From positions 1 to 53,365 of the IMG/VR virus record IMGVR_UViG_3300020183_005383: DNA of 53,365 bases, one strand, 5' to 3'. The stretch is from a virus. How positions within the stretch are numbered: the stretch's first letter is position 1; each line of letters opens with the position of its first letter. This document shows positions 1 to 53,365 of the stretch, piece by piece. Both the position numbers and the translations under genes were made by a program. A model generated the notes under the pieces. That model was not told the origin of the DNA. It did not search any database and saw only the letters and a list, made by a program, of their open reading frames with translations.

Positions 1-249
1 GATATTATCAGTAAGATAATAATAGTCCTCCCAATTTTCATCTTTCCATTCCAAGTTAATATTTAATTTTTTTGATAAAAAGGGAATTGATAAATAAGTT
101 CTTTTTGGGCAACTTATTTTATTAGAATTTGTATACCTAAGAGCTAATTCAATTCCGTGAGTACAACTATCTACTACAACGGCATAAGGGCTACCAAAAA
201 AATCTGACAATTTTTTTTCAAATTGTTCTAATATTAAAAAATTATTCAT
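1..249 (-). CDS. DegT/DnrJ/EryC1-type sugar aminotransferase, N-terminal part (cut by window edge)
   Basis: An open minus-strand frame starts at an ATG at 249 and runs off the window at base 1, leaving 83 codons. The start reads MNNFLILEQFEKKLSDFFGS, followed by YAVVVDSCTHGIELALRY and a CPKRTYLSIP segment. This is the usual opening of PLP-dependent DegT-family aminotransferases, where a short helix is followed by a 'G..ya..v.s.T.gl.lal' block. Such enzymes aminate 4-keto-6-deoxy nucleotide sugars in the cytoplasm. GDP-mannose 4,6-dehydratase nearby (2690-3637) makes exactly such a keto sugar, so a GDP-perosamine-like product is plausible. The PLP lysine lies outside the window and cannot be checked. 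It ends the glycan operon seen here. Confidence 0.62.
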   Translation of the reverse strand, partial: MNNFLILEQFEKKLSDFFGSPYAVVVDSCTHGIELALRYTNSNKISCPKRTYLSIPFLSKKLNINLEWKDENWEDYYYLTDNI

Positions 250-252
250 GTT

Positions 253-909
253 TTATTTTTTTAAGTATATAGAAAGGTCACTGTATTTTAAAACATTATC
301 GTTGGATACTAATTCTTTAATTATTCCTTTATTTGTATGATTGGAATCTAAATCATACCTAGAGTCAACCATAATAAGTTTGATATCTCGATTAAGAAAA
401 ATAGGGTTCATTATACCTATTCCTGAACTAGTTAGTACGTCAAATTTATTGGGTACTATATTAGTAACTCTCTCAATTTTTAAACTAAGTCGTATTTCGA
501 CTAACGTATCAAATACTACTTCTCTAATTTGAGAAAAATCATCATAATTAAAACAAACTACACCTAACTTTTTTAGATATACTGACAAAACTCCCATTCC
601 TGCACCATTATCCAAAAAAATTTGATTCCTAAAAAAATCTATGTTTTTACAAACAAAATCTAATATGTAGATATTAGGAGCATACAAAGTACGTTTAAAA
701 TAATCAGAAATTTCCCTCGGAGTCTTTTTCTCATTCCTCTTATCGTAATTACCTGGTTTGTAAAAATATGTTTTATTGTTCATACCCCTATAGGTATCAA
801 CATAAGTTGTTATTATATTATCTAATTCATTTATCCATTCAGTTTGGAAATTACTCTTTAGAAGGTCAAAATCTATTTCAGATTTAAAATTGAAATTATT
901 CAAATTCAT
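253..909 (-). CDS. Putative class I SAM-dependent methyltransferase
   Basis: This 218-residue protein has a glycine-rich segment LDNGAGMGVLSVYLKKLG around residue 100, resembling motif I of Rossmann-fold methyltransferases. An acidic turn (NYDDF) follows at about the position where the ribose-binding acidic residue is expected. The N-terminal 90 residues match nothing I recognise. It overlaps the next upstream gene by four bases (906-909), so the two are translationally coupled. The substrate is unknown; the setting among sugar-modifying genes suggests a glycan or sugar nucleotide. The later motifs are weak, so a degenerate methyltransferase fold is possible. Confidence 0.5.
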   Translation of the reverse strand: MNLNNFNFKSEIDFDLLKSNFQTEWINELDNIITTYVDTYRGMNNKTYFYKPGNYDKRNEKKTPREISDYFKRTLYAPNIYILDFVCKNIDFFRNQIFLDNGAGMGVLSVYLKKLGVVCFNYDDFSQIREVVFDTLVEIRLSLKIERVTNIVPNKFDVLTSSGIGIMNPIFLNRDIKLIMVDSRYDLDSNHTNKGIIKELVSNDNVLKYSDLSIYLKK

Positions 910-1448
910 TTTTTATTTTTTTTACATTCAATATTTAAACTTATCAAAGTTCCATTTTCTTTATCCATGTGTGGTATGTAAGCTTGTGAGTGGTCATCAA
1001 ACATACTGTGTTCGGTGTCTCTCCAATTATACTTTTTTATATCATAAAATCCACAATTATTAAGAACTGTAGATAAAGATTTCAAATCATAAGTCGTTTT
1101 GTGATAGATAATTGAGTCTCTCATTTTCATTCTTCCGAATAATGGACCCAAAAATTTTTCTAAAGACTCTCCTTGAGAATATAACTTTGTCATTGATTCA
1201 AAATCAGGTACAGCTAACCTCAACACTGCATTATCTTTTAAAACTCTTCTCCATTCCCTTAATAAGTTTTCAACCTCAATTCTATCAAAATACTCGAGGA
1301 CATGTGAGGCGTAAATTAGTTCAACAGATGAGTCTTCAAATGGTAATTTGGTAATGTCTTTATAGTGTAAGTGTTCGTAATCTCCACCGTCAATATTAAT
1401 CCAACCCTCACCGAAATTCCTCCATCCACATCCAAGATGTAATTTCAT
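906..1448 (-). CDS. SAM-dependent methyltransferase (Methyltransf_11-like)
   Basis: This 180-residue protein opens with MKLHLGCGWRNFGEGWINID, the compact N-terminus of small class I methyltransferases in which LHLGCG is the SAM-binding motif I and the NID aspartate binds ribose. The motif FEDSSVELIYASHVLEYF near residues 37-54 matches the 'f.d.sfD.I...hvlEH' block of this family, and WRRVLKDNAVLRLAVPD matches the following strand. These short enzymes are common in polysaccharide loci, where they methylate sugars or glycan ends. It lies between a cupin gene (2-base gap) and another methyltransferase (4-base overlap). The acceptor cannot be deduced. Confidence 0.8.
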   Translation of the reverse strand: MKLHLGCGWRNFGEGWINIDGGDYEHLHYKDITKLPFEDSSVELIYASHVLEYFDRIEVENLLREWRRVLKDNAVLRLAVPDFESMTKLYSQGESLEKFLGPLFGRMKMRDSIIYHKTTYDLKSLSTVLNNCGFYDIKKYNWRDTEHSMFDDHSQAYIPHMDKENGTLISLNIECKKNKK

Positions 1449-1449
1449 A

Positions 1450-1860
1450 TCAGATAAATGTTTTGTCTAATGCTTGTCCCTCGTAAGGTCCTGTTTTATA
1501 CTCGTAAACTAATGTATCGTCTTCTAAAATCAAGTAATTATGACCACCTTCGAGAGTAAAACTAGCATCACCAACGTTTAGTATCGGTTCTGCCAATACA
1601 GTGTTATCCAAATCATAAAAAATACATTTAACAGACCCTTGAACAACAATCCAACTTTCCTGAGCAATTACGTTTCTTGTTCTTTCTTTCCAAATATGTC
1701 TATGTGGTTTGAATGTTTTATCTTTTTCCATATTCAAGATTGAACACTGAATAAAGTTCTCTTCTGATACAACATCTTTTCTTCCTGTAAGAATGTCCTC
1801 TTTTCTGACAACCATGTGAAGTAATTTACCTTCTTCTACTTTTGAATAAAAATTTTCCAT
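1450..1860 (-). CDS. Cupin-fold protein, WbuC/sugar-isomerase-like
   Basis: This 136-residue protein looks like a single cupin barrel. KPHRHIWKERTRNVIAQESW resembles the first metal-binding cupin motif (H-x-H...E), and WIVVQGSVKCIFYDLDN followed by EGGHNYLILEDD matches the rest of the barrel with a second histidine. Cupins of this size in surface-glycan loci are often sugar-nucleotide isomerases or epimerases, or WbuC-type proteins of unclear function. It overlaps the fucosyltransferase-like gene by one base. No substrate can be assigned from sequence alone. Confidence 0.6.
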   Translation of the reverse strand: MENFYSKVEEGKLLHMVVRKEDILTGRKDVVSEENFIQCSILNMEKDKTFKPHRHIWKERTRNVIAQESWIVVQGSVKCIFYDLDNTVLAEPILNVGDASFTLEGGHNYLILEDDTLVYEYKTGPYEGQALDKTFI

Positions 1861-2693
1861 TATATAAGTTTTCCCTCATTTATAGCTTTATGAATTGTTG
1901 ACCAAATATTGTATTTTTTTAACATCAGTTCTCTAGCCTCTTTCAAATTTTCAATATTTTCTTCTCTGTAATTCGATTTAGAAATTTCGATTATTTGAGT
2001 GGATGCGTATTCAACCCCTTTACTGTCATCGAATAATATAAAACTACCTTTCGGTAAGAATTTCGAAATTTGTTTACATCCAGAGTAAATTGGCATTGTT
2101 AATAATAAAATTGGGTCAACTATTTTCTCACTGAAATAAAAATCTGTTTTACAATTTTCAAGAACTAAATTATATCTGAAGTCCAAGAGACCATCTTTTT
2201 TATCCCTGTAAGGTAAGGTCCTATTATTAATTGGACCAAAAACTTCAATCTCATTCGAGAAATTGTTTCTCAAATGTAGGTTAAGGTCCACTCTGAAATT
2301 ATGATATTGGGTATATCTTTTTCCTGAATCTATTGAGGATAGGTTTTTAGTTTTCTCAGGATTAATTACCGAAAGTTCGTTATAAGGAAGTTTAATCCAC
2401 CAAGTTTGAGCCAACCAACTATTACCTTTTTCGTGGTGATAATTCCCGAAAGAATTTCTTGTCCACTCTTTAGTTCCAACAGCAGCGGGTTCCCTACCCA
2501 AAAAAATCACTTTTTCTTCTACAACGGATTCTGAAGTCTCATCCATTACGATGATGTAGTCTGCTTCATCTTTGTTAAGTGTAAATGTAATGTTATCCCA
2601 AATACCTGAATTGTCGGGTGTTTGATGTCTGAAGTTTTCAACTAAAGTTTTACTTTCAGACCAAGGGGTATTCGCAAAGTAAATTTTTTTCAT
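1860..2693 (-). CDS. GT10-family (alpha-1,3-fucosyltransferase-like) glycosyltransferase
   Basis: This 277-residue protein carries the hallmark GT10 donor-binding segment at residues 171-206, including FRYNLVLENCKTDFYFSEK and then MPIYSGC. It corresponds to the family pattern 'F.l.fEN....dY.TEK...a...g.vPvy.G'. GT10 enzymes transfer fucose, or related 6-deoxy sugars, from GDP-sugars onto glycans in the cytoplasm. The N-terminal half (IYFANTPW, then FLGREPA) fits the acceptor domain. The adjacent overlapping gene encodes GDP-mannose 4,6-dehydratase, the first enzyme of GDP-fucose synthesis, which supports a GDP-6-deoxyhexose donor. No GDP-fucose synthase was recognised in the window, so the real donor may be another sugar. 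Confidence 0.82.
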   Translation of the reverse strand: MKKIYFANTPWSESKTLVENFRHQTPDNSGIWDNITFTLNKDEADYIIVMDETSESVVEEKVIFLGREPAAVGTKEWTRNSFGNYHHEKGNSWLAQTWWIKLPYNELSVINPEKTKNLSSIDSGKRYTQYHNFRVDLNLHLRNNFSNEIEVFGPINNRTLPYRDKKDGLLDFRYNLVLENCKTDFYFSEKIVDPILLLTMPIYSGCKQISKFLPKGSFILFDDSKGVEYASTQIIEISKSNYREENIENLKEARELMLKKYNIWSTIHKAINEGKLI

Positions 2694-3637
2694 TTTAAAT
2701 TATTAATTTCGTAGTCTACCATTTCTTTTATCATATTTTCGAAAGATAAATCGGATATCCAACCTATAGATTTAATTTTAGTGTTATCTCCAATTAAATC
2801 TATAGTTTCACATTCTCGAAATAAGGTTTTATCGATTTCTATGTATTCTCTCCAATCGGGTATTTCTACGTGTTTGAATGCAACATCCAATAAGTTTTCT
2901 ACTGTGTGAATTGAATTTGAGCTAAGTATGTAATCTTCTGGTTTTTCTTGTTGTAGTATTAACCACATTGCTTTTACAAAATCTTTCGCGGACGACCAAT
3001 CACGCCTTGATTGCAGATTACCCAAAACAATTTTTTTACTAAGTCCGTTTTTTATTTTAACGACCTCTTGAACAATCTTTTTTGTCACTACGTTTCTCCT
3101 TCTATATTCACTTTCATGGTTGTAAAGAATTCCAGAGCAACAAAATACATGATAAAGAGTCCTATATTGTTTGATTAACTCTTGTGCTATAAATTTTGAA
3201 TATCCATAAGGGTTTCTTGGATTTTTTGGTGAAAGTTCGTTTTGTGGTGAAACTGTTGGATTACCAAATATTTCGGAGGATGAACCAAAAAACAATTTTG
3301 ATTTCTTACTCTTGTTTTTAACAAACTCCAATATTTTCAAGGTTGAATTTACGTTTGTTTCATAGGTTAAAGTAAAGTCAACCCAACCTGGCTCAATTTC
3401 TGATTGTCCACCTAGAAGATAAAATTCGTCTATTTTTTTGTATTGTAATTTTTCCAAAATTGACTCCATTTGGGTCAGGTCTCCAATGATTAGTTCAATG
3501 TCTTTGTGTTTTTTAATTTCGTGAACTGATTGATTTCTGATTAGCCCGATAATATGATATCCCTTATCCAATAAAAAACTAGATAATAACTTACCGTCCA
3601 TTCCTGACAATCCTGTAATAAATGCTGTTTTAGACAT
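2690..3637 (-). CDS. gmd: GDP-mannose 4,6-dehydratase
   Basis: This is a 315-residue short-chain dehydrogenase/reductase. The nucleotide-binding motif GLSGMDGK is at residues 9-16, the SSSE block at 119-122 and the catalytic Y144-x3-K148 in NPYGYSK. The segments GILYNHES and KIVLGNLQSRRDWSSAKDF are diagnostic for GMD rather than for UDP-glucose epimerases. GMD converts GDP-D-mannose to GDP-4-keto-6-deoxy-D-mannose, the branch point to GDP-fucose, GDP-perosamine, GDP-rhamnose and GDP-colitose. At 315 residues it is slightly shorter than typical GMDs. It overlaps both neighbours by several bases and sits beside the GT10 enzyme and a C-methyltransferase, consistent with a deoxysugar pathway. Confidence 0.85.
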   Translation of the reverse strand: MSKTAFITGLSGMDGKLLSSFLLDKGYHIIGLIRNQSVHEIKKHKDIELIIGDLTQMESILEKLQYKKIDEFYLLGGQSEIEPGWVDFTLTYETNVNSTLKILEFVKNKSKKSKLFFGSSSEIFGNPTVSPQNELSPKNPRNPYGYSKFIAQELIKQYRTLYHVFCCSGILYNHESEYRRRNVVTKKIVQEVVKIKNGLSKKIVLGNLQSRRDWSSAKDFVKAMWLILQQEKPEDYILSSNSIHTVENLLDVAFKHVEIPDWREYIEIDKTLFRECETIDLIGDNTKIKSIGWISDLSFENMIKEMVDYEINNLK

Positions 3638-4868
3638 CGTCTCCTGAAATTATTTCGAATTTCGGACATGGTACTATGAAAGCGCCTCCCGATTTTAAGT
3701 AATCTCTTTCTCGGTTTTTAAATTCATTAATAAAATGCCAGGGTAAAACCAAAAGATAATCTGGTCTATTATTTCTCATTTGTTCTTCAGAAAAAATAGG
3801 AATATTTGTTCCTACAGTTTTCAATCCGAATTTATACGGACTTCTTTCAGCAATTCCGTCGATTAATGTATTGTCAAGTCCAAACCACTGTAGTAATGTG
3901 TTTCCCTTAGTTGACGCTCCATAACCCCATACAGTTTTACCATCTGATTTTACCCTTTCAATAAATTTTACTGTTTCGTCTTTTAATTGATTAATTTTAT
4001 TCCAAAAAACTAAATAAGGAGCTTCAGTATCCATTTTATTTTTTTCTTCGTATGCTAAAATACTTTCAACTCTATAATTAGCAACATCACGGTATGGAGA
4101 ATTTCTGAATTTAGAAATAGTTGCTACATCCTTTCTTACGTATATTCTGAAACTTCCTCCATTTACATCATTCAACTGACAATCGACAATATTAAAATTT
4201 GCTTTTTCTAGCACATTTTTTATTGATTTCAGTGTATAATAATAAACGTGTTCGTGACAAATATTATCAAATGCAAGTTGATTTATCATCAATGGAGTAT
4301 AACTCATTTGTAGGACGAACAAACCTTCGTCGTCCATAATGTCATAAACGTCTTTTAAAAAATTGACAGGTTCGTCCAAGTCATAAAACATCGCGATAGC
4401 GGTGATTACCTTTGGTTTTATATTTCCGAATTCAGATTCTTGATAGGTATTCTTCGAGAAATAATCTTGAATAATCAGATTAGCAATTTTTCTTGATTCT
4501 TTGGTATATGATTCGTCCACTGGGTCAATACCTACCTTAATTATATCATTAGGTACAGCATTTAGTAATGTACCATCATTACACGCGATATCTAACCAAA
4601 CATCACCTTTTTCAACTTTTATTGATTTTAGACAACTTTGTACAATACCTTTTAATTCCTCAGTCATTGTTTGGTTTATACCTGACCTATACCAATATTT
4701 TCCATACATCAATTCACAATCCGTTGTTTTGGTAAGTCTGACCGCTCCAGTCTCAGATTCAATTGCAAGAGTCAAGGGCATTTTACCTGCTCTAGGATTT
4801 TCATTTTCACAAATAAAATCAGAAACGTATAAATCTCCTAAGGAGAATAATTCTTTAAAATTTTTCAT
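3630..4868 (-). CDS. TylCIII/NovU-like sugar C-methyltransferase
   Basis: This 412-residue protein has the three-part layout of NDP-hexose C-methyltransferases: an N-terminal domain, a SAM domain with motif I in WLDIACNDGTLL near residue 95, and a C-terminal domain containing VWGYGASTKGNTLLQ. The segment ICHEHVYYYTLKSI matches the conserved catalytic HEH..Y of the TylCIII/TcaB9 family. These enzymes add a methyl group to C3 of a 4-keto-deoxysugar, giving branched sugars. The N-terminal region normally binds zinc through four cysteines, but few are visible here, so the zinc site is probably lost. Coupled to gmd by an 8-base overlap. Confidence 0.8.
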   Translation of the reverse strand: MKNFKELFSLGDLYVSDFICENENPRAGKMPLTLAIESETGAVRLTKTTDCELMYGKYWYRSGINQTMTEELKGIVQSCLKSIKVEKGDVWLDIACNDGTLLNAVPNDIIKVGIDPVDESYTKESRKIANLIIQDYFSKNTYQESEFGNIKPKVITAIAMFYDLDEPVNFLKDVYDIMDDEGLFVLQMSYTPLMINQLAFDNICHEHVYYYTLKSIKNVLEKANFNIVDCQLNDVNGGSFRIYVRKDVATISKFRNSPYRDVANYRVESILAYEEKNKMDTEAPYLVFWNKINQLKDETVKFIERVKSDGKTVWGYGASTKGNTLLQWFGLDNTLIDGIAERSPYKFGLKTVGTNIPIFSEEQMRNNRPDYLLVLPWHFINEFKNRERDYLKSGGAFIVPCPKFEIISGDDV

Positions 4869-4870
4869 AA

Positions 4871-5482
4871 TTAGATTGTTGTATAAATTTCGTTATAGTT
4901 TTGTTTAATTTCCAATTTATATCCTATAGAGCTCAGGTAACTTGAGTATTTAGGGTCTTCATTTACATTTTCTAATAATATAACTTTTGGTTTGTAGTTA
5001 TTATGGTCAAAGCCTTTTAACACCTCAATTTCCCATCCTTCCGTATCTACTGACAAAAAATCAATCTTATCGACGTAAATTGATTCCAAAAGTGTATCCA
5101 AGGTAATTATATCCACATCGATTATTTCTACTTTGGCATCAGATGGGTAAGCATATCTTGTATTGATTGCAGACCAACTACATCCATCATTTATATCTTC
5201 GTGAGTGTTAGGGGCTCGAATAATTTTAAATTGTCCTTTTTTATTTTCGTTCGAACAAGCAAATGGATAAATTTCATGACCCAATTTAATATGTTGTTCA
5301 ACAAATTTCGGATTGGGGTCTATTGAAATACATCTCCACCCATTTTCTCTAAAATGTTTTGACATACTGATGTATATAGCTGGACCAGCTCCAACCTCAA
5401 CCATTGTCCCTTTATATTCGAAATCAGGAAAAAAAACTTCTCTTATTTTTTTATCTATTAAACCTTCAGCGTAATAATTCAT
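4871..5482 (-). CDS. FkbM-family methyltransferase (copy 1)
   Basis: This 203-residue protein shows the FkbM pattern: a SAM motif I in TMVEVGAGPAIYISMSKHF, an acidic ribose-binding loop in CISIDPNPKF, and the strongly conserved IDFLSVDTEGWEIEVLKGFD. FkbM enzymes O-methylate sugars or other hydroxyl acceptors. The next upstream gene (5479-6159) is a second FkbM protein with the same VDTEG.E..VLKGFD block, so the pair probably arose by tandem duplication. The two overlap by four bases. The acceptor is unknown. Confidence 0.8.
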   Translation of the reverse strand: MNYYAEGLIDKKIREVFFPDFEYKGTMVEVGAGPAIYISMSKHFRENGWRCISIDPNPKFVEQHIKLGHEIYPFACSNENKKGQFKIIRAPNTHEDINDGCSWSAINTRYAYPSDAKVEIIDVDIITLDTLLESIYVDKIDFLSVDTEGWEIEVLKGFDHNNYKPKVILLENVNEDPKYSSYLSSIGYKLEIKQNYNEIYTTI

Positions 5483-6159
5483 AATTTTATGTAGAATTCG
5501 TTTATTTTGTATCTTTGGTCTTTGATATATCCTTTAGTTGACATGAAAGATTCTATTTCGGAATCTTCATAATTATTTTCAACTACAAAAAGTTTTACTT
5601 CGAATTGTTCAAAATCAAAACCTTTTAGTACGTCTATTTCAGTTCCTTCTGTATCTACTGAAATGAAGTCTATGTTTTTTACTTTGTGTAGAGGTGTGTC
5701 TTCAATTTTATTCATTAAAATTGAGGTTAATGTATGCACCTCTACCACTACAGTATAAGATTCGTTTATGATTTCTTTATGAGACTCCAAAAGTCTTGTA
5801 TCAGGATTCAGAGATGTCAAAGAGGACATTATGTTCTTTTCTCCTACTTTGAAGACATGTAAAGGTAAAAAGCCACTTTTATCTGAACACGCATAATATT
5901 TTACAAACTTTCTGAAATTTTCTAATGATTCTTTGTGTGCGGGATTTGGTTCTATACACAAAGCGTTCCACCCTTGTTTTTCGAAGTATAAAGTATTTGA
6001 ACCTTTTACACCATTTGCTGCACCTACTTCTACACAACTACCCAAGTGTCCTATAGGAAAATAGGTTTCAATTATTCTGTCAGTTTCCCATTGTCCAAAA
6101 TATTTTCCATTATTCCACCCTTTTAATTCTTGAAAAATTTTATTGTTATCGTAGCTCAT
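5479..6159 (-). CDS. FkbM-family methyltransferase (copy 2)
   Basis: This 226-residue protein is a paralogue of its downstream neighbour. It has SCVEVGAANGVKGSNTLYFE as SAM motif I, ALCIEPNPAHKESL as the ribose-binding loop and IDFISVDTEGTEIDVLKGFD as the FkbM signature. The likely role is O-methylation of a sugar, donor SAM. It is four bases into the next gene on each side, so it is part of the same polycistronic message. Two adjacent FkbM genes suggest two methylated positions or residues in the final glycan, which is inference. Confidence 0.8.
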   Translation of the reverse strand: MSYDNNKIFQELKGWNNGKYFGQWETDRIIETYFPIGHLGSCVEVGAANGVKGSNTLYFEKQGWNALCIEPNPAHKESLENFRKFVKYYACSDKSGFLPLHVFKVGEKNIMSSLTSLNPDTRLLESHKEIINESYTVVVEVHTLTSILMNKIEDTPLHKVKNIDFISVDTEGTEIDVLKGFDFEQFEVKLFVVENNYEDSEIESFMSTKGYIKDQRYKINEFYIKL

Positions 6160-6884
6160 TTTTTAGACCACTTTTGTCTCAAGTCCTCGAAAATTGAAAA
6201 ATCTTCGGACCTCATGTTTATTTCATAATAATCCATATCAATCTTTCCAAAGTTGAAAGTTTGTGGGTTTGGTTTTCCTTGTCTCATCGCATCCAAGTCC
6301 GCATAAAAAATTTCATTGGGTATCAAAACTTTTTCAGTCCATGAAAATATGTTGTTATAAACCTCGAAATCATGTGGATTTTTGATAAAACCTGGATGGT
6401 TAAGCATTTTCAGAAAGAAATCTTTTCTCCAAATTGCAGGACGAAGAGATGTTGGGTAGTATGAATTCTGACCCGTCTTAGCAAAAGAAAATAAATCATC
6501 GTATCTAACTAAACTATCACCAACATATGGAGGGTGAGCCCTTATTTTTGAGATGGAATGGTCCTCCTCCATTATTTTTTTTGCCCTTTCAAAATAATTT
6601 TTTTTTAGATAATCTACTAAAATATGGTCTTCAAAAAAAAGAAAAAAATATTCTTCTTTTAGTTTTTCAAAGTATGGGTTTAAAACGACGTGCCAAGGAG
6701 AAGAATCGGAAAAATTACTTCCAAGACGTATAAATTCAAAATTTTTTTGTATTTCACTTTCTGGTTTACTAAATCCAAGAATTGTGAACTCTGAGTCATC
6801 ATCGCACCAATATTTCGAAATCATCTTTTGAAACCCGTCCAAACAAAAAGAATATTTGTCTGAAGTTAACACAATTTTTTTCAT
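6156..6884 (-). CDS. Putative GT-A-type glycosyltransferase, family not recognised
   Basis: This 242-residue protein begins with a short strand (KKIVLTSDKYSF) and a segment on a moving-object-like layout (EFTILGFSKPE). YFFLFFEDHILVD near residue 85 looks like the acidic metal-binding (DXD-like) loop at the end of a GT-A Rossmann strand. LRPAIWRKDFFLKML resembles the acceptor-side 'p.l.r.d.f' element of GT-A transferases. I could not place it in a named family. It overlaps the genes on both sides by four bases inside the glycan operon, which supports a transferase role without proving it. Confidence 0.45.
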   Translation of the reverse strand: MKKIVLTSDKYSFCLDGFQKMISKYWCDDDSEFTILGFSKPESEIQKNFEFIRLGSNFSDSSPWHVVLNPYFEKLKEEYFFLFFEDHILVDYLKKNYFERAKKIMEEDHSISKIRAHPPYVGDSLVRYDDLFSFAKTGQNSYYPTSLRPAIWRKDFFLKMLNHPGFIKNPHDFEVYNNIFSWTEKVLIPNEIFYADLDAMRQGKPNPQTFNFGKIDMDYYEINMRSEDFSIFEDLRQKWSKK

Positions 6885-8137
6885 AATATACTACCAATCA
6901 AATTAATATCATTTACATCCTTAGGTTCGTTTCTTTTCAGTTTCATTCTTCTGATAATATCAAGAGAAGCAAATTTTACCCCCATGGAATAAAAATGAAA
7001 ATGAGGATTTAGAATAATTTCATCATAATTTGGTTCATAAAGTTCTTTGCCGTAATCATTATGACTGTGAATTAAATTTTGTTCATCATGAATCAATGTT
7101 GTATTCAAATGAATATAATCCAAATCCTCCCCTTCTCTAAGACCAAATGCTGTGAGTGGTGAACTGCCAGCAATACAATATTCATCGATATCTAAATTGT
7201 TGTCTTCTAAAAACTTCTTGAATCTTTGAACTGTTTTTTCAAATTTAGAGAAATGAATAGGTTTTGTTTTATTTAAATGTTCGACACTATTGTCATTAAA
7301 TAGTATTCTTGCGAGTCTCATCGTTTGTTCGTGGGTATCGTTCACATGAACAGAGTGATTTCCAACACCATGTATGTTTCTAATATCATTTTTTACACCT
7401 CTTGTATCATCAAGTTTTGGAAATTGAGCTAAGAATACATAAGTTGGAGAGTTTGTAGTATAACAAAGGCTTTCTTTCATTCTAAACCCGTGATAGTTAT
7501 CATGCGGACCACCAGCCCAAGCTTCACCCGCATAAAGTTCTCTCATTAAATTTAATGGACCATAACCAAAAAGATTAATATTCCTATAGTAAATTAAATT
7601 ACCATATCTATTAATTACATCTATAGCTGATTTGAAATCTCCTTTAGCAGACGGAAAAAGGGTGACAACATAAGTGTCTTTCAATAATTTAGAATATTCA
7701 ATTCCGACTTGATTTCCGTATACTTCAGGAAGTCTTATTGCTCTGAAATGGTTATCCCAACTACAGTCTTTTTGACCATCGTGGGGCATATTTGCGGGTC
7801 TAGTATCAAGCTCTTTATCCAAAGCTAAACAAGCGGCCACCCTATGTGCGCCATTTACCATGTATTTTTCATCTAAAATTGGAACTTTAGAAATTTGTGA
7901 GTTGAACCCATCTTCTTTTATAGAGTGTATAATTTTATGAAATTCATTATTAAAAGACTCGAAAGTACATTTATTTGGATTATCGTACTCCACAAATCCA
8001 TTCCAAAGTTCTAAATGTTTTTTATACATTTCTTTGAAAAAATTTGTTTTGTAGTTTTTGACTATAGATTTGGCATAAAGATATTTTAGGACTAAATCAA
8101 ATCTGAAATGTGTTATAAGTTCATTTGCCTTTTTCAT
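6881..8137 (-). CDS. ParB/sulfiredoxin-like domain fused to a nucleotidyltransferase-like domain
   Basis: This 418-residue protein seems to have two recognisable parts. Around residues 87-107, PILDEKYMVNGAHRVAACLA matches the ParB/sulfiredoxin-type nucleotide-binding motif 'v.DG.HR..A.l'. Around residues 320-345, CIAGSSPLTAFGLREGEDLD matches the GS...(x)DxD core of the DNA polymerase beta-like nucleotidyltransferase fold. The C-terminal FASLDIIRRMKLKRNEPKD resembles the end of such domains. The middle region holds GPLNLMRELYAGEAWAGG, of unknown role. Position in the glycan operon suggests sugar or glycan-linked nucleotidyl chemistry, such as priming or donor activation. Function is not established. 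Confidence 0.5.
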   Translation of the reverse strand: MKKANELITHFRFDLVLKYLYAKSIVKNYKTNFFKEMYKKHLELWNGFVEYDNPNKCTFESFNNEFHKIIHSIKEDGFNSQISKVPILDEKYMVNGAHRVAACLALDKELDTRPANMPHDGQKDCSWDNHFRAIRLPEVYGNQVGIEYSKLLKDTYVVTLFPSAKGDFKSAIDVINRYGNLIYYRNINLFGYGPLNLMRELYAGEAWAGGPHDNYHGFRMKESLCYTTNSPTYVFLAQFPKLDDTRGVKNDIRNIHGVGNHSVHVNDTHEQTMRLARILFNDNSVEHLNKTKPIHFSKFEKTVQRFKKFLEDNNLDIDEYCIAGSSPLTAFGLREGEDLDYIHLNTTLIHDEQNLIHSHNDYGKELYEPNYDEIILNPHFHFYSMGVKFASLDIIRRMKLKRNEPKDVNDINLIGSIL

Positions 8138-8141
8138 TTTT

Positions 8142-8852
8142 CTAAATTTTTGTATATTCTTTTTTGTTTCTAATTTTGTTAACAGTTTTAATCACATTAC
8201 CAATGTTAACTTTGTGGTCATTTATTGGATTAGATTCGTTGTAAATGTATAAAATATCTGATAAAAATCTATAATGTTCCTCACCCGCCATTTCCAACAT
8301 TGGGAACATAAACGATAAATCTCCTGCAACACTCCAATATTCTCCTTTTTCATCTTTTAAATCTTCCAATAAAATTTTTTTCCATAACCAAGCTTTCCAA
8401 GTCCTCAAATGAGACAAGGTAAAGGTCTGTTTCCTTATATCAGTGAATTTTTGTGGTGGGTTGGCAAAACCAGGTCTCCCGTCATGATATTTGAATGAAC
8501 CACTAGTCATCCATACATTTGAGTCTTTGTATACTTCGGCAATTTTTTCCAATACCTTCGGATTTGGCAGCCAATCATCACCGTCAATTTCAACGCATAT
8601 TTCATCGCCTTCAATATTCCTGAATCTAATAACTTGGTCGTAATTTCCAGGTTGATAAAATTTACAATTATTTTCTATGAGAACGAATCTATCATCATTT
8701 GCGATAGCCGACTTAATTTTATTTAAAGTGTTGTCGGTTGACATATCATCTGTAATGTAGCATTTGAATTTTTTAAAACTTTGCGACATAATTGAGAATA
8801 AACATCTTTCAATATACGTTTCACAATTGAAAGTAGTCGTCAGGATAATCAC
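8142..8852 (-). CDS. Family 2 glycosyltransferase
   Basis: This 236-residue protein is a standard inverting GT2 enzyme with a GT-A fold. It has the N-terminal TTTFNCETYIERCLFSIMSQ, the nucleotide-binding DDMSTDNT at residues 35-42 and the metal-binding EIDGDDWLPNPKVL, whose acidic residues are D90, D92 and D93. A later W-rich segment (HLRTWKAWLWKK) fits the acceptor side. It would transfer a sugar from a nucleotide donor to a growing glycan in the cytoplasm. No membrane segment is evident. It overlaps the next upstream glycosyltransferase by four bases. Confidence 0.85.
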   Translation of the reverse strand: MIILTTTFNCETYIERCLFSIMSQSFKKFKCYITDDMSTDNTLNKIKSAIANDDRFVLIENNCKFYQPGNYDQVIRFRNIEGDEICVEIDGDDWLPNPKVLEKIAEVYKDSNVWMTSGSFKYHDGRPGFANPPQKFTDIRKQTFTLSHLRTWKAWLWKKILLEDLKDEKGEYWSVAGDLSFMFPMLEMAGEEHYRFLSDILYIYNESNPINDHKVNIGNVIKTVNKIRNKKEYTKI

Positions 8853-10477
8853 GATATTATTTTTATATATTCTTCTTTTATTTGTTCAGCCACTTTGATA
8901 GAGTGATATTTTTCCAAATCAGATGGAGGGTCAAATTTTTCTTTTTCGGATATAAATCCATTTGAATTTACTTTGAAAATCCAACCAGGCTTTCCACATA
9001 ACCAACCTTCAATGGTACTTCTCCCCAATTGTATACCAGCAGTTTCCTTACAATTTTTAATAAACTTTTCTACATTCCAAGTTGCTGGAAAATGTTTGAT
9101 GTGTTTCTCAAGAAGCAACAATTCCAAATACTTGGATTTGTTTTCTCCTACTATCCATAGTTCTAAATTGTTTTTTTCACAATACTCAGAAAGTTCCATA
9201 AGGGTATCTTTTCTTAGATAGTCAATTGTTCCAACAAATAAAACGTAATTCTCCTCTTTGTTGTTTTTGGAATTAAATTTTTCTTCATCGACTGGATTGT
9301 AAATCACCTCAATGTCTTCTTCCTTGATTTCGAAATTATCTATCAGATGAGTTTTAATTTCAGGTCTAATTGCTATGTATTTTTTCACCGTATCATTTAT
9401 GAAAGGTTCTTCCAAACTAATAACCTCAGAGTGTATGGAATATATTTTTGGAAGTTCAGGGTAAAAATTACAAATTCTTTCAGCAACTGGTTTGTGTTGA
9501 ATGTGAACAATATCAAAGTCTACCTCCGATACTCTATACATCATATTTTCTTTTGATGGCTCAAATCCCTTTTCAGTTTGTATGCCCCATTTTCCGTCTC
9601 CTAATTTGAAACCAGGAGCTTCTTCAAAGGGTAAAACTTTGATTCCAATTTTTCTTGCCATATCGGTAAGAGGTCCGCCAATTTGTGATACAATTGTCAC
9701 ACTACAGTTTAATTTCATCAAACTTTTAGCGAGCTCATAAACATAAAGTTCAGAACCTGTGAAAGTTTTAAACATAAGACAAGATATGAGGACTCTAAGT
9801 TTTTTATTTAAATTGAAAGGTAATTTTGTTGGAAGATAATTTTCATAAATTTTTTCGAACTTTTGTCTATTATTTTCCCACTGTTCATTTGTTTGTCCAA
9901 TTGATTTGTGAGTGATTCTTACATTTGTTATTATACCTATTTTGATTCCTTCTAAGTAATTGTCAAAACAGAAGGGAATGTCATAAAAGTGAAAACCTTT
10001 GAAAGATTCATTAAAGTTTTTTTTAATTCTTTTCTTATGAATAGCAATAAAAACACCATCAACAATTATTGATGGCTCGATGTTATTACCAAACGACTCT
10101 GAATATTTGGACTCCCATTTTTTTCCTCCACTCTCGTGATTTACAATACCAATCATTTTTTTTCTGTCTTCCCACCACATACCTGATTTGGGCATGTATC
10201 TTGTTCCAGCCATCCCCAAAATACCATATTCACTTTTTTCGAAATGTTCTTTAATTTTCGGGTACCACGCATTAGTGTCGAAATAAATGTCATCGTGGCA
10301 TAAAATAACTATATCCGTATCTGACTCTTCTAAAATTTCATTGTAAACTTGAGACAAGGATTTATCACCATTATTAATCTTTTCGATTACTTTAGTTTTC
10401 TTAAAACCTGAACTCTTGATTAAGTAATCTGTAAATTCTGGTTTTGGTGATTTTGTTGAATAACCTATAGTAATCAT
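8849..10477 (-). CDS. Two-domain glycosyltransferase (GT-A plus GT-B/GT4)
   Basis: This 542-residue protein appears to fuse two transferases. Residues 1 to about 220 form a GT-A-like domain with DTDIVILCHDDIYFD (acidic HDD at 61-63) and GVFIAIHKKR. From about residue 228, VLISCLMFKTFTGSELYVYE starts a GT-B domain of the GT4 type. It continues with DIVHIQHKP, IEVIYNPVDEEKFN and VLFVGTIDYLRKD, and ends with the donor-binding TIEGWLCGKPGW. Such fusions let one polypeptide add two sugars in sequence. It lies in the glycan operon, sharing ATGA overlaps with genes on both sides. Confidence 0.78.
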   Translation of the reverse strand: MITIGYSTKSPKPEFTDYLIKSSGFKKTKVIEKINNGDKSLSQVYNEILEESDTDIVILCHDDIYFDTNAWYPKIKEHFEKSEYGILGMAGTRYMPKSGMWWEDRKKMIGIVNHESGGKKWESKYSESFGNNIEPSIIVDGVFIAIHKKRIKKNFNESFKGFHFYDIPFCFDNYLEGIKIGIITNVRITHKSIGQTNEQWENNRQKFEKIYENYLPTKLPFNLNKKLRVLISCLMFKTFTGSELYVYELAKSLMKLNCSVTIVSQIGGPLTDMARKIGIKVLPFEEAPGFKLGDGKWGIQTEKGFEPSKENMMYRVSEVDFDIVHIQHKPVAERICNFYPELPKIYSIHSEVISLEEPFINDTVKKYIAIRPEIKTHLIDNFEIKEEDIEVIYNPVDEEKFNSKNNKEENYVLFVGTIDYLRKDTLMELSEYCEKNNLELWIVGENKSKYLELLLLEKHIKHFPATWNVEKFIKNCKETAGIQLGRSTIEGWLCGKPGWIFKVNSNGFISEKEKFDPPSDLEKYHSIKVAEQIKEEYIKIIS

Positions 10478-10644
10478 TTCAAAAATTTATTTTTAGAATC
10501 TTTAATTATTTCGTGAGATGTTTTGGTTGGTTCCTTTTTTGCTTGCGAGATACAATCTAAAATGAACTCAGCTAATAAATTTTTTTTATCTATTTTTTTT
10601 ATCAAGTCAATCAGAATATCAAGGTTTTCGTAATACTTTCCCAT
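10474..10644 (-). CDS. Small hypothetical protein (56 aa)
   Basis: A short minus-strand frame starts at an ATG at 10644 and ends in a TGA that overlaps the next gene's ATG in an ATGA junction. It reads MGKYYENLDILIDLIKKIDK at the start and is rich in Lys, Ile and Leu, with two probable amphipathic helices. It fills the gap between the dUTPase and the two-domain glycosyltransferase exactly, and the stop/start overlap is the same arrangement used elsewhere in this operon. I recognise no family. It is listed because of the junction and the otherwise unexplained gap. Confidence 0.55.
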   Translation of the reverse strand: MGKYYENLDILIDLIKKIDKKNLLAEFILDCISQAKKEPTKTSHEIIKDSKNKFLK

Positions 10645-10650
10645 TTTATA

Positions 10651-11250
10651 TTATTTTAATCCTGTACTTCCAAATCCCTTATCACCTCTTTCTGAAGTTC
10701 CTAAATTGTCCATTTCTTCGAATTTTACAAACTTTCCACAAACAACAGGGCAAACCACACCTTGAGCCACTTTCATTCCTTTTTCTACAATTATTGAACT
10801 ACTATTAACATTGAATACTGGAACTTTTATCTCGCCCAAATAACCTCTGTCAACTGTACCAGGCGAATTCAGAACTATCAATCCCAAATTTATTGATAAA
10901 CCACTTTTAGTTCTTACTTGAATTTCATATCCCTCTGGTAAATCAAATGAAAGTCCTGTTGGAATAAGAGCTCTACCAAAAGCGGGAATAACAAATTTTT
11001 CAGTGGAATATAAATCAAATCCAGAATCAAGCTCGTATGCGTACGAAGGGGTTTTGGTGTCTTCGTTTAGTTTTTTGAAACGTATTACTTTTGTGTTATG
11101 TTGAAGAATAATATTCTCTTCCAAGTCTTCGAAAGACAAATCTATCAAATCTGAGATTTCATCATTTTCCAAATCTTCTCCTGAGTTTCTAATTTCTTTT
11201 TGAAATCTTTCAAACAAAGATTTCAATTCTTCCTCATAATTTTTATCCAT
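10651..11250 (-). CDS. dut: Deoxyuridine 5'-triphosphate nucleotidohydrolase (dUTPase)
   Basis: This 199-residue trimeric-type dUTPase hydrolyses dUTP to dUMP and pyrophosphate, keeping uracil out of phage DNA and feeding dTMP synthesis. All five family motifs can be seen. Motif I is DSGFDLY (75-81), motif II RTKSGLS (113-119) and motif III GTVDRGYLGEI (131-141). Motif IV lies around GMKVAQGV, and the C-terminal motif V is RGDKGFGSTG (188-197). An acidic N-terminal extension of about 60 residues is unusual, since most family members are about 140-155 residues. It precedes the glycan genes in the same message, six bases from the next small gene. Confidence 0.93.
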   Translation of the reverse strand: MDKNYEEELKSLFERFQKEIRNSGEDLENDEISDLIDLSFEDLEENIILQHNTKVIRFKKLNEDTKTPSYAYELDSGFDLYSTEKFVIPAFGRALIPTGLSFDLPEGYEIQVRTKSGLSINLGLIVLNSPGTVDRGYLGEIKVPVFNVNSSSIIVEKGMKVAQGVVCPVVCGKFVKFEEMDNLGTSERGDKGFGSTGLK

Positions 11251-11251
11251 A

Positions 11252-11953
11252 TTATTTTAAATTATTAATTTTTGTTACGACATCAATTAACGAACGTACA
11301 TCCGCTTCACAATAATCTGAAATACCTTTGAAATCCTTTTTATTCCAAAATGCATCATGAACTTTATTACCTGTAATTTCCATTGTTTTTGGAGACGGAA
11401 CATTGAGACAAACACACATAAGTTCTAAAGATGCTATACTTGTGTAATTTCCAAATTGCCAAAAATCTTTTGTATCAAATGCTTTTATTTCCCAAGGTTT
11501 TGTATCATACCCTGGTAAAATTTTAGGTGGAGTTAATCCGTTAATTATCATTCTTTTGGCTAAAACAGGTATATCGAAACCTTTTACGTTGTGTCCACAT
11601 AGATAAAATCCCAATTCACCTACTTTAATTAAAAGTTTTTGAACATCAAACAATATTTTTTTTTCATCTAAGTCGTTGAAGGATTGAATTTTTGTCACAT
11701 TTGTGTCGGAAACAAAAGCTACACTCACACATGCAATTCTATTAAATTCTGGCACCAAAGCAGCTCTGTTCACAAACATTTCGGAAATAGTTTTGTTAGC
11801 ATCCTCAGGAAACCTTTTTTGAAACCAATCGAAGTAGTTTTTGAATTGAAAAGATAGAGCAGGACGATTAGATTCTAATTGTTCCCAAGAAGATTCGATA
11901 CCCACAGTCTCAATGTCAATAAAAAGAAGTTTATTAAAAGGTATGTTAATCAT
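11252..11953 (-). CDS. DnaQ-like 3'-5' exonuclease (DEDDy, PolB-associated type)
   Basis: This 233-residue protein has an RNase H-like exonuclease core. Exo I is FIDIET with D13 and E15, exo II is GHNVKGFDIPVL with D127, and exo III is DYCEADV with Y214 and D218, making it a DEDDy member. The layout matches the predicted 3'-5' exonucleases related to the PolB proofreading domain. It would digest single-stranded 3' ends during replication, repair or recombination. It ends two bases from the dUTPase start and overlaps the upstream glycosyltransferase by four bases, so DNA-metabolism genes share a message with glycan genes. Confidence 0.85.
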   Translation of the reverse strand: MINIPFNKLLFIDIETVGIESSWEQLESNRPALSFQFKNYFDWFQKRFPEDANKTISEMFVNRAALVPEFNRIACVSVAFVSDTNVTKIQSFNDLDEKKILFDVQKLLIKVGELGFYLCGHNVKGFDIPVLAKRMIINGLTPPKILPGYDTKPWEIKAFDTKDFWQFGNYTSIASLELMCVCLNVPSPKTMEITGNKVHDAFWNKKDFKGISDYCEADVRSLIDVVTKINNLK

Positions 11954-13161
11954 ATAATTGATTTGTAAAATTCTGCTCTAGATTTTGTAACAGTTGACAA
12001 ATTATATTTGTCTTTAACAGTCTCATATAATCTTTCACCTAAATCCTCAACCATGTTCGGATTCTTAATTAGTTTTTCAATATATTTTGACCAATCAGAA
12101 TGATTTCTATTCTCATCAACTAATAAGGCATTTCCATCAACAAAATTACCATTCTGAAGTGAATGTTTCAAATCTATTGTGTAGGGGCCAAGATTTGTTG
12201 CAATCAGGGCTTTCTTGTAAAATCCCGCCTCTATAACCTTGAGTTGTGATTTTACTCTATTAAAAATTGTATTCTTAATTGGTGCTAATGAAACATCAAA
12301 TTTTGAATAGTTTTTTGCATAGGATGTGACTGGTTGTGTCCATACACGAACATATGCCTCATTAATTGCATTTTCAAAATTTTCTTTCGAGTATTGTAAT
12401 AGATACTTTTTATAATCTGAAGATACAGTTACATATTTCTGTGTAAAAATTTCTTCATATCTCGCCCAAACAGTTTCATGTGGCAGTATGTCTCTTTTCT
12501 TGTGTTCACCTGTTTGTGAGTTTATTTCAGTAACGGAACCTCTTATATCAAACCCACAAAGAACAAATTGTAATTTGTCTTTATACTTAGAAAGTTTACT
12601 AAAAGATTGGTCTAATAATTGTAAATCGTGGAGGTGTGAAGAACCACCCAACCAACCTATTCTTAATCTATCAGAGGGAGGTGTGGATTCTTTGAATTGA
12701 GGTTCATTTGGGTTGATGGCATTTGGAAAAATGACAATGTTGTTATTTACTTTTTTTATCTCGTCAGCAAAAATAGAGGTTGTTGTACTGACATATTTCG
12801 AAACCTTAAGATTTGCAACAATCTTTTCATTTATCTTATTAAATTTTATCACATCGTGAATTGGATGTTCTTTACCTGGCATCCAATAATCATCTATATC
12901 ACAAACAGTAACAATACCAAGTTTATTTAATTGTTGAATTAGTTCATTTGCCTTGTCAAAATCAGGGCCGATACTTCTGTGTAAAGCAACTATTTGATAC
13001 TTTTTGAAAAATTCTAAATCATTTACAGGGGTGTCATAAATTATATCTACATGAAAATCATCCCCATATAAATTCTGAAGAAATATATGAGGGTCGATTG
13101 ACCTAAATTTACCGACACCTGTTCTGTCGGAAGGAATCACTAAAAGATTGATTTTGGACAT
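11950..13161 (-). CDS. GT-B glycosyltransferase (group 1-like)
   Basis: This protein of about 403 residues starts best at the ATG at 13161 (MSKINLLVIPSDRTGVGKF). A TTG seven codons upstream extends the frame but has no support. The GVGKFRSIDP segment, the mid-region LRIGWLGGSSHLHDLQLL and the C-terminal QLKVIEAGFYKKALIATNLG follow the GT-B pattern seen in phage and bacterial group 1 glycosyltransferases. The last is the donor-binding E.....k.piiat block. It is the first gene of the long minus-strand glycan operon. The 54-base gap upstream lacks a perfect TATTTAT box, but has a one-mismatch TCTTTATC. Confidence 0.75.
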   Translation of the reverse strand: MSKINLLVIPSDRTGVGKFRSIDPHIFLQNLYGDDFHVDIIYDTPVNDLEFFKKYQIVALHRSIGPDFDKANELIQQLNKLGIVTVCDIDDYWMPGKEHPIHDVIKFNKINEKIVANLKVSKYVSTTTSIFADEIKKVNNNIVIFPNAINPNEPQFKESTPPSDRLRIGWLGGSSHLHDLQLLDQSFSKLSKYKDKLQFVLCGFDIRGSVTEINSQTGEHKKRDILPHETVWARYEEIFTQKYVTVSSDYKKYLLQYSKENFENAINEAYVRVWTQPVTSYAKNYSKFDVSLAPIKNTIFNRVKSQLKVIEAGFYKKALIATNLGPYTIDLKHSLQNGNFVDGNALLVDENRNHSDWSKYIEKLIKNPNMVEDLGERLYETVKDKYNLSTVTKSRAEFYKSII

Positions 13162-13215
13162 GATTTTTATATATGTCCCCAAAATATAACAATTGAAAAT
13201 TGATAAAGAAAGTCG

Positions 13216-13803
13216 TTAGGGAATCTTTTTGATTTTTGTGACTTTGCCTTCAAAAATGTGTTTCCCTACTTTGAAAGAAAAAAATTCATTTGATTTTTCA
13301 ACAGACTCGGATATGATACCATGTTCTTTAAGTATTTCTTCGACCGATTCTTTGATTATTGTTTTCAAATCTAAAGAAGATGTTGATAAACTTTTTGATT
13401 GAGGACTAGATTTTTGTTTTGCGCTTTCGGGTTGGTAGTTATTGGATTGTTCATTCATTAATCTTGACGCCTTTTCAATAAGCTCATTGGATAAAGTAGC
13501 CGATTGTTGTTGCGGTCTTTCGATAGGATATTCTATCATAAGATTCTTTATGTCTTCAGGAAGTCTCGATTTTTTTATAGATTCTATCGATGGTGTTCCA
13601 TATTGATGTTGAGTTTTAGGTGTTGATAATTGTGGAGCCTCTTGTAAAAATTCGGAGGGAATATTATATTTCGCGTTCGGTATATTAAATGAGCTAATCG
13701 ATGTATTATCAGATAAGGAGGGGGTATGATTACCTCTTGACATGGAGTCATGTTTCTCCATAATTTTTTTTGACATCATTAGTTTTTGCATCAATTGTTC
13801 CAT
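13216..13803 (-). CDS. Hypothetical protein, Ser/Gln-rich linker with conserved-looking C-terminus
   Basis: This 195-residue protein is not recognised. The N-terminal 30 residues are Met/Lys-rich and probably helical. The central 100 residues are low-complexity (Ser, Gln, Pro, Asn), likely disordered. The C-terminal 55 residues look folded, with a helix (LKTIIKESVEEILKEHGI) and a beta-like ending (FFSFKVGKHIFEGKVTKIKK). This pattern of a flexible linker plus a small terminal domain is common in virion or assembly proteins. It follows four other small genes in the same direction with tight spacing. Confidence 0.5.
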   Translation of the reverse strand: MEQLMQKLMMSKKIMEKHDSMSRGNHTPSLSDNTSISSFNIPNAKYNIPSEFLQEAPQLSTPKTQHQYGTPSIESIKKSRLPEDIKNLMIEYPIERPQQQSATLSNELIEKASRLMNEQSNNYQPESAKQKSSPQSKSLSTSSLDLKTIIKESVEEILKEHGIISESVEKSNEFFSFKVGKHIFEGKVTKIKKIP

Positions 13804-13805
13804 AT

Positions 13806-14189
13806 TCAGAATTTAGCTAAATAAATTATTCGAGACGCTCTTTTGTCCCCTTGTTGGTTATAACCAGGTCTTAATTGAGTGAAATTTTCACCTGTTGGAT
13901 TCCAAGACAAAATTTTATCAAGTCTGAAAAGTCTCCAATAAGGTAAAAAACCATCACCAACAGCAACTTTATGTGAGGCTCCTTCTCTGTCCCAAGCGCA
14001 TAGATTTGTATTCCCACTCCTTTTATCTACAAACAAACATACTGGTTCAATAGTTCTAAGACCTCTACCTCCTGGCTCATCTCCATCATAATATATAGAA
14101 ACAACTTTTTTTCCGTCAATAGCACTACCAATACTTTCTATGGAAGCAATCTCAGTAATTAACCCTTTCAGTATGTTTTTTAATTTCAT
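13806..14189 (-). CDS. Standalone WYL-like domain protein
   Basis: This 127-residue protein resembles a WYL domain, an SH3-like ligand-binding fold normally found in bacterial transcription regulators. It has IDGKKVVSIYYDGDEPGG, then GLRTIEPVCLFVDKRSGN, a short strand CAWDREG, and YWRLFRLDKILSWN matching the closing 'f...RI' helix. No DNA-binding helix-turn-helix precedes it: the first 20 residues form a single helix (KLKNILKGLITEIASIE). It might sense nucleotides or bind a partner protein. It overlaps the next gene by four bases and lies two bases from the previous one. Similar small WYL-like proteins could be structural, so the regulatory role is open. Confidence 0.55.
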   Translation of the reverse strand: MKLKNILKGLITEIASIESIGSAIDGKKVVSIYYDGDEPGGRGLRTIEPVCLFVDKRSGNTNLCAWDREGASHKVAVGDGFLPYWRLFRLDKILSWNPTGENFTQLRPGYNQQGDKRASRIIYLAKF

Positions 14190-14485
14190 GTTGCGAAATT
14201 AGGATACGGGTTGGATGAGTTATATTTGTTTATCTTTATTTCATTTTTCCTCTCTACAACATCTGTAATTGTACCAGCGTCTACGTTGTATACATCGAGA
14301 TAAGAGCCTGTTCCTCTTCCCATTGAGTCGCCATCGGCAATAGCGTCTCGATTTACAGATGAGTATTCATTACCCACTTTATTATAATCATTTTTGGGAA
14401 TTAATTTAGCCCTTTCTTGGTCAGCCACAGCTGTCATCGTGTTTTTTTCGGTTTGACTGAAATCAAGATTAATTTGTTCTGCCAT
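14186..14485 (-). CDS. Hypothetical protein (99 aa)
   Basis: This protein is not recognised. It is short, polar, has no cysteine and no hydrophobic segment, and begins MAEQINLDFSQTEKNTMTAV. A Gly/Asp-rich stretch (ADGDSMGRGTGSYLDVYNVD) lies in the middle and the C-terminus is Asn/Pro-rich. The composition fits a small virion-associated or disordered protein. It is coupled by a 4-base overlap to the WYL-like gene and lies four bases from the upstream small gene. Confidence 0.45.
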   Translation of the reverse strand: MAEQINLDFSQTEKNTMTAVADQERAKLIPKNDYNKVGNEYSSVNRDAIADGDSMGRGTGSYLDVYNVDAGTITDVVERKNEIKINKYNSSNPYPNFAT

Positions 14486-14489
14486 AATA

Positions 14490-14957
14490 TTATATTTTTG
14501 AAATTATTTCGTTTATTCTTTTGAGACTTTCTGTAACTGCGGTGTCATATTTTTCTTTTGTGGATTTATGTTTTTGAGAGGGACGGACATTCATGAAATC
14601 TTTTTTTTCGTGTGATTTTATGAATTGATTCATCATACCTGTGTCCATTTTATTTCTTTTTGTGATTTTTAATCCATCTCTCATTTTTCTTAATTGGTCA
14701 TTAACCCAATTTTTCATAACAACCCCTCCATTCAAAATAAATGAAGTATCTTTTTCATTTCCTTTAAAATTATCAAAGAAATTTTTTATTCTCTTAAGTT
14801 GTTTATATGTAATATAATTTTTGGATTGAAGTTCACTATTCCTTATGAACCCCTCTGAGTTTTTATCTACGTCTTTGACCATACTCATGGATTTTCTCAT
14901 GTGGTCTTGTTTATCCTTAGGAAATTCAATAAAACTATCGTATAATGACTTATTCAT
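14490..14957 (-). CDS. Hypothetical basic helical protein (155 aa)
   Basis: This 155-residue Lys-rich protein is not recognised. Predicted helices dominate (YKQLKRIKNFFDNFKGN, then MKNWVNDQLRKMRDGLKI and KEKYDTAVTESLKRINEI). The net charge is strongly positive. The size and composition fit a small nucleic-acid-associated or head-assembly factor, but there is no motif to decide. It overlaps the upstream 276-residue gene by eight bases. Confidence 0.5.
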   Translation of the reverse strand: MNKSLYDSFIEFPKDKQDHMRKSMSMVKDVDKNSEGFIRNSELQSKNYITYKQLKRIKNFFDNFKGNEKDTSFILNGGVVMKNWVNDQLRKMRDGLKITKRNKMDTGMMNQFIKSHEKKDFMNVRPSQKHKSTKEKYDTAVTESLKRINEIISKI

Positions 14958-15780
14958 TTTTTAAAAATTTAATTAAATCCTTTTTTGATAAACCTTGTTT
15001 TTCCATCTGTTTTATTAAGGTGTTAATATTTTTTTGTATGATTTTAGGAACTTGTTTTTCTTCTTCATTTTCTTTTTGTTTCTCGACTACGTCGGATTTA
15101 GTAATGTTTTTTTGTTTCATCAAAATATCTTCCAAAACCTTAATTGCTTTTTGTTTTTGAATTTCTGATAGGGTAGCTCTTGTTATAAAATTTTTATCTT
15201 TCTTGTATGCGGAGTTTTTGTCTTTTTTTCCTGATGGGTCTTTTCCTTGTTCTTCTGTTCTATCTCGAGCTTCTTCATCGTTCATTTCCAATTCATCTCT
15301 GAAGTACTTGTATGTTTCTATTCCATCAAGGTCTTTTGTTTCTTCGTAACCAAAAGCACCAGACATATCTTCTTCTTCTATTTCCTCAACTGATTCACCA
15401 TAATAAGTTCTATACCCACGAGAGATTGGGTCATTTGTGATTCTAGCCGCAGAAACAGTTTGGTCCATAGTTTTTTTTGGATGTAATGTAGGGTCTAAAA
15501 TAGGAATCTTAGAGTTAGATAAGGAACCGTCTGCATTCACTAATTCATCAATTTCACCTCCTATATCTTTTGTAGATTTTTTAGTTTTCTTCTTGATTAA
15601 TGAATCTATATAATTTTTAACTTTTCCAACCTTATCTCTGGGAACTTTAATCATCATATCTTTTTTTCTAGCTTCTGACAATGTGTTTTCATATGAAAAA
15701 TATATATGATATTCATCACTTTTTTCTCTTAAAAGAAAATAATATGGAGCAGAGTAAAATTCTTTATCAATTTGAATCAT
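14950..15780 (-). CDS. Hypothetical charged protein (276 aa)
   Basis: This 276-residue protein is not recognised. The first 65 residues look like a small beta-rich domain (YYFLLREKSDEYHIYFSY). The centre is acidic and probably disordered (VEEIEEEDMSGAFGYEETKD), and the C-terminal 90 residues are Lys/Glu-rich helices and possible coiled coil ending in GLSKKDLIKFLKNE. It is the first gene of a five-gene minus-strand set. A TATTTATG box lies 14 bases upstream of its start (15795-15802). It is divergent from the giant fibre gene, so the 51-base gap probably carries both promoters. Confidence 0.5.
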   Translation of the reverse strand: MIQIDKEFYSAPYYFLLREKSDEYHIYFSYENTLSEARKKDMMIKVPRDKVGKVKNYIDSLIKKKTKKSTKDIGGEIDELVNADGSLSNSKIPILDPTLHPKKTMDQTVSAARITNDPISRGYRTYYGESVEEIEEEDMSGAFGYEETKDLDGIETYKYFRDELEMNDEEARDRTEEQGKDPSGKKDKNSAYKKDKNFITRATLSEIQKQKAIKVLEDILMKQKNITKSDVVEKQKENEEEKQVPKIIQKNINTLIKQMEKQGLSKKDLIKFLKNE

Positions 15781-15794
15781 ACGAATTCTTTATA

Positions 15795-15802
15795 CATAAA
15801 TA
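15795..15802 (-). promoter_or_regulatory. TATTTAT box for the 14950-15780 gene
   Basis: On the minus strand this reads GTATTTATG, 14 bases before the ATG at 15780. It belongs to the recurring box described in the findings and is paired back to back with the plus-strand box at 15816-15823. A promoter role is inferred. Confidence 0.5.
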
Positions 15803-15815
15803 CTATGTCACAAGG

Positions 15816-15823
15816 TATTTATC
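15816..15823 (+). promoter_or_regulatory. TATTTAT box for the giant fibre gene
   Basis: The sequence GTATTTATC ends eight bases before the ATG at 15832. No Shine-Dalgarno sequence is present between them. If it is a -10-type element the message would have almost no leader. Confidence 0.55.
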
Positions 15824-15831
15824 ATTAGTTT

Positions 15832-18800
15832 ATGGCTTATCAAAATATTTTCCAATACAACTTCAGAAAAATAGGTTTGATTCCTTTTCGAGAGGTCACA
15901 GACATATGTTTAGCAAACGACGAAAGAGAATTTAATCAAGATGTTGTATTTTCTCCTCTTTTGATAGGAGATGATGATGGGAACGTTATGCCGTTCAAAT
16001 TCGATTTCAATTCCACAGGAACAACATTATGCCAGACTTCTACATGTAACTTCAATAATGATACAATAGTTTCTGAAAATTATTGGAATCCAAGTGGTAT
16101 AAATCCTAATATCTGTCCGTCTGCATCCACACTTTGTGACGTCGGTTTGACAGGGATTGACAATGGTTTAGTCAAACAAATATCAGGAGAAACTATTGAT
16201 ATCACAACAGGATTATACACAAATATTAATGACAAATTTAGTAGATTCAAGTACGACAGAAGATTCAAAATGCATCCGATTACAGGGTTTACTACAACCG
16301 CTAACAGGCTTTGGAATGACAATTCATATACCTACAATTTAAATTATACAACTTATGGAGATGAGGTGGGTTATTTTGCAAGATTACAAGGAGGTTTTTA
16401 TCAAGGATTTTATAAACTACCAGGGTATAGATATCAAATTTTTCCAGAAAGGGTCAATTTAGGTTGGACCGCCGAGATGATGTTGAGATATAGGTGGACA
16501 GGTAGTACTGATGTTGGATTAAATTACAGATATCCAGAAAATAAAGGGACATTCTTTTTCATGGGGGCAAGAGCAGAAAACAAATTTTATCACTATGCAG
16601 ATGGAAGTCCAAAACAAGACACAGGTTACACAAGAGTGACCTCAGGTCTGACTTGCATGCATACTTGTGAATGTTTGGAAACTGGAATCACCGCTTCCAA
16701 TAGTTGTATTCCTGTTTATCAACCATCGGGTCTTACATCATACACTTGTTCTTGTGAAACATATGTTTCAGTTCCTGAGTTGGACCCTTTGTATGATGGA
16801 GTATCTAACGCCATGTCGATAAGACTTTCAGGAAATACAGGAAATCCAAGACTCTGTGTAAAGGTTTATACTATAACAGGTGCTTGTGAAACCACAGGGA
16901 CTTGTACAACAGGACTTACATTTACTACGGGGACATCTGTAACAGAGTGGTGCTCAACACGGGGTATATTTGAATTTTGTTCAGGAACAACGTATTTTGA
17001 TTCGGAGCATTGGGTTCAAATAGACGCGGTATTCAGGAGGAGAGAATGGTTCGAGCTTTGTGACCTTTATGATATGGGTGGATTAGGTCTTTTAGTTTCA
17101 GAAGAATATACTGCGACCACTGCTAATAATAGTTTGAATCTCATTCGTCCCCCGATAACACACTTAAATATTGACCCGGCGACTACTGAAGTTGTACAAT
17201 TTAAAGATTCTTGGTTCGAAGAAAAAGACTATAGACTAGGTGATTTGATTATATATGTGAACGGTAGACCTTTTCTAGTCATAGAGGATTTTGAAGAAAT
17301 TATACCAAGACTATTAAACACACCAAGAGAAAAACAAATAGGTGTCGGATATAATATATCTTTAGGTGGAGGGACACAAGGATTGCACGATAATCTGACA
17401 TTGTCAGGTGGATGTCCCGAAGCTCTTTCGGGAATGACTTATCAACAGGACCCTGAATGTTTAACAACTCAAGACCTAACTCACACAATTTATTCAGGAC
17501 TAACCACTCATATAAGGTTGGAGGAGATTTTTGGCGGAAGTTTTATAGGTGATGTAAGTGCTTTCAGAATGTATACAATTCCATTGGATGCCTCAGAAAT
17601 TGCTCACAATTTCAGAATTCTTAAAAATAGATATCAACTTCTTGACCCTAACTGTATTCAATGTATTTTAGATTGTCCTAATAATGATTTGACATACGAA
17701 TTTATTCCTTGTCCCTCACCAACACCCACAATAACACCTACGGAGACTCCAACACAGACTCCGACTGAGACTCCAACATTAACGCCCACAAATACACAAA
17801 CAGAAACTCCAACTCAGACACCAACTAACACTGAAACTCCTACAAATACTCCTACGGAGACATCAACTCAAACACCAACTAACACTGAAACTCCAACAGA
17901 AACTCCAACAGAAACTCCAACTAACACGCCGACGCCAAGTATCACTGCAAGTCCAGGACAAACACCGACGGCTACGGAGACTCAGACACCTACACCTACT
18001 ACAACACAAACAAATACTCCAACAAAGGCAAGGATTCCTTTTGTTGTTTGTTCAGGTACAACCTCTATTGACGCTTGTAGTTGTATAGTTAATGGAACAA
18101 TTTGGGGTGATTATGTTGATTTCGATGCTAATACTCAGTTCTATGATTCTCCTGTAGGACCTAATACAATAGATATGACAGGATACTACTCCTACAATGG
18201 TATCTTAGTACAATTAGATTCAGGTGGATTTGAAATAGGTGGTTATTCAATTTGTCCGAGTCAAACGCCAACTCCGACAAATACTTCAACGATAACCGCA
18301 ACACCATCGGAAACTCCAACCCAAACACCAACTAACACTGAAACTCCTACAAATACACCAACGGAAACTCCAACTCAGACACCTACTAATACTGAAACTC
18401 CTACAAATACACCAACAGAAACTCCAACTCAGACACCTACTAATACTGAAACTCCTACAAATACTCCTACGGAGACATCAACTCAAACACCAACTAACAC
18501 TGAAACTCCAACTGAAACTCCAACAGAAACTCCAACTCAGACACCTACTAATACTGAAACACCTACACAAACCCCGACCAATACACAAACACCGACACCT
18601 TCTATAACAGCTAGCCAAACCCAAACACCGACACCTTCTATAACAGCTAGCCAAACCCAAACACCGACACCTTCTATAACAGCTAGCCAAACCCAAACAC
18701 CGACACCAACCTCAACTAATACGCCAACAAAAACTAATACTCCAACCCCATCAATTACTGCATCTCCGTCTACAACAGCTGCGGTCACTCCAACACCTAC

Positions 18801-19506
18801 AACGACAAGAACTCCAACACCGACTTCACTGTCAACTCTCGTTGTTCACTTCGACATAAGTAATTCATCATCTTATCCTGGCTCGGGTTCATTAATTACC
18901 GACTTATCGGGAGCAGGAAATAACGCAACTCTGAGTGGTGACTATTCTTACTCATCATCCAACAGTGGAATAATTGTAATGGGAGGAACAAATAGTTTGG
19001 CAAATATTACACAGAACGCAACCATCAACATTGCAAATACAACAACTCCTGTATCAGTAGTTATTTGGGCAAGAATACCTGCAGGTTATGCTAGTAACGA
19101 TGGTATTTGGAATAAGCAAGCACAAACAGGTGGTTTTGATGGATTCAGACTTAGTGTTGGAGGAACCAACGGTTTAATTTTTGGATTCAATGGACTATCT
19201 CAAAACTTTAATACCGCAAGTGGAAATAACGTATTCACCGCCAACACTTGGGCAATGTTTACCACGATTATTCGAGCAGGGACAAGTGCGGTTTATGTGA
19301 ATGGTAATTCAACGCCAGTGATTACACAAGCAACTTCAGATAGTTTTTTTGGACAACCGAACTTACAAATTGGACAATCAATACAAGGAGATGGTTCATA
19401 CCTTCCTATGAGTTGGGGGCAATTCAGATATTATAAAAATAAATCATTGTCGACGGCAGAAATTGCAGCACTATTCAATGCAGACAAAGCTAAGTACGGA
19501 TTATAA
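15832..19506 (+). CDS. Giant mucin-like tail fibre/adhesin with lectin-like ends
   Basis: This 1224-residue protein is a likely virion fibre or adhesin. Residues 1 to about 620 form a beta-rich region resembling a split concanavalin/LamG fold (NLGWTAEMMLRYRWTG early, DLIIYVNGRPFLVIEDF later, closing with DVSAFRMYTIPLDASEIAHN). A Cys-rich insert lies at about residues 274-313. Residues 627-731 and 810-1001 are Thr/Pro-rich tracts of the type [15 protein letters not shown]. Between them is a small Cys-containing module (about 732-809) shared with the next gene. From about residue 1002 a LamG-like jelly roll follows (VVHFDISNSSSYPGSG, then TTPVSVVIWARIPAG and MSWGQFRYYKNKSLS). The Thr/Pro tracts look like O-glycosylation targets, given the glycosyltransferases downstream. 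Fibre identity is inference. Confidence 0.72.
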   Translation: MAYQNIFQYNFRKIGLIPFREVTDICLANDEREFNQDVVFSPLLIGDDDGNVMPFKFDFNSTGTTLCQTSTCNFNNDTIVSENYWNPSGINPNICPSASTLCDVGLTGIDNGLVKQISGETIDITTGLYTNINDKFSRFKYDRRFKMHPITGFTTTANRLWNDNSYTYNLNYTTYGDEVGYFARLQGGFYQGFYKLPGYRYQIFPERVNLGWTAEMMLRYRWTGSTDVGLNYRYPENKGTFFFMGARAENKFYHYADGSPKQDTGYTRVTSGLTCMHTCECLETGITASNSCIPVYQPSGLTSYTCSCETYVSVPELDPLYDGVSNAMSIRLSGNTGNPRLCVKVYTITGACETTGTCTTGLTFTTGTSVTEWCSTRGIFEFCSGTTYFDSEHWVQIDAVFRRREWFELCDLYDMGGLGLLVSEEYTATTANNSLNLIRPPITHLNIDPATTEVVQFKDSWFEEKDYRLGDLIIYVNGRPFLVIEDFEEIIPRLLNTPREKQIGVGYNISLGGGTQGLHDNLTLSGGCPEALSGMTYQQDPECLTTQDLTHTIYSGLTTHIRLEEIFGGSFIGDVSAFRMYTIPLDASEIAHNFRILKNRYQLLDPNCIQCILDCPNNDLTYEFIPCPSPTPTITPTETPTQTPTETPTLTPTNTQTETPTQTPTNTETPTNTPTETSTQTPTNTETPTETPTETPTNTPTPSITASPGQTPTATETQTPTPTTTQTNTPTKARIPFVVCSGTTSIDACSCIVNGTIWGDYVDFDANTQFYDSPVGPNTIDMTGYYSYNGILVQLDSGGFEIGGYSICPSQTPTPTNTSTITATPSETPTQTPTNTETPTNTPTETPTQTPTNTETPTNTPTETPTQTPTNTETPTNTPTETSTQTPTNTETPTETPTETPTQTPTNTETPTQTPTNTQTPTPSITASQTQTPTPSITASQTQTPTPSITASQTQTPTPTSTNTPTKTNTPTPSITASPSTTAAVTPTPTTTRTPTPTSLSTLVVHFDISNSSSYPGSGSLITDLSGAGNNATLSGDYSYSSSNSGIIVMGGTNSLANITQNATINIANTTTPVSVVIWARIPAGYASNDGIWNKQAQTGGFDGFRLSVGGTNGLIFGFNGLSQNFNTASGNNVFTANTWAMFTTIIRAGTSAVYVNGNSTPVITQATSDSFFGQPNLQIGQSIQGDGSYLPMSWGQFRYYKNKSLSTAEIAALFNADKAKYGL
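17710..18024 (+). repeat. Thr/Pro mucin-like tract 1 of the giant fibre
   Basis: About 105 codons made almost only of Thr, Pro, Glu, Asn and Gln in 4-residue steps (TPTE, TPTN, TPTQ). The tract contains a 67-base stretch (17831-17897) that recurs identically at 18446-18512 in tract 2. Mucin-like rod or linker is the likely structure. Confidence 0.85.
18258..18833 (+). repeat. Thr/Pro mucin-like tract 2 of the giant fibre
   Basis: About 190 codons of Thr/Pro repeats. The first half is built from 54-base (18-residue) units of the type [18 protein letters not shown], with a few synonymous changes. The second half contains a perfect 36-base triplicate. Such tracts recombine easily, so length is expected to differ between related phages. 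Confidence 0.85.
18589..18696 (+). repeat. Perfect 3 x 36-base direct repeat
   Basis: Three back-to-back identical 36-base units start at 18589, 18625 and 18661. Each encodes the 12 residues TPTPSITASQTQ. No base differs between copies, which indicates a recent expansion. They are in-frame coding repeats with no spacers. Confidence 0.95.
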
Positions 19507-19624
19507 TCGCGACTTTAAGACCTTTTATAATTCTCCAACACACACACAATTCCGCAAACACCAACCTAGACACCAATTTAGAAAAAGAAAAAATAAAAAT
19601 TAAAAAATTTTTAAATGTTCCAAG

Positions 19625-19632
19625 TATTTATA
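19625..19632 (+). promoter_or_regulatory. TATTTAT box for the second Thr/Pro protein
   Basis: GTATTTATA lies 13 bases before the ATG at 19646, after a 139-base spacer with no other recognisable element. The leader after the box is A-rich (AAAAAAAGTAAA) and lacks a Shine-Dalgarno sequence. Confidence 0.55.
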
Positions 19633-19645
19633 TAAAAAAAGTAAA

Positions 19646-20656
19646 ATGGCTTGTAGTAAATATACCTTAACGAATACTGGTTCTACTATAGTAACCTTTA
19701 ATTATAGAAGATGTGATGACTCTATGTGGGAGTATCAAGTTGGATTATCACCAAATGAAACCAAAAATATTTGGTTGATTGATTACACATATTCAACCGC
19801 ACAATCCAATTTTATTAATTTGGTTGACCAAGGGGAATTTCCACCTCCTAATGTACCACCAACACCAACACCAACACCAAGTTCTACAGCAAATGTAACG
19901 CCAACACCTACTACAACACCTACAGCTACTGAAACTCCAACCCAAACACCAACTAACACTCCGTCACCAACACAAACTAGTACACCTACGAATACACAAA
20001 CACCAACTAACACTCCGTCACCAACACAAACTAATACACCTACACCAACAAATACACCAACAAATACATTAACACCAACTACAACAACCACTCAGACTCC
20101 AACACCATCGCAAACTAGATTTAGTTTTAGTGTTGGTTCAGGTTCTACTTTTAACGAAGCATGTGCTTCAGGAATTGTTGGTACAATTTTTGGTGACGAA
20201 CCTTCATTCGATGGCAACATTCAGTTCTATCCTCAAAGCGTAGGTCCTTCTACAATGTTGGCAGGTTTCTATGCATCCTCAGGTATTGTTACCCAAATTG
20301 CATCGAACGGATTACAAGTAGGAGCATTTGCAGCATGTTCTGTAATTGCAACTCCTACACCAACAATTACAACAACTCCTTCACCAACACCAACTTTTGC
20401 TTTCTACACATATAGTTTAGGTTCAGGTGCAACCGCAAACGACGCTTGTATTGATTTTGGAGATTCACCACAAACAGTCTATGGTACAGTTGCGGGTGGT
20501 ATCGGACCAAACATCGGGGAGACACTTTATCAAACACCAGGTAATCCACCAACTAATCCAGTTGCTGATGGATACTACTCAAACGGAACCGCATGGTTTG
20601 AAGTATCGGGTGGTTCGGGCTTAATTACATCGAGTGACCCTAACGGATGCGATTAA
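19646..20656 (+). CDS. Thr/Pro-rich virion protein with two repeated Cys modules
   Basis: This 336-residue protein has an N-terminal small beta domain ([20 protein letters not shown], residues 1-65). A Thr/Pro tract follows at about residues 72-155, and then two copies of the small module that also occurs in the giant fibre. Copy A runs from [16 protein letters not shown] to QVGAFAACS, and copy B from [15 protein letters not shown] to SSDPNGC. A short Pro/Thr linker ([15 protein letters not shown]) separates them. It probably forms an accessory fibre or decoration protein working with the giant fibre. A strong terminator follows. Confidence 0.65.
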
Positions 20657-20675
20657 TTAAAAATTAAAATAAATT

Positions 20676-20705
20676 AAAACCCTCTACTTTCGTGGAGGGT
20701 TTTTT
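20676..20705 (+). terminator. Rho-independent terminator after the Thr/Pro proteins
   Basis: AAAACCCTCTAC, loop TTTC, GTGGAGGGTTTT forms a 12-base stem with one G-T wobble, followed by a T run. It separates the fibre genes from the glycosyltransferase genes, so the latter need read-through or their own promoter. Confidence 0.88.
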
Positions 20706-20730
20706 ATTTTTAATACAAAATACATTTTCA

Positions 20731-21993
20731 ATGAAAATATTCGTACAAATTGCTTCTTACAGGGACCCACAACTTGTCCCCACAATTGAGAACATGGTGG
20801 AAAATGCCAAGAAACCTAAAAATTTGGTTATTGGTGTTGCACGACAGTATAGCGAATCAGATGGTTTCGATAATTTAGACAAATATAGGAAAGATAAAAG
20901 ATTTAGAATCTTGGATATTCCTTATCAAGAAGCTAAAGGTGTTTGTTGGGCTAGACATTTGGTGCAACAATTATATGATGGTGAAACATACACACTTCAG
21001 ATAGATTCGCACATGAGATTCGTAAAAGATTGGGATGATATCCTAATCAAAATGATAAAGGGTCTACAGAAAGACGGGTATAAAAAACCTTTACTTACGG
21101 GTTATGTACCCTCTTTTGACCCTGAAAATGACCCTGCGGGTAGAGCACAAGATGCGTGGAGGATGGTATTTGATAGATTTATCCCTGAAGGAGCGGTTTT
21201 CTTCTTACCCGAGACAATACCAGGTTGGAGAGAAATGACAAAACCCGTACCTGCAAGATTTTACTCCGCACACTTTTGTTTTACAGTAGGAACTTTCTCG
21301 AAAGAGGTACAACACAATCCTGAGTATTATTTCCACGGTGAAGAGATTTCAATTGCCGCTAGAGCATATACTTGGGGTTATGATTTGTTCCATCCACACC
21401 TGCCAATAGTTTATCATGAGTATACTCGTAAAGGTAGAACTAAACAATGGGACGATGACAAAACTTGGGGAGACAAAAATAAACATTCTCATTTAACAAA
21501 CAGAAAGCTATTCGGAATGGATGGGGAAAAACAAGAGGGTCATGATGGTCCCTATGGTTTCGGACCAATCCGAAACTTTAGGGAATATGAAAGATATTCT
21601 GGATTATTATTCGAAAAAAGAGCGGTAGACCAACATTGTATTGATAAAAAATACCCACCAAGTCCAAGAATCGAGGACGAAGAAGATTGGAAGAAAAGCT
21701 TCTCTACAATATTCAAACATTGTATTGACGTGGGATACCCAAGTGTTCCTGAAAAAGATTATGATTTTTGGGTTGTCGCATTTCACGGACCTGACGACCA
21801 AACCTTGTTCAGAAAAGATGCGGACAAAAATGAAATTGCAGGATTCATGAGAGACCCTGACAAGTATTGTAAAATTTGGAGAGAGTTTCCAACTACTGTA
21901 TTACCTAATTATTGGGTAGTTTGGCCCCACTCAGAATCTAAAGGATGGTGTGATAGATTGACTGGTCAATTAACTCATAATCACATAAGTTAA
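20731..21993 (+). CDS. GT60-like polypeptide GlcNAc-transferase
   Basis: This protein of about 420 residues resembles the glycosyltransferase (GlcNAc) family that includes the Skp1 hydroxyproline GlcNAc-transferase and the mucin-type polypeptide alpha-GlcNAc-transferases of protists (CAZy GT60). It has FVQIASYRDPQLVPTI at the N-terminus, then GVCWARHLVQQLYDGE and the DXD-like LQIDSHMRFVKDWD with D92, S93 and H94. Later segments are FYSAHFCFTVGTFSKEV and FHGEEISIAARAYTWGYD. Known members transfer GlcNAc from UDP-GlcNAc to Thr or hydroxyproline of proteins. The C-terminal about 130 residues are an extra domain of unknown type. The start used is the ATG at 20731; a GTG 13 codons upstream lies in the terminator. 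Directly downstream of Thr/Pro-rich fibres, so those are the natural candidate substrates. Confidence 0.78.
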   Translation: MKIFVQIASYRDPQLVPTIENMVENAKKPKNLVIGVARQYSESDGFDNLDKYRKDKRFRILDIPYQEAKGVCWARHLVQQLYDGETYTLQIDSHMRFVKDWDDILIKMIKGLQKDGYKKPLLTGYVPSFDPENDPAGRAQDAWRMVFDRFIPEGAVFFLPETIPGWREMTKPVPARFYSAHFCFTVGTFSKEVQHNPEYYFHGEEISIAARAYTWGYDLFHPHLPIVYHEYTRKGRTKQWDDDKTWGDKNKHSHLTNRKLFGMDGEKQEGHDGPYGFGPIRNFREYERYSGLLFEKRAVDQHCIDKKYPPSPRIEDEEDWKKSFSTIFKHCIDVGYPSVPEKDYDFWVVAFHGPDDQTLFRKDADKNEIAGFMRDPDKYCKIWREFPTTVLPNYWVVWPHSESKGWCDRLTGQLTHNHIS

Positions 21994-22736
21994 TGAAGTT
22001 TAAAGATATACCTAAGTTTGTTGTCAATTTGGATAGAAGAGTTGATAGACTTGAAAGTATTTCTTTCGAGCTTTCATATTTGGGATGGGAATGGGAGAGA
22101 TTTTCAGGAATTGACACCAATTCATATATGGGAATAACTCGCTCAACCTTAGAGATAATAAAAATTGCTAAAGAGAGAAATTATCCTCAAGTTATGATTA
22201 TTGAGGACGATTGTTCTGCGATGCCCTATGCTAATAGTTTATTGGATAAAATAGAATCCGAATATCCTAATTTGGAATATGCAATTTTCAATTTAGCTCC
22301 TACACAGAACCGCGAGATAAAAATATCTAGCGAATATAAATTATTGCTCGATATGACTAATACACCCCCTGCACCTGAAGATGCCCGTGGTATATACGCA
22401 GCGAACATGATTATTTATGACCAATCCATATATGATGAGATGTTTGATATTGCTCTCACAGGATTTTCAAGTGGTGATTTCTTTCATGCTTTAGATGATT
22501 TTACGTGGAAGTTTATTGTTCAAAAGAAACAAAGTTATTGTCCTATTTTGCCGATAGCACCACAAAAGGCAGGATATTCTAATATTTCAGAAGGTATGTA
22601 TGGTAATTGGTATCTTCAAACATATAATTGGAACAGGTGGACCGAGGTTAAAATACCAAACGAGTTCATGGATGAAGGAAGAGTTATGGAAATGAAAAGA
22701 AAAAAAGAATATAAAGATTTTTATTATGTCAGTTAA
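21993..22736 (+). CDS. GT25-like glycosyltransferase
   Basis: This 247-residue protein begins with IPKFVVNLDRRVDRLESIS, the family 25 signature (v.NLdrr.dR...). It carries an acidic IEDDC (E71-D73) as the metal-binding site, and a later acidic element in FHALDDFTWKFIV. GT25 includes LOS/LPS galactosyltransferases and the collagen hydroxylysine galactosyltransferases, so both glycan and protein acceptors are known. Its ATG overlaps the stop of the GT60-like gene by one base, and its 3' end overlaps the next gene by 11 bases. It probably adds a later sugar in the same pathway. Confidence 0.75.
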   Translation: MKFKDIPKFVVNLDRRVDRLESISFELSYLGWEWERFSGIDTNSYMGITRSTLEIIKIAKERNYPQVMIIEDDCSAMPYANSLLDKIESEYPNLEYAIFNLAPTQNREIKISSEYKLLLDMTNTPPAPEDARGIYAANMIIYDQSIYDEMFDIALTGFSSGDFFHALDDFTWKFIVQKKQSYCPILPIAPQKAGYSNISEGMYGNWYLQTYNWNRWTEVKIPNEFMDEGRVMEMKRKKEYKDFYYVS

Positions 22737-23607
22737 GTTTATTACTTCAATATACAGTGATTTATATGGAACTGAGTTTGGAGGCAGACCAAATAGAGGT
22801 GGTCATTATAGATTTAGTTTATTGTCACTTATAAAAATGACCGACGCTGACTTTCTCTGTTATACCTCGGATAGAGAAATAGATTCTCTCAAAAGATTTT
22901 TTTATGAAGAACATTCTATTGACTCCACAAAATTGAAATTCGAAGTTTTTGATATTTCAAACACAAAGTTTAAAGATTTAATCAACCAATACAAAGTAGT
23001 TGAGGATATCAAAAGAGGGGATAGATGTATAGAAATCCAATATTGTAAGTTTCATTGGTGGTGGAATGAAGATAAATCATATGACTATTATTATTGGATT
23101 GACGCTGGATTATCACATTGCGGGTTGATACCTTTAAAATATCTAAAGAGTGAACATATGATGGCGAGATATTATGAGAGCACTCTTTTCAATAATGACT
23201 TTCTGAAAAATGTAATTGAAGATACAAAAGATAAGTTCTTAATATTAGGAAAAGAAAACGTGAGGAATTATTGGTCGGGAACTGTCAATGCAAAGTGGTA
23301 TAAAGAATATGATAGGTCTATACATATTATAGGTGGACTTTTTGGTGGACATAAATCCAAATGGGATGAGATTGTTAACTTGTTTGAAGACTATACGACT
23401 AAAATAATTTCCGAAGATAAAGGTTTACCACATGAGGAAAACGTTATGACTTTGATGTGGTACAACCACACTGAATTATTTGAAAGAAAACATTTTGATA
23501 TTTGGTGGTGCAAAGATAATGCACCTAGAGGTACATCTGAAGAATTGTTCCAAAATAATAAAAGTTTCTTTAGAATCTTAGAAGAATTCAATAGGATATA
23601 TGAGTAA
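22726..23607 (+). CDS. HtrL/YibB (WlaTC)-like putative glycosyltransferase
   Basis: This 293-residue protein matches the HtrL/YibB/WlaTC pattern: an N-terminal strand (KFITSIYSDLYGTEFGGR), YYWIDAGLSHCGLIPLKYL near residue 123, HIIGGLFGGHKSKWDEIV near residue 203 and GLPHEENVMTLMWYNH. Members occur in LOS/LPS loci and are predicted GT-A transferases with few tested. The same domain recurs in the N-terminal half of the next gene, indicating tandem duplication. It overlaps neighbours by 11 and 8 bases. Confidence 0.65.
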   Translation: MSVKFITSIYSDLYGTEFGGRPNRGGHYRFSLLSLIKMTDADFLCYTSDREIDSLKRFFYEEHSIDSTKLKFEVFDISNTKFKDLINQYKVVEDIKRGDRCIEIQYCKFHWWWNEDKSYDYYYWIDAGLSHCGLIPLKYLKSEHMMARYYESTLFNNDFLKNVIEDTKDKFLILGKENVRNYWSGTVNAKWYKEYDRSIHIIGGLFGGHKSKWDEIVNLFEDYTTKIISEDKGLPHEENVMTLMWYNHTELFERKHFDIWWCKDNAPRGTSEELFQNNKSFFRILEEFNRIYE

Positions 23608-25270
23608 TATTACTTTAGTGACTGGTATATGGGATATTGGTAGGTCTGAACTTTCTGAGGGATGGTCAAGACCCTACAATCATTATTTAGATAAGTTCGA
23701 ACAATTATTAAAGATAGATTGTAATTTGATTATTTTTGGTAGTAGAGAATTGGAACAATTTGTTTTAGACAGAAGAGATATTTCCAAAACTCAATTTATA
23801 TTTAGGGATTTATCTTGGTTCAGAGAGAATGAGTTTTTCAATAGGATTCAAGAAATTAGAACAAATCAAGATTGGTTTAATTTGTCTGGTTGGTTAAAAG
23901 ATTCAACGCAAGCTAAGTTAGAAAATTATAATCCTTTGGTTATGTCTAAGGTTTATCTTTTACATGATGCGAAGATTATGGATAGATTCGATTCTGAACA
24001 TTTATTTTGGATAGATGGAGGTATAACCAATACTGTTCATCCAGGTTATTTCACACATGACAAAGTAATTGAAAAACTTTCAAAATATATTTCGAAGTTT
24101 TCATTTATATGTTTCCCATATGAAGCAAACAACGAGATACACGGATTTGAATATAATCAACTGAATAGTTTAGCGGGTGCTAAAGTCAACAAAGTTGCAA
24201 GAGGGGGCTTTTTCGGTGGGCCAAAAGAGTCAATTTCAGATATCAACTCAATTTATTATGGTTTGATGAAAGAAACTTTATCCAAGGGATTGATGGGTAC
24301 TGAAGAATCAATCTTTTCAATAATGACTTACAAACACGCCGATTTGATAAACTACTTTGAAATAGAGGGAAATGGTCTGATTGGAAAATTCTTCGAGGAT
24401 TTAAAGAACGATGAGTTGAAACCAAAGAGTGAGTCTGTAGTTAAGAGTGTCAACAAATTAGATATAAATAAAGTCGGCTTGTATGTTATAACTTTCAATA
24501 GTCCCAAACAATTTAAGACATTGATTGATTCAATGTTGGCCTATGATAAGGATTATATAAATAAAACAAAAAAGTTCTTATTAGATAATTCTAGTGATGA
24601 ATCAACTTTTGGTGAATATAAATTATTGTGTGACAAATACGGGTTTGAACATATTAAAAAAGATAATTTGGGAATATGTGGCGGTAGACAATTCATTGCA
24701 GAGCACTTCAATGATACTGATTTAGATTATTATTTATTCTTTGAAGATGATATGTTTTTTTATCCTGACGAAGGAGTTTGCAGAAACGGATTTAACAGAT
24801 ACGTTCAAAACCTTTATACCAAATCTTTAGAAATAGTAAAAAAAGAAAACTTGGATTTCATTAAATTAAATTATTCCGAGTTTTATGGTGACAATGGAAC
24901 TCAGTGGTCTTGGTATAATGTTCCTCAAGATGTAAGAACAAAATTTTGGCCAAACAACCCGAGACTTCCACAGATGGGACTTGACCCGAATGCACCAAAA
25001 ACAGCTTTCGAAAAGATTCTTAGTCATAAAGGTGTACCATATACTTGTGGTGAAGTTTATTATTGTAATTGGCCTCAGATTGTAAGTAGAGACGGTAACA
25101 AAAAAATGTTCTTAGACACAACTTGGGCACATCCATTCGAACAAACGTGGATGAGTCATATGTATCAATTGACAAAGAAAGGTGAGTTATTTAGTGGTTT
25201 ACTATTATTAACACCCACCGAACATAACAGGTTTGAACATTACGAAAGGGAGTTACGTAAAGAGTCATAA
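23600..25270 (+). CDS. Two-domain protein: HtrL/WlaTC-like plus GT2-like glycosyltransferase
   Basis: This 556-residue protein has two parts. Residues 1-260 repeat the HtrL/WlaTC layout of the previous gene, with LVTGIWDIGRSELSEGWSR, LFWIDGGITNTVHPGYF and VARGGFFGGPKESISD, then GTEESIFSIMTYKH. From about residue 292, VGLYVITFNSPKQFKTLIDS starts a GT-A domain with LLDNSSDE, the glycine-rich NLGICGGRQF and the acidic YYLFFEDDMFFYPDEG near residue 381. Two transferases in one chain suggest sequential sugar additions. It is the last gene of the plus-strand glycosyltransferase set. Confidence 0.65.
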   Translation: MSNITLVTGIWDIGRSELSEGWSRPYNHYLDKFEQLLKIDCNLIIFGSRELEQFVLDRRDISKTQFIFRDLSWFRENEFFNRIQEIRTNQDWFNLSGWLKDSTQAKLENYNPLVMSKVYLLHDAKIMDRFDSEHLFWIDGGITNTVHPGYFTHDKVIEKLSKYISKFSFICFPYEANNEIHGFEYNQLNSLAGAKVNKVARGGFFGGPKESISDINSIYYGLMKETLSKGLMGTEESIFSIMTYKHADLINYFEIEGNGLIGKFFEDLKNDELKPKSESVVKSVNKLDINKVGLYVITFNSPKQFKTLIDSMLAYDKDYINKTKKFLLDNSSDESTFGEYKLLCDKYGFEHIKKDNLGICGGRQFIAEHFNDTDLDYYLFFEDDMFFYPDEGVCRNGFNRYVQNLYTKSLEIVKKENLDFIKLNYSEFYGDNGTQWSWYNVPQDVRTKFWPNNPRLPQMGLDPNAPKTAFEKILSHKGVPYTCGEVYYCNWPQIVSRDGNKKMFLDTTWAHPFEQTWMSHMYQLTKKGELFSGLLLLTPTEHNRFEHYERELRKES

Positions 25271-25275
25271 CAATA

Positions 25276-25283
25276 TATTTATT
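25276..25283 (+). promoter_or_regulatory. TATTTAT box for the 125-residue protein
   Basis: TATTTATT lies three bases before the ATG at 25287. A transcript starting six or so bases downstream of the box would be leaderless or nearly so. Confidence 0.45.
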
Positions 25284-25286
25284 GAT

Positions 25287-25664
25287 ATGGATTTTTTTAT
25301 CAAGAAAAATGCAACCCTTCCCGTCTTAAAAATGCAAGTTGTAAAAGACGGTCGCGCTGGTTATATCCAACTAACGGAAGATATTCCAGTGTCAACAATT
25401 TTTTTTACAATGATTAATGAAGAAACAGGTATACCTAAAATTGTATCTGCACCTTGTGAGTTTGTTAATTTAATTTTAGATTTAGGTGCTCCACCTGAAT
25501 ATTATATTTATTTCAAGTTTACAAAAAAAGATACAAATGAAGTTGGTAGATATGTTGGTCAATTTTTAATTAAAAATGATGAAGGTGATTTGATTCTACC
25601 AATTAGAGAACAACTTTATATTAATGTACAAGAAAGTTTCATTTCGGAAACTGCTTGTTGTTGA
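25287..25664 (+). CDS. Hypothetical small beta-rich protein (125 aa)
   Basis: The start chosen is the ATG at 25287, reading MDFFIKKNATLPVLKMQVVK. An upstream in-frame ATG at 25233 lies inside the previous gene and is unlikely. The protein alternates short strands (FVNLILDLGA, YYIYFKFTKKD, VGRYVGQFLI) and ends in EQLYINVQESFI, ETACC. The pattern resembles the small Ig-like N-terminal domain of phage baseplate upper proteins, but I cannot confirm that. It lies between the glycosyltransferases and the DNA polymerase and its stop touches the possible TTG start of the latter. Confidence 0.5.
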   Translation: MDFFIKKNATLPVLKMQVVKDGRAGYIQLTEDIPVSTIFFTMINEETGIPKIVSAPCEFVNLILDLGAPPEYYIYFKFTKKDTNEVGRYVGQFLIKNDEGDLILPIREQLYINVQESFISETACC

Positions 25665-28544
25665 TTGACTCTAATCTCACAATTTTTTATATTTATTGAG
25701 GAAGGTAAATTTCACCAAAGTGTGAAAGCTAATGAACCACCCTACAAAATTGATATGATATCTACCAAAGAAATTGAATCATTTCTGCAAGGAAATGACT
25801 CCGAAACTTTTATAGTTGCAATTGAGTTCGATTACGCATCTAATTCCATTTTCAAAATCAAAGAAGAACCAGGTAAAGGAAAAGAAATCCGAAATGATAC
25901 TTTTATTCCTTTCGCGTGGGTCGGAGATTTACGTGGTCTTAACTTTTATAATAATTCCAAAATAGCCCAAAAACAGGGTATGTCAAAATACGGAATTGTT
26001 ATTGAAAAACTTGAAACCAAAGGTGATGAAAGACTTGAGAAAGGTTTGACCTTCATGATAAAATCTCTCAAAGGTTATAGAGAATTGATTCAGTTTTTTA
26101 GAGATGGTGGTTGTGACCCTTGGGGTGACCAGGCAAAGGATAAAATTATGATTTTACCGCCAGTAGAACAATATCTTATCTCTAAAGAGAAAAGATTGTT
26201 TAAAGGATATGATGATTATGACCAAGTTACTCGTCTTGTTTTTGACTTAGAGACTAACGCTCTTAACCCAAAAGATGGTCGCATCTTTATGATAGGAATC
26301 AAAACGAACAAAGGATATCATAAGGTGATTGAGTGTCTCGATGAGTCACAAGAAAAAGGTGCTATTATTGAGTTTTTCAATATTGTTAATGAAATCAAAC
26401 CATCAATTATTGGTGGGTACAATTCAGCAAACTTTGACTGGAATTGGTTATTTGAAAGAGGTCAAAGATTGGGTATTGATATGAGAAAATCAATCAAATC
26501 CTTACACCCTCAACATTCATATACAAGAAAAGAAACAATATTAAAGTTAGCAAACGAGGTTGAGGATTTCACTCAAACCTCCATTTGGGGGTATAATGTA
26601 ATTGATATTATTCATGCGGTTCGAAGGGCTCAGGCTATCAATTCAAACATCAAAGCGGTAGGTCTTAAGTATATTACAAAATATATTGGTCAGGAAGCTC
26701 CTGACCGTGTTTATATTGACCACACGGATATAGGAAAAATGTATGCGGCTAAGGAAGAGTATTGGTTGAATACTAAAAACGGAAAATATAAAAAGGCCTC
26801 TGAGTATGCGGATTTGGATAAAAAGTTCCCTGGTGTATATGTCAAGACCACTGGTGATAATTTGGTTGAAAGATATCTTAATGATGACTTAGAAGAAACC
26901 TTAGCGGTTGATAAAGAATTCAATCAAGCGTCCTTTTTACTTGCCTCTATGATTCCAACAACATATGAAAGAGTTGCCACTATGGGTACCGCTACACTTT
27001 GGAAGATGCTTATGTTGGCTTGGTCATACAAACACAACTTGCCCATCCCTGAAAAACAACAGAAGACAGATTTTGTTGGTGGACTTTCTCGTCTTCTGAA
27101 AGTTGGTTACTCAAAGAATGTTCTAAAACTTGACTTTTCCTCTCTTTATCCATCTATACAACTTGTTCATGACGTGTTTCCCAAATGTGATGTTTCAGGA
27201 GCCATGAAAGCAATGCTCAAGTATTTCCGTGACACCCGTATCAGATATAAACAACTTGCCGAAGAGTTTGAAAAAACTGACCCACAAAAATCTATATCAT
27301 ATTCAAACAAACAATTACCAATCAAGATTTTTATAAACTCGATGTTTGGTGCATTATCTGCTCCACAAGTTTTTGCTTGGGGTGACATGTATATGGGAGA
27401 ACAGATTACTTGTACTGGAAGACAGTATCTCCGTCAAATGATTAAGTTTTTCATTAGCAAAGGTTATACCCCGCTCGTAATGGATACCGACGGTGTAAAC
27501 TTTTCGAGCCCCGAAGACGTTGATACACACAGGTATATTGGTCGAGGATTAAATTGGAAGGTCAACGTTGGAAAAGAATACAACGGCCCTGATGCTGATG
27601 TAGCTGAATATAACGACATCTTCATGAGAGGTGAAATGGCTTTAGATACAGATGGTATTTGGCCTTCATGTATAAACCTTTCTAGAAAAAATTATGCGGT
27701 CATGGATGTTAAAGGGAAGATAAAGTTGACTGGTAATTCCATCAAATCAAAAAAACTTCCATTGTATATTGAAACGTTCTTAGATAAGGGGATTAAGATG
27801 TTACTAGAGGGTAAAGGGAAAGATTTCATCGAATACTATTACGAGTATCTCAAAGTAATATTTGACCAAAAGATTCCACTTGCTCAAATTGCTCAAAGAG
27901 CTAAAATCAAATTAACTTTGGATGATTACAGAAAAAGATTGACGCAGAAGACCAAAGCGGGAAATAGTATGTCTCGTATGGCTCATATGGAACTTGCAAT
28001 CCAACAAAATCTAAGTGTCAATTTGGGTGACGTAATAATGTATGTTAATAACGGTAAAAAATCTTCACAGGGTGATGTTCAAAAGATGACGGCTAAACAA
28101 ATCAAGGACCTAAATGAATATAACAAAACTCAGAATCCTCAAGCTAAAATGGTTGAAGATGGTGTTATTGTAAATTGTTACATGTTAGACTCAAGTACTT
28201 TTGACTCAAACCCAAATCTTACGGGAGATTATAATGTACCAAGAGCAATAGTCACTTTCAATAAAAGAATAGAACCTCTATTGGTTGTGTTCAAACAAGA
28301 GGTCAGGGATGGTTTAATTGTAGCAGACCCTGAGAACAGAGGTATTTTCACAAGTGCACAGTGTGAGTTGATAAACGGTATGCCTTTTGAAGATGGCGAC
28401 CAAGATAAGTTAGAAGAAGATGTTCTCAATATGACAGAACAAGAATTGGATTATTGGAAACGTAGAGGTTTGAAACCTACTTACATCTATGAACTCGCTG
28501 ATAAAGATTGGGAAGGAAAATTAGGATTGCTTCAAACCGTCTGA
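25665..28544 (+). CDS. Family B DNA polymerase with 3'-5' exonuclease
   Basis: This replicative polymerase of up to 959 residues has the family B order. Exo I is in LVFDLETNALNP (about residue 192) and exo II in IGGYNSANFDWNWL. Motif A is KLDFSSLYPSIQL (about 488) and motif B is KQLPIKIFINSMFGALSA (about 549). Motif C is VMDTDGVNF (about 606), where Gly replaces the usual Ser after DTD. The spacing between motifs A and B is short. The start is uncertain: a TTG at 25665, a GTG at 25722 and an ATG at 25755 are in frame, and a TATTTATT box at 25690-25697 favours one of the later two. Its 3' end overlaps the convergent gene at 28521 by 24 bases. Confidence 0.93.
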   Translation: MTLISQFFIFIEEGKFHQSVKANEPPYKIDMISTKEIESFLQGNDSETFIVAIEFDYASNSIFKIKEEPGKGKEIRNDTFIPFAWVGDLRGLNFYNNSKIAQKQGMSKYGIVIEKLETKGDERLEKGLTFMIKSLKGYRELIQFFRDGGCDPWGDQAKDKIMILPPVEQYLISKEKRLFKGYDDYDQVTRLVFDLETNALNPKDGRIFMIGIKTNKGYHKVIECLDESQEKGAIIEFFNIVNEIKPSIIGGYNSANFDWNWLFERGQRLGIDMRKSIKSLHPQHSYTRKETILKLANEVEDFTQTSIWGYNVIDIIHAVRRAQAINSNIKAVGLKYITKYIGQEAPDRVYIDHTDIGKMYAAKEEYWLNTKNGKYKKASEYADLDKKFPGVYVKTTGDNLVERYLNDDLEETLAVDKEFNQASFLLASMIPTTYERVATMGTATLWKMLMLAWSYKHNLPIPEKQQKTDFVGGLSRLLKVGYSKNVLKLDFSSLYPSIQLVHDVFPKCDVSGAMKAMLKYFRDTRIRYKQLAEEFEKTDPQKSISYSNKQLPIKIFINSMFGALSAPQVFAWGDMYMGEQITCTGRQYLRQMIKFFISKGYTPLVMDTDGVNFSSPEDVDTHRYIGRGLNWKVNVGKEYNGPDADVAEYNDIFMRGEMALDTDGIWPSCINLSRKNYAVMDVKGKIKLTGNSIKSKKLPLYIETFLDKGIKMLLEGKGKDFIEYYYEYLKVIFDQKIPLAQIAQRAKIKLTLDDYRKRLTQKTKAGNSMSRMAHMELAIQQNLSVNLGDVIMYVNNGKKSSQGDVQKMTAKQIKDLNEYNKTQNPQAKMVEDGVIVNCYMLDSSTFDSNPNLTGDYNVPRAIVTFNKRIEPLLVVFKQEVRDGLIVADPENRGIFTSAQCELINGMPFEDGDQDKLEEDVLNMTEQELDYWKRRGLKPTYIYELADKDWEGKLGLLQTV
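25690..25697 (+). promoter_or_regulatory. TATTTAT box near the DNA polymerase start
   Basis: TATTTATT is followed by GAGGAAGG, one of the few purine-rich, Shine-Dalgarno-like runs in the window, and a GTG at 25722. If functional it would place the polymerase start downstream of the TTG at 25665. Confidence 0.35.
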
Positions 28545-28856
28545 TGACAATATATACCAGTGTCCGTTAACAAATAAAAACTCCACACAGGCAAACTTAT
28601 CTAAAATAAGTTCATCATATTCTTCATCAATTTTACCTACATCAGGTAAAATTATTACCTTTGTCATGGCTTTGATAACTATGTGGTCTGTTGTGGAAGA
28701 ATCCAAAATCACATTTGAATGAGCAATTCCCCTCACTATAATTTTAGATTCTCCATGTGTTCGGTAATCTAATTCTGATACTACAGAAATTTCTGAAGTA
28801 TTAACCATGTTACCGTTTATGATTCTTTTTGACGGAATAGTTCTTACAATCGCCAT
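28521..28856 (-). CDS. Hypothetical small beta-rich protein (111 aa)
   Basis: This 111-residue protein is not recognised. It alternates short hydrophobic strands (SKIIVRGIAHSNVILDSS, HIVIKAMTKVIILPD, CVEFLFVNGHWYILSSDG), which is typical of small virion beta-barrels or fibre-tip domains. The ending 'vngtWyi.s.dG' is common in phage tail and particle-decoration proteins. It overlaps the polymerase 3' end on the opposite strand and follows the neck-like gene by three bases. Confidence 0.5.
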   Translation of the reverse strand: MAIVRTIPSKRIINGNMVNTSEISVVSELDYRTHGESKIIVRGIAHSNVILDSSTTDHIVIKAMTKVIILPDVGKIDEEYDELILDKFACVEFLFVNGHWYILSSDGLKQS

Positions 28857-28859
28857 AAA

Positions 28860-29987
28860 TTAAATTACATATATTTGACGAGGCATTGCTCTGAACCTCA
28901 TTTGTTTATTTAAGTTTTCTGCAATACTAGCCTCCCTCTCCATTACCTTTTCGGGTCTCAATCTTGATAACCAACCATTCTCACCTATCAATTCCTCGAG
29001 TAACTTTGATTTTTCGTCCTTACCTTCAGTTGCTAAACTAGCGTAATCCATTGTGATTTCACTGTCTGGTGTTTTCAGGTTACCTGAATATTTCCCTCTG
29101 ACTCTTGAAAGAGTTTCTTTACAATAAGCTGTGAACCATCTTCTAACCCATTGCTGACCAGGTACATTCAAATCCTCCCAAGACAACTCTTCAATGGGGA
29201 CATCTGTTGGTAATTTTATAATGTCAGGATTAGCTTTAAGACAAGCTGCCCTGTCTTCTGGTCCTACATCATAATACCAATACCAAACAGCTTTTCCAAC
29301 ATACATGCTATAGTTATTCCAGTTGAATCTTCCACCTGGTGTGTTATATAAAAATATATTTCTTTTTCCATCGGGTAACGCTGTTATTCTATATGTTAAT
29401 GAACCACCTAAGATTCTATTCAATATGTTTGCTTCCTGCATTCTTATTAGATAGTCAAACCCTGACATCATGAAATAGGAACCTTGATATCCCATCTGTG
29501 CGTAACCAGCCTCGTTCGCTCCTAAACCAATTCCTCCAAATCCAAACCCACCAATACCCCCTAATCCGAATGCCGTAAATGGTTGGTTCGAAAACCAAAG
29601 AAGTTCATTGACTTCACGACCAGCCGGTATTTCGTAGTTCTGTGTATTTGCACTGAGAATGAAATAATCCTTTTTTAATACCCAAGGGCCTATCGTCTGT
29701 AATCCAACAATTTTCGAATATGAAAAAGAAAATTGTTGTTCGAAGTCCATTGTACGTGTAATGAGAGCTCTTGCAACTGACCTTTCTGTCATGTTCAAAT
29801 TTACCAAGTTTACCCATTGACTATCAATTAACCATTGAAGAACGTACTCCTCGTAGTCCCCAAGTGATAACTCAACCAAAGAGTCTAACATCTCGTCAGT
29901 AAGTTCAACACTTCTGAGAGGAGCACCTAATAGGTGTTTAATTCTCGTATAAAGTCGTGACCTCTCTGGTTCTGGAATTGCTGCCAT
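28860..29987 (-). CDS. Neck/head-completion-like virion protein (gp13-like, tentative)
   Basis: This 375-residue protein starts with a helical RLYTRIKHLLGAPLRSVELT and DEMLDSLVELSLGDYEEYV, the arrangement seen at the N-terminus of T4-like neck (gp13-type) proteins. A Gly/Phe-rich loop (GLGGIGGFGFGGIGLGANEA) and aromatic-rich middle (YVGKAVWYWYYDVGPED) follow. The C-terminus is polar and helical. A TATTTATA box lies four bases before the ATG. Assignment to gp13 rests on the N-terminal pattern and on phage context, not on a full match; another head-tail connector component is possible. Confidence 0.5.
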   Translation of the reverse strand: MAAIPEPERSRLYTRIKHLLGAPLRSVELTDEMLDSLVELSLGDYEEYVLQWLIDSQWVNLVNLNMTERSVARALITRTMDFEQQFSFSYSKIVGLQTIGPWVLKKDYFILSANTQNYEIPAGREVNELLWFSNQPFTAFGLGGIGGFGFGGIGLGANEAGYAQMGYQGSYFMMSGFDYLIRMQEANILNRILGGSLTYRITALPDGKRNIFLYNTPGGRFNWNNYSMYVGKAVWYWYYDVGPEDRAACLKANPDIIKLPTDVPIEELSWEDLNVPGQQWVRRWFTAYCKETLSRVRGKYSGNLKTPDSEITMDYASLATEGKDEKSKLLEELIGENGWLSRLRPEKVMEREASIAENLNKQMRFRAMPRQIYVI

Positions 29988-29991
29988 ATTC

Positions 29992-29999
29992 TATAAATA
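29992..29999 (-). promoter_or_regulatory. TATTTAT box for the neck-like gene
   Basis: Read on the minus strand, TATTTATA is followed by GAAT and the ATG at 29987. The four-base spacing would give a leaderless or near-leaderless message if this is a -10 element. Confidence 0.5.
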
Positions 30000-30005
30000 T
30001 ATTCT

Positions 30006-31541
30006 TTATTCAATTTCGTGTAATAAAGCATTTTTTGGGAATATGTAACGACCGTTTGATATTTCACAATCGTTTTTGAAAATTAAAACATGATTTGATT
30101 TAGTTTGAAAAAATATCATCCAATCCACATTATATTTTTTCACATCTGCGTCTGTAAAAATTACATAAGTGTCTTTTGTTGTTTTGAGATAATTGTAGGG
30201 TTTGACCTGACATGAGTGAGCTCTATCTTTTATTGTGATAATTAAATCAACACCTTCAATTGCATCCATTTTTTTACCCGCTCCACTAGTTTTTTCGATT
30301 GTAGCATCACCCTCAAAATATAAATCTATTTTTTTGAATACACTGTTTTCAGAATCCATTCCACGTTTCCAAGTTTTCAACAAAACTTTTAAGATATTGA
30401 TGAACTCAGAATTTTCTTTTGAATAAAGTTGGTTAGCAAAATAATCTAAAGCTTTACCAAAACGAATAATTTCTTCAGGTCTCCTTTCCTTTTCATTATA
30501 AAAATTGAACATTTTTTCTGGTCTACCTTTTTCTTTAATTAGGTTGTTGACCGCTTTGACCAATAAACAAAAAGTGTTATGGTTGGTATTAAGATTGTTC
30601 AACACAGACCTGCCTTGAGATTCCAAATTATAGAAACCAGACATGGTATCATTTGTTTGTTCCGCCCAAGAATCACCAAAAACTTTTCTAAGTGAATTAG
30701 TAATCGCTTTGATGTATAGCCTTTTCATAGTCTCATCGAAAAGGATTTCTTTATATACTGAAACATCGTCCTTTGAACAAAAGGTGGCAGTGTCCTTTTC
30801 ATCAATCAATCTTTTGTACTCAATTTGTTCAAGTAATTTCGTTTTAACTTTCATCTCGAAAAGTTCAGATACAAACTCCCAATTTACTACTTTCCAAAAG
30901 TTTGATATGTACTCGTCTCTTTTGTTTTTATATTTTAAATAATAGGCGTGTTCCCATAAATCTAACCCTAAGAGAGGAAACCCACCCCCTTCAATCACGT
31001 TCATCAGAGGGTTGTCTTGGTTCGGAGTAGACATAATTTTAAGTTGATTTTTTGGTGTCAATAGTAGCCACACCCAACCAGACCCAAATCTATCTTTAGC
31101 AATGGTCTCAAACTTTTTTTTGAAGTTTGTAAACGTGCCAAACTCTTTGGTTATCTTTTTGAATAGTTCGCCTTCCAATTTCTTTGGTTCGGGTGTCAAC
31201 ATATTCCAAAAAAGTGCGTGGTTAAAAGCACCCCCAGCGTTATTTCTAATTGTCTTATCGTATCTGTCGATATTTTTGATGATGTTTTCTAAATCGACAT
31301 CTCCTTTCTTTTTCTTCGATAACGCATCGTTGAGTTTATCAACATACCCTTTGTAATGTTTGTTGTAATGGAAGTTCATTGTCTCGGGGTCAATGAATTG
31401 TTTCAGGGCTGTGTAGGAATAAGGTAATTTCTCTATTCCGATTTTTTTCATCTCTGTAATCAACAACGACTTTTCATTTTGTATGTGTCTTTCTTGAATT
31501 TGTTTTTCAATTTGTTGAATCCTCTTCTCTGTGTTCTGCAT
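30006..31541 (-). CDS. Fe/Mn superoxide dismutase fused to a PD-(D/E)XK nuclease-like domain
   Basis: This 511-residue protein carries a complete Fe/Mn superoxide dismutase at about residues 35-235. The four metal ligands are present: H58 in MNFHYNKHYKGY, H108 in FNHALFW, and D194 and H198 in LDLWEHAYY. The Mn-type glutamine is in TPNQDNPLM (Q175), and FGSGWVWLL and VVNWEFV are conserved family blocks. The first 35 residues are a charged helix. The C-terminal about 275 residues are unrelated to SOD. Near residues 430-448, GVDLIITIKDRAHSCQVKPY gives a D...QxK pattern like PD-(D/E)XK nucleases, followed by TYVIFTDADVKKYN. The fusion is unusual. Whether the nuclease is active is open. A TATTTATA box lies 20 bases upstream. 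Confidence 0.8.
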   Translation of the reverse strand: MQNTEKRIQQIEKQIQERHIQNEKSLLITEMKKIGIEKLPYSYTALKQFIDPETMNFHYNKHYKGYVDKLNDALSKKKKGDVDLENIIKNIDRYDKTIRNNAGGAFNHALFWNMLTPEPKKLEGELFKKITKEFGTFTNFKKKFETIAKDRFGSGWVWLLLTPKNQLKIMSTPNQDNPLMNVIEGGGFPLLGLDLWEHAYYLKYKNKRDEYISNFWKVVNWEFVSELFEMKVKTKLLEQIEYKRLIDEKDTATFCSKDDVSVYKEILFDETMKRLYIKAITNSLRKVFGDSWAEQTNDTMSGFYNLESQGRSVLNNLNTNHNTFCLLVKAVNNLIKEKGRPEKMFNFYNEKERRPEEIIRFGKALDYFANQLYSKENSEFINILKVLLKTWKRGMDSENSVFKKIDLYFEGDATIEKTSGAGKKMDAIEGVDLIITIKDRAHSCQVKPYNYLKTTKDTYVIFTDADVKKYNVDWMIFFQTKSNHVLIFKNDCEISNGRYIFPKNALLHEIE

Positions 31542-31561
31542 ATTTGTGAGTTATTCGTTTA

Positions 31562-31569
31562 TATAAATA
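31562..31569 (-). promoter_or_regulatory. TATTTAT box for the SOD-fusion gene
   Basis: TTATTTATATAAACG on the minus strand lies 20 bases before the ATG at 31541, in the 41-base gap after the helicase stop. Confidence 0.45.
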
Positions 31570-31582
31570 ACTCGATATTTTG

Positions 31583-33340
31583 TTATTTCCTCATCTCGTT
31601 TATTCTTTTTAATATTTCTTCTGCTGCATCTGAGGAATCTATGTTGTCACCTAACACAGTTGAAATATTTTTTTTCTTATCATTCACAATCGCATAGATG
31701 ATTCCTTCAATTGTGTTTTCAAAAATGGGATAATATACTAAAACGTTATTTTTTTGGCCGTATCTATACGCTCTGTCTTCGGCTTGACTCATGTCACCAG
31801 GAACGAACGATAAATCGTTGATAATCACAGCTTCAGCTGCGGTAAGGGTCAATCCGACACCAGCGGCTTTTATATTACCAACGAAGACTCTTATATTATC
31901 GTTGTCTTGGAATGAATCAACACTCAGTTGTCTTTCCCCTTTGGATAAAGAGCCGTCAACTTTGACTGAGGTCTTACCAAAATGTTCATAGATTTTGTTC
32001 AACGATTCAGTAAAATTACAGAATATGATTACTTTTTTTCCTTGTTCTATGATGTTTTCGGCTAGTTCGATTGTTTGGTCGATTTTCTCATTGGCAATAA
32101 TTTGACGAACCTTTGTGAGTTTTGTAAATTGTACTGTTAATGATTTCGATTCTTCTGGTTTTTTATCTAACCAATTATAATATTCACCCATTACCTCCTC
32201 ATAGTTCTTTGATTTGAGTCTTAGATATATTGGGGTAATTATTTTTTCGGGTAAATCCAAAACGTCTTCTTTCAATCTTCTTAAAGTTAGTCCCGAAGTA
32301 CGGTCTCTAAGTTCTTCAAGATTTGATGCACCCATAACATTCCAAACTTTTCTGGCACCTACCTTGAATTGATATCCACTACAATATCTTATTACATAAG
32401 CCATCCAATTTTTTGCAACAGGCGAATCCACCAAACTCAATAAGTTAAAATAGTCAATAGGTCTTGATGTCATAGGTGTTCCCGTAAGTAACCAAAGTCT
32501 GTCAACTTTTTTTACGATGTCATTTATTAATTTTGTTCTTTGCGCTTGAGCGTTTTTAATATAGTGTGCTTCGTCAATAACCACCAAATCAAAACCGGCT
32601 CTAAGAATCTGTGAATCATCTTTCTTTTTCGAATCATGAAAATTTTTTAATATATCATAGTTTATTATGACAAATTCGTGTTCTGTACTGAAACTTTTAC
32701 CTTCCGAAATATACACTAATTTATCAGTATAGTTTTCGATTTCCCTTTTCCAATTTATTTTTAAAGTTGCGGGACAAATAATCAAAACTTTTTTTGCCCC
32801 TGTCTCCAAAGCGGCTATAATAGTGGAAGTTGTTTTTCCCAACCCCATATCATCGGCCAAAATAAACTTTTTGTTTTCAACTAATTTTTGTATAGATTCT
32901 TTTTGGTGGTTGAGTGGTGGTCTGTTAGAATATTTGTCATAATTAATTACAACATTTTTCACAGTGTTGTCTTTTATCACCGCGGCCTTGGGTAACCAAA
33001 ATTCGTAGAGTTCTTCTGTTTCCCAAACCCTTCCCCAAATATGAAATGCTTTATCTTTCTCGGCTAATATTTTTTCTACCCAAACTTTTTTTGGTATGTC
33101 GGTGTATAATTTATCATCCGCTAATTTTTGTGCGAAATAAGAATCAAGTATTACCCACTTTCTTGCAACTTTTGGGTTTTGATTGTAATTGTTGATTATG
33201 TATTGAGATTGAGCTCTTGTAGGATAAAACTTCTTGTTTGTTTGGAACTTCCTTTTTAATGACAAGATGTAGTTATTGGCACCATCATAGGTTTCCAAAT
33301 GTGTTATTGCTGTTGACTCTAAAGAAAGATTGCTACTCAT
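31583..33340 (-). CDS. SNF2/RAD54-like superfamily 2 helicase
   Basis: This 585-residue ATPase has the SNF2-type order. Motif I is ILADDMGLGKTTSTIIAA near residue 160, the DEAH box is VVIDEAHYIKNAQAQRT near residue 255, and motif III is LWLLTGTPM. The C-terminal helicase lobe has VIIFCNFTESLNKIYEHFG, AGVGLTLTAAEAVIIND and the closing QAEDRAYRYGQ. The N-terminal 140 residues, including WVILDSYFAQ and EFWLPKAAV, resemble the small domains before SMARCAL1-like cores. It could remodel replication forks or recombination intermediates, a role T4 fills with UvsW. Its ATG shares its first base with the end of the SET-domain gene. Confidence 0.88.
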   Translation of the reverse strand: MSSNLSLESTAITHLETYDGANNYILSLKRKFQTNKKFYPTRAQSQYIINNYNQNPKVARKWVILDSYFAQKLADDKLYTDIPKKVWVEKILAEKDKAFHIWGRVWETEELYEFWLPKAAVIKDNTVKNVVINYDKYSNRPPLNHQKESIQKLVENKKFILADDMGLGKTTSTIIAALETGAKKVLIICPATLKINWKREIENYTDKLVYISEGKSFSTEHEFVIINYDILKNFHDSKKKDDSQILRAGFDLVVIDEAHYIKNAQAQRTKLINDIVKKVDRLWLLTGTPMTSRPIDYFNLLSLVDSPVAKNWMAYVIRYCSGYQFKVGARKVWNVMGASNLEELRDRTSGLTLRRLKEDVLDLPEKIITPIYLRLKSKNYEEVMGEYYNWLDKKPEESKSLTVQFTKLTKVRQIIANEKIDQTIELAENIIEQGKKVIIFCNFTESLNKIYEHFGKTSVKVDGSLSKGERQLSVDSFQDNDNIRVFVGNIKAAGVGLTLTAAEAVIINDLSFVPGDMSQAEDRAYRYGQKNNVLVYYPIFENTIEGIIYAIVNDKKKNISTVLGDNIDSSDAAEEILKRINEMRK

Positions 33341-33735
33341 TAAATTATTTTAGTGTCGAACCTTCCGTCCTTCCAGTATTCGTCACCTCCATACCAAACG
33401 AATATTTCTTCTTCGGGTAAGATTTCTCTCAGAGCATAAAACTCAAATGCATCTAATTTGTAATTAGACCTCCAACATGCGTTTGGCTTATTGTTATGAT
33501 TATAAAAACTTGAAAACCCAAGACCTACGACTTGTTTCTCCCAATTAGAGTTTCCTTGGGGCCAATTAAATCTGTGATTCATCAAAATGGTACTTGGGAC
33601 CCCTTTGGGTATTTCAAGGTCTAAGTAAGGACATGTTTCGAAAACCTCGTCGATAAATATTTTTTCCGAAGCAAATACACCTCTCCCGTGAATCGGGCTT
33701 TTTGCTAAATAAATTTTTGTTGGTGGGCGTATCAT
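33340..33735 (-). CDS. SET-domain protein (putative protein lysine methyltransferase)
   Basis: The ATG at 33735 gives a 131-residue protein beginning MIRPPTKIYLAKSPIHGRGV. An upstream in-frame ATG at 33780 adds only hydrophobic residues over the promoter region and is unlikely. SET motifs are visible: HGRGVFASE at 16-24, the NHxxxPN-type FYNHNNKPNACW at about 76-87, and the closing LREILPEEEIFVWYGGDEYW at about 101-120. SET enzymes methylate lysines of proteins using SAM. The substrate could be a host or phage nucleoid or ribosomal protein. It is one base into the SNF2 helicase gene, so they are co-expressed. Confidence 0.82.
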   Translation of the reverse strand: MIRPPTKIYLAKSPIHGRGVFASEKIFIDEVFETCPYLDLEIPKGVPSTILMNHRFNWPQGNSNWEKQVVGLGFSSFYNHNNKPNACWRSNYKLDAFEFYALREILPEEEIFVWYGGDEYWKDGRFDTKII

Positions 33736-33770
33736 AAGTTTACAATTAATAATAATAATAAATCTAAAAG

Positions 33771-33778
33771 TATTTATC
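33771..33778 (+). promoter_or_regulatory. TATTTAT box for the first neck/tail gene
   Basis: GTATTTATC ends five bases before the ATG at 33784 and lies in the divergent gap with the SET gene. It opens the plus-strand morphogenesis block. Confidence 0.55.
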
Positions 33779-33783
33779 AATAT

Positions 33784-34296
33784 ATGGAAAAATTAGTTCC
33801 TATAACTCGACTTGGTAAATTCTTCGGTGGAGAGGACTATACTCTTGATATTGATATGGGAGAGGAGTGGTTGATTGGTGACATGAACTTCACAGTCATT
33901 CTTTATAGAATTGATAGATATAAAACCAAAACTGATGATGTTTATGGTGAGGTATTAGAAGATGGTATTCAGTTTTTAGCTCCCGTTGAACTGAAAGGAT
34001 ATGTTCAAGTTATGGCACCAACAAACAAATTTTTAGGTAATTCTAAAATTGAACAACAAGAGCCAGGTAATATGAGATTTAGTGTTTATCAAAAAACACT
34101 AGAGGACCTCGGTGTTGAGATTTTCATGGGGGATTATTTGGGATATTATGAAACTGAAGACAGAGTAAGATATTACGTTGTTTCAGATGATGGATTCGTA
34201 AGGTCTGATAATAAACACACTTATGGTGGTTACAAACCTTTTTATAGAACTGTGGTTGCAACTTATGTGAGTGAAAATGAGTTTAGAGGTATATAA
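33784..34296 (+). CDS. Putative neck protein (gp14-like, tentative)
   Basis: This 170-residue protein is beta-rich. It starts MEKLVPITRLGKFFGGEDYT and contains DDVYGEVLEDGIQFLAPVEL, then MRFSVYQKTLEDLGVEIFMG, and ends KPFYRTVVATYVSENEF. The 'iYGE', 'GDY.gY' and 'kpfYrt' elements resemble T4 gp14 neck proteins, though T4 gp14 is longer (256 residues). Its place directly upstream of the gp15-like and sheath genes fits a neck or connector role. Confidence is limited because only short motifs agree. Confidence 0.45.
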   Translation: MEKLVPITRLGKFFGGEDYTLDIDMGEEWLIGDMNFTVILYRIDRYKTKTDDVYGEVLEDGIQFLAPVELKGYVQVMAPTNKFLGNSKIEQQEPGNMRFSVYQKTLEDLGVEIFMGDYLGYYETEDRVRYYVVSDDGFVRSDNKHTYGGYKPFYRTVVATYVSENEFRGI

Positions 34297-34299
34297 CTT

Positions 34300-34980
34300 A
34301 TGAAATACATACTTACAGAACAACAATATAATTTTTTAATCAAAGAAATTGCTTTTGACCCTGAAGTTGCAAAAATACAAAGGGTACTAATAAAAAAATA
34401 TGATTTGGGAAAATACGGTCCAAATAAGGATGGTGTTGATGGTAAATTAGGACCTTTAACCAAAAAGGCGATGGAAAAGGAGTATGGAAAATCAATGGAA
34501 CAGTCAATTCTTAAGAATAGACCAACGGGTTTTTTTGACGCGGTTTTGATTGGCGGTTTAGATTATAGAAATGGGGATTTGTCAATTGACCAGCAAGTTC
34601 AAAAGCTTTCTACTTCTCTTGGTATGCAAAATGTTAAAGGCTTCAGGTACAATGCTCAGACATCTGATATATTGAGTTTCTTGAAAGACAATCCAAATAT
34701 ACCTGTTTATATGTTTAGTGCGGGTTGTGTTAAAGCAAAAGATATCTCAAGTAGCCAATATGTTAATAAGAGTAAAATCTATATAGTTGAGCCGTATGCT
34801 AAAAGTGAAAGAACAAAACAAATTGTTCAATCTGCAGTATCTAATGGTGTCCCATCTAAAAATGTATTTGCTGGACCAAACAAGAGTAGAGGGGATGATG
34901 TTGTTAATGGGGCTTCTTTTTCAAACGCTAGAACCCATTGGGACGCTTTGGGTCGTGTAGGATTAATTACAAAAAGTTAA
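34300..34980 (+). CDS. Peptidoglycan-binding-domain protein, putative virion lysin or tail component
   Basis: This 226-residue protein has a PG-binding_1-like helical segment at about residues 22-60: VAKIQRVLIKKYDLGKYG, then VDGKLGPLTKKAMEKEYGK, the 'G.dG..G..T..a...fq' pattern. The C-terminal 150 residues look like an alpha/beta domain (FFDAVLIGGLDYRN, NIPVYMFSAGCVKAK, KIYIVEPYAKS) that I cannot assign. It might be a hydrolase acting on cell wall or a tail component that anchors to peptidoglycan. Three bases separate it from the neck-like gene and six from the gp15-like gene. Confidence 0.55.
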   Translation: MKYILTEQQYNFLIKEIAFDPEVAKIQRVLIKKYDLGKYGPNKDGVDGKLGPLTKKAMEKEYGKSMEQSILKNRPTGFFDAVLIGGLDYRNGDLSIDQQVQKLSTSLGMQNVKGFRYNAQTSDILSFLKDNPNIPVYMFSAGCVKAKDISSSQYVNKSKIYIVEPYAKSERTKQIVQSAVSNGVPSKNVFAGPNKSRGDDVVNGASFSNARTHWDALGRVGLITKS

Positions 34981-34986
34981 ATTATT

Positions 34987-36027
34987 ATGCCATTTCCAAA
35001 ACAAGTCAAACCAACATTACCTTTAGTACCACAAAAAACTTTATCTGCTCGAAGGGAGCAACTTTTGGAGTACATAAAAAAAGATGGAACTTACTTACCT
35101 AAATCGGTTCTTCATGCAGATTTAGATAAAGGTATGTTGGATTTTGTTAAAGAAGAATTACAGGTTGTCACCGCAGGTAAAATTGTTCCGATGGTCGATA
35201 TAATTTTGACAACACAAAATTGGAGTCAATATGTTGAAACTGCACAATTTGTTAATCGGGATTTTAATGCGGAGCCACCATTTATAACGGTTGTAAGACA
35301 ACCCGAGGTGAAGTATGGTACAAACCCTGCAGTAATTTATAACATACCAAATAGGAAACAGTTTTACTATGCTACGGTTCCGACTTGGAATGGTAATGTG
35401 CAGGGTATGGATATATACACTATTCCTCAACCAGTACCTGTTGATATCACATATAATGTCAAAATAGTTTGTAATAGGATGAGAGAGTTGAATCAGTTCA
35501 ACAAAGTTGTGATGCAAAAATTTGCTTCTAAGCAAGCATATACTTTTATCAAGGGCCAATACGTTCCAATAATTTCAACAAATATCTCTGAGGAGAATCA
35601 AATAAATATTGACTCACGAAAATACTATATTCAGAATTATGATTTTCTGATGATGGGATATTTGATAGATGAAGAAGAGTTTGAGGTCAAACCCGCTATT
35701 GCAAGAACAAGTTTGGTTTTTGAGATGGACACTTCGACAAGGATGAGAAAAGCTGAAAAGTGGCCGAAGAATCCTGATGAATTTTTATCTAACTTTTTGT
35801 ATGTCGTTGGCAATAATATTTTGGAGGAGTATATTGATTTTACTGCTAACATGAATTGGGTTAATTCGACAAACGTTCAATCTTATGATGTATTCATCAA
35901 CGGTGATTATTTTGGTACGAATGTTAATAGAATTGAAATTACCACAAACGATTTGTTGAGGATTGTGGTTGTAAAAAATGATAATACTCAAGAAGCTTCG
36001 ATACAGTTTGATAACACTTTAGTTTAA
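34987..36027 (+). CDS. Proximal tail sheath stabilisation/tail terminator protein (gp15-like)
   Basis: This 346-residue protein resembles T4 gp15, which caps the tail at the neck. Its core has VDITYNVKIVCNRMRELNQF, then VVMQKFASKQAYTFIKGQYV and RKYYIQNYDFLMMGYLIDEE, ending with IARTSLVFEMDTSTR. This follows the gp15 order 'YeLsif.r..dd..qi.eqil..f....' and a beta end. It is longer than T4 gp15 (272 residues), with an N-terminal Pro/Lys-rich extension. It lies immediately before the sheath gene apart from one small antisense gene, as expected for a tail module. Confidence 0.6.
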   Translation: MPFPKQVKPTLPLVPQKTLSARREQLLEYIKKDGTYLPKSVLHADLDKGMLDFVKEELQVVTAGKIVPMVDIILTTQNWSQYVETAQFVNRDFNAEPPFITVVRQPEVKYGTNPAVIYNIPNRKQFYYATVPTWNGNVQGMDIYTIPQPVPVDITYNVKIVCNRMRELNQFNKVVMQKFASKQAYTFIKGQYVPIISTNISEENQINIDSRKYYIQNYDFLMMGYLIDEEEFEVKPAIARTSLVFEMDTSTRMRKAEKWPKNPDEFLSNFLYVVGNNILEEYIDFTANMNWVNSTNVQSYDVFINGDYFGTNVNRIEITTNDLLRIVVVKNDNTQEASIQFDNTLV

Positions 36028-36185
36028 TCTTCCCCGTACAAATCCTTCTTTTCTTTACACTTCTCAAGTATAATTTGTTCCAAGAACTTATATATTTTTA
36101 GACCTCTTTTGTCACAATACTTTTTTAAGGTTTCGTGTACTGCAGGGTCAATTTTTATATTCTTTATCTCCTTCTTTATTTTCAT
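36024..36185 (-). CDS. Ribbon-helix-helix (Arc/CopG-like) DNA-binding protein
   Basis: A minus-strand frame of 53 codons starts at an ATG at 36185 and stops at 36024, overlapping the stop codon of the gp15-like gene. The central part reads IKIDPAVHETLKKYCDKRGL, followed by KIYKFLEQIILEKC. That is the strand-helix-helix pattern of Arc/MetJ/CopG repressors. GAAGGAGAT near its start is purine-rich. It is divergent from the sheath gene, whose 119-base leader would be a natural operator. It is the only small regulator found inside the tail block. Confidence 0.6.
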   Translation of the reverse strand: MKIKKEIKNIKIDPAVHETLKKYCDKRGLKIYKFLEQIILEKCKEKKDLYGED

Positions 36186-36263
36186 AGTAGAAAAAAGGTA
36201 GAATTAATTCTCACCGTTTACAAATAGATATCCAAAAGTCAAGTTTTTTCATCTTGATATGAA

Positions 36264-36271
36264 TATTTATC
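36264..36271 (+). promoter_or_regulatory. TATTTAT box for the sheath gene
   Basis: TATTTATC lies 33 bases before the sheath ATG at 36305, a longer leader than most boxes in this window. An imperfect inverted repeat (TCAAG at 36239-36243, CTTGA at 36253-36257) precedes it and might be an operator for the adjacent ribbon-helix-helix protein; the latter is speculation. Confidence 0.5.
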
Positions 36272-36304
36272 AATAAAATAAATCTGCACTAGAATAATTT
36301 TATA

Positions 36305-39300
36305 ATGGCAACAGCACAAGTTAATCAAAAAGTTTTTGTATCACCTGGTGTTTATACTTCTGAGACGGACTTATCGTTCGTGGCACAGAGTGTCGGTGTT
36401 ACAACCTTAGGTTTGGTTGGTGAGACAATTAAAGGTCCAGCCTTCGAACCAATTTTTATAACAAATTATGATGAGTTTCAGGCTTTTTTCGGTGGTTCTG
36501 AACCAACTAAATTTGTGAATACACAAATCCCAAAATATGAGGCGGCTTACATTGCTAAATCTTATTTACAACAATCAAACCAATTATTTGTTACGAGGGT
36601 GCTTGGTTTGTCAGGTTATGATGCGGGTCCTTCGTGGAGTTTAACCGTAAATGCAAATGTAGACCCGACAACTATTGGTTTGTCTACAGGTGTTGGAACG
36701 GCTTTCACAGTCAACTTTGAAGGCAACTCAACAGGAAATACATTCAGTTTCACAACTGGTTCATTACCTCCAGCTGTTAGTGCAGAGCTATTCCAACAAT
36801 ATAGAATGGCTGATGGTAGTACGTCTACTATTTTTGCTGATATATCATCACAAATTGGTACAATTTTAGATACACCATCTTTATCCTCAACCACTTCCGT
36901 TTTTTACGGTGCGATTCTTGAGTCAGATTATTGGGATGTTGTTGACCAATTTTCAGCGGTTACAAATCAATATGGTAGTGACTCTGTAAATTTGGGTCAA
37001 AACGATTTGACAGCGGCAAGTAATGACGCTTGGTATTACGCTAATTTCGGTAATTATTCTGCAGACAATTATTCAGGATATTCATGGTATTATACTGTAT
37101 CAAGTTTATCAGGTAATAGTAGTTCAGCTTTTACTGGCACTATCACAGGTATGTCTTATAATTTCTCAGGAACTGCTTTCGGAGAATATAATGGAATGGT
37201 AGTTGCTACACTACGTTCTAGAGGTATTTCATTATTCGCGAATGATGCAAGTAGTGTTAATCACGGGCCTGTTTATGAGGTGACTGGTTTAACTGATGTT
37301 GAGCTTGTTTGTTCAAATCAGTATTCAGGAATTACAAATGACCCATTTAATGTTGCTGGTTTCTTGATTTCAGGTATCACAAAAGATAATGATACTTTCT
37401 CATTCGAAACTTCATTAGCGGCTTCTTCATCGAAGTATATAACTAAAGTTTTGGGTGTTGATAATTTTGGTAAATCGAGAAATGAGGTTCCTTTGTTTGT
37501 GGAAGAAATATATCCAAGTAGTTTGGCATACGCATATAATCAAGGTTATATCCGTGGTCTAAATTGTAATTTGATTGCACTAGAGGGTGCTAGAAGTGAG
37601 GACCCTTCATCTATCGCTTATAAGGTTACTCAATACAAATCACCAGAAACTCCTTTCTTTGTTTCTGAGTTAAGAGGTAATAAAGTTTATAATTTATTCA
37701 AGTTAATTTCTATATCTGATGGTGATTCAGCTAACACTGAAATCAAAGTTTCAATCACGAATATTTCTTTCAACAATATGTCTTTTGATATACTTGTTAG
37801 AAATTTCTTTGATACAGATGCTAATCCAATTGTGATTGAGAAGTTTACTAACTGTAACTTAGACCCTGAGGATAATAATTTCATAGGTGTTAAAATCGGT
37901 ACTTCAAATGGTGAGTATGCATTACTATCAAAATATATCATGGTTGAAATGGCAGATGAAGCTCCTATTGACGCATTACCTTGTGGATTCTATGGTTATA
38001 GACAAAGAGAATACGGTGATGTGACAGTCAATCCTTCTCCCTATATAAAATATAAAACTAAGTATGATTTTCCTGGTGAGGTTATTTTGAACCCTCCTTT
38101 TGGTACAAGTACTGGTGGAAGTAATACTGTAGAGTCTCCTGGCGATATCGTTAGAAGAACTTACCTTGGTTTCTCTACTCAGATTGGTATTGATGAGTCT
38201 TTCTTGTCTTACAAAGGGACTCAAAATCCTATCGATTGGGTGAACTCAGCATTACCTGTTGAGGGTGCTAGATGGAATATACTTTCTAAAGGTTTCCACA
38301 TGGACTCAGGTGCTACGGTTGTTACAATTGCTAACAGCTTCTTAACAAGTGGTGAAACCGCTTTTGAGTGTGGTACCGCTGATTTCAGAAGCGACCCAGA
38401 AACACAAGAGAATCCATATTACTTCATCTTTTCGAGAAAGTTTACTACCTGTTTTGCAGGTGGATTCGATGGCTGGGACATATACAGAGAGTTCAGAACA
38501 AATCAAGATAGATTCCAACTTGGTTCAAACGGTTATTTGGCGGGTGCTTCACCTTCTCCAAGATATCCAACAGCAACAGGACAAGGTTTATTCAAGAGAA
38601 TTATTGTTCAAAATAATACACAAGATTTCGCAAACACTGACTACTACGCTTATTTGCTTGGTATCCTAACATTTGCAAATCCTGAGTCAACCAACATCAA
38701 TGTGTTTGCAACTTCATCAATTGATTATGTAAACAACTCCAACTTAGTTGAAGCAGCAATTGACATGGTTCAATTCTCAAGAGCTGACTCTGTATATATT
38801 GCAACAACTCCTGACTACTTCATGTATACACCTGATGGAACAAACTCTTTGGATATAATTTATCCTCAAGAAGCTGTTGATAATTTGGACAATACAGGAA
38901 TTGATTCTAACTATACCGCAACATACTATCCTTGGATTTTAACAAGAGATACGGTTAATAATACACAAATATATTTACCACCAACTGGTGAGGTTGTAAG
39001 AAATCTTGCACTTACAGATAATATTTCCTTCCCATGGTTCGCTTCGGCGGGTTACACAAGAGGTCTTGTTGATTCAATTAAAGCAAGAGTGAAGTTGACA
39101 CAAGAAGATAGAGATACATTATATCAAGGAAGAATCAATCCAATAGCAACCTTCTCTGATGTAGGAACTGTAATCTTCGGTAATAAAACATTACAAATTG
39201 CAGACTCTGCATTGAACAGATTGAATGTAAGAAGATTGTTATTACAAGCGAGAAAATTAATTTCAGCAGTTGCTGTTAGATTATTGTTCGAGCAGAATGA

Positions 39301-39526
39301 CCAAATTGTAAGACAACAATTTTTGGATAGTGTCAACCCAATTTTAGACGGTATAAGAAGAGATAGGGGTCTTTATGATTTCCGTGTAACAGTTTCTTCT
39401 TCTCCTGAAGATTTGGATAGAAATACACTTTCAGGTAAAGTTTACCTTAAACCTACGAAGGCACTTGAGTTTATAGAAATTGAATTCTTTATAACTCCAA
39501 CGGGAGCATCCTTCGAAAATATCTAA
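36305..39526 (+). CDS. gp18: Contractile tail sheath protein
   Basis: This 1073-residue protein is a T4 gp18-type sheath subunit. The N-terminus, VFVSPGVYTSETDLSFVAQ, then GVTTLGLVGETIKGPAFEPI and YDEFQAFFGGSEPTKFVN, is the family signature. The C-terminal region holds ATFSDVGTVIFGNKTLQ, then RLNVRRLLLQARKLISAVAV, and ends in LDRNTLSGKVYLKPTKALEF. T4 gp18 is 659 residues, so about 400 extra residues lie in the middle; these would be surface domains. The sheath contracts to drive the tube through the cell envelope. A strong terminator follows at 39533. Confidence 0.95.
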   Translation: MATAQVNQKVFVSPGVYTSETDLSFVAQSVGVTTLGLVGETIKGPAFEPIFITNYDEFQAFFGGSEPTKFVNTQIPKYEAAYIAKSYLQQSNQLFVTRVLGLSGYDAGPSWSLTVNANVDPTTIGLSTGVGTAFTVNFEGNSTGNTFSFTTGSLPPAVSAELFQQYRMADGSTSTIFADISSQIGTILDTPSLSSTTSVFYGAILESDYWDVVDQFSAVTNQYGSDSVNLGQNDLTAASNDAWYYANFGNYSADNYSGYSWYYTVSSLSGNSSSAFTGTITGMSYNFSGTAFGEYNGMVVATLRSRGISLFANDASSVNHGPVYEVTGLTDVELVCSNQYSGITNDPFNVAGFLISGITKDNDTFSFETSLAASSSKYITKVLGVDNFGKSRNEVPLFVEEIYPSSLAYAYNQGYIRGLNCNLIALEGARSEDPSSIAYKVTQYKSPETPFFVSELRGNKVYNLFKLISISDGDSANTEIKVSITNISFNNMSFDILVRNFFDTDANPIVIEKFTNCNLDPEDNNFIGVKIGTSNGEYALLSKYIMVEMADEAPIDALPCGFYGYRQREYGDVTVNPSPYIKYKTKYDFPGEVILNPPFGTSTGGSNTVESPGDIVRRTYLGFSTQIGIDESFLSYKGTQNPIDWVNSALPVEGARWNILSKGFHMDSGATVVTIANSFLTSGETAFECGTADFRSDPETQENPYYFIFSRKFTTCFAGGFDGWDIYREFRTNQDRFQLGSNGYLAGASPSPRYPTATGQGLFKRIIVQNNTQDFANTDYYAYLLGILTFANPESTNINVFATSSIDYVNNSNLVEAAIDMVQFSRADSVYIATTPDYFMYTPDGTNSLDIIYPQEAVDNLDNTGIDSNYTATYYPWILTRDTVNNTQIYLPPTGEVVRNLALTDNISFPWFASAGYTRGLVDSIKARVKLTQEDRDTLYQGRINPIATFSDVGTVIFGNKTLQIADSALNRLNVRRLLLQARKLISAVAVRLLFEQNDQIVRQQFLDSVNPILDGIRRDRGLYDFRVTVSSSPEDLDRNTLSGKVYLKPTKALEFIEIEFFITPTGASFENI

Positions 39527-39532
39527 TATAAG

Positions 39533-39559
39533 AGGGGGGACTTAATCCCCCCTTTTTTT
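39533..39559 (+). terminator. Rho-independent terminator after the sheath gene
   Basis: AGGGGGGA, loop CTTAA, TCCCCCCT, then a T run. The G/C-only stem is unusually strong for this AT-rich genome and lies just before the HAD-family gene. Confidence 0.92.
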
Positions 39560-39567
39560 AATTCCCT

Positions 39568-40395
39568 ATGAGAACAATTCTTTTAGAGGCTTTTATTGAT
39601 GAGAAAACCCCAGAGTTAAAGTATTATGCTTTTGATTGGGATGACAATATTGTTCATATGCCAACTAAGATTTTAGTTAAAGATGACGAGGGTAAAGAGG
39701 TAGGTATGAGTACTGAGGACTTCGCTGAATACAGACATCAAATAGGAAAAAGAGATTTCGATTACAATGGTCATACAATTGTTGGTTACTCCGATGACCC
39801 ATTCAGGTTTTTTAGACGTTATGGTGATAAACAATTTTTGATTGATGCGATGTCCGCAAAGCCAGGACCAGCTTGGAAAGATTTTATGGAGTCTATAAAT
39901 AATGGCTCAATTTTTGCAATTATAACGGCTCGTGGTCATAATCCTAATATACTCAAAGAAGCGGTTTATAACTATATTATAAACAATTATGAAGGTATAA
40001 ATAAAGAAGAAGTATTAAAGAATCTGAAAAAGTATAGAAGTTTCACAGACGAGGAAAATCTAACTGATGAAGAATTAATAAGGTCTTATTTGGAATTGAA
40101 CAAATATCATCCAGTGTCTTTTGGAAACGAAGATAGTGCTGCAAGTCCTGAACAATTAAAGGTGATAGCGATGGATGATTTTGTTAGTTATATAAAGAGT
40201 ATGGCTGCTATTCTTAATAAAAAGGCATACCTAAAAAAAGATTTAGGAAATAAGTTTATACCTAGCAAGCCAGCTATAGGTTTTTCAGATGACGACCCTA
40301 AAAATGTAGAATTGATGAAAAAACATTTTGAAAATAAATTAGATGATATTAAAACATTTTCTACAGCTGGTGGAACAAAAAAAGAAGTGAAATAA
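39568..40395 (+). CDS. HAD-superfamily phosphatase-like protein
   Basis: This 275-residue protein has HAD motif I in YYAFDWDDNIVHMPTKI (DxDDN rather than DxDxT), motif II in FAIITARGHNPNIL and motif IV-like acidic residues in IGFSDDDPKNVELM. These residues normally form the aspartyl-phosphate active site of phosphatases. Similar small proteins occur in phages as nucleotidase or polynucleotide 3'-phosphatase-like enzymes. The insertion between motifs I and II forms the cap. It begins ten bases after the sheath terminator and sits between the sheath and tube genes, an unusual place for an enzyme gene. Confidence 0.65.
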   Translation: MRTILLEAFIDEKTPELKYYAFDWDDNIVHMPTKILVKDDEGKEVGMSTEDFAEYRHQIGKRDFDYNGHTIVGYSDDPFRFFRRYGDKQFLIDAMSAKPGPAWKDFMESINNGSIFAIITARGHNPNILKEAVYNYIINNYEGINKEEVLKNLKKYRSFTDEENLTDEELIRSYLELNKYHPVSFGNEDSAASPEQLKVIAMDDFVSYIKSMAAILNKKAYLKKDLGNKFIPSKPAIGFSDDDPKNVELMKKHFENKLDDIKTFSTAGGTKKEVK

Positions 40396-40446
40396 CGATA
40401 TCATTTTTAAAAATTAAAGTAAAGAGAAATATTTTCAATAACCCTA

Positions 40447-40454
40447 TATTTATA
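40447..40454 (+). promoter_or_regulatory. TATTTAT box for the tail tube gene
   Basis: TATTTATA lies 32 bases before the ATG at 40487 and is itself the centre of a small inverted repeat (CCTATA-TT-TATAGG). Confidence 0.5.
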
Positions 40455-40486
40455 GGTAATAAACAAAGAAAAAAATCTAATATATT

Positions 40487-40975
40487 ATGGCTGATTTATT
40501 AATGAAAATGCCAATACCTTACGAGCCGAAACGTCAGAATCGATTTATTCTAAGATTTCCATCGAGCTTGGGTATTAATGAGTGGTTTGTAGAGTCAACT
40601 TCAAGACCGCACATCTCCATTACTGCAACTGAAATCCCTTTCTTGAATACATCTACGTATGTTGCAGGAAGATTTACTTGGCAAACTTTGAACGTAACAT
40701 TCAGAGACCCAATTGGACCATCTGCATCACAAGCTCTTATGGAGTGGGTTCGTTTACATGCTGAATCAGTGACAGGTCGTATGGGTTATGCAGCGGGTTA
40801 TAAAAAAGATATTGACCTCGAGATGTTGGACCCAACGGGAGTTGTTGTAGAAAAGTGGATTTTGTACGGAACGTTCTTGACTGATGTTAACTTTAACAAT
40901 TTAGGATACAACCAAGACCAACTTGCAACAATCACAGCGACACTCAGAATGGACAGATGTGTTCTTGTCTATTAA
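40487..40975 (+). CDS. gp19: Tail tube protein
   Basis: This 162-residue protein matches T4 gp19. It has PYEPKRQNRFILRFPSSLGI, then STSRPHISITATEIPFLNTS and WQTLNVTFRDPIGPSASQAL, and closes with DVNFNNLGYNQDQLATITAT. T4 gp19 is 163 residues, so the size is right. It polymerises to form the inner tube that carries DNA. It follows the HAD gene, and is followed by a TATTTATA box directly after its stop and a strong terminator. Confidence 0.95.
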   Translation: MADLLMKMPIPYEPKRQNRFILRFPSSLGINEWFVESTSRPHISITATEIPFLNTSTYVAGRFTWQTLNVTFRDPIGPSASQALMEWVRLHAESVTGRMGYAAGYKKDIDLEMLDPTGVVVEKWILYGTFLTDVNFNNLGYNQDQLATITATLRMDRCVLVY

Positions 40976-40978
40976 TAG

Positions 40979-40986
40979 TATTTATA
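40979..40986 (+). promoter_or_regulatory. TATTTAT box just after the tube gene
   Basis: GTATTTATA begins three bases after the tube stop codon, 60 bases before the next ATG, with a terminator-like hairpin in between. A promoter here would have to read through or be regulated by that hairpin. Confidence 0.45.
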
Positions 40987-41007
40987 AAAAAAAACAATTG
41001 ATTATAT

Positions 41008-41046
41008 TTAACCGTATAGGACTAAACTATACGGTTAATTTTTTTT
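41008..41046 (+). terminator. Terminator hairpin abutting the chaperone start codon
   Basis: TTAACCGTATAG, loop GACTAAA, CTATACGGTTAA forms a perfect 12-base stem followed by eight T. The T run ends directly at the ATG of the next gene at 41047, so the terminator doubles as the leader of that gene. Confidence 0.9.
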
Positions 41047-41790
41047 ATGCAAGACCAATCAAGAGAATACGGACAAAGAGAAATTACACTTCCACACGAC
41101 GTGGTACCCTTACCTTCAGGTGGATTGTTTTATAAGAATAAAAAGAAATCACTCAAAGTAGGATATTTGACCGCTCAAGATGAAAACATATTGATGGCGG
41201 GAGGCAACGACCTTACTATATCACTACTCAGAAATAAAATCTACGAACCAGACTTAAGAATCGAAGATTTACTACAAGGTGATGTAGAAGCCATTTTGGT
41301 ATTTTTGAGAAACACAGGGTTCGGACCTGAAATGTCATTATCCCTCAAAGACCCAAAAAATGGAAATCCCTTCAACACAACCGTTATGTTAGACCAACTT
41401 TCAACAATCGATGGTCAAAAACCAAACGAAGACGGAACATTTACGATACAACTTCCTAAAACAAACTCAACAGTAAAATTGAAACCCCTCACTTATGGTG
41501 AGATATTGGATATTGAAAAACAAGCAGAAACATACCCACAAGGAAGAGTCGCCCCGAAAATTACATGGACGTTGAATAAACAAATTGTTGAGGTCAACGG
41601 AACTACCGACAAAGGGGAAATTGCAAAGTTCATAGAATCTTTACCGATTATGGATTCTAAACATATCAGAAAGTTCTTGAATGAAAATGAACCGAGATTG
41701 GACATGGTCCGAGTTGTAATAGCCCCATCAGGAGAAAAACTAGCTGTCAATGTTGGTTTTGGGGTTGAATTTTTTCGCCCTTTCTTCTGA
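41047..41790 (+). CDS. Tail assembly chaperone / baseplate hub subunit (gp26-like)
   Basis: This 247-residue protein occupies the position between tube and tape measure where tail assembly chaperones are encoded. It starts MQDQSREYGQREITLPHDVV with the PLPSGGLFYKNKKKSLKV segment typical of T4-like gp26-type proteins, and has LMAGGNDLTISLLRNKIYEP and LPIMDSKHIRKFLNENEPRL further on. It ends at a TGA at 41788. A second open frame starts at 41750, in the +1 frame, and runs on another 139 bases, so part of the product may be extended by a frameshift. Such chaperones guide the tape measure during tail assembly. Confidence 0.65.
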   Translation: MQDQSREYGQREITLPHDVVPLPSGGLFYKNKKKSLKVGYLTAQDENILMAGGNDLTISLLRNKIYEPDLRIEDLLQGDVEAILVFLRNTGFGPEMSLSLKDPKNGNPFNTTVMLDQLSTIDGQKPNEDGTFTIQLPKTNSTVKLKPLTYGEILDIEKQAETYPQGRVAPKITWTLNKQIVEVNGTTDKGEIAKFIESLPIMDSKHIRKFLNENEPRLDMVRVVIAPSGEKLAVNVGFGVEFFRPFF

Positions 41791-41929
41791 GTATAGGAAA
41801 GGACAAATCAACGAATACTATTATCTTACAACACTGATGAATGTCAGTTACACAGATTTTGAAAAAATGCCAATTTTTATTCGAAAGTACATGTTGGATA
41901 AGTGGATTGAAGAACATAAGAAGGACTGA
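41750..41929 (+). CDS. Probable frameshift extension of the tail assembly chaperone (gp51-like)
   Basis: This +1 frame of 59 codons overlaps the end of the chaperone gene by 41 bases. It reads on as FALSSEYRKGQINEYYYL and MNVSYTDFEKMPIFIRKYM, a compact helical region like those of T4-like gp51/gp26 C-termini. A run TTT TTT CGC at 41770-41778 lets a Phe tRNA slip from UUU to UUC, with the uncommon codon CGC waiting. The extended protein would be about 293 residues. Independent initiation at the ATG at 41750 or at the internal ATG of MNVSYTDF is the alternative. Confidence 0.6.
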   Translation: MLVLGLNFFALSSEYRKGQINEYYYLTTLMNVSYTDFEKMPIFIRKYMLDKWIEEHKKD

Positions 41930-41946
41930 GAAAAATCAGTCCTTTT
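41921..41946 (+). terminator. Rho-independent terminator after the chaperone
   Basis: AAGGACTGA, a 6-base loop (GAAAAA), TCAGTCCTT and further T. The stem begins inside the last codons of the frameshift extension and includes its stop. A TATTTATA box follows immediately at 41948. Confidence 0.85.
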
Positions 41947-41947
41947 G

Positions 41948-41955
41948 TATTTATA
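41948..41955 (+). promoter_or_regulatory. TATTTAT box for the tape measure gene
   Basis: GTATTTATA lies 16 bases before the ATG at 41972, directly downstream of a terminator. Terminator followed by box is what a promoter of a new unit would look like. Confidence 0.55.
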
Positions 41956-41971
41956 TATTAAATAACCTTCT

Positions 41972-43936
41972 ATGTTTCAAATGAGTGGTGAAGACCCAAA
42001 TGTAAAATCTCTTAAGAGTATCACAGACGAGCTGACTGATTTAGGCAAAAACTTTGGTGCTAGATTGGGAGACACGATGACAAACCTCATCGTTAAAGGT
42101 TATGAAATCAATAAGATTTTCGGACAGACTGGGGAAAGGTTAGTTGAGATTCAACAAGCGGCCGCAGACGCAATACCATCCATAACAAGACTTGGTGGTA
42201 ATATTGATACCGTCGGTCAAACCATGTCCGAAGTTGCAAAGGAATCCCTCAGAAACACAATTGCGACCACAGACCAAATGGAGAAACTCTATGCTACCTT
42301 TAGGGTAACGGGAGTAGGTGTGGGAACATTGACCAAGAATTTTTTAGAAGCCGGATACGGATTGAACAAGGTTGGGGATGAGATGGAGAGCGTAGTCAAC
42401 TATGTTAGAAGTATCGGGGGAAATGTTGAACAAGTTACAAAATCTGTTGTGAGCAATCTCGACCATGTTAACAGATTTTCATTCGAAAAAGGTGTAGTTG
42501 GTTTTACCAAAATGGCGGCACAAGCTTCCATTTTGAGATTCGATATGCAAAACACTTTGGATTTTGCAGATAGGGTTATGAACCCCGAAGGTGCAATCGC
42601 CATGGCATCCGCATTTCAAAGACTCGGTGTTGCTGCAGGAAGTATAGGAGACCCATTCTCCATGTTGAACCAATCCATAACAGACCCATCAGGTCTTCAA
42701 GATAGTTTGATTAACATTGGTAAACAATTTGTTGAGTTCAACAAAGAAGCAGGTAAGTTCCAAATTAGTAGAGAGGGTGTCTTAAGATTACGAGAAGTAG
42801 AACAAGAGGCTGGATTGATGAGAGGAAGTTTATCTAAAGCAGGGATTGCTGCTGCAGAACTCGATGCAAGATTATCCCAAATAAGTCCTTCAATAAAGTT
42901 CAAAAATGAAGAAGATAAGATGTTGCTTGCTAACATCGGAAGAATGGGTGATGGTGGTCAATACGAGGTGCAGATTGAACCAGGTGGAGAATATGTGAAA
43001 TTTAATCAATTGGGTCAAAAACAAATAGATGAGCTTATAAAAAAACAAGCCGACGCTCCAAAAACTATGGAGGAAATCGCGAGAGCTCAGATGAGATTCG
43101 ACGAAACAATCTCCGCAGATGTAAAAGTAATTAAAAATACACTTCTTTATGGTGCCGCAAGTCAAACAGGTGTTTTAAGGGAAACGCAAAGGGTGGGTAA
43201 TGTTGCTAGAAATATGGGTGGAGAAATCTCTGGTATGGCTAGCACACAGGGCACCAGAAGAATGTTTGAAAAAGCGGGAGATGTTCTCTTACAACTCGGG
43301 AAAGATATTTTACAAGGTAAAGGTATGACAAACGCCGATAAGTATGCCAAGGCTTACGAAGGACTCGGCACGGAAGTAAAAGACTTTTTGAAGGAAGCAT
43401 TCGGAAAGGCGGTAGAAGCGGGGAAAAAAGAACTCAAGGCTGACGAACTTACCTTTATCAAAAAGTTCTTGGAAGAACAAGGATTTAACTACAACGATTC
43501 TTTAAAAACAATCAACGATAAATTAGAGCAAAACAAAACCCAAACCCAAACCCAACCAACAACAATACCCTACCAAATGCAACCAGCCAACACTCCAAAG
43601 CCTTTGGGGATTGATTTCAAACCAGATGAAAAAGTAAGAACAGATTATCAAAAACAGAATGTGCCTGAAAATTTTGTTCGAGGTGATAGAGAGATGGCAC
43701 AAGCCGTGACAAATGTCAACCAAGAGAACGGGAACATGACAATTACACAAAAAGTCTCAATCGACCCATGGACCATAACGGTGAACGCACCGGCAGGAGT
43801 TGACAAACAATATCTAAGTAATGTATTGAACTCTAACGAGTTTAAAGCAGGGTTCACAGAACAAATCATGAAATACATGAAAGTTGATAAAGCGAATCAG
43901 ACCATGCCTCCTTTCGCATATCAAAAAATGGTTTAA
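41972..43936 (+). CDS. Tail tape measure protein
   Basis: This 654-residue protein is predicted from position (tube, chaperone, then this gene) and from its long helical, Ala/Gln/Lys-rich composition. Segments such as NLIVKGYEINKIFGQTGERL and MEKLYATFRVTGVGVGTLTK are amphipathic helices, with a glycine-rich turn. The C-terminal end has an unstructured Gln/Pro/Thr stretch and then a beta-like ending (ITVNAPAGVDKQYLSNVLN). The protein sets tail length, and T4 gp29 (590 residues) has a similar size and place. A short inverted repeat spans its stop codon (43928-43946). Confidence 0.75.
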   Translation: MFQMSGEDPNVKSLKSITDELTDLGKNFGARLGDTMTNLIVKGYEINKIFGQTGERLVEIQQAAADAIPSITRLGGNIDTVGQTMSEVAKESLRNTIATTDQMEKLYATFRVTGVGVGTLTKNFLEAGYGLNKVGDEMESVVNYVRSIGGNVEQVTKSVVSNLDHVNRFSFEKGVVGFTKMAAQASILRFDMQNTLDFADRVMNPEGAIAMASAFQRLGVAAGSIGDPFSMLNQSITDPSGLQDSLINIGKQFVEFNKEAGKFQISREGVLRLREVEQEAGLMRGSLSKAGIAAAELDARLSQISPSIKFKNEEDKMLLANIGRMGDGGQYEVQIEPGGEYVKFNQLGQKQIDELIKKQADAPKTMEEIARAQMRFDETISADVKVIKNTLLYGAASQTGVLRETQRVGNVARNMGGEISGMASTQGTRRMFEKAGDVLLQLGKDILQGKGMTNADKYAKAYEGLGTEVKDFLKEAFGKAVEAGKKELKADELTFIKKFLEEQGFNYNDSLKTINDKLEQNKTQTQTQPTTIPYQMQPANTPKPLGIDFKPDEKVRTDYQKQNVPENFVRGDREMAQAVTNVNQENGNMTITQKVSIDPWTITVNAPAGVDKQYLSNVLNSNEFKAGFTEQIMKYMKVDKANQTMPPFAYQKMV

Positions 43937-43953
43937 AAAAAACCATAATTACC

Positions 43954-43961
43954 TATTTATA
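43954..43961 (+). promoter_or_regulatory. TATTTAT box for the 1688-residue baseplate gene
   Basis: TATTTATA lies 14 bases before the GTG start at 43976 and 17 bases after the tape measure stop. Confidence 0.5.
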
Positions 43962-43975
43962 AGAAATAATATTGA

Positions 43976-46900
43976 GTGGGAAGTCCTTTAGATTTTGTAA
44001 GTTCAGACGGTTTCAGAAAAAGGCTCATAACCAGAAACCTTACACCGTATGCTAAAGCACCAAGTAGACCGACGCTCCCCATAAATGTAGAATACGTTCA
44101 GTCAGATACCTCCGTACAAGATAGTCCCGACAAGTTAATTGACGAACCATCTTTTGCTAATCAACTTTATCCACTTAACCAGTACGGAAATGAAGGTGGA
44201 TATAAACAAGCACCTGACCCAAATGCACTACTTAACTCTAAATCAAATGAAGGGGAGTACGGAATACAAGATGCAAGGATAATTGACGAAGCTTTACCCG
44301 AATCACAAAAGTGGAAACCACTCAACACTTTTTCAGACGGTAATCAATTACAAATTGACGGAGCTGAGTTCATATCAAGTTTAAATCGACCAGCAGGATA
44401 CTCCAACAGATTCAATAACCAACCATATCCACAGTTCGTTTATTCAAGTTATGGTCCCGTTTCAATTCTATTATCTCCTGACCCACAGGGTAGTAACGGG
44501 CTATTGAGTAGGGACTCATTTATTGCTAAATTGGGTGCAGCGACTCTTAGAGATTTATTCCAAAAAAGAATCGCAACGCAGATTGTGAGAAAAACGGTTG
44601 GAAGAGTTAACGCGTTCAATGTAAGAGGAGGAACAGATGTTTTAAGTATTGTAACAGGAAGAGTTCCAATTATAGAACCAAATTACCAAATCACAATTCC
44701 TGCTAACCCGATAATTGCGGCGACAGATTTTGCTTTGAGACTTGCCGGAAGTACAATCCCTATATCACCAATTCCAGGAAACTACTTTGACCCTAACACA
44801 TCACTTATACAACCTACGACAATCCAACAAATGACTAACGCGTTTAGAAAGTCTGGTGTCGGTAAGTTTTTCAATAGATTGTTGGGTGGTGGGCAGACAG
44901 GTTCACAAATCATGTATAATAACATGGGTGGTGGACAAAAGTCACGTTTATTCAATAATATAAATTATAATAGATACAAACCTAGTCTGGACCGAACTTT
45001 GTTTGACAGAGTTGTAGGTGCATTAGTAGGTTCTACAACAAACAACGCAAACTATTATATAGGTAGTTTGAGCTCCGACCCCTCGAGAGTTTTTTCACCA
45101 GCAGGTGATATACCTGTTAATTCATATGGTATTGAACAACAGTCACCTGTATATGGTCCTTCAGAACTTGCTCAACTGTATGAGGGTCCAAGTAAAGAAG
45201 TAAGACTCGGTGCGAACGGTCCAATTTACTCTGATGGTGGTGGTATTGAAGGTGGTTTTACTTGGGTGTCAAAAAAATACAAAGGTAATGCAGGAAAAAC
45301 AGTCGGTATAAATGGTGAAATCGTTAACCAAGATGAAGATTTTAGACCATCCTCATACAACACCACAGAATCAACGAACCTTGAATATACCCAAGGGTCT
45401 ATATTAGATGACACGCAGAGAATTATTGATAGCCAACCACAGGGAGGTAAAAGACTTCAACATGTGGGTAACGCAATTGACCAAGTTTCAAAAGTATTCA
45501 ACGATGGTTATAAAGAACTTACCAAAGGTTCAAGAGTTTACAAATATGTTGGAGAAATAGGGCAAGAAGTAGGAACTGAATATTGTAGAGTTTTTGCTAA
45601 AGATATACCTTACTTACAGTATAATGATTTACAAAAGACAGATGGTGTAGTCACAGAGGGTAGAAGATTTTCTTATTCTGTTTTAGATAAAACTTATAAC
45701 CTTAACATTGCACCAAACAAGCAAGAGGGAGGACAAGATTCCTCAAATCTTATTAACGGACCTGGAGGTTCTAGCACTAACGCCGCGTATGCAAAGAAAT
45801 ATATGTTCTCACTCGAAAACCTTGCTTGGAGAACATCCTCAACAGCAGGATTTTCTGTAAATGATTTACCAATATGTGAAAGAGGGCCTAACGGTGGTAG
45901 GGTTATGTGGTTCCCTCCTTACGGTTTAAGTTTCAATGAGAGTTCTAGTACAAACTGGAAAACAAACGATTTCTTAGGAAGACCCGAACCAATATATACT
46001 TACAACAATACATCAAGGTCAGGACAGCTTCAGTGGAAGATAGTTGTGGACCACCCTTCGGTTCTGAATGTTATCGTTAATAAGGTATTAGCTAAAGAAA
46101 CAAACAAAAATAGAGTTGATAGTATTTTAGAATCATTTTTTGCTGGTTGTAGAAAATATGATTTATATGAACTAGCAAAAAAATACTACACAATAAATCC
46201 TAACGACCTCTATCAATTACAACAGGCAATCAGTTCAAAAGAGCTTACAAGAAACCAATTACAAGCCGTAATTGCAAATCAACAAACGGGGAATAATTCT
46301 CCAAATGGTGCGACAAATCCAACACAAGGAAACGCAAGTGCAAACCCATTTGAAAAATATTATAACAACGCCCTTTACTTCGAAAACGACTTTCCGAAAA
46401 AGACAGGACCTTTGGATTATAATGCTCTCTATAAACAATATATTTCTGATGCGAACATCACATCATACGAGAAAAAAAGTCCGAGTACCGCAGCGTCAAC
46501 AAAAAACTTTTTTGAAAAAGTAGTTAAACCAAATAAAGACAAGTTTGACGAAATGGCTAAAGAATTGATTAAAGAACTTAATCAGGCCGAGTCGGGCTCA
46601 GTTACCGTAGTGTTGAATGCGAGTGCTTCAGCCCCAGCAACAATTGCTTACAATAAGGAACTTTCTGTGAGAAGAGTTTCTTCGGCAAGAGAATTCTTCA
46701 ATGGATATACAGAATTAAAAAAATATATTAACGGTAGTGACCCAAAGAAACTTATTTTCCAACAAGACGGACAATTAGGTGAACAAGCACAAGTTAAACA
46801 ATATGATGAAAAGGGTAATGAGGTTGCAGGTAAAACGGTATCATGTACAGATTCCGACCCACAAGCGGTTGGAGGTGATGTTTCGGTTAAGGCGAATGAA

Positions 46901-49042
46901 GTATACACTACGAACGCTATGGCTTGTAGGAGGGCATTCATTCTTCGAGTCGAATATAAATTGAATCAACCCACTAATCCCCCACCACCAGGAAATAAAC
47001 AAAATCCGATAGGAAATGTTGTACCGTCAACAACTAGAACCCCACCACCTGAAGACCAATTGGTTCCAAGAGACAATATTACAAAAAGAATATTAAGAGC
47101 CCTTTTATCGGAGTGTGATTACTTTGAGACCATCAAGGAAGAGACTCCAATGGTGTATGACAATTTGAAAGACAAATTGAAGTTTTTTCAACCAGCGTTT
47201 CACTCAATTACACCAGAGGGTTTAAATTCACGATTGACATTCTTACAACAATGTATGAGACCTGGGCAAACGATACCAACCATTAAAGACTCGGGAGAAG
47301 GTTTTACTTCGTTGGAATATAATAATGCAACCAACACAGCCTTCGGTTCTCCACCTGTTTTAGTGTTGAGGGTAGGTGATTTTTATAACACGAAAATTCT
47401 TCCTGATAGTCTACAATTAAGTTATGAAAACTTAGATATAAATCCAGAAGGGATTGGTATTCAACCAATGATTGCGACTGTTACATTAAACTTCAAGTTT
47501 GTTGGAGGAAGCGGACTTAAAACCTCTATCGACAAACTACAAAACGCCTTGACCTTCAATTACTATGCAAATACTGAAATGTATGATGACAGAGCAGATG
47601 TTACTGATTCAAGTTATAAGGTTATAGATGCAGATTTCTTGAAGACGGGATTGGGTACCGCACCTCCATCAAATAATCAAGCAAATATAAACGGTAGAGA
47701 TAATGACAACACAATCGGTACAATTACCGGCATAGTACTTTCGGGAACCACAGGACAAACTGAAGATACGGGCACGATTCAGTATACAGACTTTATGACC
47801 AAAGCCTTGGAGACCACGCAAACGTATTTCCAAAATATTGTTAATAAAAATAAAGAGATTGTCAGACAATACAATAATGGAGTACGTCAACAATGGATGA
47901 CAGAACGAAACTATGTCAAAGGTAATTTGGTAACAAATACCGAAGATATACCTTTATTTGGTAAACCAAACAATGTCCAACAAAGGTTCGATGCGATTTT
48001 TGCTAAGTTTATAGAGGAAATAGATAATAATTCTGATGGGTTTTTACAATATATTAATGCCGGAAATAATAATTTTAGTCCGACATTCTTGTCAATAGTT
48101 AAGACTAATTACAAAAATTATGTTAATAACATCAAAGGTTCCTATCAGAATGCTATAACAGGAATAATTCAAAGCACGGTTCAACAAGAACAAGGTTTGA
48201 TTAATGTTTTTGCAAAAATGAACGTAATCACGTTCAACGCAGAATCACCGAAAAACACAGGTACAGATGGATTCCAATTTAATAAAGGTCCCGTTAAGAT
48301 TTATAATATCAGTGGTACCACAAAGGTGAGTTCCACACCTCTCGGAGCAACAGATACATTCACGGAATTGAAAAATGACATTAAAAAAATGGGAGATGAT
48401 ATGGTTGCTTTTAATACCGCAACTACTACGACCAGTAAGTTTGTATTCACAGGAGATAAAAAAAGTTACGAAGGAACTTTGGTATTTCCAATCTCACCTA
48501 ATGACGGAAAACAAAGTGGTGCGGATAAACTTACCGTAGATAACGTATTCTTTCCATTTTCTACCGATTCGAAGTTCACAAGTAACAATTTTAGAAGAGA
48601 ATATTTTGTCCTTGCTCAGACAATTATAGATGAAACAAAATATCAAGATTTCAAAAACAAACTTATAGGTCCACAATTTTTCCAAACTGCACAAGTCCCG
48701 GTTACAAGTCAAAGGGTATTTGAAAAGTTTTTCGATGAGTATTGGATTAAGACTTGTAGAAAACTATTCAAACAAGAGAACGACATAACTTTACAGTTTA
48801 TCGACAACTTAGAAAAAGGAAGATTGAAAAAATTTGTAATTTATACTCCGTTTACAAAAAAAACAAGAGAGTTAACATTTACCACGGCTAGTTCTGCGAG
48901 TGACTCAAACAAATCCGCACAAAAAACTTTAATTACTCAGTTGGGCTCGACAATCAACATAAACACCAGTACAAATACTTGGAATGATAAACCTAACGGA
49001 GGAGTGCCTCTTCAGTACGTATCCAAGTCTAAATTGAATTAA
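43976..49042 (+). CDS. Giant baseplate/tail-tube-cap protein (gp48-like) with OmpA-like insertion
   Basis: This 1688-residue protein starts at a GTG. A central region (about residues 600-740) has KKYMFSLENLAWRTSSTAGF, then RGPNGGRVMWFPPYGLSFNE and GQLQWKIVVDHPSVLNVIVN. These blocks are seen in gp48-like baseplate tube proteins that follow the tape measure in T4-like phages. Around residues 855-1000 an OmpA-like fold seems inserted, with VTVVLNASASAPATIAYNKE and then LSVRRVSSAREFF (the 'N..LS..R...v...f' motif) and ACRRAFILRVEYKL. A repeated gp48-like segment, LVLRVGDFYNTKILPDSLQL, occurs at about residue 1130. The OmpA-like region may bind peptidoglycan as the tail pierces the wall. The gp48 equivalence is partial. 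Confidence 0.65.
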   Translation: MGSPLDFVSSDGFRKRLITRNLTPYAKAPSRPTLPINVEYVQSDTSVQDSPDKLIDEPSFANQLYPLNQYGNEGGYKQAPDPNALLNSKSNEGEYGIQDARIIDEALPESQKWKPLNTFSDGNQLQIDGAEFISSLNRPAGYSNRFNNQPYPQFVYSSYGPVSILLSPDPQGSNGLLSRDSFIAKLGAATLRDLFQKRIATQIVRKTVGRVNAFNVRGGTDVLSIVTGRVPIIEPNYQITIPANPIIAATDFALRLAGSTIPISPIPGNYFDPNTSLIQPTTIQQMTNAFRKSGVGKFFNRLLGGGQTGSQIMYNNMGGGQKSRLFNNINYNRYKPSLDRTLFDRVVGALVGSTTNNANYYIGSLSSDPSRVFSPAGDIPVNSYGIEQQSPVYGPSELAQLYEGPSKEVRLGANGPIYSDGGGIEGGFTWVSKKYKGNAGKTVGINGEIVNQDEDFRPSSYNTTESTNLEYTQGSILDDTQRIIDSQPQGGKRLQHVGNAIDQVSKVFNDGYKELTKGSRVYKYVGEIGQEVGTEYCRVFAKDIPYLQYNDLQKTDGVVTEGRRFSYSVLDKTYNLNIAPNKQEGGQDSSNLINGPGGSSTNAAYAKKYMFSLENLAWRTSSTAGFSVNDLPICERGPNGGRVMWFPPYGLSFNESSSTNWKTNDFLGRPEPIYTYNNTSRSGQLQWKIVVDHPSVLNVIVNKVLAKETNKNRVDSILESFFAGCRKYDLYELAKKYYTINPNDLYQLQQAISSKELTRNQLQAVIANQQTGNNSPNGATNPTQGNASANPFEKYYNNALYFENDFPKKTGPLDYNALYKQYISDANITSYEKKSPSTAASTKNFFEKVVKPNKDKFDEMAKELIKELNQAESGSVTVVLNASASAPATIAYNKELSVRRVSSAREFFNGYTELKKYINGSDPKKLIFQQDGQLGEQAQVKQYDEKGNEVAGKTVSCTDSDPQAVGGDVSVKANEVYTTNAMACRRAFILRVEYKLNQPTNPPPPGNKQNPIGNVVPSTTRTPPPEDQLVPRDNITKRILRALLSECDYFETIKEETPMVYDNLKDKLKFFQPAFHSITPEGLNSRLTFLQQCMRPGQTIPTIKDSGEGFTSLEYNNATNTAFGSPPVLVLRVGDFYNTKILPDSLQLSYENLDINPEGIGIQPMIATVTLNFKFVGGSGLKTSIDKLQNALTFNYYANTEMYDDRADVTDSSYKVIDADFLKTGLGTAPPSNNQANINGRDNDNTIGTITGIVLSGTTGQTEDTGTIQYTDFMTKALETTQTYFQNIVNKNKEIVRQYNNGVRQQWMTERNYVKGNLVTNTEDIPLFGKPNNVQQRFDAIFAKFIEEIDNNSDGFLQYINAGNNNFSPTFLSIVKTNYKNYVNNIKGSYQNAITGIIQSTVQQEQGLINVFAKMNVITFNAESPKNTGTDGFQFNKGPVKIYNISGTTKVSSTPLGATDTFTELKNDIKKMGDDMVAFNTATTTTSKFVFTGDKKSYEGTLVFPISPNDGKQSGADKLTVDNVFFPFSTDSKFTSNNFRREYFVLAQTIIDETKYQDFKNKLIGPQFFQTAQVPVTSQRVFEKFFDEYWIKTCRKLFKQENDITLQFIDNLEKGRLKKFVIYTPFTKKTRELTFTTASSASDSNKSAQKTLITQLGSTININTSTNTWNDKPNGGVPLQYVSKSKLN

Positions 49043-49368
49043 TGCCAAACTTTCCTTATTATAACAGATATAGTGAGTTCCTTATAAATGGAGAACAAAC
49101 AGTTGTGCCTTTTGTAAACATACCGCCAAAAGTCACAGATAAATCTTATATCTATAAAGTTGGGAGAAGTAGATTAGACCGAGTTTCACAAGAGTTCTAT
49201 AGTTCTCCTGTTTACAATTGGCTAATTCTACAAGCAAATCCTCAATTCGGAGGATTAGAGAATAATATCTATGATGGTGCTATCTTGATTATTCCATTCC
49301 CCTTACTACCATCTTTACAAGATTATAAGGCGGCAATAGAGAATTATTTTTATTATTATGGCAGGTAA
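49042..49368 (+). CDS. Baseplate wedge LysM-like protein (gp53-like)
   Basis: This 108-residue protein starts MPNFPYYNRYSEFLINGEQT. Its core, YIYKVGRSRLDRVSQEFYSS followed by VYNWLILQANPQFGG and IYDGAILIIP, is a LysM-like fold: 'Y.v...dtLd.IA..fyg.p..w..I...N.i..p..i..G..L.IP'. This matches T4 gp53-type and tail X-type baseplate proteins. Its ATG overlaps the stop of the 1688-residue gene, and its end overlaps the next gene by 11 bases, so all three are one message. Confidence 0.65.
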   Translation: MPNFPYYNRYSEFLINGEQTVVPFVNIPPKVTDKSYIYKVGRSRLDRVSQEFYSSPVYNWLILQANPQFGGLENNIYDGAILIIPFPLLPSLQDYKAAIENYFYYYGR

Positions 49369-52300
49369 TATTCAAGCCGATAACAGCGGTAACATATTGG
49401 TAGAATTTGATTATAACAATATTATCGTAGTTGACCCAAACAAAACAATTGACGATTTCGGGAACGTTAATGAAAGATTGGTTGACCACGAAAAACTTGT
49501 TATGTATGCTAATTTAGAAGCTGATGTTTTACCTAGAACTAAGATGGCTGTTGGAGCAAGTGCTAATTCCACAGGGATACAGACAATATCTGTTGCAAAA
49601 ATCAATTTTCTAAAACCAACCAAAAACACTTATTTAGATACGGGGTACTACGACACACTCACAGGTCAAGACAGCACAAAAAAGGCAGGTACAAATCAAC
49701 CTCTTCAAATTGCTCAAAAGCAAATGAATGGACAACAACCGTATTTCCAAAACACAGTACAAAACCAAAACGATGTGATTGACCAAGGGTTGCTTGGAAT
49801 TACACAAATTAGTATGACCACAAATACTTCTTTTGTTCCTAATGTAAAAATTGAACTTGAAGATGTACAAGGAAGGGCGCTTTTTCAACTCGGGGAGGAC
49901 TCACCATACTCTGCTTTTTTTAACTTACCTTACCCCCAATTTTATCTTACTCTCAAAGGATACTACGGACAAGCGATAAGATATCAATTGCAATTGAAAG
50001 ACTTTAATTGTAGATTTAATAGTTTCAGTGGTAACTATCAAATCAGTTTACAATTTTTTGGATACAAGTTCAACATAATGGGTGAAATAAGTATGGCTCA
50101 TTTGTTGGCTCTACCTCACATGTATCCTGACACTGTTGAGTTGAAAAACATTCCAGCACAATTACAACAATCTGGTAAACAACAAGACTCTCAAACACAA
50201 GGAACCTTAGCAAAAGAGGCGTCCAATTCACAAACGGGTGTGGCTAAACAAATAGTCACAGAAAGAGGATACCAAAAAATTAGAGAAGTATATGCGGAGT
50301 ATAAATCCAAAGGTCTTATACCTCCCGATTTTCCCGAGTTGACAGTTGCTCAATTGATGGACAAATTAGAAAACTTTGAGAAAAACATATTGAATTCTTT
50401 TCCCCCTGTCAAATTGGAACCTCTAACTAATATCAGAGAGTATAAAAAACAGCTTACAACATATTTTAATGCCGTAAGAGGAGATTTACCATCATCTTGG
50501 TTTATCAAATATTGTGACACAAAGCCGATTGTTTTAAGTAACGACAATAGATATTATGTTTTCAAACGTGGTTTGAAAGAAGAGGAAAAGATAAACGCAA
50601 GAAGTGAATTACAAGCAATTATCACCGAGAATAATGGGATGTTGGCAAGAAACCCAACCCTTGGAACATCGGGTACTAATCCACTACGTAATCCAATCAC
50701 TTATAAAATGATTTCAAAAAGTGTTGACTTGAAAAGTATTGATTGGTATAAGACTACGTCCGCACAAACAGCAATTCCTTTAGAGAAATTAACACCTCAA
50801 CAAGTAGAAAAAATCAGAATTACTTATCCGACATTATTGGCGGGTGAACCAAAAATTGAAGAGGATGAAGAAACAGGTGCCCTACAAATAGAATTGAAAC
50901 CGCCCGATTTTTTCACTTTTGAGTTCAATACACAAGTAGGAACATTCAACGTACAGATACCAATTTTGGGACAAAGATTTGATGATGCAATAAATCTTCT
51001 TAAGGCAAACGCTCAAAACCAATTATCAAGTTATGAGGCACTGATAACGGCCGAGCTTGCTAAAAAAATTGAAGACACCGAAACAGGGATTGGTTTCAGA
51101 CCATCAGTTAGAAATATGGTTGCGGTAATTATGGCCTCTACAGATGCGTTCGTCAGACTCATGGACGATGTACACGTTAATGCTTGGAGCCAAAGAACAA
51201 ACCCAATTAGGAAAGATGTAATATTGAATAACCCCTCATCTGCGAAAAGTTCCGATAGTTACGACTACGTTGCGATAGCCCCGAACAGCTATATCACAAG
51301 AGAACAATTAAAAAATGCCGAGATACCGGTATACCCATGGCCACAATTTTTCGTAGAAACAAACGAAGATAAGAAAGGGCGTTTTCAACTTAAGTATTTG
51401 GGGGACCCTTCACTTGTGCAATATACGAGGGGTAACCTCTATACTGTTTGGCCGGAGGTTGAGTTTGTTGAAGAATATTTGAGAGGCATTAACCAAAAGT
51501 TCAACCCCCCTTTAGCGCCCGAGATACTGAAAAACCAAAACGATACTAATGAAGTTAACATTAACGCTATAGAATTTCCTCAGAGTGATATTGCTTACAT
51601 CACAAAAGAAGAGATAAGATTTTTATATGAGATTTGGGAAAGACAATTTATAACAAGTCATTATTCAGGATACAACAGAGCGATGAACAATCAATTTGAG
51701 GAACTTATAAAATTAAATACAGAAGTCGAAGTAAACAACATTGTCACGCAAATTGCATTGAACGCGGTTTTACTAAGTTTCACTTTGAAAAATTATAAGC
51801 TGACCTCTGCAAATTTTGAAGATAATTTGGAAAACGTTTCGAACGCGGGGAAAGGTAAATCATGGCAAACATTTATAAGAGACATATACGTAACCCCTTA
51901 CTTAAGAGTGGATACAGAAAACCCATTCAGTATATTATCGTTGGAAAATATAGGTAAGAATCCGTTGAACAATCCGAAAGTCGAGGCATTAGAACAATTA
52001 ATTAAAAATGTTCCCAACGCACCAAAAATTGTAGATACATATCCTTTTACAGATTATACGTGGGATTTGGGAAACCTTGCTAATTCAAGTATATCGAAAG
52101 ATGATTTGGTTTTCAAAGCATCAAGTACTTTAAAAGTATTCAAGGAACGAAATATTATTTCTAACTTTTCTGATTTAAATGATTTCATAACCAATAGACC
52201 TGTAACAAACTTCGGTTATCTGCTTTCTCAGAAAAATCCGACACCACAAAGTAGTTTTGTGATAAGTCAATTTTATCAAACAAGGTTGGCAGAACCTAAT

Positions 52301-53365
52301 AAGTTTCTTGCAACCGAAGGGGTGATAACTTCAACACCACCAAGTGGCTCACCCATACCTTTTTCATCAACAACCTCTATGTTGAATACTCCGTTTTTTG
52401 TTAACGCGATTCAAGAAGGTACTAACAACCAAAGGTCAAACGAAAGATACCCGTACGTCGCTGCGGCTTATCTATTCCTCAATTCATTACCTTTAGCTTC
52501 ACTAAGGGAGAGATATAAAACAGCCACAGACAGCAGTTTTAACGAACTCGATTACATTGCATCTTGTTTTAATAAGTTTGGAGCAATTCATAAAGTTCCT
52601 TATGCGTGGATTTTAAAGTTAGGTTCAATTTGGCACAGATATAAAACCTACAAGACTAACGGTAGAGATATTATTGGTAACGTTTGGAAAGGATTTGATT
52701 ATAAGAAAAACTATTACCCACCAACAAGTGATTTATCACACATATACAATTTCAAGTATAACAACCTCAATGTATCAATTACGGGGCAAACAATTGGACA
52801 ACAAACTTTGACTCAACAAGTTGGATTCTATCCACAATTGATTTCCGATTATTGTTATTTTGTTAATGGAGTAGATTTATATTCAGGGTACACTAACGAG
52901 GAGATACAAACAAGTATCAATGCTGGTGTCAGAATACACAATTATTCAACTTCAAACATTAATGGTGCAATTACGGACGGCAAATTTTATACCGAAAAAA
53001 CTTGGTCAGTAATTATACCCGAAGCAAACCTTTTCTTGGAACCAAATGTTTGTGACCCGAACAATAATTCATCGGCACCTGTATATTATATTTGTCCTTC
53101 ATTCGGTAGTAATGTGAATCAAGTGGTTGAGGAGTGTTTATCATTCCCCCCCTCTGGTTTGATAACGATACCAACCACACGCACACAGATGGCTGACAAC
53201 CAAAATATTTTCAATGGTAGTGTGAGATGTTTGTGGGGGGCTCCGAACTACGGATACTTTGATGTATCTCAGGCTGTCATTCCACCAACCGACGCTTACT
53301 TGAACCTCATCAACACAGGAAACACTCAATTCTCATTTTCGATTTTCGAAAAAGATTATTATTCA
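49358..53365 (+). CDS. Large baseplate protein (3' end outside the window)
   Basis: An ATG at 49358 opens a frame that stays open to the end of the window, at least 1336 codons. It begins MAGNIQADNSGNILVEFDYN. An N-terminal region has FFNLPYPQFYLTLKGYYGQA, then YQLQLKDFNCRFNSFSGNYQ and ISLQFFGYKFNIMGEISMAH, a beta-rich pattern typical of baseplate hub or tail proteins of large T4-like phages. The order after tape measure, gp48-like and LysM-like proteins supports a baseplate role. The C-terminus is missing, so no specific T4 equivalent is named. Confidence 0.65.
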   Translation, partial: MAGNIQADNSGNILVEFDYNNIIVVDPNKTIDDFGNVNERLVDHEKLVMYANLEADVLPRTKMAVGASANSTGIQTISVAKINFLKPTKNTYLDTGYYDTLTGQDSTKKAGTNQPLQIAQKQMNGQQPYFQNTVQNQNDVIDQGLLGITQISMTTNTSFVPNVKIELEDVQGRALFQLGEDSPYSAFFNLPYPQFYLTLKGYYGQAIRYQLQLKDFNCRFNSFSGNYQISLQFFGYKFNIMGEISMAHLLALPHMYPDTVELKNIPAQLQQSGKQQDSQTQGTLAKEASNSQTGVAKQIVTERGYQKIREVYAEYKSKGLIPPDFPELTVAQLMDKLENFEKNILNSFPPVKLEPLTNIREYKKQLTTYFNAVRGDLPSSWFIKYCDTKPIVLSNDNRYYVFKRGLKEEEKINARSELQAIITENNGMLARNPTLGTSGTNPLRNPITYKMISKSVDLKSIDWYKTTSAQTAIPLEKLTPQQVEKIRITYPTLLAGEPKIEEDEETGALQIELKPPDFFTFEFNTQVGTFNVQIPILGQRFDDAINLLKANAQNQLSSYEALITAELAKKIEDTETGIGFRPSVRNMVAVIMASTDAFVRLMDDVHVNAWSQRTNPIRKDVILNNPSSAKSSDSYDYVAIAPNSYITREQLKNAEIPVYPWPQFFVETNEDKKGRFQLKYLGDPSLVQYTRGNLYTVWPEVEFVEEYLRGINQKFNPPLAPEILKNQNDTNEVNINAIEFPQSDIAYITKEEIRFLYEIWERQFITSHYSGYNRAMNNQFEELIKLNTEVEVNNIVTQIALNAVLLSFTLKNYKLTSANFEDNLENVSNAGKGKSWQTFIRDIYVTPYLRVDTENPFSILSLENIGKNPLNNPKVEALEQLIKNVPNAPKIVDTYPFTDYTWDLGNLANSSISKDDLVFKASSTLKVFKERNIISNFSDLNDFITNRPVTNFGYLLSQKNPTPQSSFVISQFYQTRLAEPNKFLATEGVITSTPPSGSPIPFSSTTSMLNTPFFVNAIQEGTNNQRSNERYPYVAAAYLFLNSLPLASLRERYKTATDSSFNELDYIASCFNKFGAIHKVPYAWILKLGSIWHRYKTYKTNGRDIIGNVWKGFDYKKNYYPPTSDLSHIYNFKYNNLNVSITGQTIGQQTLTQQVGFYPQLISDYCYFVNGVDLYSGYTNEEIQTSINAGVRIHNYSTSNINGAITDGKFYTEKTWSVIIPEANLFLEPNVCDPNNNSSAPVYYICPSFGSNVNQVVEECLSFPPSGLITIPTTRTQMADNQNIFNGSVRCLWGAPNYGYFDVSQAVIPPTDAYLNLINTGNTQFSFSIFEKDYYS

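Follow-up and report, generated by a model that had tools for sequence, protein, structure and literature searches.

A Mn-type superoxide dismutase joined to a predicted PD-(D/E)XK nuclease in a clade of uncultured T4-like phages, with possible packaging in the head

Why should a bacteriophage gene join a superoxide dismutase (SOD) to what looks like a nuclease, and in which part of the phage life cycle would such a protein act? The question is raised by a 53,365-nucleotide viral sequence (IMG/VR record IMGVR_UViG_3300020183_005383, positions 1 to 53,365; the whole of this stretch is referred to here as the window), in which a minus-strand gene reads as one frame of 511 amino acids with zero internal stops. 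A first-pass annotation of the letters alone had proposed a SOD fused to a nuclease-like domain. The features of the locus are collected in Table 1.

Table 1. Features of the SOD-nuclease locus and its flanking genes (window coordinates; residues numbered on the 511-residue protein; a slash marks a candidate point of cleavage).
Feature	Position	Strand	Evidence or remark
Small conserved gene after neck gene	28521..28856	(-)	
Head-tail adaptor (neck) protein gene, directly downstream of fusion	28860..29987	(-)	PHROG 211, E=4.8e-10
TATTTATA element upstream of neck gene	29992..29999	(-)	
SOD-nuclease fusion gene	30006..31541	(-)	511 aa
N-terminal helical leader, residues 1-35	31437..31541	(-)	conserved [LI]xE at E17 and E30
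Candidate prohead-protease site 0, I28-T-E30/M, just before SOD	31452..31460	(-)	98/98
Mn-type SOD domain, residues 36-231	30849..31436	(-)	Pfam, phmmer, residue conservation
Variable linker, residues 232-254	30780..30848	(-)	two conserved [L/I]-x-E sites (236-238, 246-248)
Candidate prohead-protease site 1, L236-L-E238/Q	30828..30836	(-)	E 98/98, [LI] at P3 98/98
Candidate prohead-protease site 2, I246-D-E248/K	30798..30806	(-)	E 95/98, [LI]xE 91/98
Mostly helical module, residues 255-392	30366..30779	(-)	invariant C255, G302, Y304, R311, N320, C325, N332
Predicted PD-(D/E)XK nuclease-fold domain, residues 393-511	30009..30365	(-)	model, structure searches, invariant motif
Motif I glutamate E398, first helix of fold	30348..30350	(-)	invariant 98/98
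Motif II aspartate D432 (in G-x-D)	30246..30248	(-)	invariant 98/98
Motif III Q445-x-K447	30201..30209	(-)	invariant 98/98
TATTTATA late-promoter-like element, 21-28 nt upstream of fusion start codon	31562..31569	(-)	
SNF2/DEAD-type DNA helicase gene, directly upstream of fusion	31583..33340	(-)	Pfam, PHROG
SET-domain protein gene	33340..33780	(-)	Pfam; homologue beside SOD-less nuclease in 735-kb phage

A whole-protein scan of IMG/VR returned at least 596 confirmed relatives of the query, from which the best 80 of 596 were taken; the total is not a count of fusions, because lower-ranking relatives may include SOD-only genes. The IMG/VR scans place the fusion at no fewer than 245 loci, representing 98 distinct sequences. 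It is unbroken and in a single frame in all 98 (one is clipped by a contig end), and the SOD ligands and the nuclease motif are kept in every one. Moreover, eleven large contigs of the clade (99-317 kb) contain exactly one SOD gene each, whose open frame spans 513-524 codons and corresponds to the fusion. The full fusion was not detected among 50,697 phage records or in 84,980 species genomes. Apparently the same fusion is found in a 501-residue protein of an uncultured Caudovirales phage (A0A6J5L953; 46% identity over 485 columns), whose UniProt entry bears the name 'superoxide dismutase' only, with no description of the nuclease part found. The open-licence PMC literature yielded no paper on a SOD-nuclease fusion, on SOD in a phage virion, or containing the phrase 'phage-encoded superoxide dismutase'.

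The N-terminal enzyme belongs to the Fe/Mn SOD family (SodA type). The Pfam profiles Sod_Fe_N (residues 36-115; E=3.5e-22, 79.1 bits, cut-off 27) and Sod_Fe_C (residues 123-226; E=5.2e-40, 136 bits, cut-off 20.9) both match; in a phmmer search, residues 38-232 align to structurally characterised bacterial SODs with E=7e-59. The metal ligands H58, H108, D194 and H198, correctly identified in the first-pass annotation, are invariant in the 98 distinct relatives, as are G104 (the matching Mn-type glycine), N174 and the gate and dimer residues H62, Y66, W112, W196, E197 and Y201. The Mn-type glutamine, also named there, is Q175 and is invariant in a 43-sequence alignment. Identity of the SOD part within the clade has a median of 87%, and its dN/dS of 0.014-0.041 between close pairs reflects the strongest selection in the protein; this value and the conserved ligands argue that the enzyme is probably active, as had been proposed.

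The fusion thus shares with the family its metal ligands, its gate and dimer residues and its Mn-type Gly and Gln, and differs in the added leader, linker and C-terminal nuclease module and in its charge: the pI of the SOD part is 9.3-9.7, whereas the median is 5.5 for the phage proteome and 6.4 for bacterial SODs. The whole fusion protein, SOD included, is unusually basic. The leader (residues 1-35) is helical in the structural model, at low confidence in that place, and has a dN of 0 against one relative (L004).

The C-terminal part is far less conserved in overall sequence (median identity 38%, minimum 22% in the clade), and its dN/dS between close pairs is 0.083-0.132; both the SOD and the C-terminal part are under purifying selection. 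E398, F409, G422, D426, G430, D432, Q445 and K447 are among the C-terminal residues invariant in 98/98 sequences, so that the D...QxK signature first seen in the single protein holds across the clade. Profile and sequence searches gave nothing convincing for this part in Pfam, NCBIfam, PHROGs or PDB sequences, with no Pfam nuclease above cut-off and no NCBIfam nuclease match. The commonest weak Pfam match was DUF6602 (9/43 members, best E=0.002), and PHROG 5018, which carries no function, matched 19/43 members (best E 5.6e-5).

An AF2 model of the C-terminal part, built from 43 sequences, has a mean pLDDT of 86, and in it E398 sits on a long helix (residues 378-409; model 147-178), D432 opens a strand (residues 433-437; model 202-206) and the QxK motif lies on the next strand (residues 440-449; model 209-218). 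In the model, this placement of E398, D432 and Q445-x-K447 is the PD-(D/E)XK arrangement, and the alpha-beta-beta-beta core of that superfamily is present. The matches listed by Foldseek and VIA-align are overwhelmingly PD-(D/E)XK enzymes: the best Foldseek PDB matches are I-Ssp6803I, SPARDA nuclease domains and Hjc (best E 1.9e-3), and VIA-align over model residues ~161-280 gives Z scores of 7.2 for Hjc, 7.1 for NhoI, 6.7 for SPARDA and 6.5 for I-Ssp6803I, the match at Z 7.2 having an rmsd of 3.5 over 102 residues. Each structural score is by itself modest (Z < 8), and the resolvase Hjc is no closer than NhoI or SPARDA; because fold, motif position and invariance agree, however, the predicted membership of the PD-(D/E)XK nuclease superfamily is solid.

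The C-terminal part therefore resembles I-Ssp6803I, Hjc, NhoI and the SPARDA domain in predicted fold and in the placement of E, D and Q-x-K, and differs from these nucleases in matching no Pfam nuclease above cut-off and in being joined to a SOD and a helical module. The suggestion that the last ~275 residues are nuclease-like, for which a comparison of the predicted structure with restriction-endonuclease folds had been proposed as a check, is upheld by the model; the implied single domain is not, as the region comprises a helical module and a separate nuclease domain. In a separate observation, BFVD entry A0A8D9CCA0, a 1113-residue protein of an uncultured marine phage, contains the whole C-terminal module by structure (TM 0.70 of query) together with ~800 other residues.

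Judged from sequence, then, the gene is fixed in an uncultured T4-like (gp21-bearing) phage clade and encodes an intact Mn-type SOD connected by a short linker to a helical module and a predicted PD-(D/E)XK fold. Both enzyme folds are known, their arrangement here is new, and the fusion is widespread and under selection.

How this arrangement arose is indicated by homologues that lack the SOD, a search for which the first-pass annotation had suggested. Two huge uncultured phages carry one. In LR756501 (735 kb) a 290-residue homologue scores 72 bits and aligns over almost the whole module, and it adjoins a SET-domain protein 40% identical to that of the window; in LR745206 (635 kb) a 251-residue homologue scores 42 bits and adjoins a DNA polymerase gene (polymerase by inspection). 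No SOD gene was found in either record, and IMG/VR yielded no further SOD-less homologues when searched with both huge-phage proteins. Because the C-terminal part exists without SOD in these two phages, the phage nuclease is probably the older component and the SOD a later addition.

The nearest cellular SODs found are those of Bacteroidota, to which the SOD of the fusion is 52-53% identical, and the history is likely to be that of a phage nuclease acquiring a SOD from a Bacteroidota-like source. A pattern scan of 84,980 bacterial and archaeal species genomes detected no relative of the C-terminal part, and the full-length query gave only SOD-domain matches in the same genomes; the idea that the fusion came from a bacterium or a prophage was rejected on this ground. 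The clade terminase is nearest to those of an uncultured huge phage, a Microcystis phage and Flavobacterium phages, and the window DNA polymerase is nearest to Salinibacter phages, among others; the clade's host is something that we infer rather than observe.

The gene neighbourhood gives a first indication of when the protein would be made. The neck gene stands directly downstream of the SOD-nuclease in 97/97 relatives and the helicase gene directly upstream in 84/97, and a DNA polymerase gene lies 1.5 kb from the fusion in the window. The helicase and the SET protein had both been named as neighbours in the initial reading, and both are present. The SET-domain protein was found in 43/98 relatives, some contigs being too short to tell, with a median identity of 46%, and is far more variable than the neighbouring genes. 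In the 735-kb phage the SET protein and the SOD-less nuclease are again side by side (L256:2269-2706 (-) and L256:2737-3609 (+)), which suggests that the SET-nuclease neighbourhood is old.

Immediately upstream of the fusion gene is the element TATTTATA, which was found upstream of the SOD-nuclease in 87/98 orthologs. In two large relatives it stands in the 80 nt preceding 55 genes in the sense orientation and 14 in the antisense orientation, against ~4 expected, and the genes concerned include those for portal, scaffold, core, neck and tail-region proteins (named by position and inspection). The T4 late element TATAAATA is not the sense upstream element here; its reverse complement TATTTATA is. 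From this distribution, TATTTATA looks like the late-promoter element of the clade. Because it lies upstream of the SOD-nuclease and the neck gene lies directly downstream, the SOD-nuclease looks late. Other copies in the coding direction in the window are at 19625-19632, 40447-40454, 40979-40986 and 41948-41955 (also L262-L279).

The protein also carries candidate sites for a prohead protease. T4 gp21 cleaves after L/I-X-E (PMC9026906). A gp21-type protease (Peptidase_S77) was detected in eight large clade contigs with E values of 1e-22 to 1e-25, and is absent from the 53-kb window record, itself a fragment. Across the 511 residues, [LI]xE is present in at least 90% of relatives at E17, E30, E197, E238 and E248 only; E197 is a residue of the SOD active region, and all of the non-catalytic sites therefore flank the SOD. 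The linker pair stands amid otherwise variable sequence. The residue after site 1 (P1') is S in 87/98 relatives and Q in the window protein, and that after site 2 is S or G in most relatives and K in the window protein; M31, which follows E30, would be unusual at P1'.

The motif is short, and a Fisher test finds no significant clustering of it around the SOD (p=0.09). Genome-wide, N-terminal [LI]xE[SAG] is not significantly enriched among late-element genes (p=0.27), and a motif of the LxES..L..L type, found in 11/348 proteins and in 3.2% of N-terminal against 1.3% of internal windows, is too weak a signal. By inspection, the major capsid protein of the clade carries FLINE/ASS, apparently the corresponding propeptide site.

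Comparison with the internal head proteins of T4 (IPI-IPIII, Alt) is instructive in both directions. The fusion is likewise basic and late-type, with L/I-x-E sites; it is larger and has two enzymatic domains, one enzyme being flanked by candidate sites. The SOD-less protein of LR745206, not the fusion, has a T4-IPIII-like N-terminus: its start, MKKFTEYIKE/S, closely matches the IPIII targeting start MKTYQEFIAE/A (T4 record). T4-like capsid-targeting starts number 2 and 4 in the two huge phages, against 1 and 0 in a reversed control, counts that are only suggestive. The T4-type targeting peptide MKxYxEFIxE is absent from the fusion, which starts MQNTEKRIQQIEKQ (relatives, MKKxEEKIQQLE), and for this reason the protein is not filed as a gp21-processed internal head protein.

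The explanation that we prefer, with a confidence that falls somewhat short of even, is that SOD and nuclease are made late, packaged together in the head and separated during its maturation. The SOD-nuclease would be made late and enter the prohead core, where the gp21-type prohead protease would cut at [L/I]-x-E before (E17/E30) and after (E238/E248) the SOD. The mature head would then hold a basic SOD and a free nuclease, to be delivered with the DNA; the SOD might clear superoxide from the vicinity of the genome while it is packaged or entering, and the nuclease might act on DNA, either the host genome or intermediates of phage replication or packaging. Packaging with processing, as a component of this scheme, is put forward tentatively, and we are rather doubtful of the stricter formulation, in which the head packages a polyprotein from which the prohead protease frees both enzymes at maturation.

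An oxidative-protection role for phage or virion, one of those first proposed, gains circumstantial support from the late-promoter-like element, the neck gene, the gp21-type motifs and the basic pI; packaging, cleavage and catalysis by SOD and nuclease are steps that we infer. If the scheme is right, the particle would carry its own antioxidant enzyme together with a nuclease delivered with the DNA; we know of no earlier bacteriophage example of a SOD that is borne in the virion and released by proteolysis. Phage SODs are usually interpreted as auxiliary genes that help the host. Here a SOD has been joined to a phage nuclease that predates it, within a late, virion-type gene kept throughout a clade of widespread uncultured T4-like phages; this suggests that the SOD serves the phage itself, in the handling of its DNA or in its particle.

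Late expression, however, is also compatible with a role in assembly or recombination outside the virion. Nearly as likely as packaging, though itself doubtful, is that the protein is a late DNA-processing nuclease, Holliday-junction resolvase-like or concerned with packaging or debranching, which does the job of T4 endonuclease VII; the attached SOD would then limit local superoxide damage or serve mainly as a stable dimerisation scaffold. The predicted fold resembles the Hjc and RecU resolvases, although the likeness to Hjc is no better than that to NhoI, SPARDA or I-Ssp6803I (Z differences <1). The eleven large clade contigs (G001-G011) contain no Endonuclease_7 match (T4 control, E=3.9e-23) and no RuvC profile match, but the contigs are not necessarily complete, and the profiles could miss a resolvase that has diverged. 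The late element, the helicase and neck neighbours, and the DNA polymerase gene that is found both beside the LR745206 homologue and close to the fusion in the window are all in keeping with such a role, which nevertheless leaves the invariant, unusually basic SOD unexplained.

An ordinary ROS-defence auxiliary gene, in which the SOD protects the late-phase host and the nuclease is unrelated or a mere tether, would account for the SOD being the part under strongest selection. Such a role has been proposed for freshwater phages in general: in one study, oxidative-stress genes, including those for SODs, were present in more than 10% of their complete genomes (PMC6802176). We regard this explanation as improbable, since the nuclease motif is itself invariant, the C-terminal part has a dN/dS of 0.08-0.13 and the fusion is unbroken in the 98 distinct sequences. 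In addition, the SODs of PA5oct-type Pseudomonas jumbo phages and Vibrio phage 2.275.O have the Fe/Mn SOD domain in common with the fusion, at 26-29% identity, but the tblastn match stops at the end of the SOD with no C-terminal nuclease match; the fusion is therefore needless for simple detoxification.

Far less probable is a redox-regulated nuclease or counter-defence factor, both entertained in the first-pass annotation, in which SOD chemistry (H2O2 production or metal state) would switch the nuclease. The invariant C255 and C325 of the helical module would allow a redox switch, and beyond them no finding speaks for such a role; the gene does not lie among defence genes, no homologue is known to have such a function, SOD-less homologues exist, and the variable linker does not suggest tight coupling of the domains. 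A sequencing, assembly or annotation artefact, the remaining concern of the initial reading, has a negligible chance of being the explanation and was rejected, given the identical single-frame architecture of the 98 distinct sequences at the 245 or more loci from independent assemblies.

Away from the SOD-nuclease locus, the window carries a run of methyltransferase, nucleotide-sugar epimerase and glycosyltransferase genes at 906-13182 and an additional glycosyltransferase at 20692-21993, which together represent a phage-carried sugar or glycan pathway.
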